This document shows positions 1 through 64,000 of a stretch of 64,000 bases of DNA, one piece after another (within the stretch, counting starts at the first letter, position 1; each line of letters starts with the position of its first letter). A program made the translations under genes and the position numbers. The notes below the pieces were generated by a model. That model did not search any database. It saw only the letters and a list, made by a program, of their open reading frames with translations, and was not told the origin of the DNA. This stretch comes from Takashimella koratensis (Eukaryota; Basidiomycota; Tremellomycetes; Trichosporonales; Tetragoniomycetaceae), in NCBI GenBank assembly GCA_003116875.1, contig BCKT01000001.1, positions 2,041,486-2,105,485 on the forward strand, written 5' to 3'.

Positions 1-2587
1 ATTATGGGTCAGCTGCACTGCGAGTTTTTCGGTCTTCAGCTGACTCACCCCAGGGTTCTGGTGAGAGTACCCGTTGTGTTCCTGGCGCCACAAGGTACTA
101 CCAAATCAGCTTCTGTGATCTTTCATCAACTCACCTAGTCTCAATGTAGGTTAACCCAGCAATATCGCCTCGCCATTTGGTCTCGAGCGCCATCTTCACA
201 AACTTGGCGTATTGCTGCGGATATCAGCTTGGGTCTGAATTTCTCTGTTGGCCAAAACTAACCTCGATCATAGTCGTCACAATGCCGAGGAAGCTGAGGG
301 TGTAAGCTTCGGCTATCATGCAGAATATAATCTTAGCCGAGCTTACCTTTCGTATGAGGGGAAGAGAGCGTGACGGCCCGTCAAGGTGTATCCCTGCATC
401 CATCCCTGGAGTGTGTGCTCTGAGAGCATCTCGATAACCCGTCCACCATCGTGAGCAGTCTGAGAAATCGACCCATATCCATTAGCTCCTACACATCGAT
501 AGACATTATAGCTGCAGATAACATACCTCCGGGTCCCACTGGAAGTTGCGGTGGGTGATCTTGAGGGGGTCGTCGAGCTTGTTGGAAGTGATCTCGTCCG
601 GCGAGAAGATCCGGAAAGACTTGGGGTTGAGTTCGACAACCTTGGTCAAGTACGTCCCGACTCTGCATTGTGTAAGCTGTCTCACTCGAACGCCAGAGCT
701 GGTTGAAGCTTACGCTTTCATGTTGGAGATGACCTCCTCCTTGTCGTGCGCAAAGTCCTTCCAGTCAGGAGCGATCAGCTCCGTGAACGCATCGTACGAA
801 GCCTATACGAAACATTAGCTTCTGTCACACTCATATAGGGAGCTGGAGCTGGGACATACCTTGACCTGGCCCATACGAAGGTTGATGTTCTCAGGGATGA
901 TGCGAAGCGCCGAAGCGTCGATGATACCCTCGGCAACGCGGCTGGGCACCTGAGTCTTGGATTGGGACGAGTCCACCTCGGTGTGGAAGAGCTCAGCGGG
1001 GTGGTACGATTCGAGCCACTTGACGAGGAGGTCGAACTCTTCGTTGCTTGCCAGAGCATCGGGCAAGGGAACTGCACCGAACATGGTTAGTAAATGAGAA
1101 CTCGGAAGCACTCAGATCAACTAACCCTGGTGAGCACGCCACGAGCCCTCGATAACGTTCCCGTTGAGCGACTTGGGACCCGTCCATCCCTTGGGCGTAC
1201 GAAGAATGATCATCGGCCACCTCGGCTTAGTGATGGGCTTCCCGGATCTCGCGGCGCCCTGGATCTTCTTGATCTCATCGTATGCCCAGTTAAGGGAGGC
1301 GGCCATATCGTAGTTGACAGCAATGTCGAGGTCATGGTTGACCGTACCGTCGGGGGTCTCGCCGTTGACACGACCGTATTCAACGATGCGGACTTGATAG
1401 CCGTAGCCTGTGTAGAGGCAGGCCAACTGAGGAGGGTCAACAGGAGCTCTAACCTTAGGATAGTGGTGAGCTCACCTCGAGGTCGTCCATGGTGCCAGGG
1501 ATGGTGCGCTCGCCGATCTAGAAGTAAGCAAGAGTCATCCAAAGTGGCCCACCTTGAAGCCGTTCACGTGGAGGACAGGGATGACCGCACCGCTCTCCTG
1601 AGGGTCGAGGTACTGTATGCTGTTCAGCTCTTGGCCTATCTCCTTTTGGGTGTGAGCTTACCTTGTGAGCGTGCCACGCGGTGGCAGTGGGACCGGTCTC
1701 GCTCTCGCCGTCACCGATGACAGCAACGGTAATCTGGTCAGGCTTGTCCATAACACTGTAGTCGCACGTCATCTCTCTGACCTCTGTGGACTAATCGTTG
1801 ATTCGACGTACCTTCCATAGGCGACCGCAAGGGCGTATCCGAGCTCACCACCCTCGTGGATCGCACCAGGGGTCTCAGCGTTAACGTGAGAGGGGAATCC
1901 ATTACCGGGGAACGAGAAGGCACGGATGAACGCCTCGAGGCCCTCACGAGACATCGGGTACTGCGGGTAGAACCGGGTGATCGATCCTTCCATGAACAAG
2001 GTGGACAGCAGGGCGGGAGCACCGTGGCCTGGCTGGAAAGGGGTCAATGAGTGCCGAGAAAGAGAGGGGGAGGTGTGGGCTTACTCCGGTAATGAAGAGG
2101 AAGGTAGGGCAGTCGGTCGACTTCTCGAGCTTGTGGATTAGGTGGTTGGTGTGGGCGTAGACAAAGTTGAGACCTGGGCATGTTCCCTATGACATGACGA
2201 ATAAGCAGTTGCAATGAAGCCTGTGAGATCAAGGCTTACCCAGTGACCGAGGAGACGGCGCTTGATGTCGTCCTTCTCGAGCTTACGGGTGAGGAGTCCG
2301 TTACTACGGAGGAAGATCTGTGCAGCCGACCTGTATCCTAGTCAGCTCAAGGTTGAAAGGGGGTAACCAATTCAGCTGTCCTAGACTCACAGGTAGTTGG
2401 CTACTCGCTGAAAAGCTGTAAGGCCCTCAATGTCCACGGCGTCCTTGTCGTTCCTGATCTGTGCGATCTGCGGGTCGAGGTCGACAAGGAGTTGCGAGAC
2501 AAGGTCAGAGGGGAGGAGGGAGGGTTTAGGTGGGGTAGTGCTGTCAAACTTTGTCCCCGCGGACGCAGCGAGGCCTGTGGTCGCCAT
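1..2587 (-). CDS. XFP: Phosphoketolase (XFP), 3' part beyond window
   Basis: Thiamine-diphosphate phosphoketolase, which splits xylulose-5-phosphate or fructose-6-phosphate to acetyl-phosphate plus an aldose phosphate in the cytosol. The ATG is at 2587 and the first exon ends near 2391; many short introns follow. Translated exons show the family landmarks in order: [33 protein letters not shown]...[13 protein letters not shown], and the cofactor motif [15 protein letters not shown], then [14 protein letters not shown], the [18 protein letters not shown] block and [18 protein letters not shown]. The edge cuts the gene just after [14 protein letters not shown], so roughly the last 200 or more of about 800 residues lie outside. 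No in-frame break was seen. Identity is clear from several independent motifs; exon borders are approximate. Confidence 0.95.
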
Positions 2588-3406
2588 CTTGGTCGAGGTG
2601 GGGTGGGTTTTGATGAGGAGGTTTAGGAGCTAGATGGTTGTGGGAACCGGGGGAGATCAAGAGAGAGATGGAGTTTTATATGATGGGTAGGAGAGTACGC
2701 CTGGGAAGGGAGGTGCGAGGTACGACCGGGAACTGAGGGATAGGAAAGGGCCGGGAACACGAATGTCTGGTGTCGGGCGGACTCGGCGTTGACGACAGAG
2801 CGGAGCGGGGCAAGGGGCAGGGGCAAGGGCACGAGGGCAGAGGTTGGGAAGCGCGGTGGGGAGTGGGCGAGGACGAGAAGAGATGGGTAAATGCAAAGGG
2901 GTCAAGGGAGACACGTTTGTGCGACCGTTGGGTGGTGGGGATGGATCGAGTGTGACAACATTACATCGACAGCCCGCGACTCTTGACTCTGGGCTGGGGC
3001 AGCCATACGATATGTTCCTTCCCTCTCTGACGCCCTCCCTTCTACTGCCTGCCCGCCTGCGCCCCTGTCCGCTGTGAAAGCCGACGTCGTCGGTCTGGGT
3101 CGCACTCTCTTCTGTGACTCGGGAGTGACCAAGTGGTGCTCTTCCTCTTCGCAACTGACATCATTCCTCTTTCCTCATCATCCCGACCGACTTACCCACC
3201 TCGGAGCCCCACGCTACATCATCGCTCTCCGCTTAGGCACGTCACCGGGAAATTCCGACAAAAGCCTGGCTCATCCTTCCACGCGTTAACCACGTGTCTC
3301 TGTCTGACATGCACGTGACTCGCTGCAAACGGATGAAACGGTGCGCTTATTGTTCTCCGCGTTGGTATGCATCCAAGGCCTTGAACACCTCTACAGTCTT
3401 AGCATT

Positions 3407-3466
<60 letters not shown>

Positions 3467-3506
3467 CTCTGCAACTCATCATCACCGCCCTCTACCAACA
3501 CCCATC
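2588..3506. promoter_or_regulatory. Divergent intergenic region XFP/RAM2 with CT microsatellite
   Basis: About 0.9 kb between two divergently transcribed genes, so it should hold both promoters. No convincing coding exon was seen. The part next to RAM2 is pyrimidine-rich on the plus strand, including a long CT dinucleotide run at about 3410-3461 that ends about 45 bp before the RAM2 ATG. The part next to XFP is purine-rich on the plus strand, meaning CT-rich in the XFP sense. Confidence 0.6.
3410..3461 (+). repeat. (CT)n microsatellite in RAM2 leader
   Basis: Uninterrupted CT dinucleotide run of about 50 nt. It lies in the presumed 5' leader or core promoter of RAM2. Confidence 0.95.
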
Positions 3507-4953
3507 ATGGTGAGCACGTACCCCTGCACACGCCCCGCCCGGCCCCGCGTACTCCAAAAGATCCGCGCTCACCCTTCCTTTCCAGGCATCCACCTCCTAC
3601 ATCCCCCTCTCTCAACGCTCGATATGGTCAGACGTAACCCCGGTCCCCCAGGCAGACGGGCCCAGCCCACTCGTGCCTATCATGTACTCTGAGGAGTGTA
3701 AGTGGAAGCTTCTTTCACCCTCATCACTTGCTTCCCCTCTACTCTGCGATTGGAACAACGCAGGACTTCAAAACTCACCTTTGCAATGTTGGTTTACAGA
3801 CCGAGACGCAATGGACCACTTTCGTGCCGTCTCCACCTCGGGTGAAAAGTCTGACCGAGTTCTTGAGCTCACAGAGACTATTGTCCGTCTCAACCCGGCG
3901 CACTACACTGTCTGGTAGGTTTTTGGAGCTTGGCGGATCATCTTCAGAACTTTGAGCTCACCTTTTCCCAGGCAGTACCGCATCGCGACGTTGCTTGAGC
4001 TTAAGAAGAACCTCGAGGATGAGCTGCAGTTGATGAACGAGTTTGCTCAGGAGAACCTCAAGTCGTACCAAGTGTGGTATGTTGCTGTTCCTTTCATCAC
4101 TCCCCGACCTAGACTGCAAGACCTCACAAACCATCGCATTCACTAACTCGAACTTAGGCACCACCGTCTCCTGTTGCTCACTCACATCTCGCCGGCTCGA
4201 CCCACTTCCGAGATCGAATTTATCCACGACTCCCTCCTTCCCGATCCCAAGAACTACCACACTTGGGCGTACCTTCACTGGCTGTACAGTCACTTTTCGT
4301 CTCTCGGTCCTGAGCGGATCACGGCGGCCGACTGGGAAGCGGAGGAGAAGTGGTGTGATGGGATGTTGGAGCAGGACGGGAGGAATAACTCGGCTTGGGG
4401 TTGGAGGTGGTTCCTTCGGATTGGCAGGCCTGATGCACCGCTAGATGCAGACGCGGAGATCAAGTGAGTATCAAAGTGTGGATTGCGGTGGTGGGATATG
4501 TGAAGAGTTGACTGACCTCTGCTTCAGGTACGCGCTCGAGCAGATCCACAAGATCCCCCACAACGTCTCGGCGTGGAACTATCTCCGGGGGTGAGTCTTG
4601 TATCCTTGCTCTCTCATTCATATCATGCAACTGAGCAGATCCCAACTCACACCCACAGTATTCTCAAACACTTTTCCCTGCCTCGGCTTCCCCTCGTTCC
4701 CTCCATTGAACCACACACTGTCCGCCCTTCTCACCCTTTACGCACCACTCCCACCTCATTGCATACCTACCCGGTCCCTACCGTACCCGACGAGGTCCCT
4801 CTTCCCGTCTCGCACGCGCTCGAGTTCCTTGCCGAGGCGTACGAGGAGGACGGCCGGTTGGGTGATGCGATGGAGATTTATACCGAGTTGGGGAACGAGT
4901 ATGATCGGATGCGAGCGAGTTATTGGGATTTGAGGAGGAGGGAGTGTGTCTAG
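3507..4953 (+). CDS. RAM2: Farnesyltransferase/geranylgeranyltransferase-I alpha subunit
   Basis: Shared alpha subunit of protein farnesyltransferase and geranylgeranyltransferase I, which prenylates CaaX proteins such as Ras and Rho. Seven exons can be built: 3507-3509, 3586-3697, 3800-3914, 3972-4076, 4158-4463, 4528-4590 and 4659-4953, giving 332 residues, normal for the family. The first exon is only the ATG. The N-terminus reads SQRSIWSDVTPVPQ then PIMYSEEYRDAMDHFRA, the classic start of this subunit. The alpha-alpha repeats follow: RLNPAHYTVWQYR, NLKSYQVWHHR, DPKNYHTWAYLHW, NNSAWGWRWF and HNVSAWNYLRG. The tail covers the C-terminal helices. The Tyr of SEEY is made across the exon 2/3 junction, which supports those borders. 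Confidence 0.95.
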
Positions 4954-5224
4954 CTGGTTGCTGGTTGTCACGAGGTGGAGTGTATTGGAGTTAAACAGTG
5001 CATAGGATGTAGGAATAGACTTGGTTCTTGGTTTCTGGTTCCCTAGTGCTTGATGTACCGGTACATGGCTTCCCTACGGTGATGAGGACGAGCCGACCGG
5101 ATTTCTTGGCTCCTACGGACTCACTGACTGGTTCGTCTCCAATTTCACCGGCGTCAATCTAATCTCTTTCCCACAATCAATCGTCACTACTACTTTCACC
5201 ACGACCCATTGCACCTCAATCACC

Positions 5225-6073
5225 ATGACCGTCCCTTCTTCCTCCTCCTCCTTTCACACCACGTCTTCCCCTCAACCCTCTTACATACTCTACTACGACC
5301 ACCTCCCTTGCACACCTTACTCCCTTTTCTCACACTGGTCCCCAACGCCGTTCTTTGACCCTCTCTTACCTGGTCTCGTCTTCCCCACGGCCGAGCACTA
5401 CATGATGTACCACAAGTCCCTTCTCTTCTGTCCTTCTTCCTGCCGAGACGTGATGCGCTCTTCCGACCCGGCCGAGGCGAAGAAGGTAGGGAGAGGGGTG
5501 AAGGGATTTGAGAGAAGAGTTTGGGACAGGGTCGCGGATGGGGTGGTGGAGAGGGCGAATTGGCTAAGGTTTGGTGGGGGGTTAGATGAAGGGGAGATTC
5601 AGAGGGTGTACATGGAGAAAGAGAAGAAAGAGAGGAGGGAGCAAGGCGAAAGTGGAAGTGGAGGTGGGAAAGAGACAGGGGACAGCACGGGCAGTGGTGA
5701 GGGGTCAAGCTCCACACAACATTTCCACCCAACCGATCTCCCACAAACCAACGCCGATGTATCAACTTCGACCTCGACCTCAGATTCGGCGACTGATCCG
5801 GATGTTGTCATGAACCCACACACGATGGACATCCACGATCGCCTCGCTTTCCTCCTTTCCACCGGGACCACACCCCTCGTCGAAGCGAGCCCCGAAGATC
5901 GGAAATGGGGGATCGGGTTCGGTGTTGATGTAGCCGCTGGGAATGAGGAGGAGTGGGGGGAGAATAGAGCCGGAAAGGCGTTGATGCGTGCCAGAGAGAG
6001 GTTGGCGAGATCTATAGAGGGGTTGGAGAAGGTAGAGCGGTTCCAAGGGGTCAACGGTACGCGCGAGGGTTAA
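5225..6073 (+). CDS. NADAR-domain protein (YbiA/DUF1768 family)
   Basis: Single-exon 282-residue protein of the NADAR family. Characterised members are N-glycosidases acting on riboflavin intermediates or ADP-ribosylated substrates; this copy's substrate cannot be told. The core is visible in two halves: SLFSHW (33-38) and FPTAEHYMMYHKSLLF (from 53, with the conserved Glu57), then AEAKKVGRGVKGF and the VERANWLRFG strand; after an insert come LVEASPEDRKWGIGF and the NRAGKALMRARERL helix. The insert, roughly residues 117-200, is charged, Ser/Gly/Thr-rich and probably disordered; typical stand-alone members (about 150-170 residues) lack it. No targeting signal was seen. The gene is convergent with the arrestin gene. 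Confidence 0.9.
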   Translation: MTVPSSSSSFHTTSSPQPSYILYYDHLPCTPYSLFSHWSPTPFFDPLLPGLVFPTAEHYMMYHKSLLFCPSSCRDVMRSSDPAEAKKVGRGVKGFERRVWDRVADGVVERANWLRFGGGLDEGEIQRVYMEKEKKERREQGESGSGGGKETGDSTGSGEGSSSTQHFHPTDLPQTNADVSTSTSTSDSATDPDVVMNPHTMDIHDRLAFLLSTGTTPLVEASPEDRKWGIGFGVDVAAGNEEEWGENRAGKALMRARERLARSIEGLEKVERFQGVNGTREG

Positions 6074-6523
6074 ATATATGCAAGAGGAGGAAACCGAGGT
6101 GGTTCATCTCTAGATGTCAGTGATGTTTGTCCCAAAAGTGGAAAGGAGAACACAACGGTATCATGATAATTGTTACAATACATGTAATGTAATGTTGTAT
6201 GAAAGTGAAAAGGTGCTGTTACAGACGGGTTGGTCAAGCTGAACAAACTGAGAGACAAGGTTATTAAAAAGTAATGAAGAGGAGAAGTAACGAGTCAAAG
6301 GGGTTTGTTTTAATTCCAATGTTCTACGTCCCTCACTCCAGTCGCGGTAAAGCCTTGACGCCCGAGTTCGTAAGAGAAGAAAGAAAGATGCCAAGTGCTA
6401 AAAGTTGTAATGTAAAAAAATGTCTTTATGCGTGTTTTGTGTAATGAGATGCAGTGTTGTGTGGTTGCTAAAGATGTAAAGTTGTGATGCGTGTTGCGGT
6501 TATAGATTGAAAGGTGTGATTGG
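6074..6523. other. Convergent 3' intergenic region
   Basis: 450 bp between the stops of the NADAR gene (+) and the arrestin gene (-). It is AT-richer than its surroundings, as expected for overlapping 3' UTR and terminator sequence. No gene was seen. Confidence 0.5.
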
Positions 6524-9164
6524 TCATGGCCTTTGAGCGATGATTGGGGTCGCGACAGGTGTCGGGTCGTCTGGCTCTTGCACAGCAAAGGCAAATGGCT
6601 GATGTTGGTCCTGCGGCGGTTGTCTAGGGATCCTATCATGCGAACCGGTGTGCAGATCGTTGACAGCGACGACTCCTCTCCCGCCTCCACTTCCCATGTT
6701 CCCAGTCTGATGACCCGGTAGGCTTGCCATGGACGTGAGTGGCCTTGGCCCCGCTGTCTCTGCCATGGGAATGACGGAAGCAGTGGATGTGCAGCCGAGG
6801 CTGCCGAGTGAACCGAGCGGGCGTGGCGGGACAGAAGGCCCGGAGTAGACACCGAAACTAGGCGCGGTACGTGGGCGGCGACGCGAAGGTGGTCGGTTAT
6901 CTTCGTCTGGGATCTGGGGAAGACCAAGGCCCAGCGCGTCAAGGGAAGGGAGTGCAGGTCGGCCGTTGCCTGGACCAGGGGCCATAGAAACCGGTCGAGT
7001 CTTGATCCCCGCTGAGCTCTGGGGAGGGGACAACAGTGGCGTGTGTTGCGACGAGGAAGAGGACGAGGTCGGCATCATTGACGGTGTGTTTTTCAGGCCG
7101 TACAGGGGTTGAAATACGGGTGTGGAATCTGCCATCGACAGTCGCTGTCGACTTCGACTGGGCTGAACTTCTTCCTCCTCTGACGTGGTAGTCGAGATAC
7201 GCCTGCCGGTCTGCTGGAATTGCCGGAGGATCGATAACGAGTCGTAGTCGATCGCCTCGGTGGACTGCGGGGACAAGCTGGATGCTGAGTTGGACGGCGT
7301 AGGGTAAGGCAAAATCGATTGGATCGGGGGTAACGTGACGTTGGATCGTTTGCCCATATCGCCGTGGATAGCCTCGGTGGAATAAGAAGAAGGCATCTCC
7401 GCTCCTCGACCGTGGCCGCGGTTCGCAGCGTCGCCTTTGTCGCTGAGTCGGCGGAGCTCATCGTTCCCGTGCGGAGGAGGGGACGGGAACACAAAGTGAA
7501 TAGGTTTACTCTGTGCCGCGTGTTCAGCCGGGAGCAAGATCGGTTTAAGTTGTGCGTCCTCGACGACCACTGCAATCGGGGTATGCGCGAGCTCGGGTGG
7601 GCTTTGGCCAACGGGTGAATTGGAGATGGAGCGACTCGACTTGGTCTTGCGTCGGTGCGGGAGACCACCACTGACGACTGGGTCGGAAATGTCCACCGTC
7701 CCTTCGTGCATGTACAGACCTCGGCGAGTGCTCTTGTGTCTCCGCTTGACCTTGGGCGTGAGCTCGCCCTCGCTGCTCGCGACGGTAGCAGTCAATGCAG
7801 AGCTCGTTACATTCACCACCTCGCCGTCCGCGTTCTTCGCCAACGGCAACGCCACGGTGGCTTCCACCACCGTCGATGCGGACACAGCGTTGGATGCAAG
7901 GACCGACGCCGCGGTCGATGCAGCTGCTCGCTCCATGCTGGTTGTTCCGACAATGATAACAGGGATGACTGGACCAGCAATCTCACGAACGACTTTGTGG
8001 CCCTTGACGCGTAACGAGACTTTGACGCGAATCTCAAACGAAACCGCTGCTAACCGCGTTCGCACCGAGTGGCCCACGTCCCACCGGCCTCCTCGTTTGG
8101 GGAGGAGGATCCGAGCCGATGGACAGGTCACGCCGTCTGGACCCGGGGAAGGATCGTCGCATGACGCCTCGGCTATCCGGATGCTAAAGTGGCGCTTACT
8201 CTCGCTTGACCCCTCGGGCGGCGGCGACGTCGAGTCCGGCAGCCGCGCGTAGCTGGGTCGTGGGGAAAGTCCGCGAGAGAAAATAGCTGAAATCCGTGAT
8301 CTAGGTTGGGGGGATGTCGAAGGGGGAGGGGAGTTGGAAGAGGTCGAATCGTCCGGGCCACCAGGGGAGGGAGATGGGGAAGGTTCTCGGGTTGGATTTG
8401 TTGATCGTGTTGGTGATTTTTCATCGTACAACTCTAGCCGCCGTTCAAGGACAAACGAGACCCTCCGAACAGTGGTCGAGACATCTAGTGGCCGAACGCC
8501 AAGCTCGAGGTCGATCGAGTCGCCGGGTCCGTACGCTGCTCGTGGTTGCGTAAGCAAGAACTCGATTGATGTCGATCCTGATCCAGCCACGAGCTCAGAA
8601 GGTGGTGAAGTTGGGGGAACGGATGGGACACGGTGGTCATGCAAATCGAGAGTGTAGGCTCTTGTTGCTCGGTGCCCAACAAAGGTGATCGGTTTGAACT
8701 CTACGATTGCCTCAAGTTTCCATACGATGCGCCACTCGCGCATGACCTGGCTGCCGGCGCCGAGACCACCGTTGACTGCTGCGAGAGCCGCAGAGGGAGG
8801 GATGGAAAGGCGGAATGGTCGCTCAGAGTAGCCGAGGGGCTCGTAGGTATCGGGACTTGCAGACCAAAGGGTCTTGGTCTTCTCCCACAGGACTCGTTCA
8901 GGCTGTGAGGAGAACGGCCCGCCGAGTCGCTGTTCACAACATTGTACCCGAATAGAGATGGAACGTGTTGGTAGAAGATCACTCCCTTCCTCGAGCTTTG
9001 TCACGCACGTCCCCGCCAGGTGAACGGGAGTGACCCCGAGATGGCCTAGAGCATTGTCAGTGGTGAGGTCAAGGAAGACATGGTTGGACCCCGGACTCAC
9101 CGGTGTGAGGGAAGTGTCCGCCACTCGAGTTGCCCTGCTTGGGAAGCAAGAGAACGGAGAGCAT
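6524..9164 (-). CDS. Arrestin-domain protein (fungal alpha-arrestin/ART type)
   Basis: Probable arrestin-related trafficking adaptor; such proteins link Rsp5-type ubiquitin ligases to plasma-membrane cargo. Two exons, 9164-9101 and 9046-6524, give about 862 residues. The true start is in the upstream exon (MLSVLLLPKQGN...); the 55-nt intron runs GTGAGT...TCTAG. Without it the long frame would need a GTG start. The N-arrestin half includes HLGVTPVHLAGTCV, PFRLSIPPSAA and REWRIVWKLEA (about 1-190). The C-arrestin half includes STSIEFLLTQPRAAYGPGD and SFEIRVKVSLRVKG...PVIPVIIVG (about 190-400). The rest is Ser/Pro-rich and disordered. I see no canonical PPxY motif, only weaker xPxY sites (PRPSY, FQPLY), so adaptor function is an inference. 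Confidence 0.8.
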
Positions 9165-12100
9165 CTGGGCAGTCGCTAGGAAGCGTTATTGCGAAGATGA
9201 GGGGGAGTCGGAGGGGGAGGGGGGTGGGGAAGTGGGTGAAGATATCGTTCAAGGGAAAGACGATCGTGACATGGACGGCTGAAGATGTTCCAGTTGTAGA
9301 TTGGATTTGGTGGTGAAATTAAGCAGCCAAAAGAAAAGGTGAGGCGATGCGATGCGAGGTGGGTCGGTGATGGGCTTTGGGTCGTGTCCTGTCGAGGTAG
9401 AGCGTTAGTCACGTTCTCACGGCCGGGCCGTTGCCCACTAGGTAGGACTGGGCTGGACTGGGCTGGGCTGGACTGCAAGGTCGACTGGGCTTGGGAACGT
9501 ACAATTGGAAACCAATCTTGGATTAGCGCGCTTCGTCCGGCGGTAGCGTCGTTCTGTGAATATCTTGGCTCTTCAAGAGTGGTCAAGAGAAAATAGGGGG
9601 AATAGAGATGCTCGCTCGTGTCGATCTCGATGGGCCAAACGTTGGGCACGTTGGTCTCGCGTAGGGTTTGCGTAGATCGTAGGTCGTGAATGAGGGTGAA
9701 GAGGAGGGGTTGGGGTCGGAAAGGGTCGGCAAGAATGTGCCGAATGTGGTTTGTTTGGTCGTTGGGGTGATCTTAAACGAGTGACGAGGAGTAGGAGTGA
9801 GCCGAGAGGAAGAAAGAGATGGTGAATGAGAGCGAGGATGACGAAGACGGTTAAGGGGTGTGCTAATGAACGGAGCACGGGAATGGGTTGGTTTGGTCGG
9901 GTGGACGATGGGATAGTGGAGATTTGAGCGCCGGCGAGGAGGCCGAGTGGGCGAGGGGCGGTGAAGGCGGCGGCGACGGTGCTAGCGGAGGGCGAGGCAG
10001 CGACGGAGAAAAGTGTAGACAGGGCGAGGGGTAGGGAAGGGGCGAAGGGGGGAGGGGGAAGGGGAAGGAGATGGGGTGGAAAAGAACAAGGAAAGAAGGC
10101 GATCGGTAGCGTGGATTATGTCGAGTAGCGCGACGCTAAAAACAAAGTAAATAATTACAAGTGAGAGTGTGGTGATGTGGGCAGGCGCAAGGGATGGAGA
10201 CCGGTTCACGGTTAGGTTGACAGGTTGGCGCGTTGGTGCGTTGGGTTGGTTGGGTTGGTGGGGTTGGTTGGGTTGCGCTGGTGGTTACTGGCTTGGGCTG
10301 GATTGGGTTGAGTTGGGCTGCGAGCGTGCCGGTGTGTGCGGGAGCGTAGCGTGCGAGCTAGCGTGGGTGGTAGGGAGGGACGGAGGGTGGGGGAGGATTG
10401 TATCCTTGGCGACGGAGAAACAATGGCGACGACGACGACGACGACGGGGGATGAGCGGTAGGCACAGGTAGGAAGGAGAGGGGGACGGGGGAGGGGTTGG
10501 GAACGGTGCTATAGCTATATATCGAAGCTAGTGGGTAGGTTCTTGATCGCCCGCTGGCATCTGGTTCAAGGGGCGGCCAGGGGGAGCGCGAAGGGGGCGA
10601 CGGGAGGGGGGGGGAAGGGAGGGACGAAACGGCAAGGCTGGCGCTAGTCGGTGGGTCTGGACAGGTGAGTTATTGGGAATGAGAATAGACGTGATGATCT
10701 CTTGACACGGGTACCAGGTGACAGGCGGCACCACTGGATGCAACAATGAGAAATGACATATGCTCTCTCTCGGACGGACGGACGGACGGACGGCCAGGAC
10801 AGGACAGGATCACAGGGGGCACTGACAGGCAGCTGTGAGACCAACCCGCGCTACGGATTCAACGCCAGCGCCAACGCCAACCCGGCGCCGCAGGGATCAA
10901 TGCCCATATTCCTACCGCTACGGCAATGACAACGCAAACGCAACGACGCAACTTGCCTACCCGCCCGACCACGAAATAAAGGCACGGCAAATGAAGTCGC
11001 TGTAATAGCAATTACTGCATCTTCCAGTAAACCTAGTCTTGTTGCTGATGCGTGAGTCCTGAGCGGCCACAGCGGCGTCTTGAGCCCGACCAGTTTGAAG
11101 CCGATGAGAATCGCTCCTGACGCTTACCTTTTGGCTAGGCTGGATTTTCTGGGACCTACTGTACCTAACTCCTTGCCAGCCCGCTGCTGTTTCCGTCGGT
11201 GTTGGGAAGATGGGGGGGGGGGGAGCACGGCGTTGCCTGCCTGCCGCTCCTGGCGGTGATGTGTATGTCCCGAGGCACCGAGTACCGCAGGGCCAGGGGA
11301 CAGACCAAGGCGAGGGGCGCCGAGTGAAAACTGAACCTGTGGAGAGGCGGGTGAGCAACGACGACGCCACGCCATGATCGACACGACCTTGCTGGGTGAA
11401 CGAGGATTCATCAACAAATCCTGCACCACCAAAGAATGAGGTGTTTAAAAAAAAAAATCCAAGACGTTTAGCGCCTTTTTAGACCCTGACCTACGTTTTT
11501 TTCTTTTTTTGGACGGACCCTCTCCCGGGCCCAAGCCTTTCGTCGCTGGGCACAAAGAACCCTGAGGGTCGTCAGACAAGGTTTGGAGCTAGTAGCGAAG
11601 GAGGAGAGGCGCCAACGACGCTAAAAAACGATAAACCTGACAGGGTGGTTATTTTCCCAAAGGATGCAAAACGATTCGACCCAGGGGACCGCCCCAGGAA
11701 TGGCTCGACACCAACCCCTGAGCCCCTGTCTTGTTCCTGAATGTGCACCTCGCTCTGGGTCTTGCCTGCCTTCCTTTGAACTCACTCTCCCCGGTGGGGT
11801 TTGCAATCGACGCTAAGCCTCGTTCGGTCTTGACACTGACGGTCACACATCTTCGTCCCTCCCGCGCACCCATTGCACACACCAAGCCTCGTTCATCAAC
11901 CACCGACGCCGCCAAGTTTTCTGCACCACGCGGTACCATCCTCGCCCAGCCGTGCCGTTGCCGTCACCCTCGCTCGGCCCTTGGCAGGCGACTTTGCACC
12001 GTAGCGAGTGTTCGAAGTATCGGGGAATGAGCACTTCCCTAGCCCTGCCATGCACCGTGGACCTGATTTTCCCGTCCATTCACAACCGGTGACCACCATC

Positions 12101-14929
12101 GTCACCGTCACTTTCACTCGAACTCGTCCATTTGTTTCAGTCGTCTGGCATGTGCTGATTACCTCAGTGATCGGCGGCTGGTCAGGTCGGTCGTCGGTCG
12201 GGCCGACTCCCAATTTTCCTCTCGGAAGCCAAGCAAATCACACATCGCATCCGCACCGCAGCCGCAGTAGTAGCCGTAAGGCGCAGCTTGATGATCATAT
12301 TCGATCTACGTGTATACATATGCATGTCGGATGGCGAGATCACAGTGCCCCCCGCTCTCCGCTTGCGGCTGTGCGAAGTCTTGCCGAGGCCTCCATAATC
12401 GATCAACCGGGCCCAAGCGGCTTCACTTCCTCACCTCTTCACACTTTAGCCTGACCACGGGCAGCGGAGTCTGACATAAAGCGTTGTTTCACATTGAACC
12501 CGTCAACATTCCCGAGCGAACCGTCCCGAGCACAGACTCCACCTTTTTCCCAACCTTCACATTCACATTTGTCGCCGTAGGTGGCGGCCTGGGTGCCAAT
12601 TTTAGCTCTGCTCTTACTCGGTACCCCAGTTTGGGGGACGACCGCACCTCCCACTCCACTGGGGTCTCTCGGTGACGCATCACCTTTTGCGTCCCATCTA
12701 CCCAGCGGTGCAAAGCACAATCCCCTTTGCTTTCGGTTACAGCCTTGTCCATCCGGTCGCTCGTCACCATTTGGCTCACTTACGTACCCTGCTAGACTAG
12801 TTTGCACGATCGTCGCTCGGGTCCCTGTTCCTCTCTCGCTGTGCAAAGTCAAAATCCAAAACACCCATCCCGTCGTCCTCGACCTCTCAATAGTCACCCT
12901 GCGATCTGCCATTCTGTCTCCTGTCTAGATCTCGACTTGCGCAGCAACCCAAAAAACCCCCCGGGAAGCGCCCGAATTTCAACCTGGAGAATAGGAGAAA
13001 TAACCACCAAAGCAGAAAAAAGCAAAATGCTCTGCGGATGTGCGGTTAAGCGAGACCACACCCACCACTACTACAGTTCACCTGTGCAAGCCCCGTCTCA
13101 CCTGTAACCTCATCACCGATTTATCGTATCCAACACTTTCGGACCTGGGACCTGGACCTGGTTCGGACCTTGATTTCCACCCTCATCCCCTATTTGACCC
13201 ATTCCGTACGTAACGACCCCCCGACCGCCGACCCCTCCTTACCTTCTACCCCTCTTGATTCATTCCTTGCTTGTATACGTTGTGCTTTGTTTAGACTTTA
13301 CATAACCGCGCCTAACCCTTCGCGTTCGGGGTCGCACTCGTGTCCATTCCGACGCAACGTTCACAGCTTTAGGGGTTCGGAGAACAGGGCCTGATGTGCA
13401 TCAGGTCCCACCCAACTTTCGAGGGTTCATGATGAGGGTCGAGGGTGTCGTAATGGCAAAACAAGCTAGCCTCGTATCAAGGGACCAGTGGCATCGGTGG
13501 CGGCCGGCGACCGATACGAATCCTAGCCTTGCGGTGCAATTCGGGATGAACAGGACATGTAGGAGTACAATGCATGCAGCTCATGCTCAAGGTTGATGCA
13601 CTCTATTCAGTAGGCGAGAGGAACAAAGCAGTAGTTGCCCCAATTGAACCTAGAACTTTGGGCAACACGGCACGGCAAACCATGGCGTAGCGTTGGAAAG
13701 TGCCGCTAAGATCAACGCTCCGCTGCGCCCGACATCGAACACGTTTTGTTCGGCCGTGAACCGATGCATAGTCCCCGTGGTTCTCCTCCCACCTCGTTTC
13801 TTCTCCTGGCCTTGTGTCTGCCACCCTCGACCTGCCATCCCTCATCGGCCGCAAAGCAGACCCCAAGCAACCCTTCATCGGTCCCGAACAACGTCCGGAT
13901 GGTTCACGCTGACCCATGTGTGTCCGAACGCCTCGTTGTCATCAATTGCGCTTAGCGCGGGACACCCCTTTGCAACCCGTGCCCCGTGCCCCGATTTCAG
14001 TGTCATCACATCGCCATTGTTCGGCGTGGACTTGCGTGAAAGGTGTGAGATTGGGCGCGTGATTGATGATCACCGTCAAATTCCATTGCAACGGGATTTT
14101 TCAACTTGCCTTTGACCTGCACGGGTGTAGGTTACGGCGGCCGGGACTGTCCGTTCCTCGACACCCTCGCTTAGACCAAGTCGATCGATGGTGGGAATCG
14201 ACTAAACTGTCGAGGTACGTGGGAATCTAGGTTGGTCATACCACGTAGCACAGTTCCGGTTCCTGCGCTGCGGCGGATGGTCGAGGCTTGACTAGCGTGA
14301 CACTCTCACACTCTCGTAGTCTTACACTCTCGACCTCTTGTCATCTGCTGTTGGTCGCTTGTGGGTATGTGGCGGTTGTGTCGTGTCATGTTGTGGCGGT
14401 ATCGCTGCGCTTCGCCAAGGTGCCAAGTACTGCTCCTGTGGCTGAACTGGCGTTCAACGCATCCAGGACTAGGTCAGTGATCTGTTGACAAATTCACAGT
14501 CACTCAGTCTGTCTGTGGGTGGAGCGGCAGAAACGTGTGAAAAAGTGAAAGAAGGGAGCAATGTGGGCGCGGTCGACGTGGCCTGGTCTAAATGACTAAA
14601 GTGGCATGCTTCGACTACAGGTTTGGATTTGAGTGCAGGATACTGACTGGATGGACAAATGAGAAGATGGGATGGGTCAAGACCAGAGAGAGTGAAAGAG
14701 GGGTAAGAGACAGAGACAAGAAACAAGACGTGTGGATGAGACTCGAAAAAGATAGAGTGAATCGTGAAGGGGTGAGAGAAGTGTAAGGAATTCGAGTGAG
14801 ATGAGATTGTGATCACGCGATATGTGTGCCAGAGGGATACAATGAAAAGAGATAGAAGACAAGTCACTCCAACTCCCCAGTCTTGATTTCTTGGAAGATC
14901 ATGACGCCGATGTCTTTCGTTTCTCGGGT
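9165..14929. other. 5.8-kb stretch with no supportable gene
   Basis: Upstream of the arrestin gene and downstream of UBR1 (both on minus). At 9.2-10.6 kb it is strongly CT-rich in the minus sense, typical of a fungal promoter and 5' leader for the arrestin gene. It holds simple repeats: TTGG/GGTT runs near 10240-10310, ACG triplets near 10428-10446, GGAC tetranucleotides near 10770-10795, and a G11 run near 11215. From 11.7 to 13.4 kb the plus strand is pyrimidine-rich. Open frames here are short, low-complexity and resemble nothing I know; none can be spliced into a convincing protein by eye. A long regulatory region, a noncoding RNA or a fast-evolving gene are all possible. Confidence 0.5.
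10770..10795. repeat. GGAC tetranucleotide microsatellite
   Basis: About six tandem GGAC units in the gene-free stretch upstream of the arrestin gene. Confidence 0.85.
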
Positions 14930-17900
14930 TTAGAGACACGTCCAACCTCCACCGTCCGAGGTGAGCTCGAGCTTTCGAGCACAGAGAGTCGGGATCGTAT
15001 GTTGGAGCCAAACATTACGACGGAGGTCTTCCATCCGACCCGGGTGGAGGAACTGTAAATGTCCTCGGCTGTTGAAGTACAGAAGGTGGTGAATGTCAGT
15101 CATCTTTCTTCAAACCTCTGTGGACAAAAACGAGTCGACGAAGGGGGATGGGAAAAGTGAAGGACAGCGTTGAAAGCAGAGATCATGACCTAAACTCACC
15201 GCATCGATGGGTCGAGCTCGCCAAATGCGTCCAAGTAAGGCATAGACCCAAAGCTTCCTGAACCCGCAAAGAGGTAGAGGATCGTCCATCGTTTAATATC
15301 GACAAACATTCCAGCGACAGCTCCACACCTGATTCCAAAGTCAGCCCAATGATTATCTTATCTCTTTCTCTTGATCTGAGGACCACTTGTCCAAAGGGAT
15401 GACTGTACTCACTCTCTCATGTGTAGGTTACACTCCCCCAACTCTCCCTCTGAGCAACAATCACTCCCTAGGCAGACCAGTTTCCCACAAAGCAGGCAGA
15501 GCGCCGGGAAAGCTGGTTTCATCTTACACCTCTCGCATCGTTTCTGTGCGAATTTGATCGCTGCGACCTCGTATCGTCTCGGTAAGCGAAGGAGTTCATA
15601 TGTCCCCGGGTACTCGAGAGCAGGTAAGACCCTTCCTTGCATTGCCCATTGTGTGAGCCAGCGGGCAACGATAGGAGATTCAGTCGATTGCGGGTTAGAC
15701 AATGTCTCGGTCGGTCGGGGGATAGCGAGCAAAGAGAGAAGCCGGTTGTATTCGCATACCTGGGAAGGAGCGCGGAGAGAAGATAAAGCGTCCGGGACAG
15801 GGTAGGTACCGGTGACTGCGAAGTAGACGATTGAGAGTCGGCGTAGGAAAGGGAGTGTGAAAGAGTAAAGCAGTTTGCTCAGGACATCGTCAGTGACCAG
15901 AGCGAGAACACCATCGGTATCGGTGAATGGACCAGCGTTGCGGAGGATCGAGAGCATGAGGGGTTTGAAGTTCCTGAACACCCCAAGAGCATCGGCCAGC
16001 GTCTCGTCTTTGGGTCGAGAGACAGAGTTCGACGTCGCTGCGGGCCACACCGATGTAGAAGTCTGTACTAACCCGTGTGCCGCCGCCATCGCTTTACTCG
16101 ATCCGATGGTGAACCCAGTGATGTGGCTCTGTCCGCGCGAGAGGCACCGCCGGATGTAAATAGCGAGACCGAGCATGGTTCGTGTCAATTCAGCGTAAAA
16201 GGCCATGACCATGACCGCATGGAGGAGATCAGGAGCGATCGCCGCCGTCTCAATCACGATCCCCAGCGGTTGTCGAAGCAGCAATGGGGAAGGGAGCGTA
16301 GCAGACCGATACCAGTCGGGCAGGAAACGTGCAAAGATACCGACTCGAAGAGGAGTTCGATCGATTTTCGCGCCAAAGAACAAGTCAAGCTCGAGTTGAA
16401 GCATCCCAATCAGTTTCTTGATGAGCTTGATCGAAGTCTCGGGAACTTGTTCCGCCACTGTCAAGGGAAGACCAGATGGATCGGTTCTGCTGCTTCCTGA
16501 GCTGCTCCCGGCGTTCCCGGCCAGGCCGCGCTGGGTGACCTCACAGACGGAGATGGTGTACCCAACCATATCGTCCGGGAGGTACATGTGCGTCTTCTTA
16601 TTCCGTATCCTCTGCGACTGTTCCGACAGCGGTCGAGCTAGGTTCCGAACTCGTTCAATCATTCGACTGATCGCCCGCATATGTTGCCGGCGGTGGTTTG
16701 GATCCAAACCGTGTGCGCTGAAGTTGCAATCCGTGAACCAAGGAACCAACTCGCCCGTCTCGACATGATAGTCCCAGATCTTGGCGCTATCCGAGACCCG
16801 TAACAGCCCTTCCTCCGAGACTGTCCTGATCCGTTCCGATAGCGTGGGCGGCCGAGACGGGTCAAGTCGGGACTTTGGCATCGGTCGAATCGGCGAAGAG
16901 GTCACGTCCAGTGGGATGAGAACGTTTCCTAGGCTCTTGCACAAGGGACACATGTACTCTTGCCTCATCGCGTTCTCGGGTTGGTGTCGCTGGACCTGAG
17001 AGGCCTGACGGGATCGGGTGAGCTCGTTGTATGCGCCCATACAGGTCTCGTGCATCAAGTGATTGCACGCCGAAAGGTACATTCCGAACCGCATCGAGGT
17101 TGACGGATACGCCTCCGTCCCCGATGGCTCGCCCGTAGTGTCCATACCATACCGTGACCGCCGCGTGTCCCTGTCCAGACTAGACGGTGTCGCCAACGCC
17201 TCATCATACCAGTCCCGATCGAGCACGGCCTCGCGCATGATCCGGCTCGGCTGGAGGTAAGCCAACATTCCGCCTGTTTTGCCAGGATGCACGACTTCCT
17301 GACACACAATACAAGATCCATACGACGACGTGGCCTCCATCTCTTCCTCTGCCGCGGCATCCTCCTCATCTTCGTCGTCCATCATCATCGCCGCGAAATC
17401 CGCCTGCTGCTTGGCAAATTGCGCCATGAGCGCCTTCTGCCTCGCCTGTGCCGTACTCTTGGCGTCTCCCGCACTGTCCGCCGGGACGGCCTTTTTCGCC
17501 TGCTCCTGCGCCCGCTGGTTTCGGTAGTCCACCGTGTAGTCGGCCGGGAGATGCGCGACGATTTGATCGAGCAGATGATCCGCTTTAGGTCGGAACGACT
17601 TGAACGCTTCGTGGGTTTGCATGTACCAGAGGTTCTGGAAGGTGCTCATTGATCCACTCTGGTCGATGATCTCGACCGATTGGGCGGAGAAGAACTCGGG
17701 GTTGGCGTCGAATGCCATCATCGCGAGGTGAAGGCCGAGATCAAGCAAGGCATCGTACTGCGGCATCTTGTAACCTGTGGCTAGGTCGTTGGATGTATAC
17801 GTTCCATTCCAGCTATCGGGTTCCGCCATGATCATGCAGTGCGCAATCGTCCAGTGCACCAAGTTGGTCGCGGTGGTTGTGGATAGCCAGTCGGCGAGGT

Positions 17901-20900
17901 TGGAGAACGGCAGCGGTTTCGGCGGCACTTGGACAGGTCGAGGCTTGATCACTGGCTCGGCGGCGCTTTCATCTCCGTTCTCCGCTGCGAGCTTCTTCGC
18001 TCTTGACGTGAGCTTGTCGACCGCTTCACGCATCTCATTCCGGTTGTAGTGGTGCCAGTAAGGGTCGACCTCTGCGTACAACTCGGGTTTCAGCGAGTAC
18101 GATCCAGCGGCGGTATCTGTTGGCTCCCTGAAATCCGCGACCGCATCGAGGACGGGGATCAAACTGCCACGCTCGATCGAGCGTTCCGGTAAACGCTTGA
18201 TGATCTCGGAATACGTATGCGAGTTGAGCGCGAGCTGGTGAATGATATGTTCCCTCGTCACTTCTGACTGGGTCTTACCGTTCACCGTGGCGGTATCTGT
18301 GACCATGTGAATGAGAAGCAACAGGAGCTCCTCGAACAATGCGATTCGGTAATGCGGCTCGGTCGAGCTCGCCCAGACATCACGAGAGGTCACGTCGAGC
18401 CGGAAGAAATTGGCCAGTCCGAATCGATCGATCATGGCGGTAATGAACTTGAGCTGGTCGATGACGCACATGCCAAATTGAAGCATGAAGAATTCTTGGT
18501 CGACGGTGTAGTCGCGCAAGTTAACTTCGCGGTAGTGGTGGTACTGTGCCCGCATCGCCATGCCATTCTTCGCCCACATTCCTAACCTGATCTGCGGGAG
18601 GACGACGTGGGCTGAGGTGATGTCTTGTCAGCACCGGAACTCGAAGGTGGCACTGTTGCCCATCACGACTCACTTTGCAGGGGCCACTCGATCAACATCA
18701 ACTTCATCCGCTCCCAGTCCGTTGGCGCGGCAGCATGGAACACCGAGTGCTCCACCAACTGCTGCAAAGTTGGGTACTGATCCCGGATATCGTCGGTGTA
18801 ACACGTCTTTGTGATCCATTTGACCATCTCCGCGAAAACGTAGTGTAGATGATGGTGGAACGAGAAGGCGTCAATCCTGGACACCGACAACTTAAGCAAA
18901 GTAAACCTTGATCCTTTGATGAGCACGTCGGGGACATCGTGTTCCACTGGTTGGGTGTACCGAGTCGAATCCAGCGTCTTGGACATGAGCATCATATCGC
19001 ATAGAATCCGGTTCGCTATCACCGCCAGACCCGTGAGGATATCGGTTGGGCTAGCATATTGGAAGGATTCGGCGTACTCGCGTGCCAGCCGAGCTAGGTC
19101 CGGGAGGATAGCGAACGATTTCATCCATTCGACCTCGTACTCGACGTGTGAAGTTTGTTCCCTTCGCTGTGTTTGAACACCGACAAAGAGGTTGAGCAAG
19201 ACGGCGATGCGGTTGAACAAGTTGGGATTGGTGGCGATGAGCTTTTGGATATCATTGTGACGACACAATGCGCGCAAGTGGCCAAAGAGGGTCATCCCCT
19301 TCTTCCCGCGGAAGGCGAGACCGTCGCCGTCGACGTCGATACGGGGAACATTGGACCGGTCGATGAAAGTATTGACTCGGCCAGTCGGGTGTTGGTTGAC
19401 GTAGAAGGCTTGGGTGGTGTCGATGACTGTGGAGATGAGGGAGTGACGGTTCAACGACGCCGCGGCACATGCAGGACCATTGCCAAGGATCATATAAGCG
19501 AGCGAAAAGGCAAGGCTGCTGTCCAGGTCTCGATCTTGGAACAGGTAGTATTCGAAGATCCGAACGTAGTTGACGCCGAACCGCACAGCTGACAAGGTGG
19601 TCAGATCCATCATCCCAATACTCTGCGACAATAGCTGTCACTCACTGAAATCTTTTCTGCTGTTAAAATCAAGAGTGAAAATACTCGAGTATATTTGGCG
19701 CATGTCCCATTTCGCCATTTTCCACATCCTCACATCGAGCCTCATCATCCAGTCAAGTCGTTGTGGATCGAACCCTTCTGGTGCCTTATCGATCAAGAGC
19801 TCCTCGAGATCTGGTGGGAGGGGCGTTCCGATACCTGCGACGTAGTTCAATCGGGGTTCGGACATGGCGCGAAGCAAGAGGCGGCGGAAGACTTCATCGT
19901 CGCCAGCGATAGAGGAGCGGCAGAGGTCAGCGAGCCAGGAGAGGACGACGCCCGCGGCTTCTTCTCGGAAAACGTCATATGCGAGGCGAAGGGTGACACC
20001 GAGATCGATCTGTTGGAACATGTTGGCAGTGTGGAAGGCGAGAATGTTACTAGGTGTGACAAGGACGATTTTGCGACCCTAGACGTAACGGATACTGTAA
20101 GCGTTGACCACACCAACTTGTTTCGAGATGATAACCTCCAGATTGAAACAGCACTCACCGTCTCTTCCATGTCCTTAGCATAGTTCTCTGCCTCCTCATA
20201 TGTCATCCCCGAGACGTCTCTTATCTGCCTGGCGACCTCTTTGAGCACATGTTTATCATCCGAGTAGACGGTGACCGCCCAAGGTCCTCTTCCTCTCTTA
20301 TCCTTTGGTTCTCCGGTCGACATCTTCTCTGATGTCCGCATCTCCCCTTCGTCCGCTGGGAGCCGGCTGTACTCGCTTGGCAAGAGTGAGTGTTGGACCA
20401 CTTGCATCGCAAACTCGAGGCTGATCACGATGGTATCGTAAAGCGCCTGGAGGAAAGAGTCGGGTATGCGCGGGTTATCGGTTGGGTAGCGGGTAGGAGG
20501 TGGGCTGGGTTGGGTGGAGGAAGAAGGGCTAGGGTCCTCGGGAGGGTGGTGTCGACAGCCGAGGTGCTCGTCGTCTCGCCAAGCAGAGGTGTCGCCACAG
20601 TCACAAGCGGCGTTGAAGGTATACGATTGGCCAAAGAGGATCTCATGGCCTTCGTGGTTACCTGCTTCAAAGCACTCGACACACATGATACAGGAAGAAT
20701 CCTTGGCACAGGTCCTAAGCAAACGTCAGCGGTTCCAGCGCGGTAGAGCCTCGATTATTAAGTGGGGAAAGAGTATCGGTCATGTTGCTGCGAGGGTGTA
20801 TGATATGGGTATCTACTCACTTGCATGTGTACGTCCTGTCGAAGCGGTGGATGACCTTGCCGCATGTCCTTCCCTTCTTGACTTGTCGTATGGGCTCTTT

Positions 20901-21377
20901 GCCCGCTCGTCTCCGCCGTTCCTCTGCTCGCTGCTGGTACAATGACAAGCTCCAGTTGACTGGGCTCCCTCTCTCGTCTGTGATGACAAAATCGTCGACT
21001 TTTTGCAGATGCGGGATCCGGTCCTGTGCCTCGCGTGCTGCGGCTCCGAGTGAGCTCACCCCGCCACCCCCTGCCCCACCGACGACCGAGTTGAGCGTCG
21101 ACGTCGAGGTAGACGCTGACACGGAGATGGGGTTGAACGAGCTCGACGAGGACGATAGCGTTGGTGTAGACGCTGTAGCGGATAGGTGTGTGTGAGCGGA
21201 CCCGGTATCGGAGTCATCGTCAATGACAAAGAGCTGACGCCATTCGGACCGAGACCAGATGGTATTGAACAACGCGCGGAGGATGGCACCGCGTGCGTGG
21301 ACGTCGAATTGGCCATCGGCATGTACGACATGGCCGTATTGCAGCGCCTCGTAGAGTGCGCGATGTGTGTCGGACAT
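14930..21377 (-). CDS. UBR1: N-recognin E3 ubiquitin ligase UBR1
   Basis: RING-type E3 of the Arg/N-degron pathway, binding N-terminal degrons with its UBR box and working with a Rad6-type E2. Seven exons: 21377-20821, 20714-20159, 20078-19646, 19588-18674, 18611-15413, 15328-15200 and 15068-14930, giving 1975 residues, normal for fungal UBR1. The UBR box spans exons 1-2: GRTCGKVIHRFDRTYTC, then CAKDSSCIMCVECFEAGNHE and ACDCGDTSAW (about 170-240). Exon 5 carries the conserved RLGMWAKNG, a RING-H2 (CIVCQEVV...CNHLMHETC...CPLCKSLGN, about 1250-1380) and the cap domain (CERCKMKPAFPALCLLCGK). The end, GAVAGMFVDIKRW...SFGSMPYLDAFGELDPSMRRGHL..., matches UBR1 C-termini. Between exons 3 and 4 one frame has a TGA; a 57-nt intron removes it and restores DFTVRFGVNYVRIFEYY. 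Confidence 0.95.
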
Positions 21378-21951
21378 GGCGGCAGTCGAGCGGGTGGGGG
21401 GTGGGAGTGAAGAGGAAGGGGAGGGGAGAGAGGGTGAGGAGGCCGTGATAGGTCAGTCAGGTGGGCAGGGACGGAGCAAGGGTGGTAGCCGGTGTGGAGG
21501 ACCTGAGGAATGACCAAGGGACTAGAACGCCAGACCGGCGACCGTGTAGACAAGGGAAGTTGAGGCGGTGAGACGTGGGCAGCGAGGATACGTTCGGCAG
21601 GGGGCGAGGCAGAGGTCAGGAGACGAGGTGGGTCACAGCGAGTGGTGTGAGTGGGGGTGAGGGGAGGGGGGGAGGAGGTGGTGGAGGAGGATGTGTGAAG
21701 TGGACTTGAACTGGACTCGAGTGTGGTGTCGCGCGAGGCAGAGTCACCGGCTTACTCGTACGTGCGTCAGTGATAAGCTTGATCTCCACCGGGGATAAGT
21801 ACACGTCATACTTCCCCCACTCTACGGCGTCACGTCGGTCCCAGGCTATCCTTGCTCTTTCCCCTCGTCTCAACCTTCTAACATTTACCCAACCCGTCTC
21901 CCCTCTCTCCCTTCTCCGCTTACCCTCTCCACCCGCGCTCTCACAGCAACA
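21378..21951. promoter_or_regulatory. Bidirectional promoter UBR1/TRS33
   Basis: 574 bp between divergent start codons. The TRS33 side is rich in CT tracts on the plus strand, and the UBR1 side is CT-rich on the minus strand. No clear TATA box was seen. Confidence 0.55.
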
Positions 21952-23504
21952 ATGTCCACCCGACCCTCGTCGTCCAGCGCGACGCCTCACCTCTCTGCTC
22001 CTCCGACGGTCCCTTCCGCGATCCACATCCTCGCTGCTCCATCTCCTCTCCTCATCGACGCCACGCTACCGACCTACCTCCTCCCGGGCGCGATCTCGCT
22101 CCTCTCCGCGTCGGCGAGACACGTGGTACGCCGCCGCCTTGCCGAGGAGGCAGAAGAGGACGAGGAAGAAGGCGTCGTTGGTCCAGGTGGACCAGGGGTG
22201 AATGGTGCAGCGGGAGGAGGCAAGGGTAAAGCGAAAGCGAGCGAGGAAGAGGTTAAGAAGATGGTTGATGAGGAAGTCGTCAAGCGGATCGAGGCAATGG
22301 GACGTATGGTCGGTGGATACGTCGCAGAGAAGTGAGTATGGCTGGCTTCTTGAGATGGTTGATGTTGAGGTGTTGGAGGTTTACGGGTGTCTATACGAAT
22401 GAGTCATAATGGTTTCAATTGCTGACTCCTTTCCTTCACGGCTCATCTTCGCTCATCTTTTCGCCCACCCTCTACTATCCAGGCTCACGCTCGCCCGCGC
22501 ACCACTGCCTACACACCTCGACGTGATCAAGTTCATCTGTAAAGACTTGTTTCTCTACGTCTACTCTAAACAAATCGACAACCTGCGGACCAACCACCGG
22601 GTGAGTCGAGGTCGAGATCTCTTCCTGACCTGCCCCCTCCCCCTCCTGACCGCAATCTCTTGCCTGTATTCTACTCGATCCCTCACTCAGTCCATCAACG
22701 ACTGTGACTTGCTCTCGAAGCCTGTGTAATTATTCGCTGACCGTCGACGCTTCTTATCTTTCGTTCGGCGTACAGGGTGTATTCGTACTCCAATCTCACA
22801 CTTTCCCTCCACTTGCCAACATCTCAACCACTTCGTCTGCTGCCGACCTAGTCACCGCCAAGATGGTGAGTCTAATCTTTGCACTTCTCTCATCTCTCAT
22901 CCCTCCCCCGTCCTTCTTTCTCCTGGTCTCCTTCCCCATCCTGCCCATCCTCGGAACCCCAATCTGCTTGACCCGAGTCAGAGACTGATCCGCTTCTTGG
23001 TCATTACCTGCTGTTCTCTCGATATCGCTCATTCGACTAACCGTCCCCGCAGCACCTTGTCTTCCCTCAGGCTTTGATACAAGGCGCCCTTAACCGACTC
23101 GGAATGGCCGCCACCGTAACAGCCGAAACAAGTGGTCTTCCTCAATGTAAGTGAACAACTGTATCTCCCTCTATCCAACCCTCATAACCACCTCATACCC
23201 TTCCCAACTTTCCTGTCATCCACTCTCTTGATACTCTTTCCATGTTTCCCGCAACTGACCTTATTTACCCTACGACTTAGGCACATTTCAAATCCGAACT
23301 ATTAAATCAGGTATGCCCGCCACACCTTCCGCATCCACACCCAACCTCGCTGCTCAAGCCAGTGGTGGTGGAGCTGGGTTGGCGAGGTCCCCGAACCCGC
23401 CAGATCTCCACGTCCAGGCTCAGGCGTCGGCTCCGGCTCTGGGACAGCAGGGTACAGCGCCGGCACGGACGGGGTTGGGAATCGCTGGTGCCCCCGTGGC
23501 GTAA
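21952..23504 (+). CDS. TRS33: TRAPP complex subunit TRS33 (TRAPPC6)
   Basis: Bet3-family subunit of the TRAPP tethering and Rab-GEF complexes in ER-Golgi traffic. Five exons, 21952-22331, 22483-22600, 22776-22865, 23053-23146 and 23281-23504, give 301 residues. The signature is HLDVIKFICKDLFLYVYSKQ followed by IDNLRTNHRGVFVLQSHTF, then HLVFPQALIQGALNRLGMAA and AETSGLPQCTFQIRTIK, as in human TRAPPC6. The core is about 160 residues in other species. Here an acidic and Gly/Lys-rich insertion (AEEAEEDEEEG...GGGKGKAKASEEE, about residues 60-105) and an Ala/Pro/Ser-rich tail of about 65 residues after the core nearly double it. All junctions keep frame. Confidence 0.93.
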
Positions 23505-24558
23505 GACAAATCCGCTTCCACCAGACCCACCGCCGCCGCCCTTGGCGCGAGATAAGGCGTGGTACGCCCACGGCCTGGTGAACGCAAGTCTTGGGCCATT
23601 GTCGGGTTGTCAGTGCCATCACCTACTACTCCAAGGCTTTCTCCGTTGTAAAATATCAGTATATACCCACAAACCCTCATTCTCCTGATATATCGATTTT
23701 TTGGAACTCTTGAGAAACTCTCAGATGCGTTGCGTGTTCATTGAGATGCTCAGATCTTTGGTACACACCTTATGCAACACAATTATGGTACATTTGCTTG
23801 TTATAACCCTCAAGGCCTTTGGGACCAACTAATCCAAGCCTTGGGGTAAGGTACAGTATTTATGCAAAGAACCCTGCAGTTTCAGAGAAGAAGGAAGCAC
23901 TATGGGAAGAGATCAGGAGGTACAGGGTGGTTGAGGTGAGGGGTAGTGACGAGATAGGGAGACTCGGTAGCGAATAAGACAAAACTGAGGATGAGGCCAC
24001 GCTACACTGTTCGTTGATATTGAATCCCACTTAACGCTACTACTGTAGCACTCTCCTCTCCTCTGTTCTCCCCCCCCCCCCGCCCTTTGGTTCATCCCTA
24101 CCCCTCTTTTCTTCCCTCATTATCGACCCCTGGATGTCTTCGAGTCAAGCTCTCTTCGTCTCCTTCTCCATGCTACTTACAATATCCGACTACCCGGTCC
24201 ATCCCGTCTAACTCTTTCGCTGGTAGGGAGAAAAGGTTTTCATTCTCTTGCAAGTATTGATTTTGGTTTGAACCTTGGGCTTGTCTCTTGTGGCTTGGGC
24301 TTTATCGCAGCGATTTCTTGTATGGTCTGCTTTTCGGCATGATAATGAACGAAGAATGATTGGTTGGAGTGTGGAAACAAGCGACCGACTAGAATGACGA
24401 GGTAACGAAACGGGTACGTTGATTAAGACACAAAAATATTTGATTTATTGGAATTGGTTGGAAGTTTATGTGAGAACATCTTCTTCTTCTTCTTCTTCTT
24501 CTCGCGATCTACGCTTCGCAGTATAATCGTACACATTCGAGTCGTTGTGCATCGTAAT
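23505..24558. other. Convergent 3' intergenic region TRS33/PSP1-domain gene
   Basis: About 1.05 kb between two convergent stops. It has a poly-C run near 24069-24080 and a CTT microsatellite near 24480-24501. No gene was seen. Confidence 0.5.
24480..24501 (+). repeat. (CTT)n microsatellite
   Basis: About seven CTT units, just downstream of the PSP1-domain gene. Confidence 0.9.
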
Positions 24559-24891
24559 CTACGCTCGCGGGTCTGGACATGATCAGCTCAGTCCTAGGTC
24601 TACTTTTGTGCTATATGAACTGCTCAACTTACCATCCTTCGGGACCATGGACATCCAAATTCGAGACTGAGTATGGCGTCAGCTATCGTCCATATCTCAA
24701 AAGGACACGATATTGCAGCTATTCGACTGTAGTATTGATATTACCACAGAACCAGGGGACTCAGGGGCTCAGGGGCTCACCTTGAAAATGCGAAAGTTCT
24801 CCTTTGTGAGTTCACGGAAATCAACTCGTTTATCGGCCTTGAAGTAAAAGGTCAACTTGCGTCGATCCCTGTTCACATAGTCAGCGCTCTC

Positions 24892-24933
<42 letters not shown>

Positions 24934-27870
24934 TTCCTAAACCTGTCGAATCATTGCCTCGCAGAGGTATCACAGCCCCCACACTCACCATTGATACTCG
25001 GCGTCGACGATTTGCATTGGCAAATTCCTCTGTGCCGCTTTCTCGCGACAAATTATGAGTGCCTCTTGCTCGTCCCTCGATTTCTCGTGCATGCGTCTGT
25101 GAGGCAGGTCAAGTTCGTTAGCCCCTATCTTTAGCTGTCTTTCCTTCCACCCATATCTACTCCTCTTCCATCCAGAGAACGCAACTCTGCCCTTCTCTCT
25201 CCTTCGTCACCTGTACTCACGCTTGCTCCTGTGGACCCTGACCCGATTTCGCAAAGATCCGCTTTGGCATAATCTCTTTCGCAAGAGGACCTCTTGCCGC
25301 TATTCCAGGTACTTCAGGCTGTGACCCACTTGGTCCTACACCAGCCAGCAACATGGACAGATCTGCACCTGCGAATTCCCCAGTGGTGATCACTCCTGTT
25401 GACCCATTCTTCGTTCCACTTCCACCCCCTGCACCACCGCTGACAGACACTTGCCCTGCTCCGCCTGGTGCGCCCAGTCCCAAACCCAGCTGGAGACCTG
25501 TCTGCCTCGGCGTGTTCCCAGGTACCGCCATACCAGGGGGTTGGTGCTGCGATGCGCCGGACAGTAACGCCGCTGTCGCCTGTTTCTCCTGCCACTCTCG
25601 AATATCGATGGGAGTGAGTGAATCGCAGATGATTGTGCCCAAGTCGGACCCGCGATCAGCCTCGACAATCACCCAGTCGCCGTTGGAGATGAGGAGAGTC
25701 GGGTCCGGGCAGTAGAAGACGTCTCGACGCCCAGCCTTGAATGCGACAATGTATAGTGGGGCTGTAGGGGGTAGGGCAGCGAGGGGGATGCCCTTGCCGA
25801 GGTCCGCGAGGGAAAGGGAAGAGAAGGAGGGGGAGGTCGGGTGGCCAGGTGAGCCGGGGACAGGTGGGTACCCGCCATACAACTGCTGTTGCGGCATCGG
25901 CGGGGAACCAGAGGCAGGACCAAAGCCGCCATAGGGGTATCCGGATGGAGGCGGGTACGGGGGCCGTTGCTGCGGTGGCTGCTGCTGCTGAGGAGGAGGG
26001 TAGTACCCGTACCCACCTGGACCAGGAGGACCAGGAGGACCAGGCGGACCAGGCGGTGGCCGTCCAAAAAGACCTCCTGCGGACGCAGGGGATCCAGCGA
26101 GAGGAGGGGAAAACGGTCCCGGTCGGCCGGCATCGGGTCGGAACCCCGGGTTCCTAGGATCGAAGTTCATCGTTCCGATCGCGCCGGGACCACCAGGTCC
26201 ACCGGGTCCACCCACACCACTGGGTCCGCCGGGACCACCACCCATGAGTCCGATCCCAGGCATTCCCGGTCCTCGTGCTGGTGGCGATCCAATCGGTCCC
26301 ATTCCACCACCGACTCCACCCATCCCCATTCCCAGCCCGAGCGGATCGCGGCCTCGGTCAGGGCTCGGTCCCGCGCCGATCTCACCAAACGCCGATGCAG
26401 CACGAGCACGAGCAGGAGAAGGGTGGCTCTTGTTCTCGATGCTGAATCGACCTTGACCCGAACTGCTGCTCTCCCCCGAGGGACCGCGCTCGCGCTGCGA
26501 CTCCCCGTGATCTGCTCGCCCGCGAGCAATCGGGATCGCGAACGGGTCGCCGGTGTTCGAAGGCCGAGGTAGCTCGTTCGACGCTCGAGGTAGCGAGCCG
26601 GTCCCGTTGCCTGTGACGCCGCTCATGAATGACGGGCTGTCGTTGGCACCGCCGAGGGGGTTGAAGATGGGTAAGGAGGACGCGTGTTGCGATGCGGACT
26701 TAGGCTTGGAAGCCGCGCCTCCTCCAGGTCGGGAAGAATCGATGTGAAGGCTCAGCGCGTTCCCAAGTCGTTCGGGAAGCAGCTCCTCGTCGGTGAACCC
26801 AAGAGGTCCGAGTCCCCGTCGAGGCGCTGACGCCAAAGACGACATGCCAGAGCCGAGCTCGTTGAAGTTGAAGCGTCTCCCTCCGGGTCCTCCAATGACT
26901 GAAACACTGTGACGGCGACTTGAAGACCCCGAGCGTCCGCCGTTCGCATCCTCGAGACCTCCTCCTCCAGGGAATCCTGCATGGCCCCCGAGTGCCGTGG
27001 CGAGAGACGACGACAGCGCCGAGGTCGCCGATGGTGATGCCCACGGTCTCGAACCGAATCCCGTCTCAGGAGGCGACCGGAATCTCCCACCGCCTGCTGC
27101 TGGCGCGGGCGCAAACGCGTCATCTTGGTTGTAGATGGACATGCCGTGAGAGAAGGGCGACATGTTGCTGTCCTTTACGCGCCAGTCGAGATGCTTGAAC
27201 GGGTCAGTGTCGAGAGCCGACATGGGTGCGAGGAAACTCCGGTCGGGGCGAACACCAGTCGCGAGGGACTGGCTGCGACTGCGAGAGACGTTGTCCGCGC
27301 GCGGAGGCGAGTGGTGTGCGGGAGGCATGGGGTCGGGCGAGATGGACGGTGATGAGCTCGGAGAGAAGGTGGGGAACGGAGACGAGGTGCGAGATGGATG
27401 CTCTTCCACATGAGCAGACAGGGTTCGAGCGAGTTGCGGGATGGCTGTCTGGGTGGGGTAGGTCAGTAAACGCTGACAGAACAAGGTTTGTATCTCGAGC
27501 AGGATTTGCTCACTCTTGGAACCGTCTCCCCTGAAAAACTGCTCGCTCTTGTTGCTGTACCACCAGCGACCCCCAATGATGTCCCAAACCGATTGGGCGT
27601 TCGCGATCCTCCAATCACTCCAAAGTCTCCCCCGTTTGAACCAGTGCCCGCTGGACTGCCTCTGCCCGAAGTAGGTGTCGACTGCAGGCTGCCGTTCCCA
27701 GGGTTCGGCAGCCGGTCACCCGGCGGTTGAGACGTCGCACGACCTTTGTTCGTGGAACCGAGGTAAGGGTATGACGTTGACAACGTTGACGCGCGGTGGG
27801 GTGATGGGCGGACGGCTGATGAGATTGCCGGCGCGCCCCGAGATGGCGACGATGGATGCTGAGTGCCCAT
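24559..27870 (-). CDS. PSP1 C-terminal domain protein
   Basis: Large protein with the PSP1 C-terminal domain, named for yeast Psp1, a high-copy suppressor of DNA polymerase alpha mutations; the biochemical role is unclear. Six exons, 27870-27514, 27448-25221, 25096-24989, 24868-24781, 24666-24633 and 24572-24559, give about 942 residues. The first ~680 are disordered: Ser/Pro-rich, then a Gly/Pro tract with GGPGGP-type repeats, then a Pro/Gln/Tyr tract. The domain begins at about 685: PLYIVAFKAGRRDVFYCPD, SNGDWVIVEADRGSDLGTII, and in later exons HEKSRDEQEALIICREKA, LPMQIVDAEYQWDRRKLTFYF, FRELTKENFRIFKSRIWM, which is the usual end. Exon 6 only adds the last few residues and is the least certain. 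Confidence 0.88.
24889..24929 (+). repeat. (CT)n microsatellite inside an intron
   Basis: About 40 nt of CT dinucleotides within the intron between exons 3 and 4 of the PSP1-domain gene; in the gene's sense it reads as GA. Confidence 0.9.
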
Positions 27871-29473
27871 CGAGTAGTGCGAGGGCTGAGTCGAGAAGAG
27901 GAAGGGTTGAAGGACAGAGCAAGAGTTCAGCGAGGGCAGAAATGATGGGCAGTTCCCAGATGGGCGAGCTTACCGACTTGTGGGGGCGTTCGATGATCAA
28001 TTCAGTCGTTCAGGAAAATGAGACAATTCGCCTCCCCGATTGGTACGATGTGAGAGGCAAACTCTACACCGTGTTCGTAGATCGGCCCGGTCTGAGCGAT
28101 CTAGAGAACGCGAACGGGACGGTCGGCGATCAAGTGGAAGGAGGTTGGGTGAGATGTTGAGAAGGAAGGGGTTGTTGGCCGACGGGTGATGAGATGGGTC
28201 GTCGGCGGTCGGTGGTTGGTGGTTGGTGTGTCGGAGGCAAACTGAAAATCAGGTCGAAATTAGGGCGGGCTGATGGGTGATTGTGTTTACCGGACGGTAC
28301 CGGTCTGCTGCTCGAGGATGAGGAGGGAGTGGGACGAGCAGAGATGGTCGATGGTCGGTTGACCTGATGAGATCTGGGATGATCAGGTGGGGTTGGAGTT
28401 GGTTTGAATAGGAGCGGCGGTGGCAAGGGGCCAAGCAAGATGTACGACGTCGAGTCTGTCGGTGAGTTCCGGTAAACGATGTCGCTGTGGAAGAGGGGAG
28501 GTAGGGAACGGTTGTCGTGTGGGCGGGTGGGCGTCAAGGAAGAAGGAGAGGGACCGTGTCGTCTCGTACAGTGTAGTGAAATGTAGTGTAGTGTAGTGTA
28601 TCTAGCGATGTGTAAAGTCTTGCTTGGTCTATGAGAGAGAGTGAGGAGGGAAGAGAGGGAGGAGGGATGGGAGGATGAAAAGTGGAGAGGGAGTGGGAAT
28701 GAGAATGAGAGTGACGACGAGGTGGGAGATGATTGGGACCAAGGCAGGGAGGGAGCGAGTACCGGATGAGTCGGGTGACAAGGGACGTCTAGAGCCGAGA
28801 ACAAGGTGGGTTGTGGGTCGGTGGTGTGGTCGGTGGTTGTGAATGAGGTGGTGGTCAGATGACTGTCGGTTTGGTAAGAGGCGGTAATGGCAGCCCTCGT
28901 TTGGGATCAATTTTATTACTGTCCACTCCCCCCCTCCGCCCACAGTTGCGTCTGCCCCTGGGGTCACGCGAGGGCCCCAGGTCATAGCCGGAGGACAGAT
29001 CTTAAGTGGGGGGAACACACCCAGAAGCTTATCCCACATAGCCTTGGATCTAGATGTGGCACTTTTTCTCCGGTCTTACGGCAATCACCAACAGCTAGCA
29101 ACGACCGTAAAGGCCATACCTGGATTGCTGGAGCCATCACCAGAACATGCAGATTGTACACTCGTCCACCTTGAAGGTACCATGCAGCACAGAGCTCTCG
29201 CAGCTTAGCAAGAACCAAGCTTTACCCCGCACGACAACACGAGTGAACTGCGTGAGAACCAGGGCAAGGGCGAAGAACCATTCATCATTGCCCGAATTTG
29301 CCACCCTTGGCCAGACTGTGTACGGTGTTAGCCGATCCACACGACGATTGCGTGTTCGGCCCATTTCTTAATTCCAATTCCTAAACCAATTCCAAATCCT
29401 AATCCCATTCCTTCCCTTTCCTAATCCCGCTCACCTCCTCACCCTCCATCCCACCTCGACTGCGTTGATTCTC

Positions 29474-29511
<38 letters not shown>

Positions 29512-29775
29512 ACCACCTCGTCTCGTCCCTCCTCAGCTTGACCAGGGCCAAGCACGGCCAGTCTCGTTTCTCAGCGTCTTCGTCCACCCCCGTCTCGTTT
29601 TCTTTTATCTCCACCTGTCCATCCCAGGTGCCCGACAACTTTCCGCCCCTTTGTTCCCGCAGCCCAATTGCGTCGCCTTGAAATTGGCCACCGCGTTTGG
29701 GTCTGACTCGGACCACATCATCATCTCCCACTCTCCTTCTCCATTCCTTCCCTTCAACAACACCCGTCCACGAGC
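27871..29775. promoter_or_regulatory. Long divergent region PSP1-domain gene/NBR1
   Basis: 1.9 kb between divergent starts. The left half (28.1-28.8 kb) is CT-rich in the minus sense. Near 28570-28605 there is a short GTAGT-type repeat. At about 29365-29425 there are irregular AATTCC/AATCCC repeats. At 29478-29508 lies a CT microsatellite before the NBR1 start. The open frames here look like random reading of simple sequence. Confidence 0.5.
29478..29508 (+). repeat. (CT)n microsatellite upstream of NBR1
   Basis: About 30 nt of CT dinucleotides, about 270 bp before the NBR1 ATG. Confidence 0.9.
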
Positions 29776-32700
29776 ATGTTCGTGATCAGGGCGACCCTGC
29801 GGGACGAGACCCGCCGAATCAACATTGAAGGCAAGGGCTTCCCACCCTACGATGAGGTCCAGCAAAAGGTGCGTCCAGTGTTGCTTATCTGTCCCTCGGC
29901 GCCTAATCGCCTGCACCGTTCAATCCCAACCCATCATCACCTCGACTTCGCTACCATCATATCCAACCTCGTGCTCCTCACCCTTGGCTGTCTACATTCA
30001 CTCTCCCAAGATGCTTATGCTTACTACCTCACCCGTTCCAGCTCCGCATCGTGTTCAACCTCCCCTCCACTGCTCACACCTTCTGGGCAAACGTCCTTCT
30101 ATTCCCCGACGACGCGCAGCTGGCTCGGATCAAGTTCAAGCAGCACGTCTGCGACGCAGCCGAGTAGGTGATATAGGCTTCTCCATACCTTTCTTCCCAC
30201 GTCTCTTGCACCTTATTCCACGCACCACTCTCTTTGTCCAATCACACACACCTTGCCGTGTCCTCGAAGCCATGGGGTGGCGTGGAGGGTATGGTCATCG
30301 GTCATCCAGTGGCAACGTGGAGCAACGGATTCAAATCCAATTCTGGCCCTCTTACCATGCACGCGCTGACGCATCGCCTCTCTCTAACTCTAACACAGAT
30401 ACGCGGCCGCCCAAAAGCCCTTCCGCAGCGTCCCACTCACTGCGCCCGCCCTCGTCTTCACAGTCCTCTTGTCTTCCGACCCCCGCCTCGACTCGATCCA
30501 CAACTACCACCGCGCCAACACACTCGAGTCCAAGGCCGGCGACCTCGCGATCAACATCTCGTCCATTGAAGACAAGCTCACCGAAAAGGTCACGCTCATC
30601 ACCGCGCTCGAGGAGAAGCTCTTCGCGTGCACCGCGGACGACGACGAGCTCGGCGTCCAGTTCTGGACCGCTCGTGTGACCGAGAAAAGAGAGGACGCTG
30701 GGTCTATCGAGAAGGAGCTAGCTCGTTGCCGTGCCGAATTCCTGGCCATCAACGACGAGCTTGAGCGTCCCGACAGGCTCACTAAGCGTACCTTGCGCCA
30801 ACTCTCGCTCGCAGAGGAGAAAGACGAACAAGTTCGGGCTAGCGAAACCCGTGACGAGCTCGAGGCCTGGCGCCTTTCTATCGAAGACGATCCGAGCCCC
30901 TTCCCTCCTCTTGACCAGGTTTTCGCCACGCAGGCTACGGCCAGGCGCGCTCCGTCTTCGTCTTTCCGCCCGCACAGCCAAGGTGCTTTCTACGCTCGCG
31001 CAGAGCAACTTCGCCAGCTCTTGGAACGCTGCGATCCGGCCGCTTCCAACTCTTCGCCACAAGCACCGACCGAGGCTACAGCGGCTGCTTCAACCTCACA
31101 AGCCGATGACCGCTACAAGCCGCAGTTCGACACGAAGGTTGACATGTCACTTCCCCCGCTTCCACCCAAGGGCACTGTTTTCAGCGCAAACCCCATTATG
31201 CAGTCGCGCATGGAACACCTCCGTAGTCTCCTCGATAGGACTGGCTCCCCTACCACTGCTCCTTCGGAGCAGCCCGAACACCTCACCGGGCCGTCTTCCT
31301 CTGCCATCCCTGTACCAGAGTCTGCCGTCCGATCCACCCTCCTGGAAGACATTCGCTCCCACGCGGAGGTCAACTCTGAAGCTGATGGGGAAGCTGAGCT
31401 CGCAGAGGAGCCTGCCGCCAACGCCCGTGGCCATTCGGGCCCAACATACCCGGGTGGTTTCCCCACCTTCGGCGTGAGCAACTCGCTTTACCCTCTTCGA
31501 GCCGACCTGAACGAGACGCGGGCGGAGATTTCGGCCAAGTTCAACACTTTCCTCAAGGATCAAGTTGGTCAACTCAACCGCTCCATCACCGACGCTCTCA
31601 ACGCCGCGTCAACTGCCTCCGCTGCTGCTATCACCACCGGCATCAGCCGTGCGACGGGAGTCAACGACGACAAGAAGGACCTCCCTGCGGTCCCGATCGT
31701 CACCACGGCGACCGAGACCAAGGTCGAGGTCGGCTCGCAGACTGTGCCCGAGCCTGAGCAGGAGCGCCCCATCCCTGGCGCATTTGTGCAGACACCGACT
31801 TTGTCGCAGACTCCTCCGGCTTCCACCCGCTCGGCCACCCGTCACGGGCGAGACCACCACAAGGGCGGATATAGGCACAAGCACATCTCCTGCGATGGCT
31901 GCAACACTGGTATCCGAGGCATGCGCTACAAGTGTGAAGTAAGTTGAACGGCTGCTTTGGGATTTCAGATCTCAGCTGACTCATCTCTGCAGCAATGCCC
32001 CGACTACGACCTGTGTGGCTCTTGCTTGCCGCTCCTGCACACGGGCGAGCTCCACCCGTCGACGCACACATTCCGTGCCATGCTCCACCGCGGTCTTGAA
32101 GACCGCGTGAAGCTACGCAATTACGGCGACGAGGTCTCCCCGACAGAGCCCGAGCTCCGCCACCCGGCGCGCTGCGACCTCTGCTCGCAGACCATCATCG
32201 GCATCCGCTGGAAGTGCCTCAACTGCCCCGACTGGGACGCGTGCAACACCTGCGCCGTCACCGTCTCGGGCACGCACCCAGGCCACAGTTTCGTCAAGCT
32301 CCACTCCGCCGCCGACTACGTCAACAGCGCCGCACGCGACTCGAGGGACAATGTCGCCCACCCCTCGATCATCTGCGACGGGTGCGACAAGCCCCTCCGC
32401 GGTGTCCGTTACAAGTGCATGCACCCTGACTGCCCAGACTACGATCTGTGTGAGAAGTGCGAGTCGGCTCCGTTCCCGACTCACTCGGCGAGCCACCCGA
32501 TGCTCAAAATCAAGACCCCGCTCCGCGTCGACGTGCAAGCGAGTAGCATCGACCCCCCCTTGGGCCAGCTCGGAAACTTTGCCGCCCCGCCGCCGCGCCC
32601 ATCCATGGGTATCAGTCGCCTCCCCGCACCCCGCGGGCGCATGCACCCGCCCGTCCCGCCACCGGCGTCTTGCCCGCCTCCGCCCCCGCCCCTCGGCATG

Positions 32701-34408
32701 TCCAACATCAGCGGCTCGGTCGTCGACTCGTACTCGTACAAGCCGCCCCCGATCGCTTACTGGCAGCCAAGGCCGGGATCGAGTCTGCCCCTTCCCCCTC
32801 CTCCCCCGCCATTCTTGGCCCCGCCTCCTTGCCCTTTCCCTATGAAGAGCGAGGCGGACAAGTCCAAGGACAAGTCGGTTCCACCCCGGCCTTTTGCCCC
32901 GCCTCCGAGGTTTGCTGCGGCTGAAGCTCACAAGCAACACTCGCACGGCTTCTGCGGATTTGCTCCCCCAAGCGGCCCTCCAAGCTGGTACGACCCTTTG
33001 TACATCCCTGCCTCGCGCCCCGGGGTGCCGAGCGCCGCCCCACCTCCGCCGCCACCCCCGCCTCGCCCCGAGACGGCATCCTCCCGCAATTTTGTGGACC
33101 AAGACGAAGAGCCGGCCCCGGCTGCGCTCGCCAAGCCTATTGCCCCGGACAACCGATCGCCCGAGGAGTCGACCGAGTCGGTCATCGCGGCCATGTCGGG
33201 TCTGACCATTGCCGGTAGCATCATCGTCCCCAATGAGGATGTTCCTTCGCCCTCCAGCAAGGCGGAGGATAAGGAGGAGGAGGATGAAGAAGACGGATAC
33301 GATACTGCTGTTGAGAGCCAGCTCAGGGCCGTTCTTGCGGGCGCCACCCCTGTCTCCGTGGTGCCCACGTCCAAGGACAAGGGGAAAGCCAGGGAGGAGA
33401 ACGTCTCGTTCGTCTCGGATCTCACCAAGGGATTCCAGCAGCGCCAACTCTCGGGCGGGGCTGGTACCTCGCTCGAGCAACCTGCTCTTGATCACGCCCT
33501 GGGCAACATCCTTGCCGCCCTTCCTGCAATCCCCAAGGACCCCGTCACGCCCCTTGACATCTTCACCAGCGTCCGCCACGTTAACATCCCGCCAGGGACC
33601 ACTCTCCCCGTCGGTACCGTATTCAACAAGACCTGGTCCGTGCAGCACTTTGCCTCGGGCTCGGAATTCGACTTCACCCGTCTCCGCTTGGTCCACAAGA
33701 GTGCCAACCGACCCCCGGTCCCAACCCAGCTCAGCCTCGAATCGTGTTACTCCACCTTGTCGTTCACCCCGGAAGAGATCAAGGAAGGTGACGTGTTCAA
33801 CGTCACTGTAGATAACATGCGGGTCCCGAACGTTCCTGGAGAGGAAATCTTTGAGCAGTGGAGGTTTGAGGACGAGAAGGGTGTCGCGTATGGCCAGCCG
33901 CTCCGCCTCAGGTAAGTTTTGCTCGATGTGAAGATTAAATCGTGGGTTTGTCGCTGACTTGATTTCCAGGTTCATGGTTGAGAGGACGTCGTCGGGAGAG
34001 AGCTCTCTCGCTTCGTCGGCTGTGATCATGCCCGCTGCATCTATGATCTCCACCCCTTCTGAGATCTCCGAAGCCGCCGCTGTCGCACTTACCGCTTCCC
34101 TCCCTTCTGCCCCTGTTGTGCCCACTGTGGCCCGCTCGGGATCTACAGACGCTATGAGTGACGTGATTACTTCGTCTGTCCCGCCCTCGACGACGGACGA
34201 TAGCGACGCAGACGACGACGACGAGCTCGTTTCCATTCGATCCTCGGCGTTCTCATTCTCCGACATCTCGGAGGCAGCCGCCCCGTCTAACGCTGTAGAA
34301 ATCGAGAGTGTGCACTCTGCTCCGCGACCGAGTCGCAGCGTTACCTCGGATGACGAGTACGACTTTGTCGATGAGTCCGAGGACGAAGAGACCGCCGATG
34401 AGCTCTAA
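29776..34408 (+). CDS. NBR1: NBR1-type selective autophagy receptor
   Basis: Five exons, 29776-29868, 30042-30163, 30399-31938, 31993-33911 and 33970-34408, give 1370 residues. A PB1-like start (FVIRATLRDETRRINI, residues 1-95, including AHTFWANVLLFPDDAQLARI) is followed by a charged helical region (about 110-215). Three ZZ fingers follow: CDGCNTGIRGMRYKCEQCPD (about 570-615), CDLCSQTIIGIRWKCLNCPD (about 640-690) and CDGCDKPLRGVRYKCMHPDC (about 710-765). After a long Pro-rich linker comes an FW (NBR1 central) domain at about 1105-1230 with PVGTVFNKTWSVQHF and EIFEQWRFEDEKG. Near the C-terminus, DDEYDFVDESEDEE (about 1352) is a strong candidate LC3/Atg8-interacting motif. Role inferred from architecture: delivering cargo to Atg8 membranes or, as with fission yeast Nbr1, to an endosomal route. 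Intron 2 (235 nt) is long for this region. Confidence 0.9.
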
Positions 34409-34954
34409 CCGATCATAGTCAGGTCATCACGACACCCCCTACGCCCACTTTGTTCAAGTGGGACATCTTTCTTTCACTTCTCTCTATTTTGTCATATCTG
34501 TGACTGCCACCACCACCCTCTGTTGCTATTCACTACTCTGCCTTCTTCCTGTTGTTTGCGATCCCCCTCGCCTTTCCCGTTGTCTATCGTCTCCACGACC
34601 GCTTATGTACACGAAGTCTGCCGTAAAGAATCGTATGCTTCGTACAGAATCAAAGAAAGACTGCTAAAGAAAATAAAACCCAAAAGCAAGACCCAACAAG
34701 TTGGAAACAACAAGTCGTTGATACTCTTTCCTCAGCTCGTTGTCCATATGACTGTTCTGTAGTAATCCTGCTCCCTCGATGGAAACGTGAATTCTCGATA
34801 TCATCATTGCAGGTGAAACTGGAACTGGAAATGGGATTATCTATAAGCCATACAACAACAAAATCGTAGTGGTTGTTGGCTGAGAAGACCTCAACATGTA
34901 CAGTATGGAAATGATAAAGCATTCCCAGTCAAGAATTGTTCAGAACTGCGGACC
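34409..34954. other. Convergent 3' intergenic region NBR1/P1
   Basis: About 0.55 kb, AT-richer than its flanks. It separates the conserved gene block from the P1-P11 array. No gene was seen. Confidence 0.5.
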
Positions 34955-35761
34955 CTATACAAATTTTGCCTCTCTTGACCATTGGGCGCTGTTGTGGGTA
35001 ATGGATGTATCGTATTTTACATCATTATTTGCCCACTCGCAACAGGAGACCAAGGATTGAATCGGTGATTTCGGTTCGGTTCTTGTAGACTTCACCGACG
35101 ATTTCTTCCAGAGTACTTGCGTCGATATAGACTTTGTCCCATCGCTGATTCCACTGCCTTCCCTACCAACGCTCCCGATACCGCCCCCGTTCCCAGACTC
35201 TTCCTCCTCCCCTTGCTCGGCAGCCGGCTCGTTCGCCCCGGTCTCTACCATGAAACCTTCAGTCCTGACCCTCTCGCCCTCGCCCTGATCCTCTCTCGCC
35301 CAAATCCGTAAGGCTTGCACCGTCTCGGCACCCGCTCCCCTGTCGTACAATTGGAAGTGAAAAGGCGTATTGAACCCGACCTCACTCCAGGCGGCACCGT
35401 TGAAGTCGGTAGTCTCAGAGAGGGCTTCATCGAGCCCTGTACGAATGCTCACCCAGTGAGGTCCGTTGAGAAAGCCCGTCACCGCGTCGTCGATCAGTGT
35501 ATGAATGCGGTTCTTTACGTAAGTGAGTAGGCGTGACCCGCTCGATGGGATATGAGAGGGTCCCGGCGTTGTGAATCCATCATTCAGGAGAGGGAGCCTG
35601 AAGAGGGTGAATTGATAGGTCCCGCCTTCGAGTGACAGGTCTGGCGCAAGTACTTCGCCTTGTCCCGTGTCCCTGGCGGTGGGTGGGGGTAAAAGAAGGA
35701 CGGTGATGTGGTCAGCGTAAGGCGAGATCACCATGGTAGGTATTGAATCGGTTTCCGACAT
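34955..35761 (-). CDS. Array protein P1, divergent putative member
   Basis: 268-residue protein I do not recognise; intronless, ATG at 35761. It resembles the other array proteins weakly: a strand-like ADHITVLLLPPP near the start, where relatives have a variant of FEPP, and TPFHFQLYDRG near residue 170, where they have FNVYV. It differs in being longer, with extra sequence (GPHWVSIRTGLDEALSE) and an acidic Glu/Gly-rich C-terminal part (AAEQGEEEESGNGGG). No signal peptide or membrane segment. It is the left-most gene of the array. Family membership is an inference from position, strand, lack of introns and the two motifs; a profile comparison would settle it. Confidence 0.6.
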   Translation of the reverse strand: MSETDSIPTMVISPYADHITVLLLPPPTARDTGQGEVLAPDLSLEGGTYQFTLFRLPLLNDGFTTPGPSHIPSSGSRLLTYVKNRIHTLIDDAVTGFLNGPHWVSIRTGLDEALSETTDFNGAAWSEVGFNTPFHFQLYDRGAGAETVQALRIWAREDQGEGERVRTEGFMVETGANEPAAEQGEEEESGNGGGIGSVGREGSGISDGTKSISTQVLWKKSSVKSTRTEPKSPIQSLVSCCEWANNDVKYDTSITHNSAQWSREAKFV

Positions 35762-36180
35762 TGTGAAACGAACACTGGTGGAAGTTTTGGAATTTGGGTA
35801 GCAATAGTGAAGTGCGGATGAAAGTTTGCGCAAGTGTAGTGAGTTGAGAGAAAGTATGCTTTGAACGCAAGGAGAAGAGGAGAGGAGGAAGGCGTACCGT
35901 GAGGACCGTAGGGACCATAGGGGCTTGATGGATTTGTCGTACACGTTCGTTACCGCACCCAAGGTCGGAAGACGAAAAGCGCCTCGCCTCAAAGGGTCAA
36001 CACCCGGCAAACCAGCTAGGTCGACCAAGCGCGGAACCCCAGACATGCACAGGCGCCACATTGCCAAGTTGAGGCGACAGCGAGCGGGGAAGTCGGTTTT
36101 GGGACCTCCTTTCTGCCACAAGGGGTTGAAGAGGTCAGTGGACTTTGAGGAGCAGGCGGAATGTCGGCGAAGAGGGCTCG

Positions 36181-36183
<3 letters not shown>

Positions 36184-36236
<53 letters not shown>
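36184..36236 (+). repeat. Poly-G tract, about 53 nt
   Basis: An uninterrupted run of G on the plus strand between P1 and P2, about 420 bp upstream of the P1 ATG. It could form G-quadruplex structure and may vary in length. Confidence 0.9.
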
Positions 36237-36237
<1 letters not shown>

Positions 36238-36538
36238 GCAAGGGATGACCAGGATGCGCAGCACTATGGATGCTCCGTGCTTGCGTGCACTCGATATCAA
36301 GCTCAGGTCAGGAGTTGAGCGTTCATGGACTGACTGAATACATGACTTGGATGTATCTGAAGAACTTTGGGGAGACAAGGAATCTGGAGATTCGTAGTTC
36401 ATGTGAAAGACTCAGAAGAGGATGTGTATCTGAGAGGCACATTTGAAGGGGTAGGAATCAACCGAGTAAAAACTGTACTGCAACGTCTGATAAACGATTG
36501 GTGTCACCCCTCAGCTCAAACACGACAGGTAACAAATG

Positions 36539-36985
36539 TCAAGTCTCTACTGCGACTGAGAAATTCACTTTGGAATTTTTAGCGACGAGTGTCTTGAATT
36601 CGTCAAGATTCCCCTGGAGCACCCATTCGGTTGAGTCGGGGGATTGCGTCAGTTCGTCGTCAATGTCGGCGCGTGTCCGGAGCGGAAGCCAGCGGCGGGA
36701 TTCCTCAATGAGATGGACGTTGAATCCGCTGATGTGGGGGTAATGCTTGCGGATGTGTTCCTTGGCAAGTTCGATCAGATCGGGTGAAGAAGAGAAGGCG
36801 AGGAGGGTGAGGGGAGCCGAGCGAATGACAGGCAGATTGGCTTGTAAGGGTGCCGAGCTCCTGGTGGATGGCTCGATGACCGCAATGAAGCAGGAGACGT
36901 CGGTCGAGACGAGAGCGGAACACTTCGTGGAATCGAAGGCGTTCTCACTGGTCTTTGCCGTTCGTCTGTGCTTGGTTTGGGACAT
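36539..36985 (-). CDS. Array protein P2
   Basis: 148-residue intronless protein of unknown function. The ATG at 36985 is chosen because the frame then starts MSQT like its relatives; the frame is open further upstream. Family features: CFIAVIEPSTRSS (variant of the FEPP block), SGFNVHLIEESRRW (variant of the FNVYV block), and the C-terminal helix STEWVLQGNLDEFKTLV, matching P3 and P4 in pattern. With P3 and P4 it forms the first subgroup; these share upstream sequence as well. Cytosolic by appearance: no signal peptide or membrane helix. Confidence 0.8.
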   Translation of the reverse strand: MSQTKHRRTAKTSENAFDSTKCSALVSTDVSCFIAVIEPSTRSSAPLQANLPVIRSAPLTLLAFSSSPDLIELAKEHIRKHYPHISGFNVHLIEESRRWLPLRTRADIDDELTQSPDSTEWVLQGNLDEFKTLVAKNSKVNFSVAVET

Positions 36986-37096
36986 GCTTATGTTGGTTCG
37001 TTGGTGAGGTTGTCGGCAATGTTGCGGTTGAAGAAACGACTTGAAGCTAACTAGCCCAGTTTGGTTTAAGACCCCCTCGTAGTTCATACTCCTCCC

Positions 37097-37110
37097 GCTC
37101 CACTGCAAAG
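37097..37110 (-). promoter_or_regulatory. Shared upstream motif of P2 (CTTTG..GTGGAGC)
   Basis: In the gene's sense it reads CTTTGCAGTGGAGC, about 112 bp before the P2 ATG. Nearly the same sequence lies before P3 and P4 at 119-151 bp. It may be a conserved promoter element or a relic of the duplication that made these genes. Confidence 0.5.
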
Positions 37111-37508
37111 GAGAGTCCGCCTTCGCAGTGAAAAGTCGGCTCTGCCTGTTCATAAGGTGACAGTGGGCGACAGCCGTCTATTTTGGTGGAGGAGGAGAGG
37201 CAAGGACAATTGATGAAGGGATTGGCAGCTTGTCATTGGGCATGTCGTTGCGTTCCTGTGACTAGCAACGTGAGTGGAGTGACTATGGTCGAGCCGGCCA
37301 ATAGCTTTCGTGCTCTGACGCGGCCGCTCTCCTCCCTTTTGTGAATTTCGCCAAAGCGGCATTGGCGGTCAAGCAAAGTGACAAAAGCTCGAAAGGACTT
37401 CCAAATATAGGAGCTCTCTCCAAGCCCGCAAGCCTGCGCACCACAGTTTACAGTACACGGAAATGGCCACGCTGAAATGGGTCTAGCTGATAGATAAGGG
37501 AAGGGGTT

Positions 37509-37558
37509 GGGGGGGGGGGGNNNNNNNNNNNNNNNGGGGGGGGGGGGGGGGGGGGGGG
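37509..37558 (+). repeat. Poly-G tract with assembly gap
   Basis: G12, then 15 N (37521-37535), then G23, between P2 and P3. The N run shows the assembler could not read through; true length is unknown and may exceed 50 nt. Confidence 0.9.
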
Positions 37559-37839
37559 CAATGGGTAGCCCACAGAGTGTTGATTCTGCCATTTTCTCTA
37601 AGCTTCTTGTCCTGAATGATTCATGTATGGGTTGAAGACACCAATCTGCATTCTGATCGAGATTCATTGAGAAACTGTGAGCTGAAAGAGAAATGAAACG
37701 TCGAGAGACAGTATTGGAGGGAGACAGACGGCCAGAAGGGAAGGTTTATATGGATGATATATCTCGTGGGTAATGTAGGCCACGAACTCATCTTAAAACA
37801 TGTCCCACTTTCGCCCTGTACAAACTTTGCACGCCAAGA

Positions 37840-38310
37840 TCAATGGTCAACTCGTTTCCCGTTCTCGAAGCGCGTGAAGGCTGTCGACTGCTTCTCGACC
37901 AACTCCTGGAGCTGGTTCACAGTCGCTTCGAGGACAAGGCTGGTGGTGGTGTTTTCAGGGTCCACCGGGCAGTCTGAGTTGGACCTTGCCTCGAATTCCT
38001 TCCAGCTGTTCAAGGACTGAAAGCAGTGAACGTTGAACGTAGTGATGTCGCGGTAGAAGGCGTCCATGTGTCTCTTGACGGTGTCGACCTTGTTGTCGAA
38101 AAAGGGATCGAACCAAAATTCGAAGGGAAGGTTGCGGGACTTGCAAACCATGCGATCCGAACGCATGCGGGCCGATGATTCGGGCTGTGTGAGAGCCGAT
38201 CCGTCGGTGGACGGTTTGAAGACAGCCATTGTGGTGGTTCCCACGCCTCCAACGAAGACCGAAGGCGTCTTGGGATCGAATACGAAGCGGGGTTCGTTCT
38301 CGGTTGACAT
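37840..38310 (-). CDS. Array protein P3
   Basis: 156-residue intronless protein of unknown function, ATG at 38310 (MSTENEP). It shows VFVGGVGTTTMAVFKPSTDG (FEPP-block variant), ITTFNVHCFQSLNSW (FNVYV-block variant) and a C-terminal helix TTSLVLEATVNQLQELVEK that aligns closely with P4 and more loosely with P2. An aromatic patch (FEFWFDPFF) in the middle is its own. The start is preceded by a leader that shares blocks with that of P2 (TTCTTCAAC.ACAACATT). No introns, signal peptide or membrane segment. Confidence 0.82.
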   Translation of the reverse strand: MSTENEPRFVFDPKTPSVFVGGVGTTTMAVFKPSTDGSALTQPESSARMRSDRMVCKSRNLPFEFWFDPFFDNKVDTVKRHMDAFYRDITTFNVHCFQSLNSWKEFEARSNSDCPVDPENTTTSLVLEATVNQLQELVEKQSTAFTRFENGKRVDH

Positions 38311-38460
38311 TGTCGTTCGTGGGTGCGTGGGTGTGTGCGCGGGGTGGTGTGGTGGTGTGCTGGCCTTGTTTGAGCGTTCGTCAGTAATGTTGTAGTTGAA
38401 GAACTCCCCATCAAGTTAACTCCACGCTTTGATGAGCTCCTCGAGGTCGACACTCTGTCA

Positions 38461-38474
38461 GCTCCACTCAAAAG
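38461..38474 (-). promoter_or_regulatory. Shared upstream motif of P3 (CTTTTGAGTGGAGC)
   Basis: Sense-strand CTTTTGAGTGGAGC, about 151 bp before the P3 ATG; counterpart of the elements before P2 and P4. Confidence 0.5.
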
Positions 38475-39118
38475 ATGTCCCCTACTGGCTGTCAAAGGAT
38501 CTATCTACCTTGGCGGTTCACAAGATCTTCCAGGTAGTGTGAGGCTGACTTATGCTAGTGGCTAGAAAATACAAGAAAGTGTCGTGAAGGGAGTGATAGC
38601 AGGTCGTCGTGTACGTCATTGACTCGTTAGGATGAGACGCGAGTGGAGCTACAATGGTCGACTCGGCGAACGATCCCCTGTTCCAACTCTCTTCCACCAC
38701 CTCCGGAGGTTTTGCCAATTCCCCCATTGGCAAAAGGGTGAGGGGAGCCTTCGTAAGGCGTCATTTTGCCACAACGAGCAAAGTTGCATGCCTTGAGTCA
38801 GAAACTGCTGGACAGGACTCAGAGGTGCAGGAGAGCAGAGTAGCGAGGCAGCATTTCACCACAACGTAAGGTTTCTACTCCCCGGTCTGAATCTCAGGTC
38901 TAGAATATTCTCAGCTGGTTGTCAGGGATGCATTTGAATGTACTCTTCGGTTTTGTTACTGTTTGGGAGGACTATGGGGAGAGATGATATTTGGCAGAGG
39001 ACCTGAAGGGAAAAAAGGGGGAAAAGGGCGGGACCACGCATCCAGCATAGGGTTTTGAGTGATCCAACGACAGAGACCACAGAGACCATGATTCCTTCTT
39101 CGAAATAAGCTTGGGTGG

Positions 39119-39739
39119 CTACCCGCTGACCTTCCTGGTGGCTGAGACGACGAGACCCATGTCAATTTCGAAGAGGTTCTTTGATGAGATCTTGACCATG
39201 TTCTGGAGCTGTTTCACAGTCGCCTTGACGACAAATGAAGTACGGAGATCGTCGGCCTTGATCGAGAAACCATCCTGCTCGTGGGAGCCGCTCTGAATGG
39301 AGTGGTCGGAAGTCTCGGTGTTCTCGACGAAAACGAAGTCGTGATCATCGGAAGCCGCTGAGGTGAGTTTGGTTTGAACGGCAGTCGACATGGGGTGGGC
39401 TGGGGAACGTACTGCGGTCACGAAAGGCTTCAGAGAGCTCCCTTTGACGTAGTGTATGCGGTAGTGAGCAAGGTCGGAGTACTGGGTAGTCATGTGCGTG
39501 TGAAGGCGTTTCCGTGACTTTGAGCTTTTCTCGAACGGCTCCCAAATCACTGGGAAAGAGCACATGTCGGTCGCTTCGGTGACTTGAGCGTTGGATCCTT
39601 TGCCTTTGGCTGGCTCGAACACCGAGAGAAGGAGGTCTTCACCTTTTGAGACGAAGACGGATGGTTGTCCAGGGTCGAATGAGTATTGGTCGAGAATGCG
39701 AAAGTTGTCGGCGCGTTTGTAGTCTGTGGCGTCGGACAT
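39119..39739 (-). CDS. Array protein P4
   Basis: 206-residue intronless protein of unknown function, ATG at 39739 (MSDATDY). Family features: PSVFVSKGEDLLLSVFEPAK (FEPP block; the PSVFV word is also in P3), HYRIHYVKGSSL (variant of the FNVYV block) and RTSFVVKATVKQLQNMVK, the subgroup helix shared with P3. It is longer than most because of an acidic insertion (DDHDFVFVENTETSD) before that helix. A TTAAAAAG box lies about 138 bp upstream (39877-39884). Confidence 0.82.
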   Translation of the reverse strand: MSDATDYKRADNFRILDQYSFDPGQPSVFVSKGEDLLLSVFEPAKGKGSNAQVTEATDMCSFPVIWEPFEKSSKSRKRLHTHMTTQYSDLAHYRIHYVKGSSLKPFVTAVRSPAHPMSTAVQTKLTSAASDDHDFVFVENTETSDHSIQSGSHEQDGFSIKADDLRTSFVVKATVKQLQNMVKISSKNLFEIDMGLVVSATRKVSG

Positions 39740-39857
39740 GATTGAGACGGTAGTCGTTGGCGAGGTTGTGGAGGATGTTGAGGTTTAACATAAAGCTGTG
39801 GTCACAACAGCGGGGGAATATTGGTTGCGTGCTCAGAGAGAGGTGGACGCCCTACCT

Positions 39858-39870
39858 ACTCCACTCAAAG
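39858..39870 (-). promoter_or_regulatory. Shared upstream motif of P4 (CTTTGAGTGGAGT)
   Basis: Sense-strand CTTTGAGTGGAGT, about 119 bp before the P4 ATG and just downstream of a TTAAAAAG box. Confidence 0.5.
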
Positions 39871-40127
39871 GTGAGTCTTTTTAAGCCTTCAAAGGATTGG
39901 TCTGGTCAAGAATAGTGGCAGTTCAATCCTCGGCCAGGTGACCTAGAAAGAGCGTGCAGATTGGTGTCTTTGATGACTAGCGAAAATCTAACCTACTTTT
40001 GTTGGACCAGAGTGACGGAGGCCGGAACGATGAAGGAGCATGATACCAATTAGTTCATCGTTGCTGTGCCTCTGTTGTCCCATTATTGCATAGAACATAG
40101 CAAGACCAAGACCTCCTATTCTCCTGT

Positions 40128-40568
40128 TCAATTTCCCGATGCGCTAGATACAACCTCTCTTTCATCCTTGGTAAACAACTTCGTCGGCTTGCCGATGGAG
40201 CGGAACAGCATGTCAATCTTGTCGCCAGCAGGCTGGATGGCGGAAAACATTGGCTTGTCATCGAGGAAGATTTCCGACTCTTTCAGCAGTGTATCGAGGT
40301 CATTGGTGCACGTATGCACGGTGTAGTCGGTGATGGATGCAAAATTCCCACGCATGAACTTGGGGACCAGATCGTTGAGTTCGGTGTCGTTGTCGGTCAA
40401 CTTGGTTTTTGTCACCCAGGGTTTCGAAGCCTCGCTGTCTTCTTCGTCCTCGCTTTCGCTCTTGCCTGGCTCGTAGATGAATAGTGACCGGTCGGTCCCT
40501 TCATTAGAGACAAAGACATGAACCCTTTGGAGATCCAAATTGTGCTTGTTGGTGTCGTCAACAGACAT
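40128..40568 (-). CDS. Array protein P5
   Basis: 146-residue intronless protein of unknown function. The first ATG in frame is at 40568 (MSVDDTNKHN). It has VHVFVSNEGTDRSLFIYEPG (FEPP-block variant, like P3 and P4), an acidic run SESEDEEDSEAS, then ITDYTVHTCTNDLD in place of FNVYV. The C-terminal helix differs from both subgroups (MLFRSIGKPTKLFTKDE). A TATA-like TCTAAAAG lies 81 bp upstream. Membership rests on the first two blocks, size, strand and position. Confidence 0.75.
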   Translation of the reverse strand: MSVDDTNKHNLDLQRVHVFVSNEGTDRSLFIYEPGKSESEDEEDSEASKPWVTKTKLTDNDTELNDLVPKFMRGNFASITDYTVHTCTNDLDTLLKESEIFLDDKPMFSAIQPAGDKIDMLFRSIGKPTKLFTKDEREVVSSASGN

Positions 40569-40648
40569 CAATGTTTTTCGAAGTACGCGGGGGCAGGTGG
40601 GAAAGGGGAAGAAGGGAGACGATTTGGAATGGTGAGGTGAGTCGGAGA

Positions 40649-40656
40649 CTTTTAGA
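40649..40656 (-). promoter_or_regulatory. TATA-like box of P5 (TCTAAAAG)
   Basis: Sense-strand TCTAAAAG 81 bp before the ATG, at the spacing seen for other array genes. Confidence 0.4.
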
Positions 40657-40995
40657 GTTGTGGACTGGTAATTAAATGACGAGAGGGAGGGGAATGTGGT
40701 GATGCGAAAACGACTCTGGAGTCAGCTTGCGATAAGTGGTCAAACATGACGTGAAGCTCCGACGAAATAAGTCAAAGGAAGGACGGGGAGAGTTATCAAA
40801 GGATGACTTCCCGTAGAAATGTGGCAGCATGTACTCCCTCTCGAGCTTACTCGATGGTCTGCCAGACGGTAGTACAACATGCAAGACTAGACTTCTGCAC
40901 ATGTAGAGCCAACAAACAAACGAAGTGCATATATCGTACTCGTTGCAATATCGCCAATCTTTCAGCTTCGAATCAATACCTCATTCCCTGTCGAT

Positions 40996-41013
40996 CGGGG
41001 GGGGGGGGGGGGG
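40996..41013 (+). repeat. Poly-G tract, about 18 nt
   Basis: Run of G on the plus strand beginning only a few bases after the P6 stop codon, so it would be C18 in the P6 3' UTR. It also sits about 430 bp upstream of P5. Confidence 0.9.
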
Positions 41014-41016
41014 AAG

Positions 41017-41565
41017 TTATTTCCCCAGTCTGACGAGTGTGGAGACATCGTCACTGTATTTCTCTATATAATCCTTCAATGTCAAGCCGTGGCGCTCTTC
41101 TGCGTTCGCACCAGTGGTTCGCGCATAGGTCTCGCTCAACTTGATCGTGAAGGATTTGCCTGCGTGCATTGTCGCAGGAATGCCAGGAAAGAAGTCACAG
41201 ACATTGGCGTGCGTAGCGTTGCTTTGACAAACCCCCCAACTGTCGTATGTATAAAGATTAAACGATTTATCCTCGTCTTCCAAAATCCCCCCAACGTAGC
41301 TTGCCACTTGACTCTTGAGGTCCTCTGCCGACGTTTTTACAGCCTTCAAGATAAAACATGCGGTTTCCCTGACGTCGGCCACTGTGCCCCAGGTGTTTAT
41401 TGGGTCGTTGGAAGATACCACTCTCGGCTTCTGAGTGGAAGGGTCGATCGACATGGTCCCGGGTCTCACCAACATCCCGAAGATCTCGTTACTGTCTCTG
41501 TCAAAAGAATAGATGACTGACGGCTGTGGGTCAAAGTCGTGGCTGGTGGCGGCGTCTTCAAACAT
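41017..41565 (-). CDS. Array protein P6
   Basis: 182-residue intronless protein of unknown function, ATG at 41565 (MFEDAATSHDFD). Blocks: PSVIYSFDRDSNEIFGMLVRPG (FEPP variant), DKSFNLYTYDSWGVCQ (FNVYV variant), SFTIKLSETY, and GLTLKDYIEKYS near the end, which resembles the TLKDAVEACS and RLKEAIESCS of P10 and P11. The section between the first two blocks (ETACFILKAVKTSAEDLKSQ) is longer than in P7-P11. A TATAAGAA box lies 86 bp upstream. Confidence 0.8.
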   Translation of the reverse strand: MFEDAATSHDFDPQPSVIYSFDRDSNEIFGMLVRPGTMSIDPSTQKPRVVSSNDPINTWGTVADVRETACFILKAVKTSAEDLKSQVASYVGGILEDEDKSFNLYTYDSWGVCQSNATHANVCDFFPGIPATMHAGKSFTIKLSETYARTTGANAEERHGLTLKDYIEKYSDDVSTLVRLGK

Positions 41566-41650
41566 GAGTGTAGTGTAGCTTGCCAGTGTATATCGTGATA
41601 TAATGTCGATTCAGTGTTAGGAGCGGGGTGGAGTTGAGATAGAACACACG

Positions 41651-41658
41651 TTCTTATA
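41651..41658 (-). promoter_or_regulatory. TATA box of P6 (TATAAGAA)
   Basis: Sense-strand TATAAGAA about 86 bp before the ATG. Confidence 0.5.
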
Positions 41659-42263
41659 GTGCATGTCTGACCCCCGAAGAGGGAGACATCCTCGTCGTCA
41701 AAAGAGTGCGATGAGCCCCGCTGAAAGGTTCCCTCTTCACAGCTGCGATACTACAACCCCTGAAAGCCTCGACTTGCCGTGACGTTCGTTTCAAAATGAC
41801 CTTCCCTTGACCGTTTCTCGGACTTTCCGGTCTGGTCTCCTTTGCATTGGGGAGCTTCCTTTGGGAGGACAAGATGATAGGGAAATCCCCACTCCTCTAG
41901 AGAGTCCACTCAACGTAGTTGAAGCCTTGCGAGAACATGTTGGGAGGGTGTGCATTCGCTGCTATTTGAGGTCTCGATGTAAGCTACAGAGAAGAACCTT
42001 ACCGTTTCGAACATTCACCAAGTTGTCGTTTCGCCTTGAAACCCGGGAATATGAGAGAAGGCAACGCTTTCATTGGATGATTGTTAGGTTTTGACAATGT
42101 CAGAGGTAGATCCATGCGTTTCCTGAGTATACTCAATGTTATGCACTGCTGTGGAGGTGCAAAACCCAAATGCTCAAGCAACATCCGCCTTAGAATACTG
42201 GGATCATATCAACTCTGTAGCCTTATGTTAGGTATGATGGGGGGGAAGTGCGGAGGCGGCCTG

Positions 42264-42425
42264 TGCGGTCCCGAAGTACCTGAAATGCCGATAACGGTCC
42301 GTGCGGGGTGGCGCACGCCGAGACCGATAGGAACAATAGGTAGTGCTGCAGCGCAAGGTGCGCGAGCGGTTGCTGCTCTGGAAAGCGACGAGGATGTATG
42401 GGCGACGCGCAATGTCAGGTATCAA
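42264..42425 (+). repeat. Dispersed repeat, copy 1
   Basis: About 160 bp beginning GTCCCGAAGTACCTG and running through GCGGGGTGGCG, GAACAATAGG, GCAGCG and GACGCGCAA. Copy 2 starts about 195 bp downstream in the same orientation with clear but diverged similarity. It sits in the 1.4-kb gap between P6 and P7. No open frame of note and no recognisable transposase. Confidence 0.75.
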
Positions 42426-42464
42426 ACCCAAGAACTGCGGAGTTGATCCAAGGTGATCCGAGCA

Positions 42465-42710
42465 GGTCCCGAAGTACCTGGGATGACGAGAGGGGACCGA
42501 GCGGGGTGGCGTAGGCCGAGGCCACGGAGAACAATAAGGCCACTAGTAGGGCAATGCAGCGCTGCGGCGCACGAGCCCACGAGCGGTTGCGGCCGCGGAG
42601 ATCGACGGGGATGCATGCACGACGCGCAAGCGGTCGAGGCCGATCTGGTGCATTTAAATAGCAGTCTGTAGCGTCGAGAAATGAATCCCCAACCCGTTGA
42701 AATCTAACAC
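42465..42710 (+). repeat. Dispersed repeat, copy 2
   Basis: About 245 bp with the same leading segment as copy 1 (GTCCCGAAGTACCTG) and the same internal words, continuing into a tail GTCGAGAAATGAATCCCC, AACCCGTTGAAATC at about 42671-42705. The tail segment recurs in diverged form about 85 bp further (42752-42792) and in copy 3. Confidence 0.75.
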
Positions 42711-42751
42711 GCAAGCCGTTGTGGCCTGCAGAAGAGGATGAAAAGATCAGT

Positions 42752-42792
42752 CCCTGGCGTCGAGAGATGGAATCCCAACCCGTCGAAATCTA
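42752..42792 (+). repeat. Extra tail segment of the dispersed repeat
   Basis: GGCGTCGAGAGATGGAATCC, then CAACCCGTCGAAATCTAAG; nearly repeats the end of copy 2 (about 42670-42708). Confidence 0.75.
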
Positions 42793-42933
42793 AGAAGGGA
42801 GTCAGCTTCCTTAGGAAGACGCCGCTGCCCTTTTTTCTCTCGGTCGGTCATTATCATGTATACGCAGCCGTAAAGGGTGGGGCCACCTATTGATTTCACC
42901 AGCAAAACCTGTATGAAGAACACTACCGTTCAA

Positions 42934-43350
42934 TCAAGCGTTTGGTACTGGATGATAGTACTGTGAGCTCGAGCTGCGAGTTTCCGCAAGCTCTTTCAAC
43001 CTCTCTACGTCAAGAGACTCCGTGGGTATCTCGAGGCTGGAGATAATAAAAGCCTCTTCGTTGTCTGGGAACGTGAGCGTGCAGGATGTTTCCATGTCCG
43101 TCTTGGAGCCGTCCCACACGTAAAGATTGAAAGACTCGCTTTTCAGCTCATCTGCAGCAAACAATCCGATCTGTTGCACTCGCTTGGCGGCGTCGTACGG
43201 GACTAGAGTGGTGCGTATGACACTCCTCTTGGTATCAGCACCCGTGGAAGGAGGCTGCACGGCAATGACGAAGGTCTTGTCAGACTCGAAAGCCGCAATG
43301 ATGGAAAGCTGGCTGTCAAAATCGAGGGTGGATGGTGCAGTGGTGGCCAT
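42934..43350 (-). CDS. Array protein P7
   Basis: 138-residue intronless protein of unknown function. I choose the ATG at 43350 (MATTAPSTLDFDSQLS) over an in-frame ATG at 43488. It aligns with the starts of P10 and P11, and a TATATATG box lies between the two ATGs. Blocks: DFDSQLSIIAAFESDKTFVI then AVQPPSTGADTKRSV; ESFNLYVWDGSKTDMETSC; and a C-terminal IPTESLDVERLKELAETRSS helix like the second subgroup. It belongs with P8-P11. Confidence 0.82.
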   Translation of the reverse strand: MATTAPSTLDFDSQLSIIAAFESDKTFVIAVQPPSTGADTKRSVIRTTLVPYDAAKRVQQIGLFAADELKSESFNLYVWDGSKTDMETSCTLTFPDNEEAFIISSLEIPTESLDVERLKELAETRSSSSQYYHPVPNA

Positions 43351-43422
43351 ATTTACGAACGAAGTACTGAGCTTGAAGCGTTTGTCACCTTGGAATGGCT
43401 GGCAAGCTGCAATGGACGGTGG

Positions 43423-43430
43423 CATATATA
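43423..43430 (-). promoter_or_regulatory. TATA box of P7 (TATATATG)
   Basis: Sense-strand TATATATG 73 bp before the chosen ATG. It lies inside the longer open frame, which argues for the shorter protein. Confidence 0.55.
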
Positions 43431-43982
43431 CCAGTTGACCCACCAGTCCAGACCGACTTGGAAGGCCTCCCTTTTCTCGAGGCGTCATGCCAACCTTTCA
43501 CGCTCTGATTCACTCTCACTCCGCCTTCTCTTCGGGTTGTGGGTGAGGTGAGAAGTCGTTTTTCCCACCTTCCTTAAACCACCTGCAGCGCCTGAGTGCA
43601 ACCCCGAGATCTCTTCCTTTACACCCTGACTCGGGCTCGGGATAGCTCCTTACACACATTTCGGGCTTTTTGTCGCTCGCATTTCGATTCTCATATGGCT
43701 CGTCCGATCTGTTACCGGCTATTCTTCTTTCTTACCCAATCACAATCAAAGTAGAGGGAGCCAAGTCAAAAAGGGTCACGACTGAAAAGATCTCCTTTGC
43801 GATGTGAGAAAACGAAGTCAACTTGATGACAGCTGCCGAGCAGTGAGAAGAGGGTTATTATTCAGGGATACCTTCGCTCAGCCTCAACTCCCATGCATCT
43901 CTGACGTGTTTCTCACATCCTCAGATCTGGATACGAAAAGATACGAGTGATTCCGTCATCGGGACGACTCTGCCACAGATGG

Positions 43983-44420
43983 CTAGCCCCTCAGGTGCCT
44001 GAAGCCATAATTTTGGTTGCCTACGCTCATGCAATGAACGACAAGCATATCACAAGCAGCCAAGGTTTGTTCCGGGGTACTTCCAGTATCATTGTTGACT
44101 GCTGGGAACTCCGTGGTGTAAACCTCTCCATCCGTGAAAGTTAATTCCGGAGGCAGATTGGAGGGCCCCATATCAGGTACTTCTTCCTTCACAATGTGCA
44201 TGTTGAAAGTCCGCGGGTGATTGAGCTTGCTGGACACGTAGCTCAAGACTTCACCAATTCGAGAGTTGATCTCACCGTTCTGATATTGAGACAGGATCTT
44301 CGAAGCTTGGGCCTTGCGTGTGGTACCCGAGGATTGGTTTGAGGGCTCGAAAGCAATGATGCTGGTGAAATCCGGGTTAAACTTCACCAAGAGGAGAGGC
44401 GTATTGGTGTACTGGGACAT
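43983..44420 (-). CDS. Array protein P8
   Basis: 145-residue intronless protein of unknown function, ATG at 44420 (MSQYTNTP). Blocks: LLLVKFNPDFTSIIAFEPSN, then RTFNMHIVKEEVPDM, then VYTTEFPAVNNDTGSTPEQT with LAACDMLVVHC. The order and spacing match P7 and P9-P11. The region between blocks one and two is a charged helix (INSRIGEVLSYVSSKLNHP). A strong TATATAAAG box precedes it. Confidence 0.82.
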   Translation of the reverse strand: MSQYTNTPLLLVKFNPDFTSIIAFEPSNQSSGTTRKAQASKILSQYQNGEINSRIGEVLSYVSSKLNHPRTFNMHIVKEEVPDMGPSNLPPELTFTDGEVYTTEFPAVNNDTGSTPEQTLAACDMLVVHCMSVGNQNYGFRHLRG

Positions 44421-44524
44421 GTTGCTTCTGATTGTTGAGGCAGTGGTGTTCGGATATGATATGTATCGGATTCAAGTAGGACGAGAACAAAGATTCGTGG
44501 GGAAATTTGGATAACAAACGGTCG

Positions 44525-44533
44525 CTTTATATA
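44525..44533 (-). promoter_or_regulatory. TATA box of P8 (TATATAAAG)
   Basis: Sense-strand TATATAAAG about 105 bp before the ATG; the best consensus match in the array. Confidence 0.65.
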
Positions 44534-44570
44534 TGTATCTCGAGGAGGGGAGGGGAGGGGGTTTTTCTTT

Positions 44571-44588
44571 GGGGGGGGGGGGGGGGGG
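44571..44588 (+). repeat. Poly-G tract, about 18 nt
   Basis: Run of G on the plus strand about 150 bp upstream of the P8 ATG, just beyond its TATA box. Confidence 0.9.
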
Positions 44589-45159
44589 CGGACAGCCGTC
44601 GCAGGGCTGCAAGCTGCAAGACATACCGCGTGCTACGGAGTTAGATTTATGCCTACCAAGACCAAAACGGCGGCGACAATTTGAAAAGCGTCCGATAGCT
44701 TTCAAAGGTGCCGATAAAAGGAGTGATGACGTTATCGAAGGCAAGCGGTTGTCCATCATCCGACCTCTTTTCAGCCCGTTTGGCTGAGCACAGTGGGAGC
44801 ATTATCCACCCCGATCAAAAGAGTCATTGTTCAGTCGAGTGCGTCGGCTGTATGCGAAGGCTTTTGTCCTCTCAGTGTTTGAGCCCGAACCACCAACCTT
44901 GGACGCAAGCCGGTTACGGCAGCAAATGAGACCAACGATGGCATTGCTTTACTCCCGAATGGATACCTCCGAAGGCAAATAATGGAAGGAGAGCACGTCA
45001 TGGCTCAAGTTGGAATGGAGTGTGTGTAGCCGGGGGTTAGAAAAATGGAAAAAGGAGGGCACTCATGCGTTATCAGCTGCCGGAAAGTGGCAAGGCCCGA
45101 TTCAGCTCGCAGGTGCAGAGTTTCTCGTTAAACGACTTCTTGAGCTGTTAAGCGCCATG

Positions 45160-45405
45160 GTCAATACGATTTTAACGGGTTGGGGATCCATCCCAGGCGC
45201 TACTGAATAGATATATGTCCCTCTGCTCTGACTCAACCGCTTGCGTGTCGTTGATGCCTGTCCGTCGTTCTCTGCAGCTACAACAACTGGCGCACCGTGC
45301 GCTGCGGCGCTCATTAGTATCATTTTTTGTTCGATTTCGATTTCGGCCTGCGCCAACCCGCTCGGAACGTTATCGGCAGCCTGGGTACCTCGGTACCGCA
45401 CGATT
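45160..45405 (-). repeat. Dispersed repeat, copy 3 (inverted)
   Basis: Read on the minus strand it follows copies 1 and 2: CGAGGTACCCAGGCTGCCGA, then CCGAGCGGGTTGGCGCAGGC, GCCGCAGCGCACGGTGCGCC, GACACGCAAGCGGTTGAG and the tail GGATCCCCAACCCGTTAAAA. It is as diverged from each copy as they are from each other. It lies in the 1.3-kb gap between P8 and P9. A 115-codon frame crosses it but I do not call it a gene. Confidence 0.7.
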
Positions 45406-45703
45406 CCCCTTCGCGAGTCCTCAATCGTCACACCTGACGCATTAATCATCCCAAGAGAGAAAATGCTTGCGGCTCGGGTGAGGGAGACTCGATTGTCTTA
45501 GCTGGGTGCAAGGTAAGCCAGTTGATGTGTGGTAGGTTGTACTCGTAGTGCATTCGAAGCGTCCACAAATAACTCATCAGATCCTTTTCATCTCTACTGA
45601 TTCTCCGATAACTTATTGAATCGCTAACACCAGCCACTAGACCTAACCAAAGCTGCCTTCAGTACCGTGGGATGATTTCGCACCATGTGGCCCACAGTCT
45701 CCA

Positions 45704-46153
45704 CTATTTAGTCTGCCACTGATTGCCTTTCCACTTGAAAGATTTGATAGTGGATGCCTGGAGAGTATCGTTCAAGGATGTATTGGTCGTTGAGTTAAAT
45801 TTGGGCACAGTGACCTTGACGATCTCACCGTCAGGCTTGGGGGCTCCTTCGTAAAGTGTGGGATCAAGGTCTTGGAATTCCGAAGTATTCCTGTCAACCT
45901 CAAGTACGTTAAACGACAATGGTGAACGAAGCCGATTGTTCACGAAATCTTTCACCGAGTTGATACGCGCGTTCTCATCCATTGTTGAATTTTTGGATAC
46001 AAAAGTCGCGCCATATCCATGTCTGATGGTCTCGTCGGGTCGGCCGGAAGCCTCAATGGCGAGGATGTTAGTCAAGTCATCGAGGTTCTCAACTATAATC
46101 GTTAGTTCATCGTCAAAGTCGGACGGAAAGGCAGTATTAGCGATGGAAACCAT
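45704..46153 (-). CDS. Array protein P9
   Basis: 149-residue intronless protein of unknown function, ATG at 46153 (MVSIANTAFPSDFDDE). Blocks: DFDDELTIIVENLDDLTNIL then AIEASGRPDETIRHGYGATF, close in layout to P10 and P11; LSFNVLEVDRNTSEFQDLD; and VKVTVPKFNSTTNTSLNDTL at the C-terminal end. It is followed by a short basic tail (KWKGNQWQTK). The 5' leader holds a perfect 23-bp tandem duplication and the promoter a TATAAAAG box. Confidence 0.83.
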   Translation of the reverse strand: MVSIANTAFPSDFDDELTIIVENLDDLTNILAIEASGRPDETIRHGYGATFVSKNSTMDENARINSVKDFVNNRLRSPLSFNVLEVDRNTSEFQDLDPTLYEGAPKPDGEIVKVTVPKFNSTTNTSLNDTLQASTIKSFKWKGNQWQTK

Positions 46154-46202
46154 TGTGCTCAGGAGTTAAATATCCTTGAAAGTTCAGGTAGAACCTGGGA
46201 AG

Positions 46203-46248
46203 AATTGAAGTGTGGAGGCGTGAAAAATTGAAGTGTGGAGGCGTGAAA
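46203..46248 (-). repeat. Perfect 23-bp tandem duplication in P9 leader
   Basis: Two identical 23-bp units at 46203-46225 and 46226-46248, beginning AATTGAAGTGTGG on the plus strand, between the TATA box and the ATG of P9. Perfect identity suggests a recent event. Confidence 0.95.
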
Positions 46249-46266
46249 GCATCGAGGCAGAGATAA

Positions 46267-46274
46267 CTTTTATA
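46267..46274 (-). promoter_or_regulatory. TATA box of P9 (TATAAAAG)
   Basis: Sense-strand TATAAAAG about 114 bp before the ATG; the spacing includes the 23-bp duplication, and without it the spacing would be about 91 bp, like the others. Confidence 0.6.
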
Positions 46275-46851
46275 TGTAGAGGGGCAATAGTGTTCGATAG
46301 GCTGTGAAAAGCGTTGAGAGAAAAAAAACTTCATGCATAATGGTTCATCAAGCGGAGTTTATGGAGTGAGTCTGGACCGCGACAGAGCTGTCGGTCATCG
46401 TTCCATTGAAGACAACCACTCAAAGGCTGTCAACTCGGGGTTTTCTTTGTCAAAGGAGAGCTGGAATTTCCGTTTGTTAGCATTGTCCAACTCGGCCCCC
46501 AATCAAGACATCTTTCAATCAGACATCATGAAGACTCAAATTTTCTGCTCCCGCGGTCGAGTTCTTCGGGTGAGTCTTTGGTCACGGGCTAGACATTTAC
46601 CTATCGTGCTTTCACGACGTCAAATCGCCTTTCCTTTAAAGCTTTCTGAGACCGCCGGAGAGAAAGTGAGCACTGGAAAGCAGCTGACGTATGGGGCTTT
46701 ATGCCATGACAACAACGCAGAGGAGAACATGGGCGCGGCTTTCCAGGTCTGCATGCATATCCGGATTCAGCTGAGACTACTCCAAGTGCTGGGGCGACCA
46801 CCCAATCGCATCCCTCTCAACATACCGATCAAGCCTCCTCTCGACAACGAC

Positions 46852-47301
46852 TCAAGTTTTAGGGCGAAACTCATACAAGATCGAACAAGCTTCGACTGCA
46901 TCCTTCAATGTTTTGTTCCCTGTTGACACCGATGGAACCTGGATATTGCATAGCGTAGCCCTTCCCCGCCGTTCACCCTCGCTCTTGACTCTGGTCAACC
47001 TAAAGGCACTTAAATCTGAGGTAACCGTTTGGCAAATATACACGTTGAACGAAGGGGTTTCATTGAAGTCGGTGAGGATGAAACTTTGGATCTGAGACAA
47101 GCGAGCTTCATGGGCCTCGGCAGACGACTTGAAGTACGTACAGAAGCCAGAGCGCATATCCGTATCGAGCGAGTCACATGGGGGATCGATGGCTACGATT
47201 CTGGTGACTTTGCCGCTACCGACAAAATTGACGATGAAAGACCGCTGAGAATCGAAATCACTGGTCCGTTTAGGTAGAGTATCAGCTGTAATTTGGGACA
47301 T
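46852..47301 (-). CDS. Array protein P10
   Basis: 149-residue intronless protein of unknown function, ATG at 47301 (MSQITADTLP), chosen because it aligns with P11 and P7 and follows a TATA-like box. It is the closest relative of P11: SDFDSQRSFIVNFVGSGKVT then RIVAIDPPCDSLDTDMRSGF and CTYFKSS; SFNVYICQTVTSDLSAF; VPSVSTGNKTLKDAVEACS. It ends in ILYEFRPKT. No signal peptide or membrane helix. Confidence 0.85.
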   Translation of the reverse strand: MSQITADTLPKRTSDFDSQRSFIVNFVGSGKVTRIVAIDPPCDSLDTDMRSGFCTYFKSSAEAHEARLSQIQSFILTDFNETPSFNVYICQTVTSDLSAFRLTRVKSEGERRGRATLCNIQVPSVSTGNKTLKDAVEACSILYEFRPKT

Positions 47302-47373
47302 GATGATAGCTGAGGTCAAGCAAATCGTGCAGTAATTGTATTGGTGCTGATGAGGGGTGAAACGGTTTGGTGC

Positions 47374-47385
47374 TAAATATTTAAA
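47374..47385 (-). promoter_or_regulatory. TATA-like box of P10 (TTTAAATATTTA)
   Basis: Sense-strand TTTAAATATTTA about 73 bp before the ATG. Confidence 0.5.
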
Positions 47386-47962
47386 TGGAGACATGATACC
47401 GGCCAACTCGAGTGAAAAGGTAAATGAGTGTGTTTTGCTGTGGTGGAGGGGAAAGGGGGAAGGCGCATTGCTGAGACGAGAGGCAGCGTTGCTGTCGGTG
47501 TACCAAAGCGAACGAAGGCGCGCGTCTCTGGCCATTATACCTGAAACCTCCAGCGCCTCTGCTACGGACACTGAAACATACGTAAAGCGGCGGACTACGA
47601 GCTCCTTTGAAGCCCGCGTATCTCTCACAGTCCAGTCTATCTTATGTCTCTGTCAGGGGGTGTCCAAAGAAAGGAGTCATTATCAGAGCAAATGTCGAGG
47701 CGTGGAGTTTTCGTGCTATATCCAACCTCTGGGAATTTCTAGCACATTCATAACCTTTCTGCGCGATTCCATGTATACCAAGTGCAATACCCACCCCTTA
47801 GAGGATCCAAGAGATACAGGCTCAGTATCTGGCAGAGCGAGCACACTCAGGAATGCATGCGAGGGTACAAGGCTGTCACCATTTTTGCCTGTCTGCATAA
47901 CCTCTTCGTCACGTCAACACTCTTTCACCTCAGCAAACGCGTACTGAACCGGATACTGATCC

Positions 47963-48388
47963 CTATTCTAGGCGATATTGAGTTGCGCTTGAGCACGATT
48001 CAATGGCTTCCTTTAATCTCACTTTGGTTGACAGCGAGGACGGGACAGTGAAGCGTTCAGTACCTCCAGGGGTGGTCGGCGTCTCATCGACTTTGGTCAT
48101 TATGAACGCCTTGATTTCGGATGTCACTTCCTTACACACGTAGACGTTGAAAAGCTTGGTGTCCTTGTAGTTCGTACTAATGTACTTGACAGCCTCTGTC
48201 AAGCGGTCTTCGGCTGAAAGTCCGTACGTTCTGAAATCGGTACAAAAGCCCGTTCGTAATTCAGTATCGGGATTCTCAGGAGGTTCGAAAGCGACAAGCT
48301 TGGTAATATCGCTTTCCCCAGAGAAACTGAGGATGTACGACCTTTGGCCGTCGAAGTCGTAGATCCCGGGTTTCGTTTCAGTCGCCAT
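47963..48388 (-). CDS. Array protein P11
   Basis: 141-residue intronless protein of unknown function, ATG at 48388 (MATETKPGIYDFDG). It gives the clearest view of the family: YDFDGQRSYILSFSGESDIT, KLVAFEPPENPDTELRTGFC and TDFRTYG (block one); a charged helix EDRLTEAVKYISTNYKD; LFNVYVCKEVTSEIKAF (block two); and ERFTVPSSLSTKVRLKEAIE with SCSS (second-subgroup end). It closes the array on the right; beyond it the conserved genes resume. Confidence 0.85.
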   Translation of the reverse strand: MATETKPGIYDFDGQRSYILSFSGESDITKLVAFEPPENPDTELRTGFCTDFRTYGLSAEDRLTEAVKYISTNYKDTKLFNVYVCKEVTSEIKAFIMTKVDETPTTPGGTERFTVPSSLSTKVRLKEAIESCSSATQYRLE

Positions 48389-48481
48389 ATTTGTCTTGGT
48401 AGTGTCATAGTTCTGGTATGGTGTGGTGTAAGTCAAATTTTGAGTGAAGTTGGGGAAAGAAAACTATAGGTCACCCTCCAG

Positions 48482-48490
48482 CATATAATA
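48482..48490 (-). promoter_or_regulatory. TATA-like box of P11 (TATTATATG)
   Basis: Sense-strand TATTATATG about 94 bp before the ATG. Confidence 0.5.
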
Positions 48491-49334
48491 TCGTCGCTCG
48501 ACTAGTACAATCCGAGAGACAGCTCTCGAAACCTGAAGTGAAAGGAGGAGAGCGAGTCGAGGATACACACTCTCTCTGGTTCACGAAACTAGACAAAGGC
48601 CCTCCTCACCCGCGACACTTGCATGGAAGGTAGAGGACAGAAAAGTCCAGCTAGCTATAAGAATGGTCCGTGAGGATTTTTGCACCAGTTGAAACCGCCA
48701 GAAGGCCACGAACTGGGAAGCGTCACACTAAAGGAGTGAGTGCTCTGAGTGGACGCAATTGGCCGCCACCCTAAACATACGGCGGGGTGGTAGAGCGGCG
48801 AACGATTTGGGGTAAGTCCAGGCTCGGGAGCGCCTTTGAACCCAGCCATGCTCAGTTATGCCGCAGTTGGGTAATGGAAAGGAATCCCGCGGTCGACATC
48901 GAGAGCGAGAGCAGAGACGTGAGAGTCAACATGAGAGGCATACGGCGACATAAGTATCCTTTCATGTGGCGCAAAGAGACCGAGAAAGCCACATCGAGCG
49001 CGGGCCGTGGGCAGGTGAATAGTCCGCCCACGTCTCGCTCCCTTGCCCACACCTTAGCCCGATCGTTAGGGTAGTATGCCATGGGACGAATGCATAGTGA
49101 CATGCGTCCAAATCAAGAGAAACAAATGGGCAGGGGACACAGCATGGACAACGCAAGAAGTGGTAGGATAAGATTATCGGGCGGTAGAGGGGTCTCGGTA
49201 GTGGGTAGTTGGGGATGAGTACGCGGACAACATGAAACAATGGTATGACAGCAGGTGGTGCGGATGGCGGTAGGGTTGATGATGAAGATGAGACCAGGGG
49301 TCGCAAGTGCAGATAGGTTTGGTCAAACCGACGG
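48491..49334. other. Intergenic region between P11 and the SAP30-like gene
   Basis: About 0.85 kb marking the right border of the array: promoter side of P11, then the 3' flank of the SAP30-like gene. No convincing gene or tRNA was seen. Confidence 0.5.
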
Positions 49335-50676
49335 CTAGGTGAATGGCGCGGGGTTTGGGTTGTAAACACGCAACAGTCGTCCTGGATCGACGTATATTAG
49401 CCACACACACTCCTCTCCCTAGGCCAGGCACGAAACCCACAACAGCAAAAAATACTCACCATGCCCAACCTTGTTCTTGTACAAGAAATTCACGATCGTC
49501 TCCGACTCCTTGTTTTGACCTCCACCCAGCCCCTTGATCCAATGTGCGTTTGCCTTCTCCGCCAGTACGGCGCGGGCAGCATGGACGTCGGAGAGGGTCA
49601 TGATCTCTTGCTTCCTTGGTGGCGGGGTAGGGGTGCGTTGTTTCCGCATGGGCGCGGTCTTGGACCGAGTAGTGGGCGGGGCATTGTGCTCCTCCTCCTG
49701 CGCATCAGCGGCCATCGTGTCGTCAGTCACAGCGGTGGAGGCGGTCACAGGTGGTTTGGCTCCATCGGTGGGCACAGGGTCGAGTGCCATAGGCTCGGCG
49801 ACTGGGGCCGGGTCTTCCGAAGTCGGGACGGCAGAGGTACTTGTTGTGGTAGGCGCAGCCGGGTTGGAGGTGGAGGTGGGCAATGAAGGGTCGGTGTCGA
49901 GCTTGGGAGAGCCTTTTGACTTGGGAGACCCGCTGGTGACAGGTGGTGGGGCGATCGAGTACAGCTCGCTCGCTGGATACGGGTGTTAGCGGAGGCAAAA
50001 GACGAAAACAAATATTACGAGAGGTACGAAAACAAGCAATGAAGATGGGAGTGAAGAAATGAAAAGTTGAGTATGAATGTGCGATGGCAAGGTGCCTGTT
50101 TGTGTACGTACGTGCGATACATGGCTCCTCTGACCATGGCGAGACGTCCCACTTGGGTAACAGGTCGTGGACCTCTAGGTATCGGTAGAGTGTTTCGACG
50201 GGTAAATCCAAAAAGTTGATCTGCACACAACGGCCGGAGACAAGGTTTGGCCAGATATCAGCCCATCAGCGTTGCCATGTACCCTACCCACACACTGTAC
50301 TCACCTTGGTCTTGACGTCTGCTGGCTCGCTCCACTCCTCTTCACGCCCCTTGACCATGCCTACCCCAAACGACGGCCTACCACCTGCTCCACCTTTCCC
50401 TCCTGCTGTCTCTTTCCCGTCACTCGCGACACTGTCGGGGCCTACGCTGCCCTCCGGTTTCCGCCGCTTCGCGCGCGGCTGACCAGTCCCTGTCCCTGTT
50501 GCCCCAGAACCGGACGCAGCGTTGGCCGCAGAGGTCGAGGCGGATGCGGGGACAGAGGCGGATGCAACGGCAGCCGAGGTGCTGGCGCCGTTTGCGGTCG
50601 CTGATTGCCGGGGCCGCTTAAGGGTGGGTGGAGGCATGTTACTCGGGGTAGGCGAAGGCGCTTCTGGTCCCGCCAT
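49335..50676 (-). CDS. SAP30-like protein (putative Sin3-HDAC complex subunit)
   Basis: Five exons: 50676-50305, 50220-50112, 49972-49460, and a last short exon from 49381 to the stop at 49335-49337 (the fifth border may be absorbed; four coding exons are certain enough). The first exon encodes a disordered, Ala/Ser-rich basic region. Two halves of what looks like the Sin3-binding SAP30 domain follow: INFLDLPVETLYRYLEVHDL with LPKWDVSPW, then DVHAARAVLAEKANAHWIKG and ESETIVNFLYKNKVGHGRLL ending in RVYNPNPAPFT. Between them is a disordered insertion of about 110 residues rich in Pro/Thr/Ala. SAP30 bridges Sin3 to the Rpd3 deacetylase. The match is to the general pattern, so the name is tentative. 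Confidence 0.6.
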
Positions 50677-51092
50677 TATGATATGAGTACGCGGGTGAGG
50701 ACAAGAGAGGGAGGGGAGGGGCGGATGGGTGTGCTGCGTCGATGCTGTCTAAGTCGATGGCGAGGGTGGGGGTGGGGGTGATGGGCAAGAGTAATGTTGC
50801 AGAGTGGAGAGTGGTCGTGTACGCTGGTGGTGCTCGAGGGTGGAGGTCGCCCAGTTTGGCCCCTTTTCTTTTCCCTGGGACGGGCCCGCAAAAGGGGGGG
50901 ATCATTCAAACACACCGTTTGTTTGCGTCCTTAGCCGATGAAAACCGGCATATCACGTGCAGACCATTCCTCCGGCTGACGTAATCGGGGTCAATCTACA
51001 ATTTTGCGATTGTTGCCACCTAGCAAGGTGTCGATCAACTCTCAGAGAGACGCCGTCGTCTTCGGTTCACCACTCATCCATCCATCTTCACC
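50677..51092. promoter_or_regulatory. Bidirectional promoter SAP30-like gene/FCF1
   Basis: 416 bp between divergent ATGs. It contains a CACGTG palindrome near 50955, a site type bound by bHLH factors. Confidence 0.5.
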
Positions 51093-52394
51093 ATGGTGCG
51101 TATCCGTCACAGCTTTGTCCTCCTTTTCCTTTGACTCAAGCTGACCGCTCGCCTCACAGGGCAAGGCGCAAAAGACGAGAAAGTTTGCTGCGGTCAAGCG
51201 CATGCTCAAGCCAAGCGACCCAAGATTGTCAGTCCAGCTTCTACCTTCTGACCTCCTTGACATCCCTTCCATGGCCTTGGCTCTTGGTTGCATGCTGACT
51301 TTGTCCGTGGTCTTGAACAGAAAAGACAACGTTCAGAAGGCTGCAAAGAAGGCGGAGAAAGAAAAGGCCGCCGAGGAGAAGCGACAAGTGTGAGTCTGGA
51401 GTGCACCTCCACCTACCAATTGCTTCTCGTTTTGTTGGTTCATTGTTGACAACCCTTCAGAGCTCAAGTATCTTCTTCGTAAGTCGCATATAGCTTCATT
51501 CTGTGCATCCCTAGACTGAGCTCACCAGCGCCTCAGCCTTTTCTTGTCTCATAACACCGATCTCGGTCCACCTTACCGTATCCTTGTCGATACCAACTTT
51601 ATCAACTTCTCAATCCAGAACAAGATTGAGCTTGTGCAAGGGATGATGGACTGTCTGATGGCCAAGTGTGAGTATCGGCTAGGAGCTGGTCGGAGATCAT
51701 CAGCCGAGGGTTGGACAATCTTCTGGGCTGGAAGATCGATGTTGACGATCTGCAGGTATCCCTACAATCACTGATTGCGTCTTGGCGGAGTTGGAGAAGC
51801 TTGGCTCTAAGTATCGGTTAGCGCTGAAGTGAGTGATTGACTACAGCTGCAAATTTCCGTATGTCGCAGCTGCTAACGCTCTACAGGATCGCCAAAGACC
51901 CTCGTTTCGACCGCTTGCACTGCGACCGTATGTTTTGCATTTCGGCATAACTCTGCTGCCGCTGTCAACTCCCTATACGAGCACACAGCTGATGTTCTCA
52001 CAGATAGCGGAACGTACGCCGACGACTGCCTTGTGCAGCGGGTGACTTCGCACAAGTGCTACATCGTTGCGACTGTGCGTACCACTTCCCTTTCTCTCCT
52101 CTCTTCCCCCGTCCAATTACAACCTCGCATTGATTCTTCCCATCTTTTCTCGCTGTATGGAACGAGTACTTCCGACTAACCATCGCTCGTTGATACAGTG
52201 TGACCGAGACCTGCGACGGCGGATCCGTAAGGTGCCCGGTGTGCCATTGATGTACGTCGTCAAGCATCGATACCAGATTGAGCGTCTGCCAGAGTGAGTC
52301 CCCTCGTTCGACCTTACAATACCCCATCCTGAGGCCAGCCATGACTTTACGCCGAGGCTGACAATTTTTTAGTGGTGGTGCGTCGTTCATCTGA
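51093..52394 (+). CDS. FCF1: rRNA-processing PIN-domain nuclease FCF1/UTP24
   Basis: Small-subunit processome endonuclease acting in early pre-18S rRNA cleavage in the nucleolus. Ten coding exons: 51093-51095, 51160-51227, 51321-51389, 51461-51478, 51537-51667, 51756-51828, 51887-51927, 52004-52074, 52199-52293 and 52373-52394; 196 residues against 189 in yeast. The first exon is only the ATG and the fourth is 18 nt. The N-terminus GKAQKTRKFAAVKRMLKPSD is followed by a basic helix, then the PIN domain: PPYRILVDTNFINFSIQNK (catalytic Asp), CIPTITDCVLAELEKLG, DDCLVQRVTSHKCYIVAT and CDRDLRRRIRKVPGVPLMYV. The end, HRYQIERLPDGGAPSFI, is typical. All junctions keep frame. Confidence 0.96.
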
Positions 52395-52678
52395 TCTCGG
52401 TCTCTTTTCGGTTCCTATGTTCCCACGGTCCCCTATGTTGGGCACTTCACGTTATGTTCCTTCACTCCATTCACAGACTTTTGTATACATTGCATGTACG
52501 CTTACAAGACCCCAAGAGATACGGTACAGAATCTATTCCACATGGTCAAGCTGGGGCAAAGCAAAGGATTGATCAAGAACGGTATTGTCACAATGAGCAC
52601 TCTTCTCTTCTATCCACCTCAAAGCATACTCTGTAGCGTATTATCAGTATCCTGATTGTCTATTGCTTCGGCTCAAAG

Positions 52679-55600
52679 CTAGGGACTAACTGCCAGAACG
52701 TCCGTTGCAAACGGCTTGCGATCCATCACCTTCCCCACACCTCCTCCTCTCGTCAACTCATTCTCATCCTCCCCTCCCACTCGGCTCCCTCGTCCCAATG
52801 TGGACGGCAGCCCCACCGGCCCATGCAAAAAATGCGCGTCCACCGGTAACTGCTTTATCCATTTCTTTTCCTCCATGAGTTGGAAAAACCCCTTGAGGAG
52901 GTTATCACCTTGCAGTGTTCGCCTAGACCCAAAGATGACGAGTTTCTTCTTGGCTCTCGTGAATGAGACGTTGATTCGTCGCCAGTCTCGCAGTAGGTCA
53001 CCGATCTGGACAAGGTCTATCAGTATACGCTACCCCACATACCTCTCCCAGCCGGTCCCAACAGTCTCGACAATGGCCACCACTTACATAGCCTGAATAG
53101 TTCGATCGAACCAACGAAATCAAAACGCAGTCTTTATCCCTCCCCTGACTCTTATCGGCAGTCAAAATCTCAACCTTGGGCAAGGGTTTGAACATCCCGG
53201 CCAACAACTTGATCTGTTGTCTGTAAGGTGTGATGACTGCCATTTGGTTCTCATTGACACCGCAAGCGTTGAGCGCGTTGGCGAGCTGCGAGATGGTCAG
53301 CTTCCTGACTCCACGAGAGGGAGGACATGTAAGAGCAGAGAAAAACGGGTAGTGCAAGACAACGTACCTGCCACACTAGCTGCGCCTCGATTTCGTTTTG
53401 CACCAATCCGCCATGCGTCGTGTCCCGCGCAGGGACGAGATCCGTATCAACGAAGACTGCTTTGACACTGATCCCACATCAGCGCGGTTCCTCTTCCCTA
53501 CCTTCTATTTTGTACACACTCACTCTTCATCAAGCAGCTCTTGCAACCAACACCGCCCTCCACACTCTGAGCCAGGGTGTATATCCGCACACATTTTGTG
53601 ATCCGACAACACCAGAGCCTGTTTCGCGACTTTTTCGGACCCGCACTTGAGCCTGTCTTGGTAGATCAGGCGGTTGGAGAGGAGCATGATGTCCTCGTTC
53701 ATGCGGTACTGGTGTGAGAGGTCGGATACTGCGGCCGGGTGAGCATCGGATAACAATCGGAAGAGTGAGACGTCAAGACCGCCTCGGCGAGCGTCGGCGT
53801 TCTTCACCTGTGATGTGATACGTGGTCAGCTAGGGCTGGAAGGACAGAACGAAGGAAAATACCACCTACAATCGGTGGAAGCTGGAAGTGGTCGCCGACG
53901 AGAACAAACTTGTCCGCCATCCTCAAAGGTCCTAGACACGTCGGCAACGTGATCTGGGACGCCTCATCGACGATGCAATAGTCAAACTTGCGTCGATGAA
54001 ACAGGGGGCTATAAATCAAGTGGTCAATTCCCATTCATCCCACCTACCACCCAAAACACACGACTTACTTGTCCATTGCGAGACACGTTGCTGCGACGAC
54101 TGGTGGGCCCATCAACCTTGCGTTCATTTGATCCGATCCCGTCGACGGTCCGAGCGCCTCCAACGTCAGATGCTGTACATCCGGGTGCACTTTATCCACG
54201 TTCCCCAACCTCAACATAGGGAAATCCGCACCGAGCAACTTCATGAGGATCGTATCTACCGCACTGTGCGTGTAACTTGAGAGCAACACAGTTTTGCCTT
54301 TTGCTACGAGGGCTTTGATGATTTCGGCGATTGTCGTGGTCTTGCCTGTTCCGGGCATACCGAGGATCAAGGCGTAGTCTTCCGCAGCCATCACAGCGTG
54401 CATAGCGTGTCGTTGGTCCGAATTGAGAGACGAGGGGACCTCATGGTCCGCTAAGACAAGGGACGTGTCGAACCGAGGTGCTTCGAGGTCGACGATGAGT
54501 CGACGCCGAGTCGAATCGCCATCACGAAGGAACAGCTGGGCGAGATTTCCTCTCATCCGCATGATCCCACTGGCCATCTCGTCCTTGTCGATCCTGAAAA
54601 CGATCGCCGCGCCGTCCTCCTGCGTCCCAGCCCGCGCCACAAGGGTCAATACCTCGACGCCCTCCGGAGCCGAGGCAGGGACTGGGGCAGTCGCGTGGCG
54701 TCGACCAGTTCGCGCAAGCAAGGCTTTCACATCTATCACATAGGTGACTGCGACAGTCACTTGTGTCGGTGTGAGGTCAGTGACGAAACCACGGGAGAGG
54801 CAGAGTAGGTCGGGCTCAATAGAGAGTGAGACGGGGTCGCCTTTGGCTATATGACCTGCGAGTAGTGAACCGTGTTGGCTGCTGGATCCAGAGGCTCGGA
54901 CAAAGGTGTAGCTGTGTCGATGGATCTTGGCCATGGACTTGCCCAGGTCATTGGAATACGACTCGATCACCATGTCGCTGAAACAGCTGAGAAGAGTCAG
55001 CAATCACTCCCAATATTTCAAAGGAGGCGAAAAGGGCAGGGTTATCAAAGCAGCCCCAACTTACCGGCCATGTTTCTCTCGCTCCTTGGCGATCATCGTC
55101 CACAGCTGCGACCTGAACTTATCGATATCTTGCTCTTCGACGGTCAACAGCGCCTCCCATTTCTTGAAAAACTCGACATCTCGTTGGCTCATATGCCCCG
55201 TTTTATCTTCATACACCTCAGCAAGTGGATCGTCCTCTTCCACCTCAACTCGGTCTACTGCCTGTGGTAGGATCAGCTCCTACCGTTCACAAAACGTCGC
55301 AGCGAACAAGATCGCTCACCTTTCGGTACAGCATACAAGCGTCAACCGCATAACAGTTTTTGCACTCTCGACTGTTCTCAATTGTCGGCGGTAGGAAATG
55401 AGAATCTTCGATATCGGTCAATGTCGGGGTCGGGGTGGGCTGCAATGATCGTTTGTGGGATAACCGATGTGCTAATTCGTTTCTTGCAAATATCAAGGCG
55501 CGAATCTCATTGCTCTTTGCTTCCACACGGAGTATCGAGTCCAATTGCGAATAGTAAAGTAAACCCGCGGGCACGGGAACACCTATATTCACCACCGGGA

Positions 55601-57556
55601 TCAGCCACATCTCTGCGTTTACTTGTATAACTGGCAGCCGAATTGAGGACTCACCGTATCGGTCCTCCATGAGCAGCGTGTACAACATGGTCTGCGCCCT
55701 ATGAGCTAAAACCCCCACCGCCCGACCCGTTTTGATTTCCAGCGGCGCAATGTTCTCCTGCACGGCCTTCGACTTTGACGGGTCGGGGATGATACGTGAT
55801 TGAACCGAGGCGTCGACTTTGCCCTTGAGCCCCCACTTGGGCGACCAGATGTCTTCTTCGACTTCGTGTAGGCCGTAAATCGCCAGTCTGCTTCCGTTCT
55901 CCCCCGGCGAAGTGTGGAGTTCACCCTGATCACCACCGACCAACCCATGTCAGTTACTCCTCATCCAAGTCAATATTTCTCAACCCAACTTACATTCGGG
56001 ACCTCGCCCACCCACTTATCCGCAAAGATCTCAAACCCCTTCCCTGCCCTCTTCCCCATCTCCTCACCCACATCATCATCCGCTAGCCCAGCTCCCCAAA
56101 GCTCCAGCTTCCTCTCCTCCTTCGACAACTCTTCTCTGATCCGTCGATACGTCTGGTCGGCGGAAAAGTCCTGCTCGAGCAACGCGCCCTGCAAGAGAGT
56201 GTGGAGGATGGTACCGTGGATTATGGGTTTGGTTGATGGACCAGGTAGCTTGATGAGGCTTTGAAGGAGAGGGCGGCGTGAACATGGCATCGCGTTCGCG
56301 ATTGAGGTCATGGTGACCAGGTGGTCGGGGTGGTGAATAATGAAACTCGCGGGGTTTTTGAAGGTGATGACGATTGGGTTTGTGGGGTCTTTGTCGTCGA
56401 CTGATAGAGCGATCACGTTGATGATGTCCTCTGATCCAACGTGAGCTCAGTAGGTGATCACCATGAATCGAGAGCTCACTCACTCTTGCGGAGCTTCAGG
56501 TCCACCCAACGTTCTTTGAGGAAGATGGTACGCTGCACGCCGGTTGCAGCGACTGTAACGGTGACAGTCTGATCATCATCAGCATTAGTGTCAGCCAAAG
56601 GTCGACTCACTTTGCCCAGACCTGGTTGTGTCGTCCCTCCCAGCATGATTCCATCTTGCACGTCCTCGACAACGCAACGTGCCCAAGGAGTTGAAGTAGA
56701 CCCAGTGGGGGCCCTTGGAACTGCAGGATGTAAGACAGGGTACCGCTGCTGTGACCTTGTTAGCCTACTGTCTCGTCAACATAATTCATGTACTCACGGG
56801 AGCGACGACTGGCTTGGTCAAGGATTCGTAATCGATATCGGTCAAAGCAGCTAGGTCGAGGTCGAATGAGAACTCATCAAACTGCGAGCTAGGAAGGGTC
56901 GCGGGCACGATTACGTCCGGGTTATCGTTATCGTTGGCGTCGGCGTTGGCGGGTTTCACGTCCTCTTCGACCTTGACAGAAACTTTCGCCTCATCTCTAG
57001 CTTGATGCTTGGAATCAGCATCGGACTTGAAGGTGAGTGGTTTGAATGCTGGCACGAAGCGTGTGGACGTTGTTTGAGGTTTGGATCCTGAAGCTACACC
57101 CACGCCGGGCTTGGTGTTGGGCCGGACGGAGTGTCGTGAGGGTACGTTGATGGCTTGCGACTCGAGCTCGACCTTGACGTGAGCGATGGATACTGCCTCA
57201 GGAGTGGCTTTCGGTTTCACGGGTGAGATATCAAAGTTGTCGAAGACCGATGCGTCGAGGCCTGACAGCAGGTCTTTCATGAAATCCTGCTCGTCCTCCT
57301 GACCCGCCCTAGGTCCTTTAGTTCCAGTAGCTGTCTTGACGTTCTCTTTCCCCGCCGACGGGGTAGGCCGGGCCTTCTTCGCTGGTATAGCGGAAGGCGT
57401 GGTGTTGTCCCATCCTGGTCGAGAATGCTTCTTAGGCGTGAAAGAGGGTTGAGAAGGGTTGAGAAGTTTGGGTCGGGATGAGGTCGGCGTGGAAGTGGTG
57501 TTGGGTGCGGGTTGGCCTTTGATGACGACAATGTCGCCTTGGCTGTTACGAGGCAT
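52679..57556 (-). CDS. DNA2: DNA replication nuclease-helicase DNA2
   Basis: Fe-S nuclease and superfamily 1 helicase for Okazaki flap processing and end resection. Multi-exon, ATG at 57556 (MPRNSQGD); upstream frame lacks an ATG. The first ~250 residues are disordered. The nuclease follows, with [21 protein letters not shown] and [11 protein letters not shown]. The four presumed cluster cysteines are that first Cys plus [10 protein letters not shown]. The helicase shows [13 protein letters not shown] (Walker A), [25 protein letters not shown] (Walker B), [46 protein letters not shown] and [20 protein letters not shown]. The tail extends past the last motif to VLAVSP. The gene is convergent with FCF1 (285 bp apart) and divergent from the HOOK gene. 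Confidence 0.95.
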
Positions 57557-57973
57557 GGATTCGTTCAAGTCGCGGGCATGGAGACGAGAGGAGGGGAGAG
57601 GGTAAATAGTCGTTGTTGGTGTTGTAGGTCGAAGGGTGTGTGTCAAGAACAGGGAGAGAGCAATGATGGCCAGTGGAGTTGAAGGGAAGGAAGAGCAAAG
57701 AGGAAAAGCAAGAAATCACACGCGTCGAATCTAGAAAACATTACAGGATCACTCCAGGGCCCGGGACAGATCACGTGACAACTAGCCTGGTCAGGTTGAC
57801 CGTGGGGTCTCCGCATACCTACCTCCCTTTGTCTGTTGCCGCGCTCAAGCCGCGCCCTTGGTACCCCAGGCATCGCATCTCGACTCTTGACAACCACTAC
57901 TCGTCCCACTCTCCACTTTACCCTTGCTATCGACTCGACTCACTCGCCTTCCCATCTCCCATCCACTATCGCA
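57557..57973. promoter_or_regulatory. Bidirectional promoter DNA2/HOOK
   Basis: 417 bp between divergent ATGs. It contains ATCACGTGACA near 57770, again a CACGTG core. Confidence 0.5.
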
Positions 57974-60900
57974 ATGGCAGCGCGGAGGGAGCAAGACGCC
58001 CTGTTGGCGTTTATCAACGCGTTCAAGCTGCCTAAACGGGTCGCGACTTTTGACCAGCTCTCCGATGGCAAGACCCTCATGGATGTGAGTGTAGGCAGAA
58101 ATCTCCTCTCAGTGCTTGTATCAGGGACCTTAGGTTACGATGAAGTGTATCGAGGTGTTAGAACTGACGCCGACTTTTTGCAGGTGATGGGATCCATGTG
58201 AGTTCTGGGTTTCGGGATGAAGCGTGTTTCCGTTACCCGTTGGTCTTGAACCAGCTGATAAGATGTAGCGACCCAACGTATTTCAAGAATGCCGGTGCGA
58301 GGGGTATGATACCCTCTGCTGGTCCCAGCAGTCCGAGCGACAACTGGGTTCTCAAGATGAACACCTTGTAGGCCCCCTCTTCTGCTCCCTCCATCTCTGC
58401 CATCCCCTCTCGCTAACCGATTCAGGAAACGCCTCTATCGCCTGCTTCTCTCGTACCCACTCCCATCCCCTCACCCATCTAACCTCTCCCTCACCTCCCT
58501 CCCCGAGCCTCAGTTCTCTTCAGTCGCCAAGAACCCTAAGAGCCCCGAAGGCTCCTCGGGGCTCGTTCAGATCTGTCGGCTTTGCGTGGCTGCCGGAGCA
58601 CTGGGGACGAGTAATGAGAAGGTTATCCCGAAGATCCAGGCGCTGGACGAGGTGTTTATGGCGGAGCTAATGAAGACGATCGAGGGGGTGAGTAGGGCTG
58701 TATGACAAATAGGAGGCGAGAGAGCCTGGGGCTGATACAGCTGATATAGGTCTTGGCGACGTTACCCAAAGCCGAAGAGGGCGAGAAAGAGGCAGCCCAG
58801 GTGGATGTACCGTGAGTCACGAGTCGAAAGAACCGCTCATGACGACAAAGTGCCCCCTCAGGCCTGAGAGCAGACCGCGATCGCTTGGTTCAAGACAACG
58901 ACGAGCTCCGGGCTCGCTGTGAACACCTCATGGAACAAGTGGCCACCATGACTGCCAATATCGTAGGTCCGATTTACGGCCTTGATTTTGGCTGGGTGTT
59001 GATGTGGGTTACAGGAGGACTTGAAGCAGGAGAGGGAAGAGCAGGACCAGAGACTGGCAATGTCGAGAAATGAAGGAGCAGCAAGTAGTTTAAGTCGGAG
59101 CCAGACGGCCGCGTCCGAGGTTGACAGCCTGCGAGCGGAACTGTGAGCCAGCTGCAAAGATGGGGTGAAGGGTCTGGACTGATGATGCTACCAGGGCTCG
59201 CAACGAGGAGCATCTTGCCGAGACCGAGGCAGCGCTAGAGAAGCAGACGGACACAGTGGCTGACCTCACCAAACGAGTCAGTTTGGCATATCATATGTCA
59301 TCAGATGGTGCAGATGCTGACCAACTAGGTTGAGGATATGCGGGACCAGGCGATTGAACTATCAAGGCTCAAAGACGAGCTGGATGAGTAAGCAGGAGCT
59401 GTACTGAGGCTGTTTCTGGCAGCTCGATGCTTACGCTCGATCATCAGGTACCGACACATAGCGGAGAAGCTGCAAAAGAGCGAAAACGTGATCGAAAAGT
59501 ACAAGAAGAAGCTCGACGACGCAGCAGGTCTCCGCCGAGAGCTCAAGGTGGGTCAATTTACTTACCTACTCTGGCACAGGTTTGGGTGAAGGTGTACAGT
59601 AGCTGATGATTTGGCAGAGCTTGGAAGAGGAGAACGCGACCCTCGTTGACCGATTGGCAGAGATTGAAGGGAATTTGCGGAAAGCGGATTCGTCCAAGTC
59701 TTTGATGGAGAGCTACAAATCTCAGATCGACGACCTGGAGAAGAAGGTCCACGACCAAGAGTCCGAAGTGAGTCGTGCCCTGTCCGAGATTGTCCGAGAT
59801 CACTTTTATCGAAAAATCAGTCGCATCTCAGTGAGCTGATCCCTGTGTTCAGATAGCAGAGCTTGGCGCGCAGCTCGAGACAACGCGAGACCAGCTCGCC
59901 GACGTTGAGCGGGACCACGAGCGGGACCGTGACGAGCTGCACATCCACCAAGAGCGTGTCAAGGAGCTCGAGCTAGGTTCGACTCCCGGCAGCAAGCGGC
60001 CAGTCTCAGTCTTGGTCCCTGCCGGCGGTGCAGGGTCGCTCAATGATGAGCTAAACATGGAGAGTGAAGACGGCGAGGCGGTAGGGACCGAAAGCAAATC
60101 TGCGTGAGTAATGGCGCGGCTTGGGTTGCGCGCTTACCGCCCTTGTCCCGGTTGATGATGGGAGGCTGATATGGTATGGGTCAGGTTGAAATTGCGGATT
60201 AGGGCTCTTCAGAGGGAACTTGAAGAAGCGAAGAGCGCAGGTCCCGGCGGACAACAAATCGCGACGCTTGAAACTCTGCTGTCGGAGGCAAACAAGGCGA
60301 GAGATCGGTATCAAGTCGATTATCTGGAGGCGCGGAAAGGAGCGCTGGTTGCTCAGACCAAGCTGGACCAAATCCGGTCCGGGCGAGGTGGTGACAGGTA
60401 CGTGTAGTGTGGGAATGTCTCGAGATGGCGTGATGGTGGTGTTTCGGTGTATAGGAAAAGCCCTTTGCTGATAAGGTTTTAGTGCGCAGACGGCGTTGGC
60501 GCTCCGACAGAAGCTGGACGAGATGACTGAGGAGAATGATGATCTCTTACGAGACAAACAAGGGCTGGAGATGGCTAAAGATGATATTGAGAAACAGCTC
60601 GCCGTGGCCAACCTTGACTGTGAGTGGTATCAAGGTGTTTCAGTTTTCGCTCGCTGGCGCTAACGATATGAAGTGAGCTTGGTGGACAAAGACAAGAGGA
60701 GCGTGTTAGCTTGTGAGTCAATGGAATAGGAGAGTTTAAATGTAGTGACGAAGGTAGTGTGCTGACTGTTTTCAGCCTTGCGAGAGAACATGGAAGGAGA
60801 TGGTAGGAAGAAAGACGAGGAGGTTCGGGATTTGAAAGAGCAAATATTGGCATTGAAAGATCGAGACCGTCTTCACCTGGAAGAGATCCGCAAGTAAGTT

Positions 60901-61906
60901 GTAGGGTAGGAAACGACCTGAGGAACCGAGACAAGGTTGTGTGCCCAGCAGTGACTGACACGTTTCAGGTTGTTGGTCGATAAAGTTGACTTGCAGTCGG
61001 CAGGGATCAGCCAACGCGAGCGTGCGATGGAAAGGGAGATGGATATCAGGTTTGTCGCGATTGATAGCTTGCAAGTTATTCAATGGAAGCTGATCGCCGT
61101 ATCAAGCAACCTGCGAGCCTCGTTAAAATCCAAGGGAGTGCCGGAAGACGCACAGCAGCAGATTATAGGCCTGCACGAAGCCAACGCCAAGCTCGTTGGT
61201 GATATCCAAGACTTGACGGACAAGCTTGATAAAGCCAAGGACGTGAGTAGAAGAAGGATTGGACAAGGACCTCAGTTGGGGCAGAAGGGAGCTGATAATA
61301 CCACAGTTTATCAAGAACCAAGACGCGTTGTTCCGCGCTGACCATGCGAGGCCGGTAAGTCCTCGATCGTGAAGACCGTGCACCTGGGTACATGCTGATG
61401 ATACAAACAGACTGTGCCGGATTTTGGCGAGGCGCAGAAGAGCTACGAAGCTCAAATCGCTACCCTCAAAGCCGAACTGCAGCAAGAGAAGGCAAGTTCA
61501 AAGACTGTCGCCAAACATACAATGTCCTCGTGTTTCAGACCCGCTGACGGACGCGTGTAGCAACGGACCTTGGGGATGGAGAAGAGATACCGACTAGAAC
61601 AACAGCTCATGTTGTCCGCGTGGCACGAGCTGGGTTCGAGAACGGTGCGGGATCATTTACATGCCGCAGGGACGAGAAGGGCACAGGCGAGACCTCAATC
61701 GACCAGCTGGCTAGGCAGGCAACGGCGACACGTAAGTCAAGTGTACTGAGTGCGGAAAAGGAAAAAAGAATCACGAAGGAGAGAGCGGGTTGCTGATTTG
61801 CTTTGGACTCTGTCTGGTCGTACACCCAGCAAGAAGACGCCTTGTTTGTGAGTGTGTTTGCAGATGAAAGGATGAGGTTTTGACTGACATACAATAGACA
61901 CGGTAA
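57974..61906 (+). CDS. HOOK-family dynein adaptor
   Basis: Cytoplasmic adaptor that links early endosomes to dynein through the FTS/FHIP complex, as known for Aspergillus HookA and Ustilago Hok1. Many short exons; ATG at 57974. The N-terminal Hook domain shows LLAFINAFKLPKRVATFDQL, SDGKTLMDVMGSIDPTYF and SDNWVLKMNTLKRLYRLLLS, then QICRLCVAAGALG (about 1-190). Coiled coil follows for most of the rest (LRADRDRLVQDNDELRARCE, LEDDAAGLRRELKS-type heptads). The C-terminal end has DFIKNQDALFRADHA, SAWHELGSRTVRDH and STSWLGRQRRH, as in Hook proteins. Two tiny last exons give QEDALF and TR-stop at 61904; read-through of the preceding donor would stop at 61747-61749 instead. Total about 750-800 residues. 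Confidence 0.88.
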
Positions 61907-62203
61907 TGTTCCCCGAGATGGGCGCAACGAATAGCAACGACCTCTACGTTTCATGTCTCACGACAAAGTCATGTCCAGATCCTATATGTCCACTGTAACC
62001 TGTCTCAACTCTTTTCGTGGGTAGCAAATGAGATGTGACTTTTAGCAATACCGCGTGATCGGGACTGTGATTGAAGAGACTTTTATGATTTCCAGTTGCT
62101 TCGAGTTTTCTCCCATTTTTTTCTGCGATTTTCTTATTGCCTTGTTGTTCTGTGCTCATCTCGAATCATCCACCCCACCACCTAGTCACGCACGACGATC
62201 ACG

Positions 62204-63213
62204 ATGCCTCTCTATGAGCTCTTCTGTATCGTCTCGCACAACCCTGCGTCGCCTGTGAGTCTCGCCCTTTGTTTTGGTTGGCGATCAAGCATGTATTTTG
62301 CCCTTTGCTGATTGTCTCTCCCTTGTCCTACCTGACCTTGCCGTCAATGATCGCTTTTCGTCCTTCGCTTCTCATCCTCATACCCCCTTTATACCTGGCT
62401 CTTCTTGGTCTCCCACACTTCAATCCATTACTGTCTACTCCCATTCGCCTTGCCTTATTATCAATTCTCGCGCATAGGCCAACTTGCGACAACTCATCGA
62501 GTCCCTCGCGCGGACAGTTCACAACACGGGCGGCGTGGTTCGTGATCTGCAAAGTTTGGGTGTAGCACGGACTTTGCCAGAACGGATGCGAAGGAACCAG
62601 CAGTACCATACGAAGGGAGAGTGAGTGGAGCTGTGAATTGTTTGGATTCTATGAATCGGGGGTGTGGAGGTGGTTGTGGATGATGATGAGCGAGGTTATC
62701 GGAACATTCCGGGTTAGAGGTTGTCTTTCCCCCCCCCCCCCCACCCCCAGGCGGTGGAAGACTCTTGCTATTCCTCGAGCTTCTTGGGCTGGAGAGAGAC
62801 TCTGGAGAGACAGCCGCTGACACCGCTTTAGCCACTTCACAATGACGTTCGATACCAGCCCTGTCGTCATGCAGCGACTAAACGAGACCCTCCGGGTAGA
62901 CCCGCTCGTCATCCGGTAAGTTCTGGGGTTGCATGGACTTGAGCAGATGGGGATGAGCTGGTGTTCAGTTGGCTACAGAGGGAAACGATAAGCTGACGTG
63001 GATTCTTAGGTGGATGTTGTTGAAAAAGGGAGAAAAACTGTAAGTTGCTCGTATCCGTTGCCGCACCCGTTTCTCGGGACTTGGTAGTTCAACAAGTATC
63101 AAATTATCATCTATCATTTTGCTTGGTCGAGACTGACCCCTGCTTTTAGGCGAGACTTGAACCCAGCACCCTTGTCGAGTCTGCGTGACCTGCCGGCAAA
63201 CCAGGACGTTTGA
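62204..63213 (+). CDS. MRP17: Mitochondrial ribosomal protein bS6m
   Basis: Small-subunit mitoribosomal protein of the bacterial S6 family. Five exons, 62204-62254, 62478-62620, 62832-62915, 63010-63039 and 63150-63213, give 123 residues. The sequence runs [80 protein letters not shown] and [20 protein letters not shown], matching fungal Mrp17 throughout, followed by a short extra tail ([20 protein letters not shown]). Exon 4 is only 30 nt. Every junction keeps frame. Confidence 0.95.
62729..62742 (+). repeat. Poly-C tract inside MRP17 intron 2
   Basis: About 14 C in the 211-nt intron between exons 2 and 3, far from the splice sites. Confidence 0.85.
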
Positions 63214-63579
63214 TTGGAGTGAGGCAGATCGGGGAAAGGCAAGGCGGAAAACGCTTGAGATAGGTTCTGGAGCGGAGTAGAGGGAAAGGAGTGCATAGAT
63301 ACAGAGGGCCAGGATGGGCGTCGACCACATATCCACCGTATTATCACTTGTACAACATGCATGAGTCTTGACATTGATCCTTGGTTTGGTTATTGTCTGC
63401 CGTGGAGGCTGTTGTCGGTGTTTATGGGGTCCTTGATTGGCTGGGTTGGCGCAGGGTGCAAAGAGGGTCTCATTCCGGCTCTGTCCCAGCCTACAACCGG
63501 TTTTCTTCGCGTCGTTCTCCATTCTCCCTTCTCTCCACTCTCTCTCTCATCCATTCATTCACTCATCTCACCAACCAGC

Positions 63580-64000
63580 ATGACTGCAGTCAAAGAAGGT
63601 GACTACGAAGGTAAGCTTTGCATCGCCAAAATTTGCGACGGACCAGGCTCACGATCCCAGCGCTTCGGAACGAGGTGAAGAAAGTCCTAGCCCAACCGGG
63701 GTACGATGATGGAAGCGCGGGGCCGGTGTTTGTGCGGTACGTCAATGGCTCAATGTCGCTTCAAGAGAGAACGAGCACTATACGATACAATGTTGCTGCT
63801 GTCATGGTCACGTTCGTGCTGACCATCACTGGCTGACAGACTCGCATGGCACGCCAGCGGCAACTTTAGTCTCGTCGAGGTGAGCTGCCTACCATGATGT
63901 CTGACGGCATGAAGCTGACATTCACTCAGCACAATGGAGGTTCAAATGGGCAAGTCATCTCTTGGTTCAGTTCAAGGTACTAGGGATGACGAGCTGATCA
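63580..64000 (+). CDS. CCP1: Cytochrome c peroxidase-type class I haem peroxidase, 3' part beyond window
   Basis: Removes hydrogen peroxide using cytochrome c (or ascorbate in related enzymes). ATG at 63580; the assembled start is MTAVKEGDYEALRNEVKKVL, then [36 protein letters not shown]. The distal-side Arg, Trp and His of VRLAWHASG and the GGSNG turn are class I hallmarks. There is no presequence before MTAVKEGDY, so mitochondrial targeting is not visible. The next exon ends AATGG followed by GCAAGT, which looks like a GC-type donor; normal reading hits TAG. The usual ATMRF continuation lies outside the window. Confidence 0.85.

Follow-up and report, generated by a model that had tools for sequence, protein, structure and literature searches.

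A head-to-tail array of ten related small genes of an undescribed family in Takashimella koratensis

What are the small open reading frames (ORFs) that lie head-to-tail on one strand of Takashimella koratensis DNA, and do they belong together? Eleven minus-strand ATG ORFs, P1–P11, were found at 34955–48388 of the window, i.e., the whole 64,000-nucleotide stretch that was analysed. The initial annotation described them as an array of eleven paralogs; the eleven ORFs are indeed in place, but the related genes number ten, P2–P11 (consecutive minus-strand ORFs at 36539–48388), as P1 fails the profile test. The ten fall into two adjoining clans, B (P2–P5) and A (P6–P11). They are listed below with P1, giving for each member the score against a profile of the other nine and the shuffles that equalled it; starts were refined to the conserved start Met for P2 (36985), P7 (43350), and P10 (47301).

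34955..35761, minus strand: P1, neighbouring orphan ORF outside the demonstrated family; 151/500 shuffles as good, z ≤ 1.5
36539..36985, minus strand: P2, clan B, 148 aa; 24.4 bits, 0/500; P2–P3 z 15.6
37840..38310, minus strand: P3, clan B, 156 aa; 26.5 bits, 0/500; query of the clan B structure model, pLDDT 64.7
39119..39739, minus strand: P4, clan B, 206 aa; 14.3 bits, 0/500; long insert between strands 4 and 5 (alignment)
40128..40568, minus strand: P5, clan B, 146 aa; 20.8 bits, 0/500; C-terminal part shortened
41017..41565, minus strand: P6, clan A, 182 aa, most diverged; 12.9 bits, 0/500; z 4.5–6.3 against P7, P10, and P11
42934..43350, minus strand: P7, clan A, 138 aa; 30.0 bits, 0/500
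43983..44420, minus strand: P8, clan A, 145 aa; 29.3 bits, 0/500
45704..46153, minus strand: P9, clan A, 149 aa; 35.3 bits, 0/500
46852..47301, minus strand: P10, clan A, 149 aa; 71.8 bits, 0/500; 39% identity to P11
47963..48388, minus strand: P11, clan A, 141 aa; 74.8 bits, 0/500; query of the clan A structure model, pLDDT 78.1, pTM 0.73
37000..37035, minus strand: leader DNA common to P2, P3, and P4 (repeat family D3); copies at 38368–38403 and 39756–39791, each 75% identical to 37000..37035

On these sequence comparisons, P2–P11 share common descent. None of the 500 shuffles equalled the real score of any member under the leave-one-out profiles, so that the unrelated profiles proposed as a refutation did not appear. 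In pairwise alignments, 21 of the 45 pairs exceeded the 99% control level (z 3.55), as did the largest z among the 150 control pairs (5.95). Throughout P2–P11, the FEPP-like block reported earlier precedes the FNVYV-like one, P4, P5, and P6 having looser versions of them. Sequence links across the clans were weak: the clan A profile did not match P4 or P5, the clan B profile did not match P6, P7, or P9, and the profile-profile match covered 29 columns at 25% probability. P1 was ruled out by sequence (z ≤ 1.5 against all other ten); to the eye, its strand pattern may loosely resemble that of the family.

Similarity among P2–P11 drops with distance along the array, and an equally strong trend was seen in 39 of 5000 random orders. 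Because of this trend and the leader DNA common to P2–P4, we attribute the array to tandem duplication; family D3 has an additional 69% match beyond the array (49254–49289). As judged from the alignment, the coding part of each P gene is a single ORF, with leader introns possible, and at least seven introns can be read in FCF1 (from 51093); the DNA2 domains are split over two separate ORFs. The described contrast between intronless array and intron-bearing neighbours was checked on these genes of the window. Inserts between strands 2 and 3 and between strands 4 and 5 differ in length among the paralogs.

Several other features were considered and set aside. The ORF at 45102–45449 showed z ≤ 1.1 against every P gene and overlaps a dispersed repeat (at least 42 matches, itself counted; scoring covered 40 of 52 candidates). 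Two matches to P2 outside the array (E ~0.07), one of them antisense to an 889-aa ORF that we take to be RPB2, were rejected as members, the local ORFs being unremarkable against the family profiles; a different 70-aa ORF in those stretches reached at best 7.8 bits (E 0.037), judged to be chance. Poly-G tracts were set aside as a candidate array-specific switch, since runs of at least 17 G are common across the genome (counting overlaps, 4304 forward and 5355 reverse matches). Scans of the window with Rfam (gathering threshold) and for tRNAs found nothing.

Eight single-protein searches gave no credible further copy in the 25.1 Mb genome, and Pfam, PHROGs, NCBIfam, and PADLOC gave no credible match for the family. 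The matches judged to be chance were Cass2 (E 0.065), DUF5496 (E 0.067), THSD1_D3 (E 0.12), TIGR04318 to P5 (16.3 bits, cut-off 950), PHROG 19741 (E 0.018, a single member), cytokine receptor chains (E 0.032), and importin beta (E 0.61). The anti-phage defence families of PADLOC were hit by none of the ten members at E ≤ 0.1. A search of 5.8 billion proteins found no family, a result that very diverged orthologues would escape; relatives are represented in that database, because FCF1 of the same window, used as a control query, matched Cutaneotrichosporon and Kwoniella at 93%. At the level of titles, literature searches turned up no description matching such an array. One well-studied conserved family, the other proposed refutation, likewise did not appear, and the earlier view of the array as a tandem duplication of one undescribed paralogous family agrees with the homology of P2–P11, the greater likeness of neighbours, and the lack of a library match.

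The two clans were modelled separately, from alignments without a common sequence, and the models (pLDDT 78 for clan A and a low 65 for clan B) showed nearly identical strand and helix orders. From these predictions, both clans would have one fold: three strands, a helix, a strand, a variable loop, a strand, a helix, and a strand. Neither model had a significant match among solved structures; the top Foldseek rows (GNAT acetyltransferases and fluorescent proteins) were dropped at TM-scores of 0.14–0.23, with one row at 0.31. On a second look, RNase H-like or actin-like folds made up, by fold label, 43/50 and 37/50 rows for the two models, with weak alignments. In the RNase H-like superfamily, the catalytic residues are conserved acids that sit in the first strand and in elements further along. 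In the alignment of all ten members, no acidic residue is conserved throughout, within the first strand or elsewhere, and the nearly invariant positions of alignment A2 are only D13 (before strand 1) and P36. No 19-residue stretch of P2–P11 exceeds 1.31 on the Kyte-Doolittle scale. N-terminal 12-residue maxima range from 0.08 to 1.85, the highest lying at residue 25 of P2 in strand 1, and this crude test found in P2–P11 no hydrophobic N-terminal signal of the kind carried by secreted small effectors. The small products are thus probably soluble, given the lack of hydrophobic stretches, and non-catalytic, given the lack of a conserved acidic residue.

Identity in five clan A pairs is 53–66% at second codon positions and 19–33% at third positions. 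Since third positions are near chance identity while amino acids are kept, the clan A duplications are old and the proteins are, by this codon pattern, under protein-level constraint. The earlier description of the genes as strongly diverged is retained, but fast or recent divergence is not, and the locus is better read as old than as demonstrably fast. For the clan B pair P2–P3, the constraint signal is weak (44, 49, and 47% at first, second, and third positions).

The upstream regions share a short word, in line with the regulation that had been thought probable. CAAAGG occurs within 450 bp upstream of all ten members compared with 26.6% of 440 genome segments, and CAAAGGA upstream of 8/10 compared with 7.7% of those segments and, in a separate count, 7/108 background segments, the word having been picked after inspection and the background being mostly coding; the nearer controls were just 32 regions preceding long ORFs and 19 segments poor in ORFs. 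A best upstream word as extreme was found in 0 of 300 random background sets. The ATG is no more than 310 bp away from 14/16 CAAAGG sites, and 11/16 are equally oriented, and CAAAGGA at the array often has a T before it.

37106..37111, plus strand: CAAAGG site of P2, 126 bp upstream of the gene; the first among 15 sites upstream of P2–P11
Remaining CAAAGG sites, first base: 38493, 39866, 39890, 40773, 40797, 41839, 41858, 43794, 44703, 46421, 46451, 47604, 48594, 48833

The CAAAGG(A) word upstream of the ten genes is a new observation, and its presence in common suggests that P2–P11 are co-regulated. A CAAAG core is known from HMG-box factors.

Our tentative explanation is that P2–P11 are an old, single-locus tandem set of co-regulated genes for small soluble intracellular alpha/beta proteins that bind or adapt rather than catalyse, a biochemical role that we infer. 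A factor recognising CAAAGG(A) would turn the genes on jointly, perhaps within a conditional programme such as mating, development, or stress; the proteins, conserved in their core and variable in their loops, would serve as binding or adaptor modules, and duplicates would retain the scaffold while loop changes alter partners or dose. A bolder version, in which a new fold family of one tremellomycete branch supplies ten co-regulated paralogs as sex- or stress-induced, interchangeable binding modules under HMG-box control, is doubtful. If the promoter word and the common fold hold, the locus would be a clean case of an orphan family staying together and intact long after duplication, and would offer a concrete cis-element.

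The unequal inserts in tandem paralogs and the dispersed repeat within the array could also be expected of the recognition or conflict family suggested earlier, with loops that vary to follow changing partners such as viruses, mobile elements, or non-self cells. We consider this rather unlikely, as all ten members lack a PADLOC match, near-saturated synonymous sites in clan A give no sign of recent turnover, and neutral processes also yield variable loops. Decay, with a largely non-functional array retained by chance, appears improbable: the alignment shows more erosion in P5 and P6 than in the other members, and codon usage is weakly coding-like in P6, P9, and P10, but all ten ORFs are intact despite the near-saturated third positions of clan A, the own frame ranks top of six in 10/10 genes, and the promoter word is common to the members.

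An ancestor captured from an RNA virus or by retroposition, hence intronless and then duplicated in tandem, would fit ten genes without coding introns in an intron-rich region, and passages of PMC2805616 propose an RNA-virus origin for some fungal genes. This origin is nevertheless very improbable here, since any intronless ancestor would account for the missing introns, no viral structural model matched at E ≤ 0.001, a Harvfovirus protein scoring best (E 0.015), and the best PHROGs match involved one member. The frequent RNase H-like and actin-like rows would favour an active RNase H-like enzyme or ATPase family, which we regard as highly unlikely in view of the absence of a conserved acidic column in strand 1.

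Compared with known systems, both predicted models resemble the RNase H-like and actin-like superfamily in strand and first-helix order, with weak structural alignments, but differ in lacking conserved catalytic acids, in an extra C-terminal strand-helix-strand, and in background-level scores. The HMG-box pheromone response element of smuts (Prf1), given in passages of PMC3248468 as ACAAAGGGA, shares its CAAAGG core with the array word; the latter is CAAAGGA, often T-preceded, and exact copies of ACAAAGGGA number zero in 34901–49300. Passages of PMC3744442 did not contain the letters of the Cryptococcus Mat2 site. Plant and animal examples of orphan tandem families appear in literature titles.

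In eukaryotes, loci at which lineage-specific (orphan) families have expanded in tandem are well known. Like such families, P2–P11 occupy a single locus as head-to-tail paralogs with small ORFs and no detectable relatives, and they differ in the old duplications of clan A and in a promoter word that spans both clans.

The window occupied positions 2041486–2105485 of contig C1 in an assembly of 25.1 Mb and 24 contigs. The array and its neighbours were arranged as follows (window coordinates):

31948–33912: NBR1-like ORF with ZZ and N_BRCA1_IG domains, on one flank of the array
34955–48388, minus strand: eleven ORFs starting with ATG (P1–P11)
49726–50265: ORF without a Pfam match, flanking the array on the other side
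From 51093: FCF1, beyond ORF 49726–50265

The FCF1 protein (spliced by reading) was at most 93% identical to the listed proteins, with the best matches in Cutaneotrichosporon and Kwoniella; on this evidence, the source was a tremellomycete-like basidiomycete, and the collection used seems to lack its own proteins. A NADAR-domain ORF was also observed at 5054–6070 (E = 9.8e-36).

Against leave-one-out profiles, every one of P2–P11 beat all 500 of its own shuffles (randomised versions of the same protein), whereas 151 of 500 shuffles scored as well as P1. The eleven paralogs proposed in the initial annotation thus comprised a ten-member family and one neighbouring orphan ORF, P1. Pairwise alignments scored against shuffles (z) separated P6–P11 (clan A) from P2–P5 (clan B), with P11 bridging the two (z = 4.8, 5.0, and 4.2 with P2, P3, and P4, respectively; among 150 control pairs, the 99% level was 3.55 and the maximum 5.95). 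The clan B profile recovered P8, P10, and P11 (0/500 shuffles each) and missed P6, P7, and P9 (74, 60, and 101 of 500 shuffles as good, respectively), while the clan A profile recovered P2 and P3 (1/500 each) and missed P4 and P5 (65/500 and 33/500). On these scores, the cross-clan links are weaker than the leave-one-out links. Profile–profile alignment of P7–P11 with P2–P5 covered only the part from helix 1 to the shared FNVYV-like block (29 columns, probability 25%).

Similarity was higher between array neighbours than between distant members (39 of 5000 random orders were as strong), and P2, P3, and P4 shared leader DNA, whose repeat family had one 69% match outside the array; such traces are left by tandem duplication. 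Five clan A pairs were 19–33% identical at third codon positions versus 53–66% at second positions. Judging from these codons, synonymous change in clan A is near saturation and the proteins are constrained, which argues against recent duplication and renders dN/dS useless; the fast divergence suggested initially was not supported. The P2–P3 and P3–P4 duplications may be younger because their third positions were 47% and 43% identical, respectively, albeit in genes of high GC3 (0.67–0.74), and their constraint signal is weaker than that of the clan A pairs.

Also within the array was a dispersed, roughly 270-bp repeat (45160–45450; 42 genome matches including itself, mostly 67–75% identical and on many contigs), with inverted, internally duplicated relatives at 42250–42800. 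Long poly-G tracts, frequent across the genome, lay between P genes at 36184–36236, 37509–37558, 40997–41013, and 44571–44588, one being broken by 15 N. Directly upstream of P9, a 23-bp unit was repeated head-to-tail (46199–46244, 96% identical).

The fold is predicted from AlphaFold2 models whose inputs had no sequence in common. Five clan A sequences yielded the order E-E-E-H-E-(short helix)-E-H-E (pLDDT 78.1, pTM 0.73), and four clan B sequences the same order with an additional short helix and a short final strand (pLDDT 64.7, pTM 0.64). Foldseek matched neither model to solved structures, nor the clan A model to viral models, at E ≤ 0.001. In a second look with VIA, 43 (clan A) and 37 (clan B) of the 50 rows listed for each were what we take to be RNase H-like or actin-like folds, with Z up to 4.4 and 3.5, respectively, a level that VIA terms common. 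An RNase H-type catalyst is unlikely because the P2–P11 alignment has no conserved acidic residue within strand 1.

Own-genome searches with eight single proteins (P11, P3, P1, P7, P6, P10, P2, and P4; P5, P8, and P9 were left out) returned array members and otherwise one P1 and two P2 matches, none sound: the former (E = 0.058) had internal stops, and the latter, both weak, failed on closer check. Such searches are weak for distant copies, as P6 and P4 each recovered themselves alone. Nothing credible was found in Pfam for all eleven proteins, nor in PHROGs, NCBIfam, or PADLOC scans. Among 5.8 billion proteins, the P7–P11 and P2–P5 profiles gave 676 and 1759 candidates, respectively, none at E ≤ 0.01; this search requires five-residue words in common and a high score (an estimated 45–50 bits or so) and therefore misses orthologues under roughly 35–40% identity. 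At the sensitivity used, the earlier statement that no known family was recognisable held in all of these collections.

CAAAGG occurred in all ten 450-bp stretches before the P2–P11 start codons, and CAAAGGA in eight (all except P8 and P11). The latter was present in 7 of 108 segments from the rest of the window and in 7.7% of 440 segments from twenty 10-kb genome stretches; in two nearer controls, the proportion was 10.5% (19 low-ORF segments) and 12.5% (32 stretches preceding long ORFs). None of 300 random ten-segment background sets reached so low a best P in an all-word search (6, 7, and 8 letters), and with P3 and P4 removed (their upstream DNA has a common origin with that of P2), CAAAGGA remained in 6/8 upstreams. 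Eleven whole intergenic stretches (P1 included) held 16 CAAAGG sites; for 14 of them the ATG lay no more than 310 bp away, and 11 shared one orientation. A longer word, TTTGAGTGG, was common to P3, P4, and P9, and TATAWA lay 80, 113, and 121 bp ahead of the ATG in P7, P8, and P9, respectively. Genome-wide, CAAAGGA (5506 copies in 25.1 Mb) and TCAAAGG (4718) were each about twice as frequent as their backwards words (2859 and 1975, respectively).

Common descent, the single locus, the clan A constraint, and the promoter word rest on measurements; the role that we infer is most likely that of small, soluble, non-catalytic modules, which a single transcription programme would switch on jointly, with the core kept constant and the loops altered from copy to copy. 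The CAAAGG core resembles the smut pheromone response element, ACAAAGGGA (PMC3248468), with zero exact copies of that element in the array region. Mat2, an HMG protein of Cryptococcus, binds elements of this kind ahead of genes induced by pheromone (PMC3744442). Given this resemblance and the binding by Mat2, an HMG-box factor acting on the array promoters is a candidate, to be read as a lead rather than a result.
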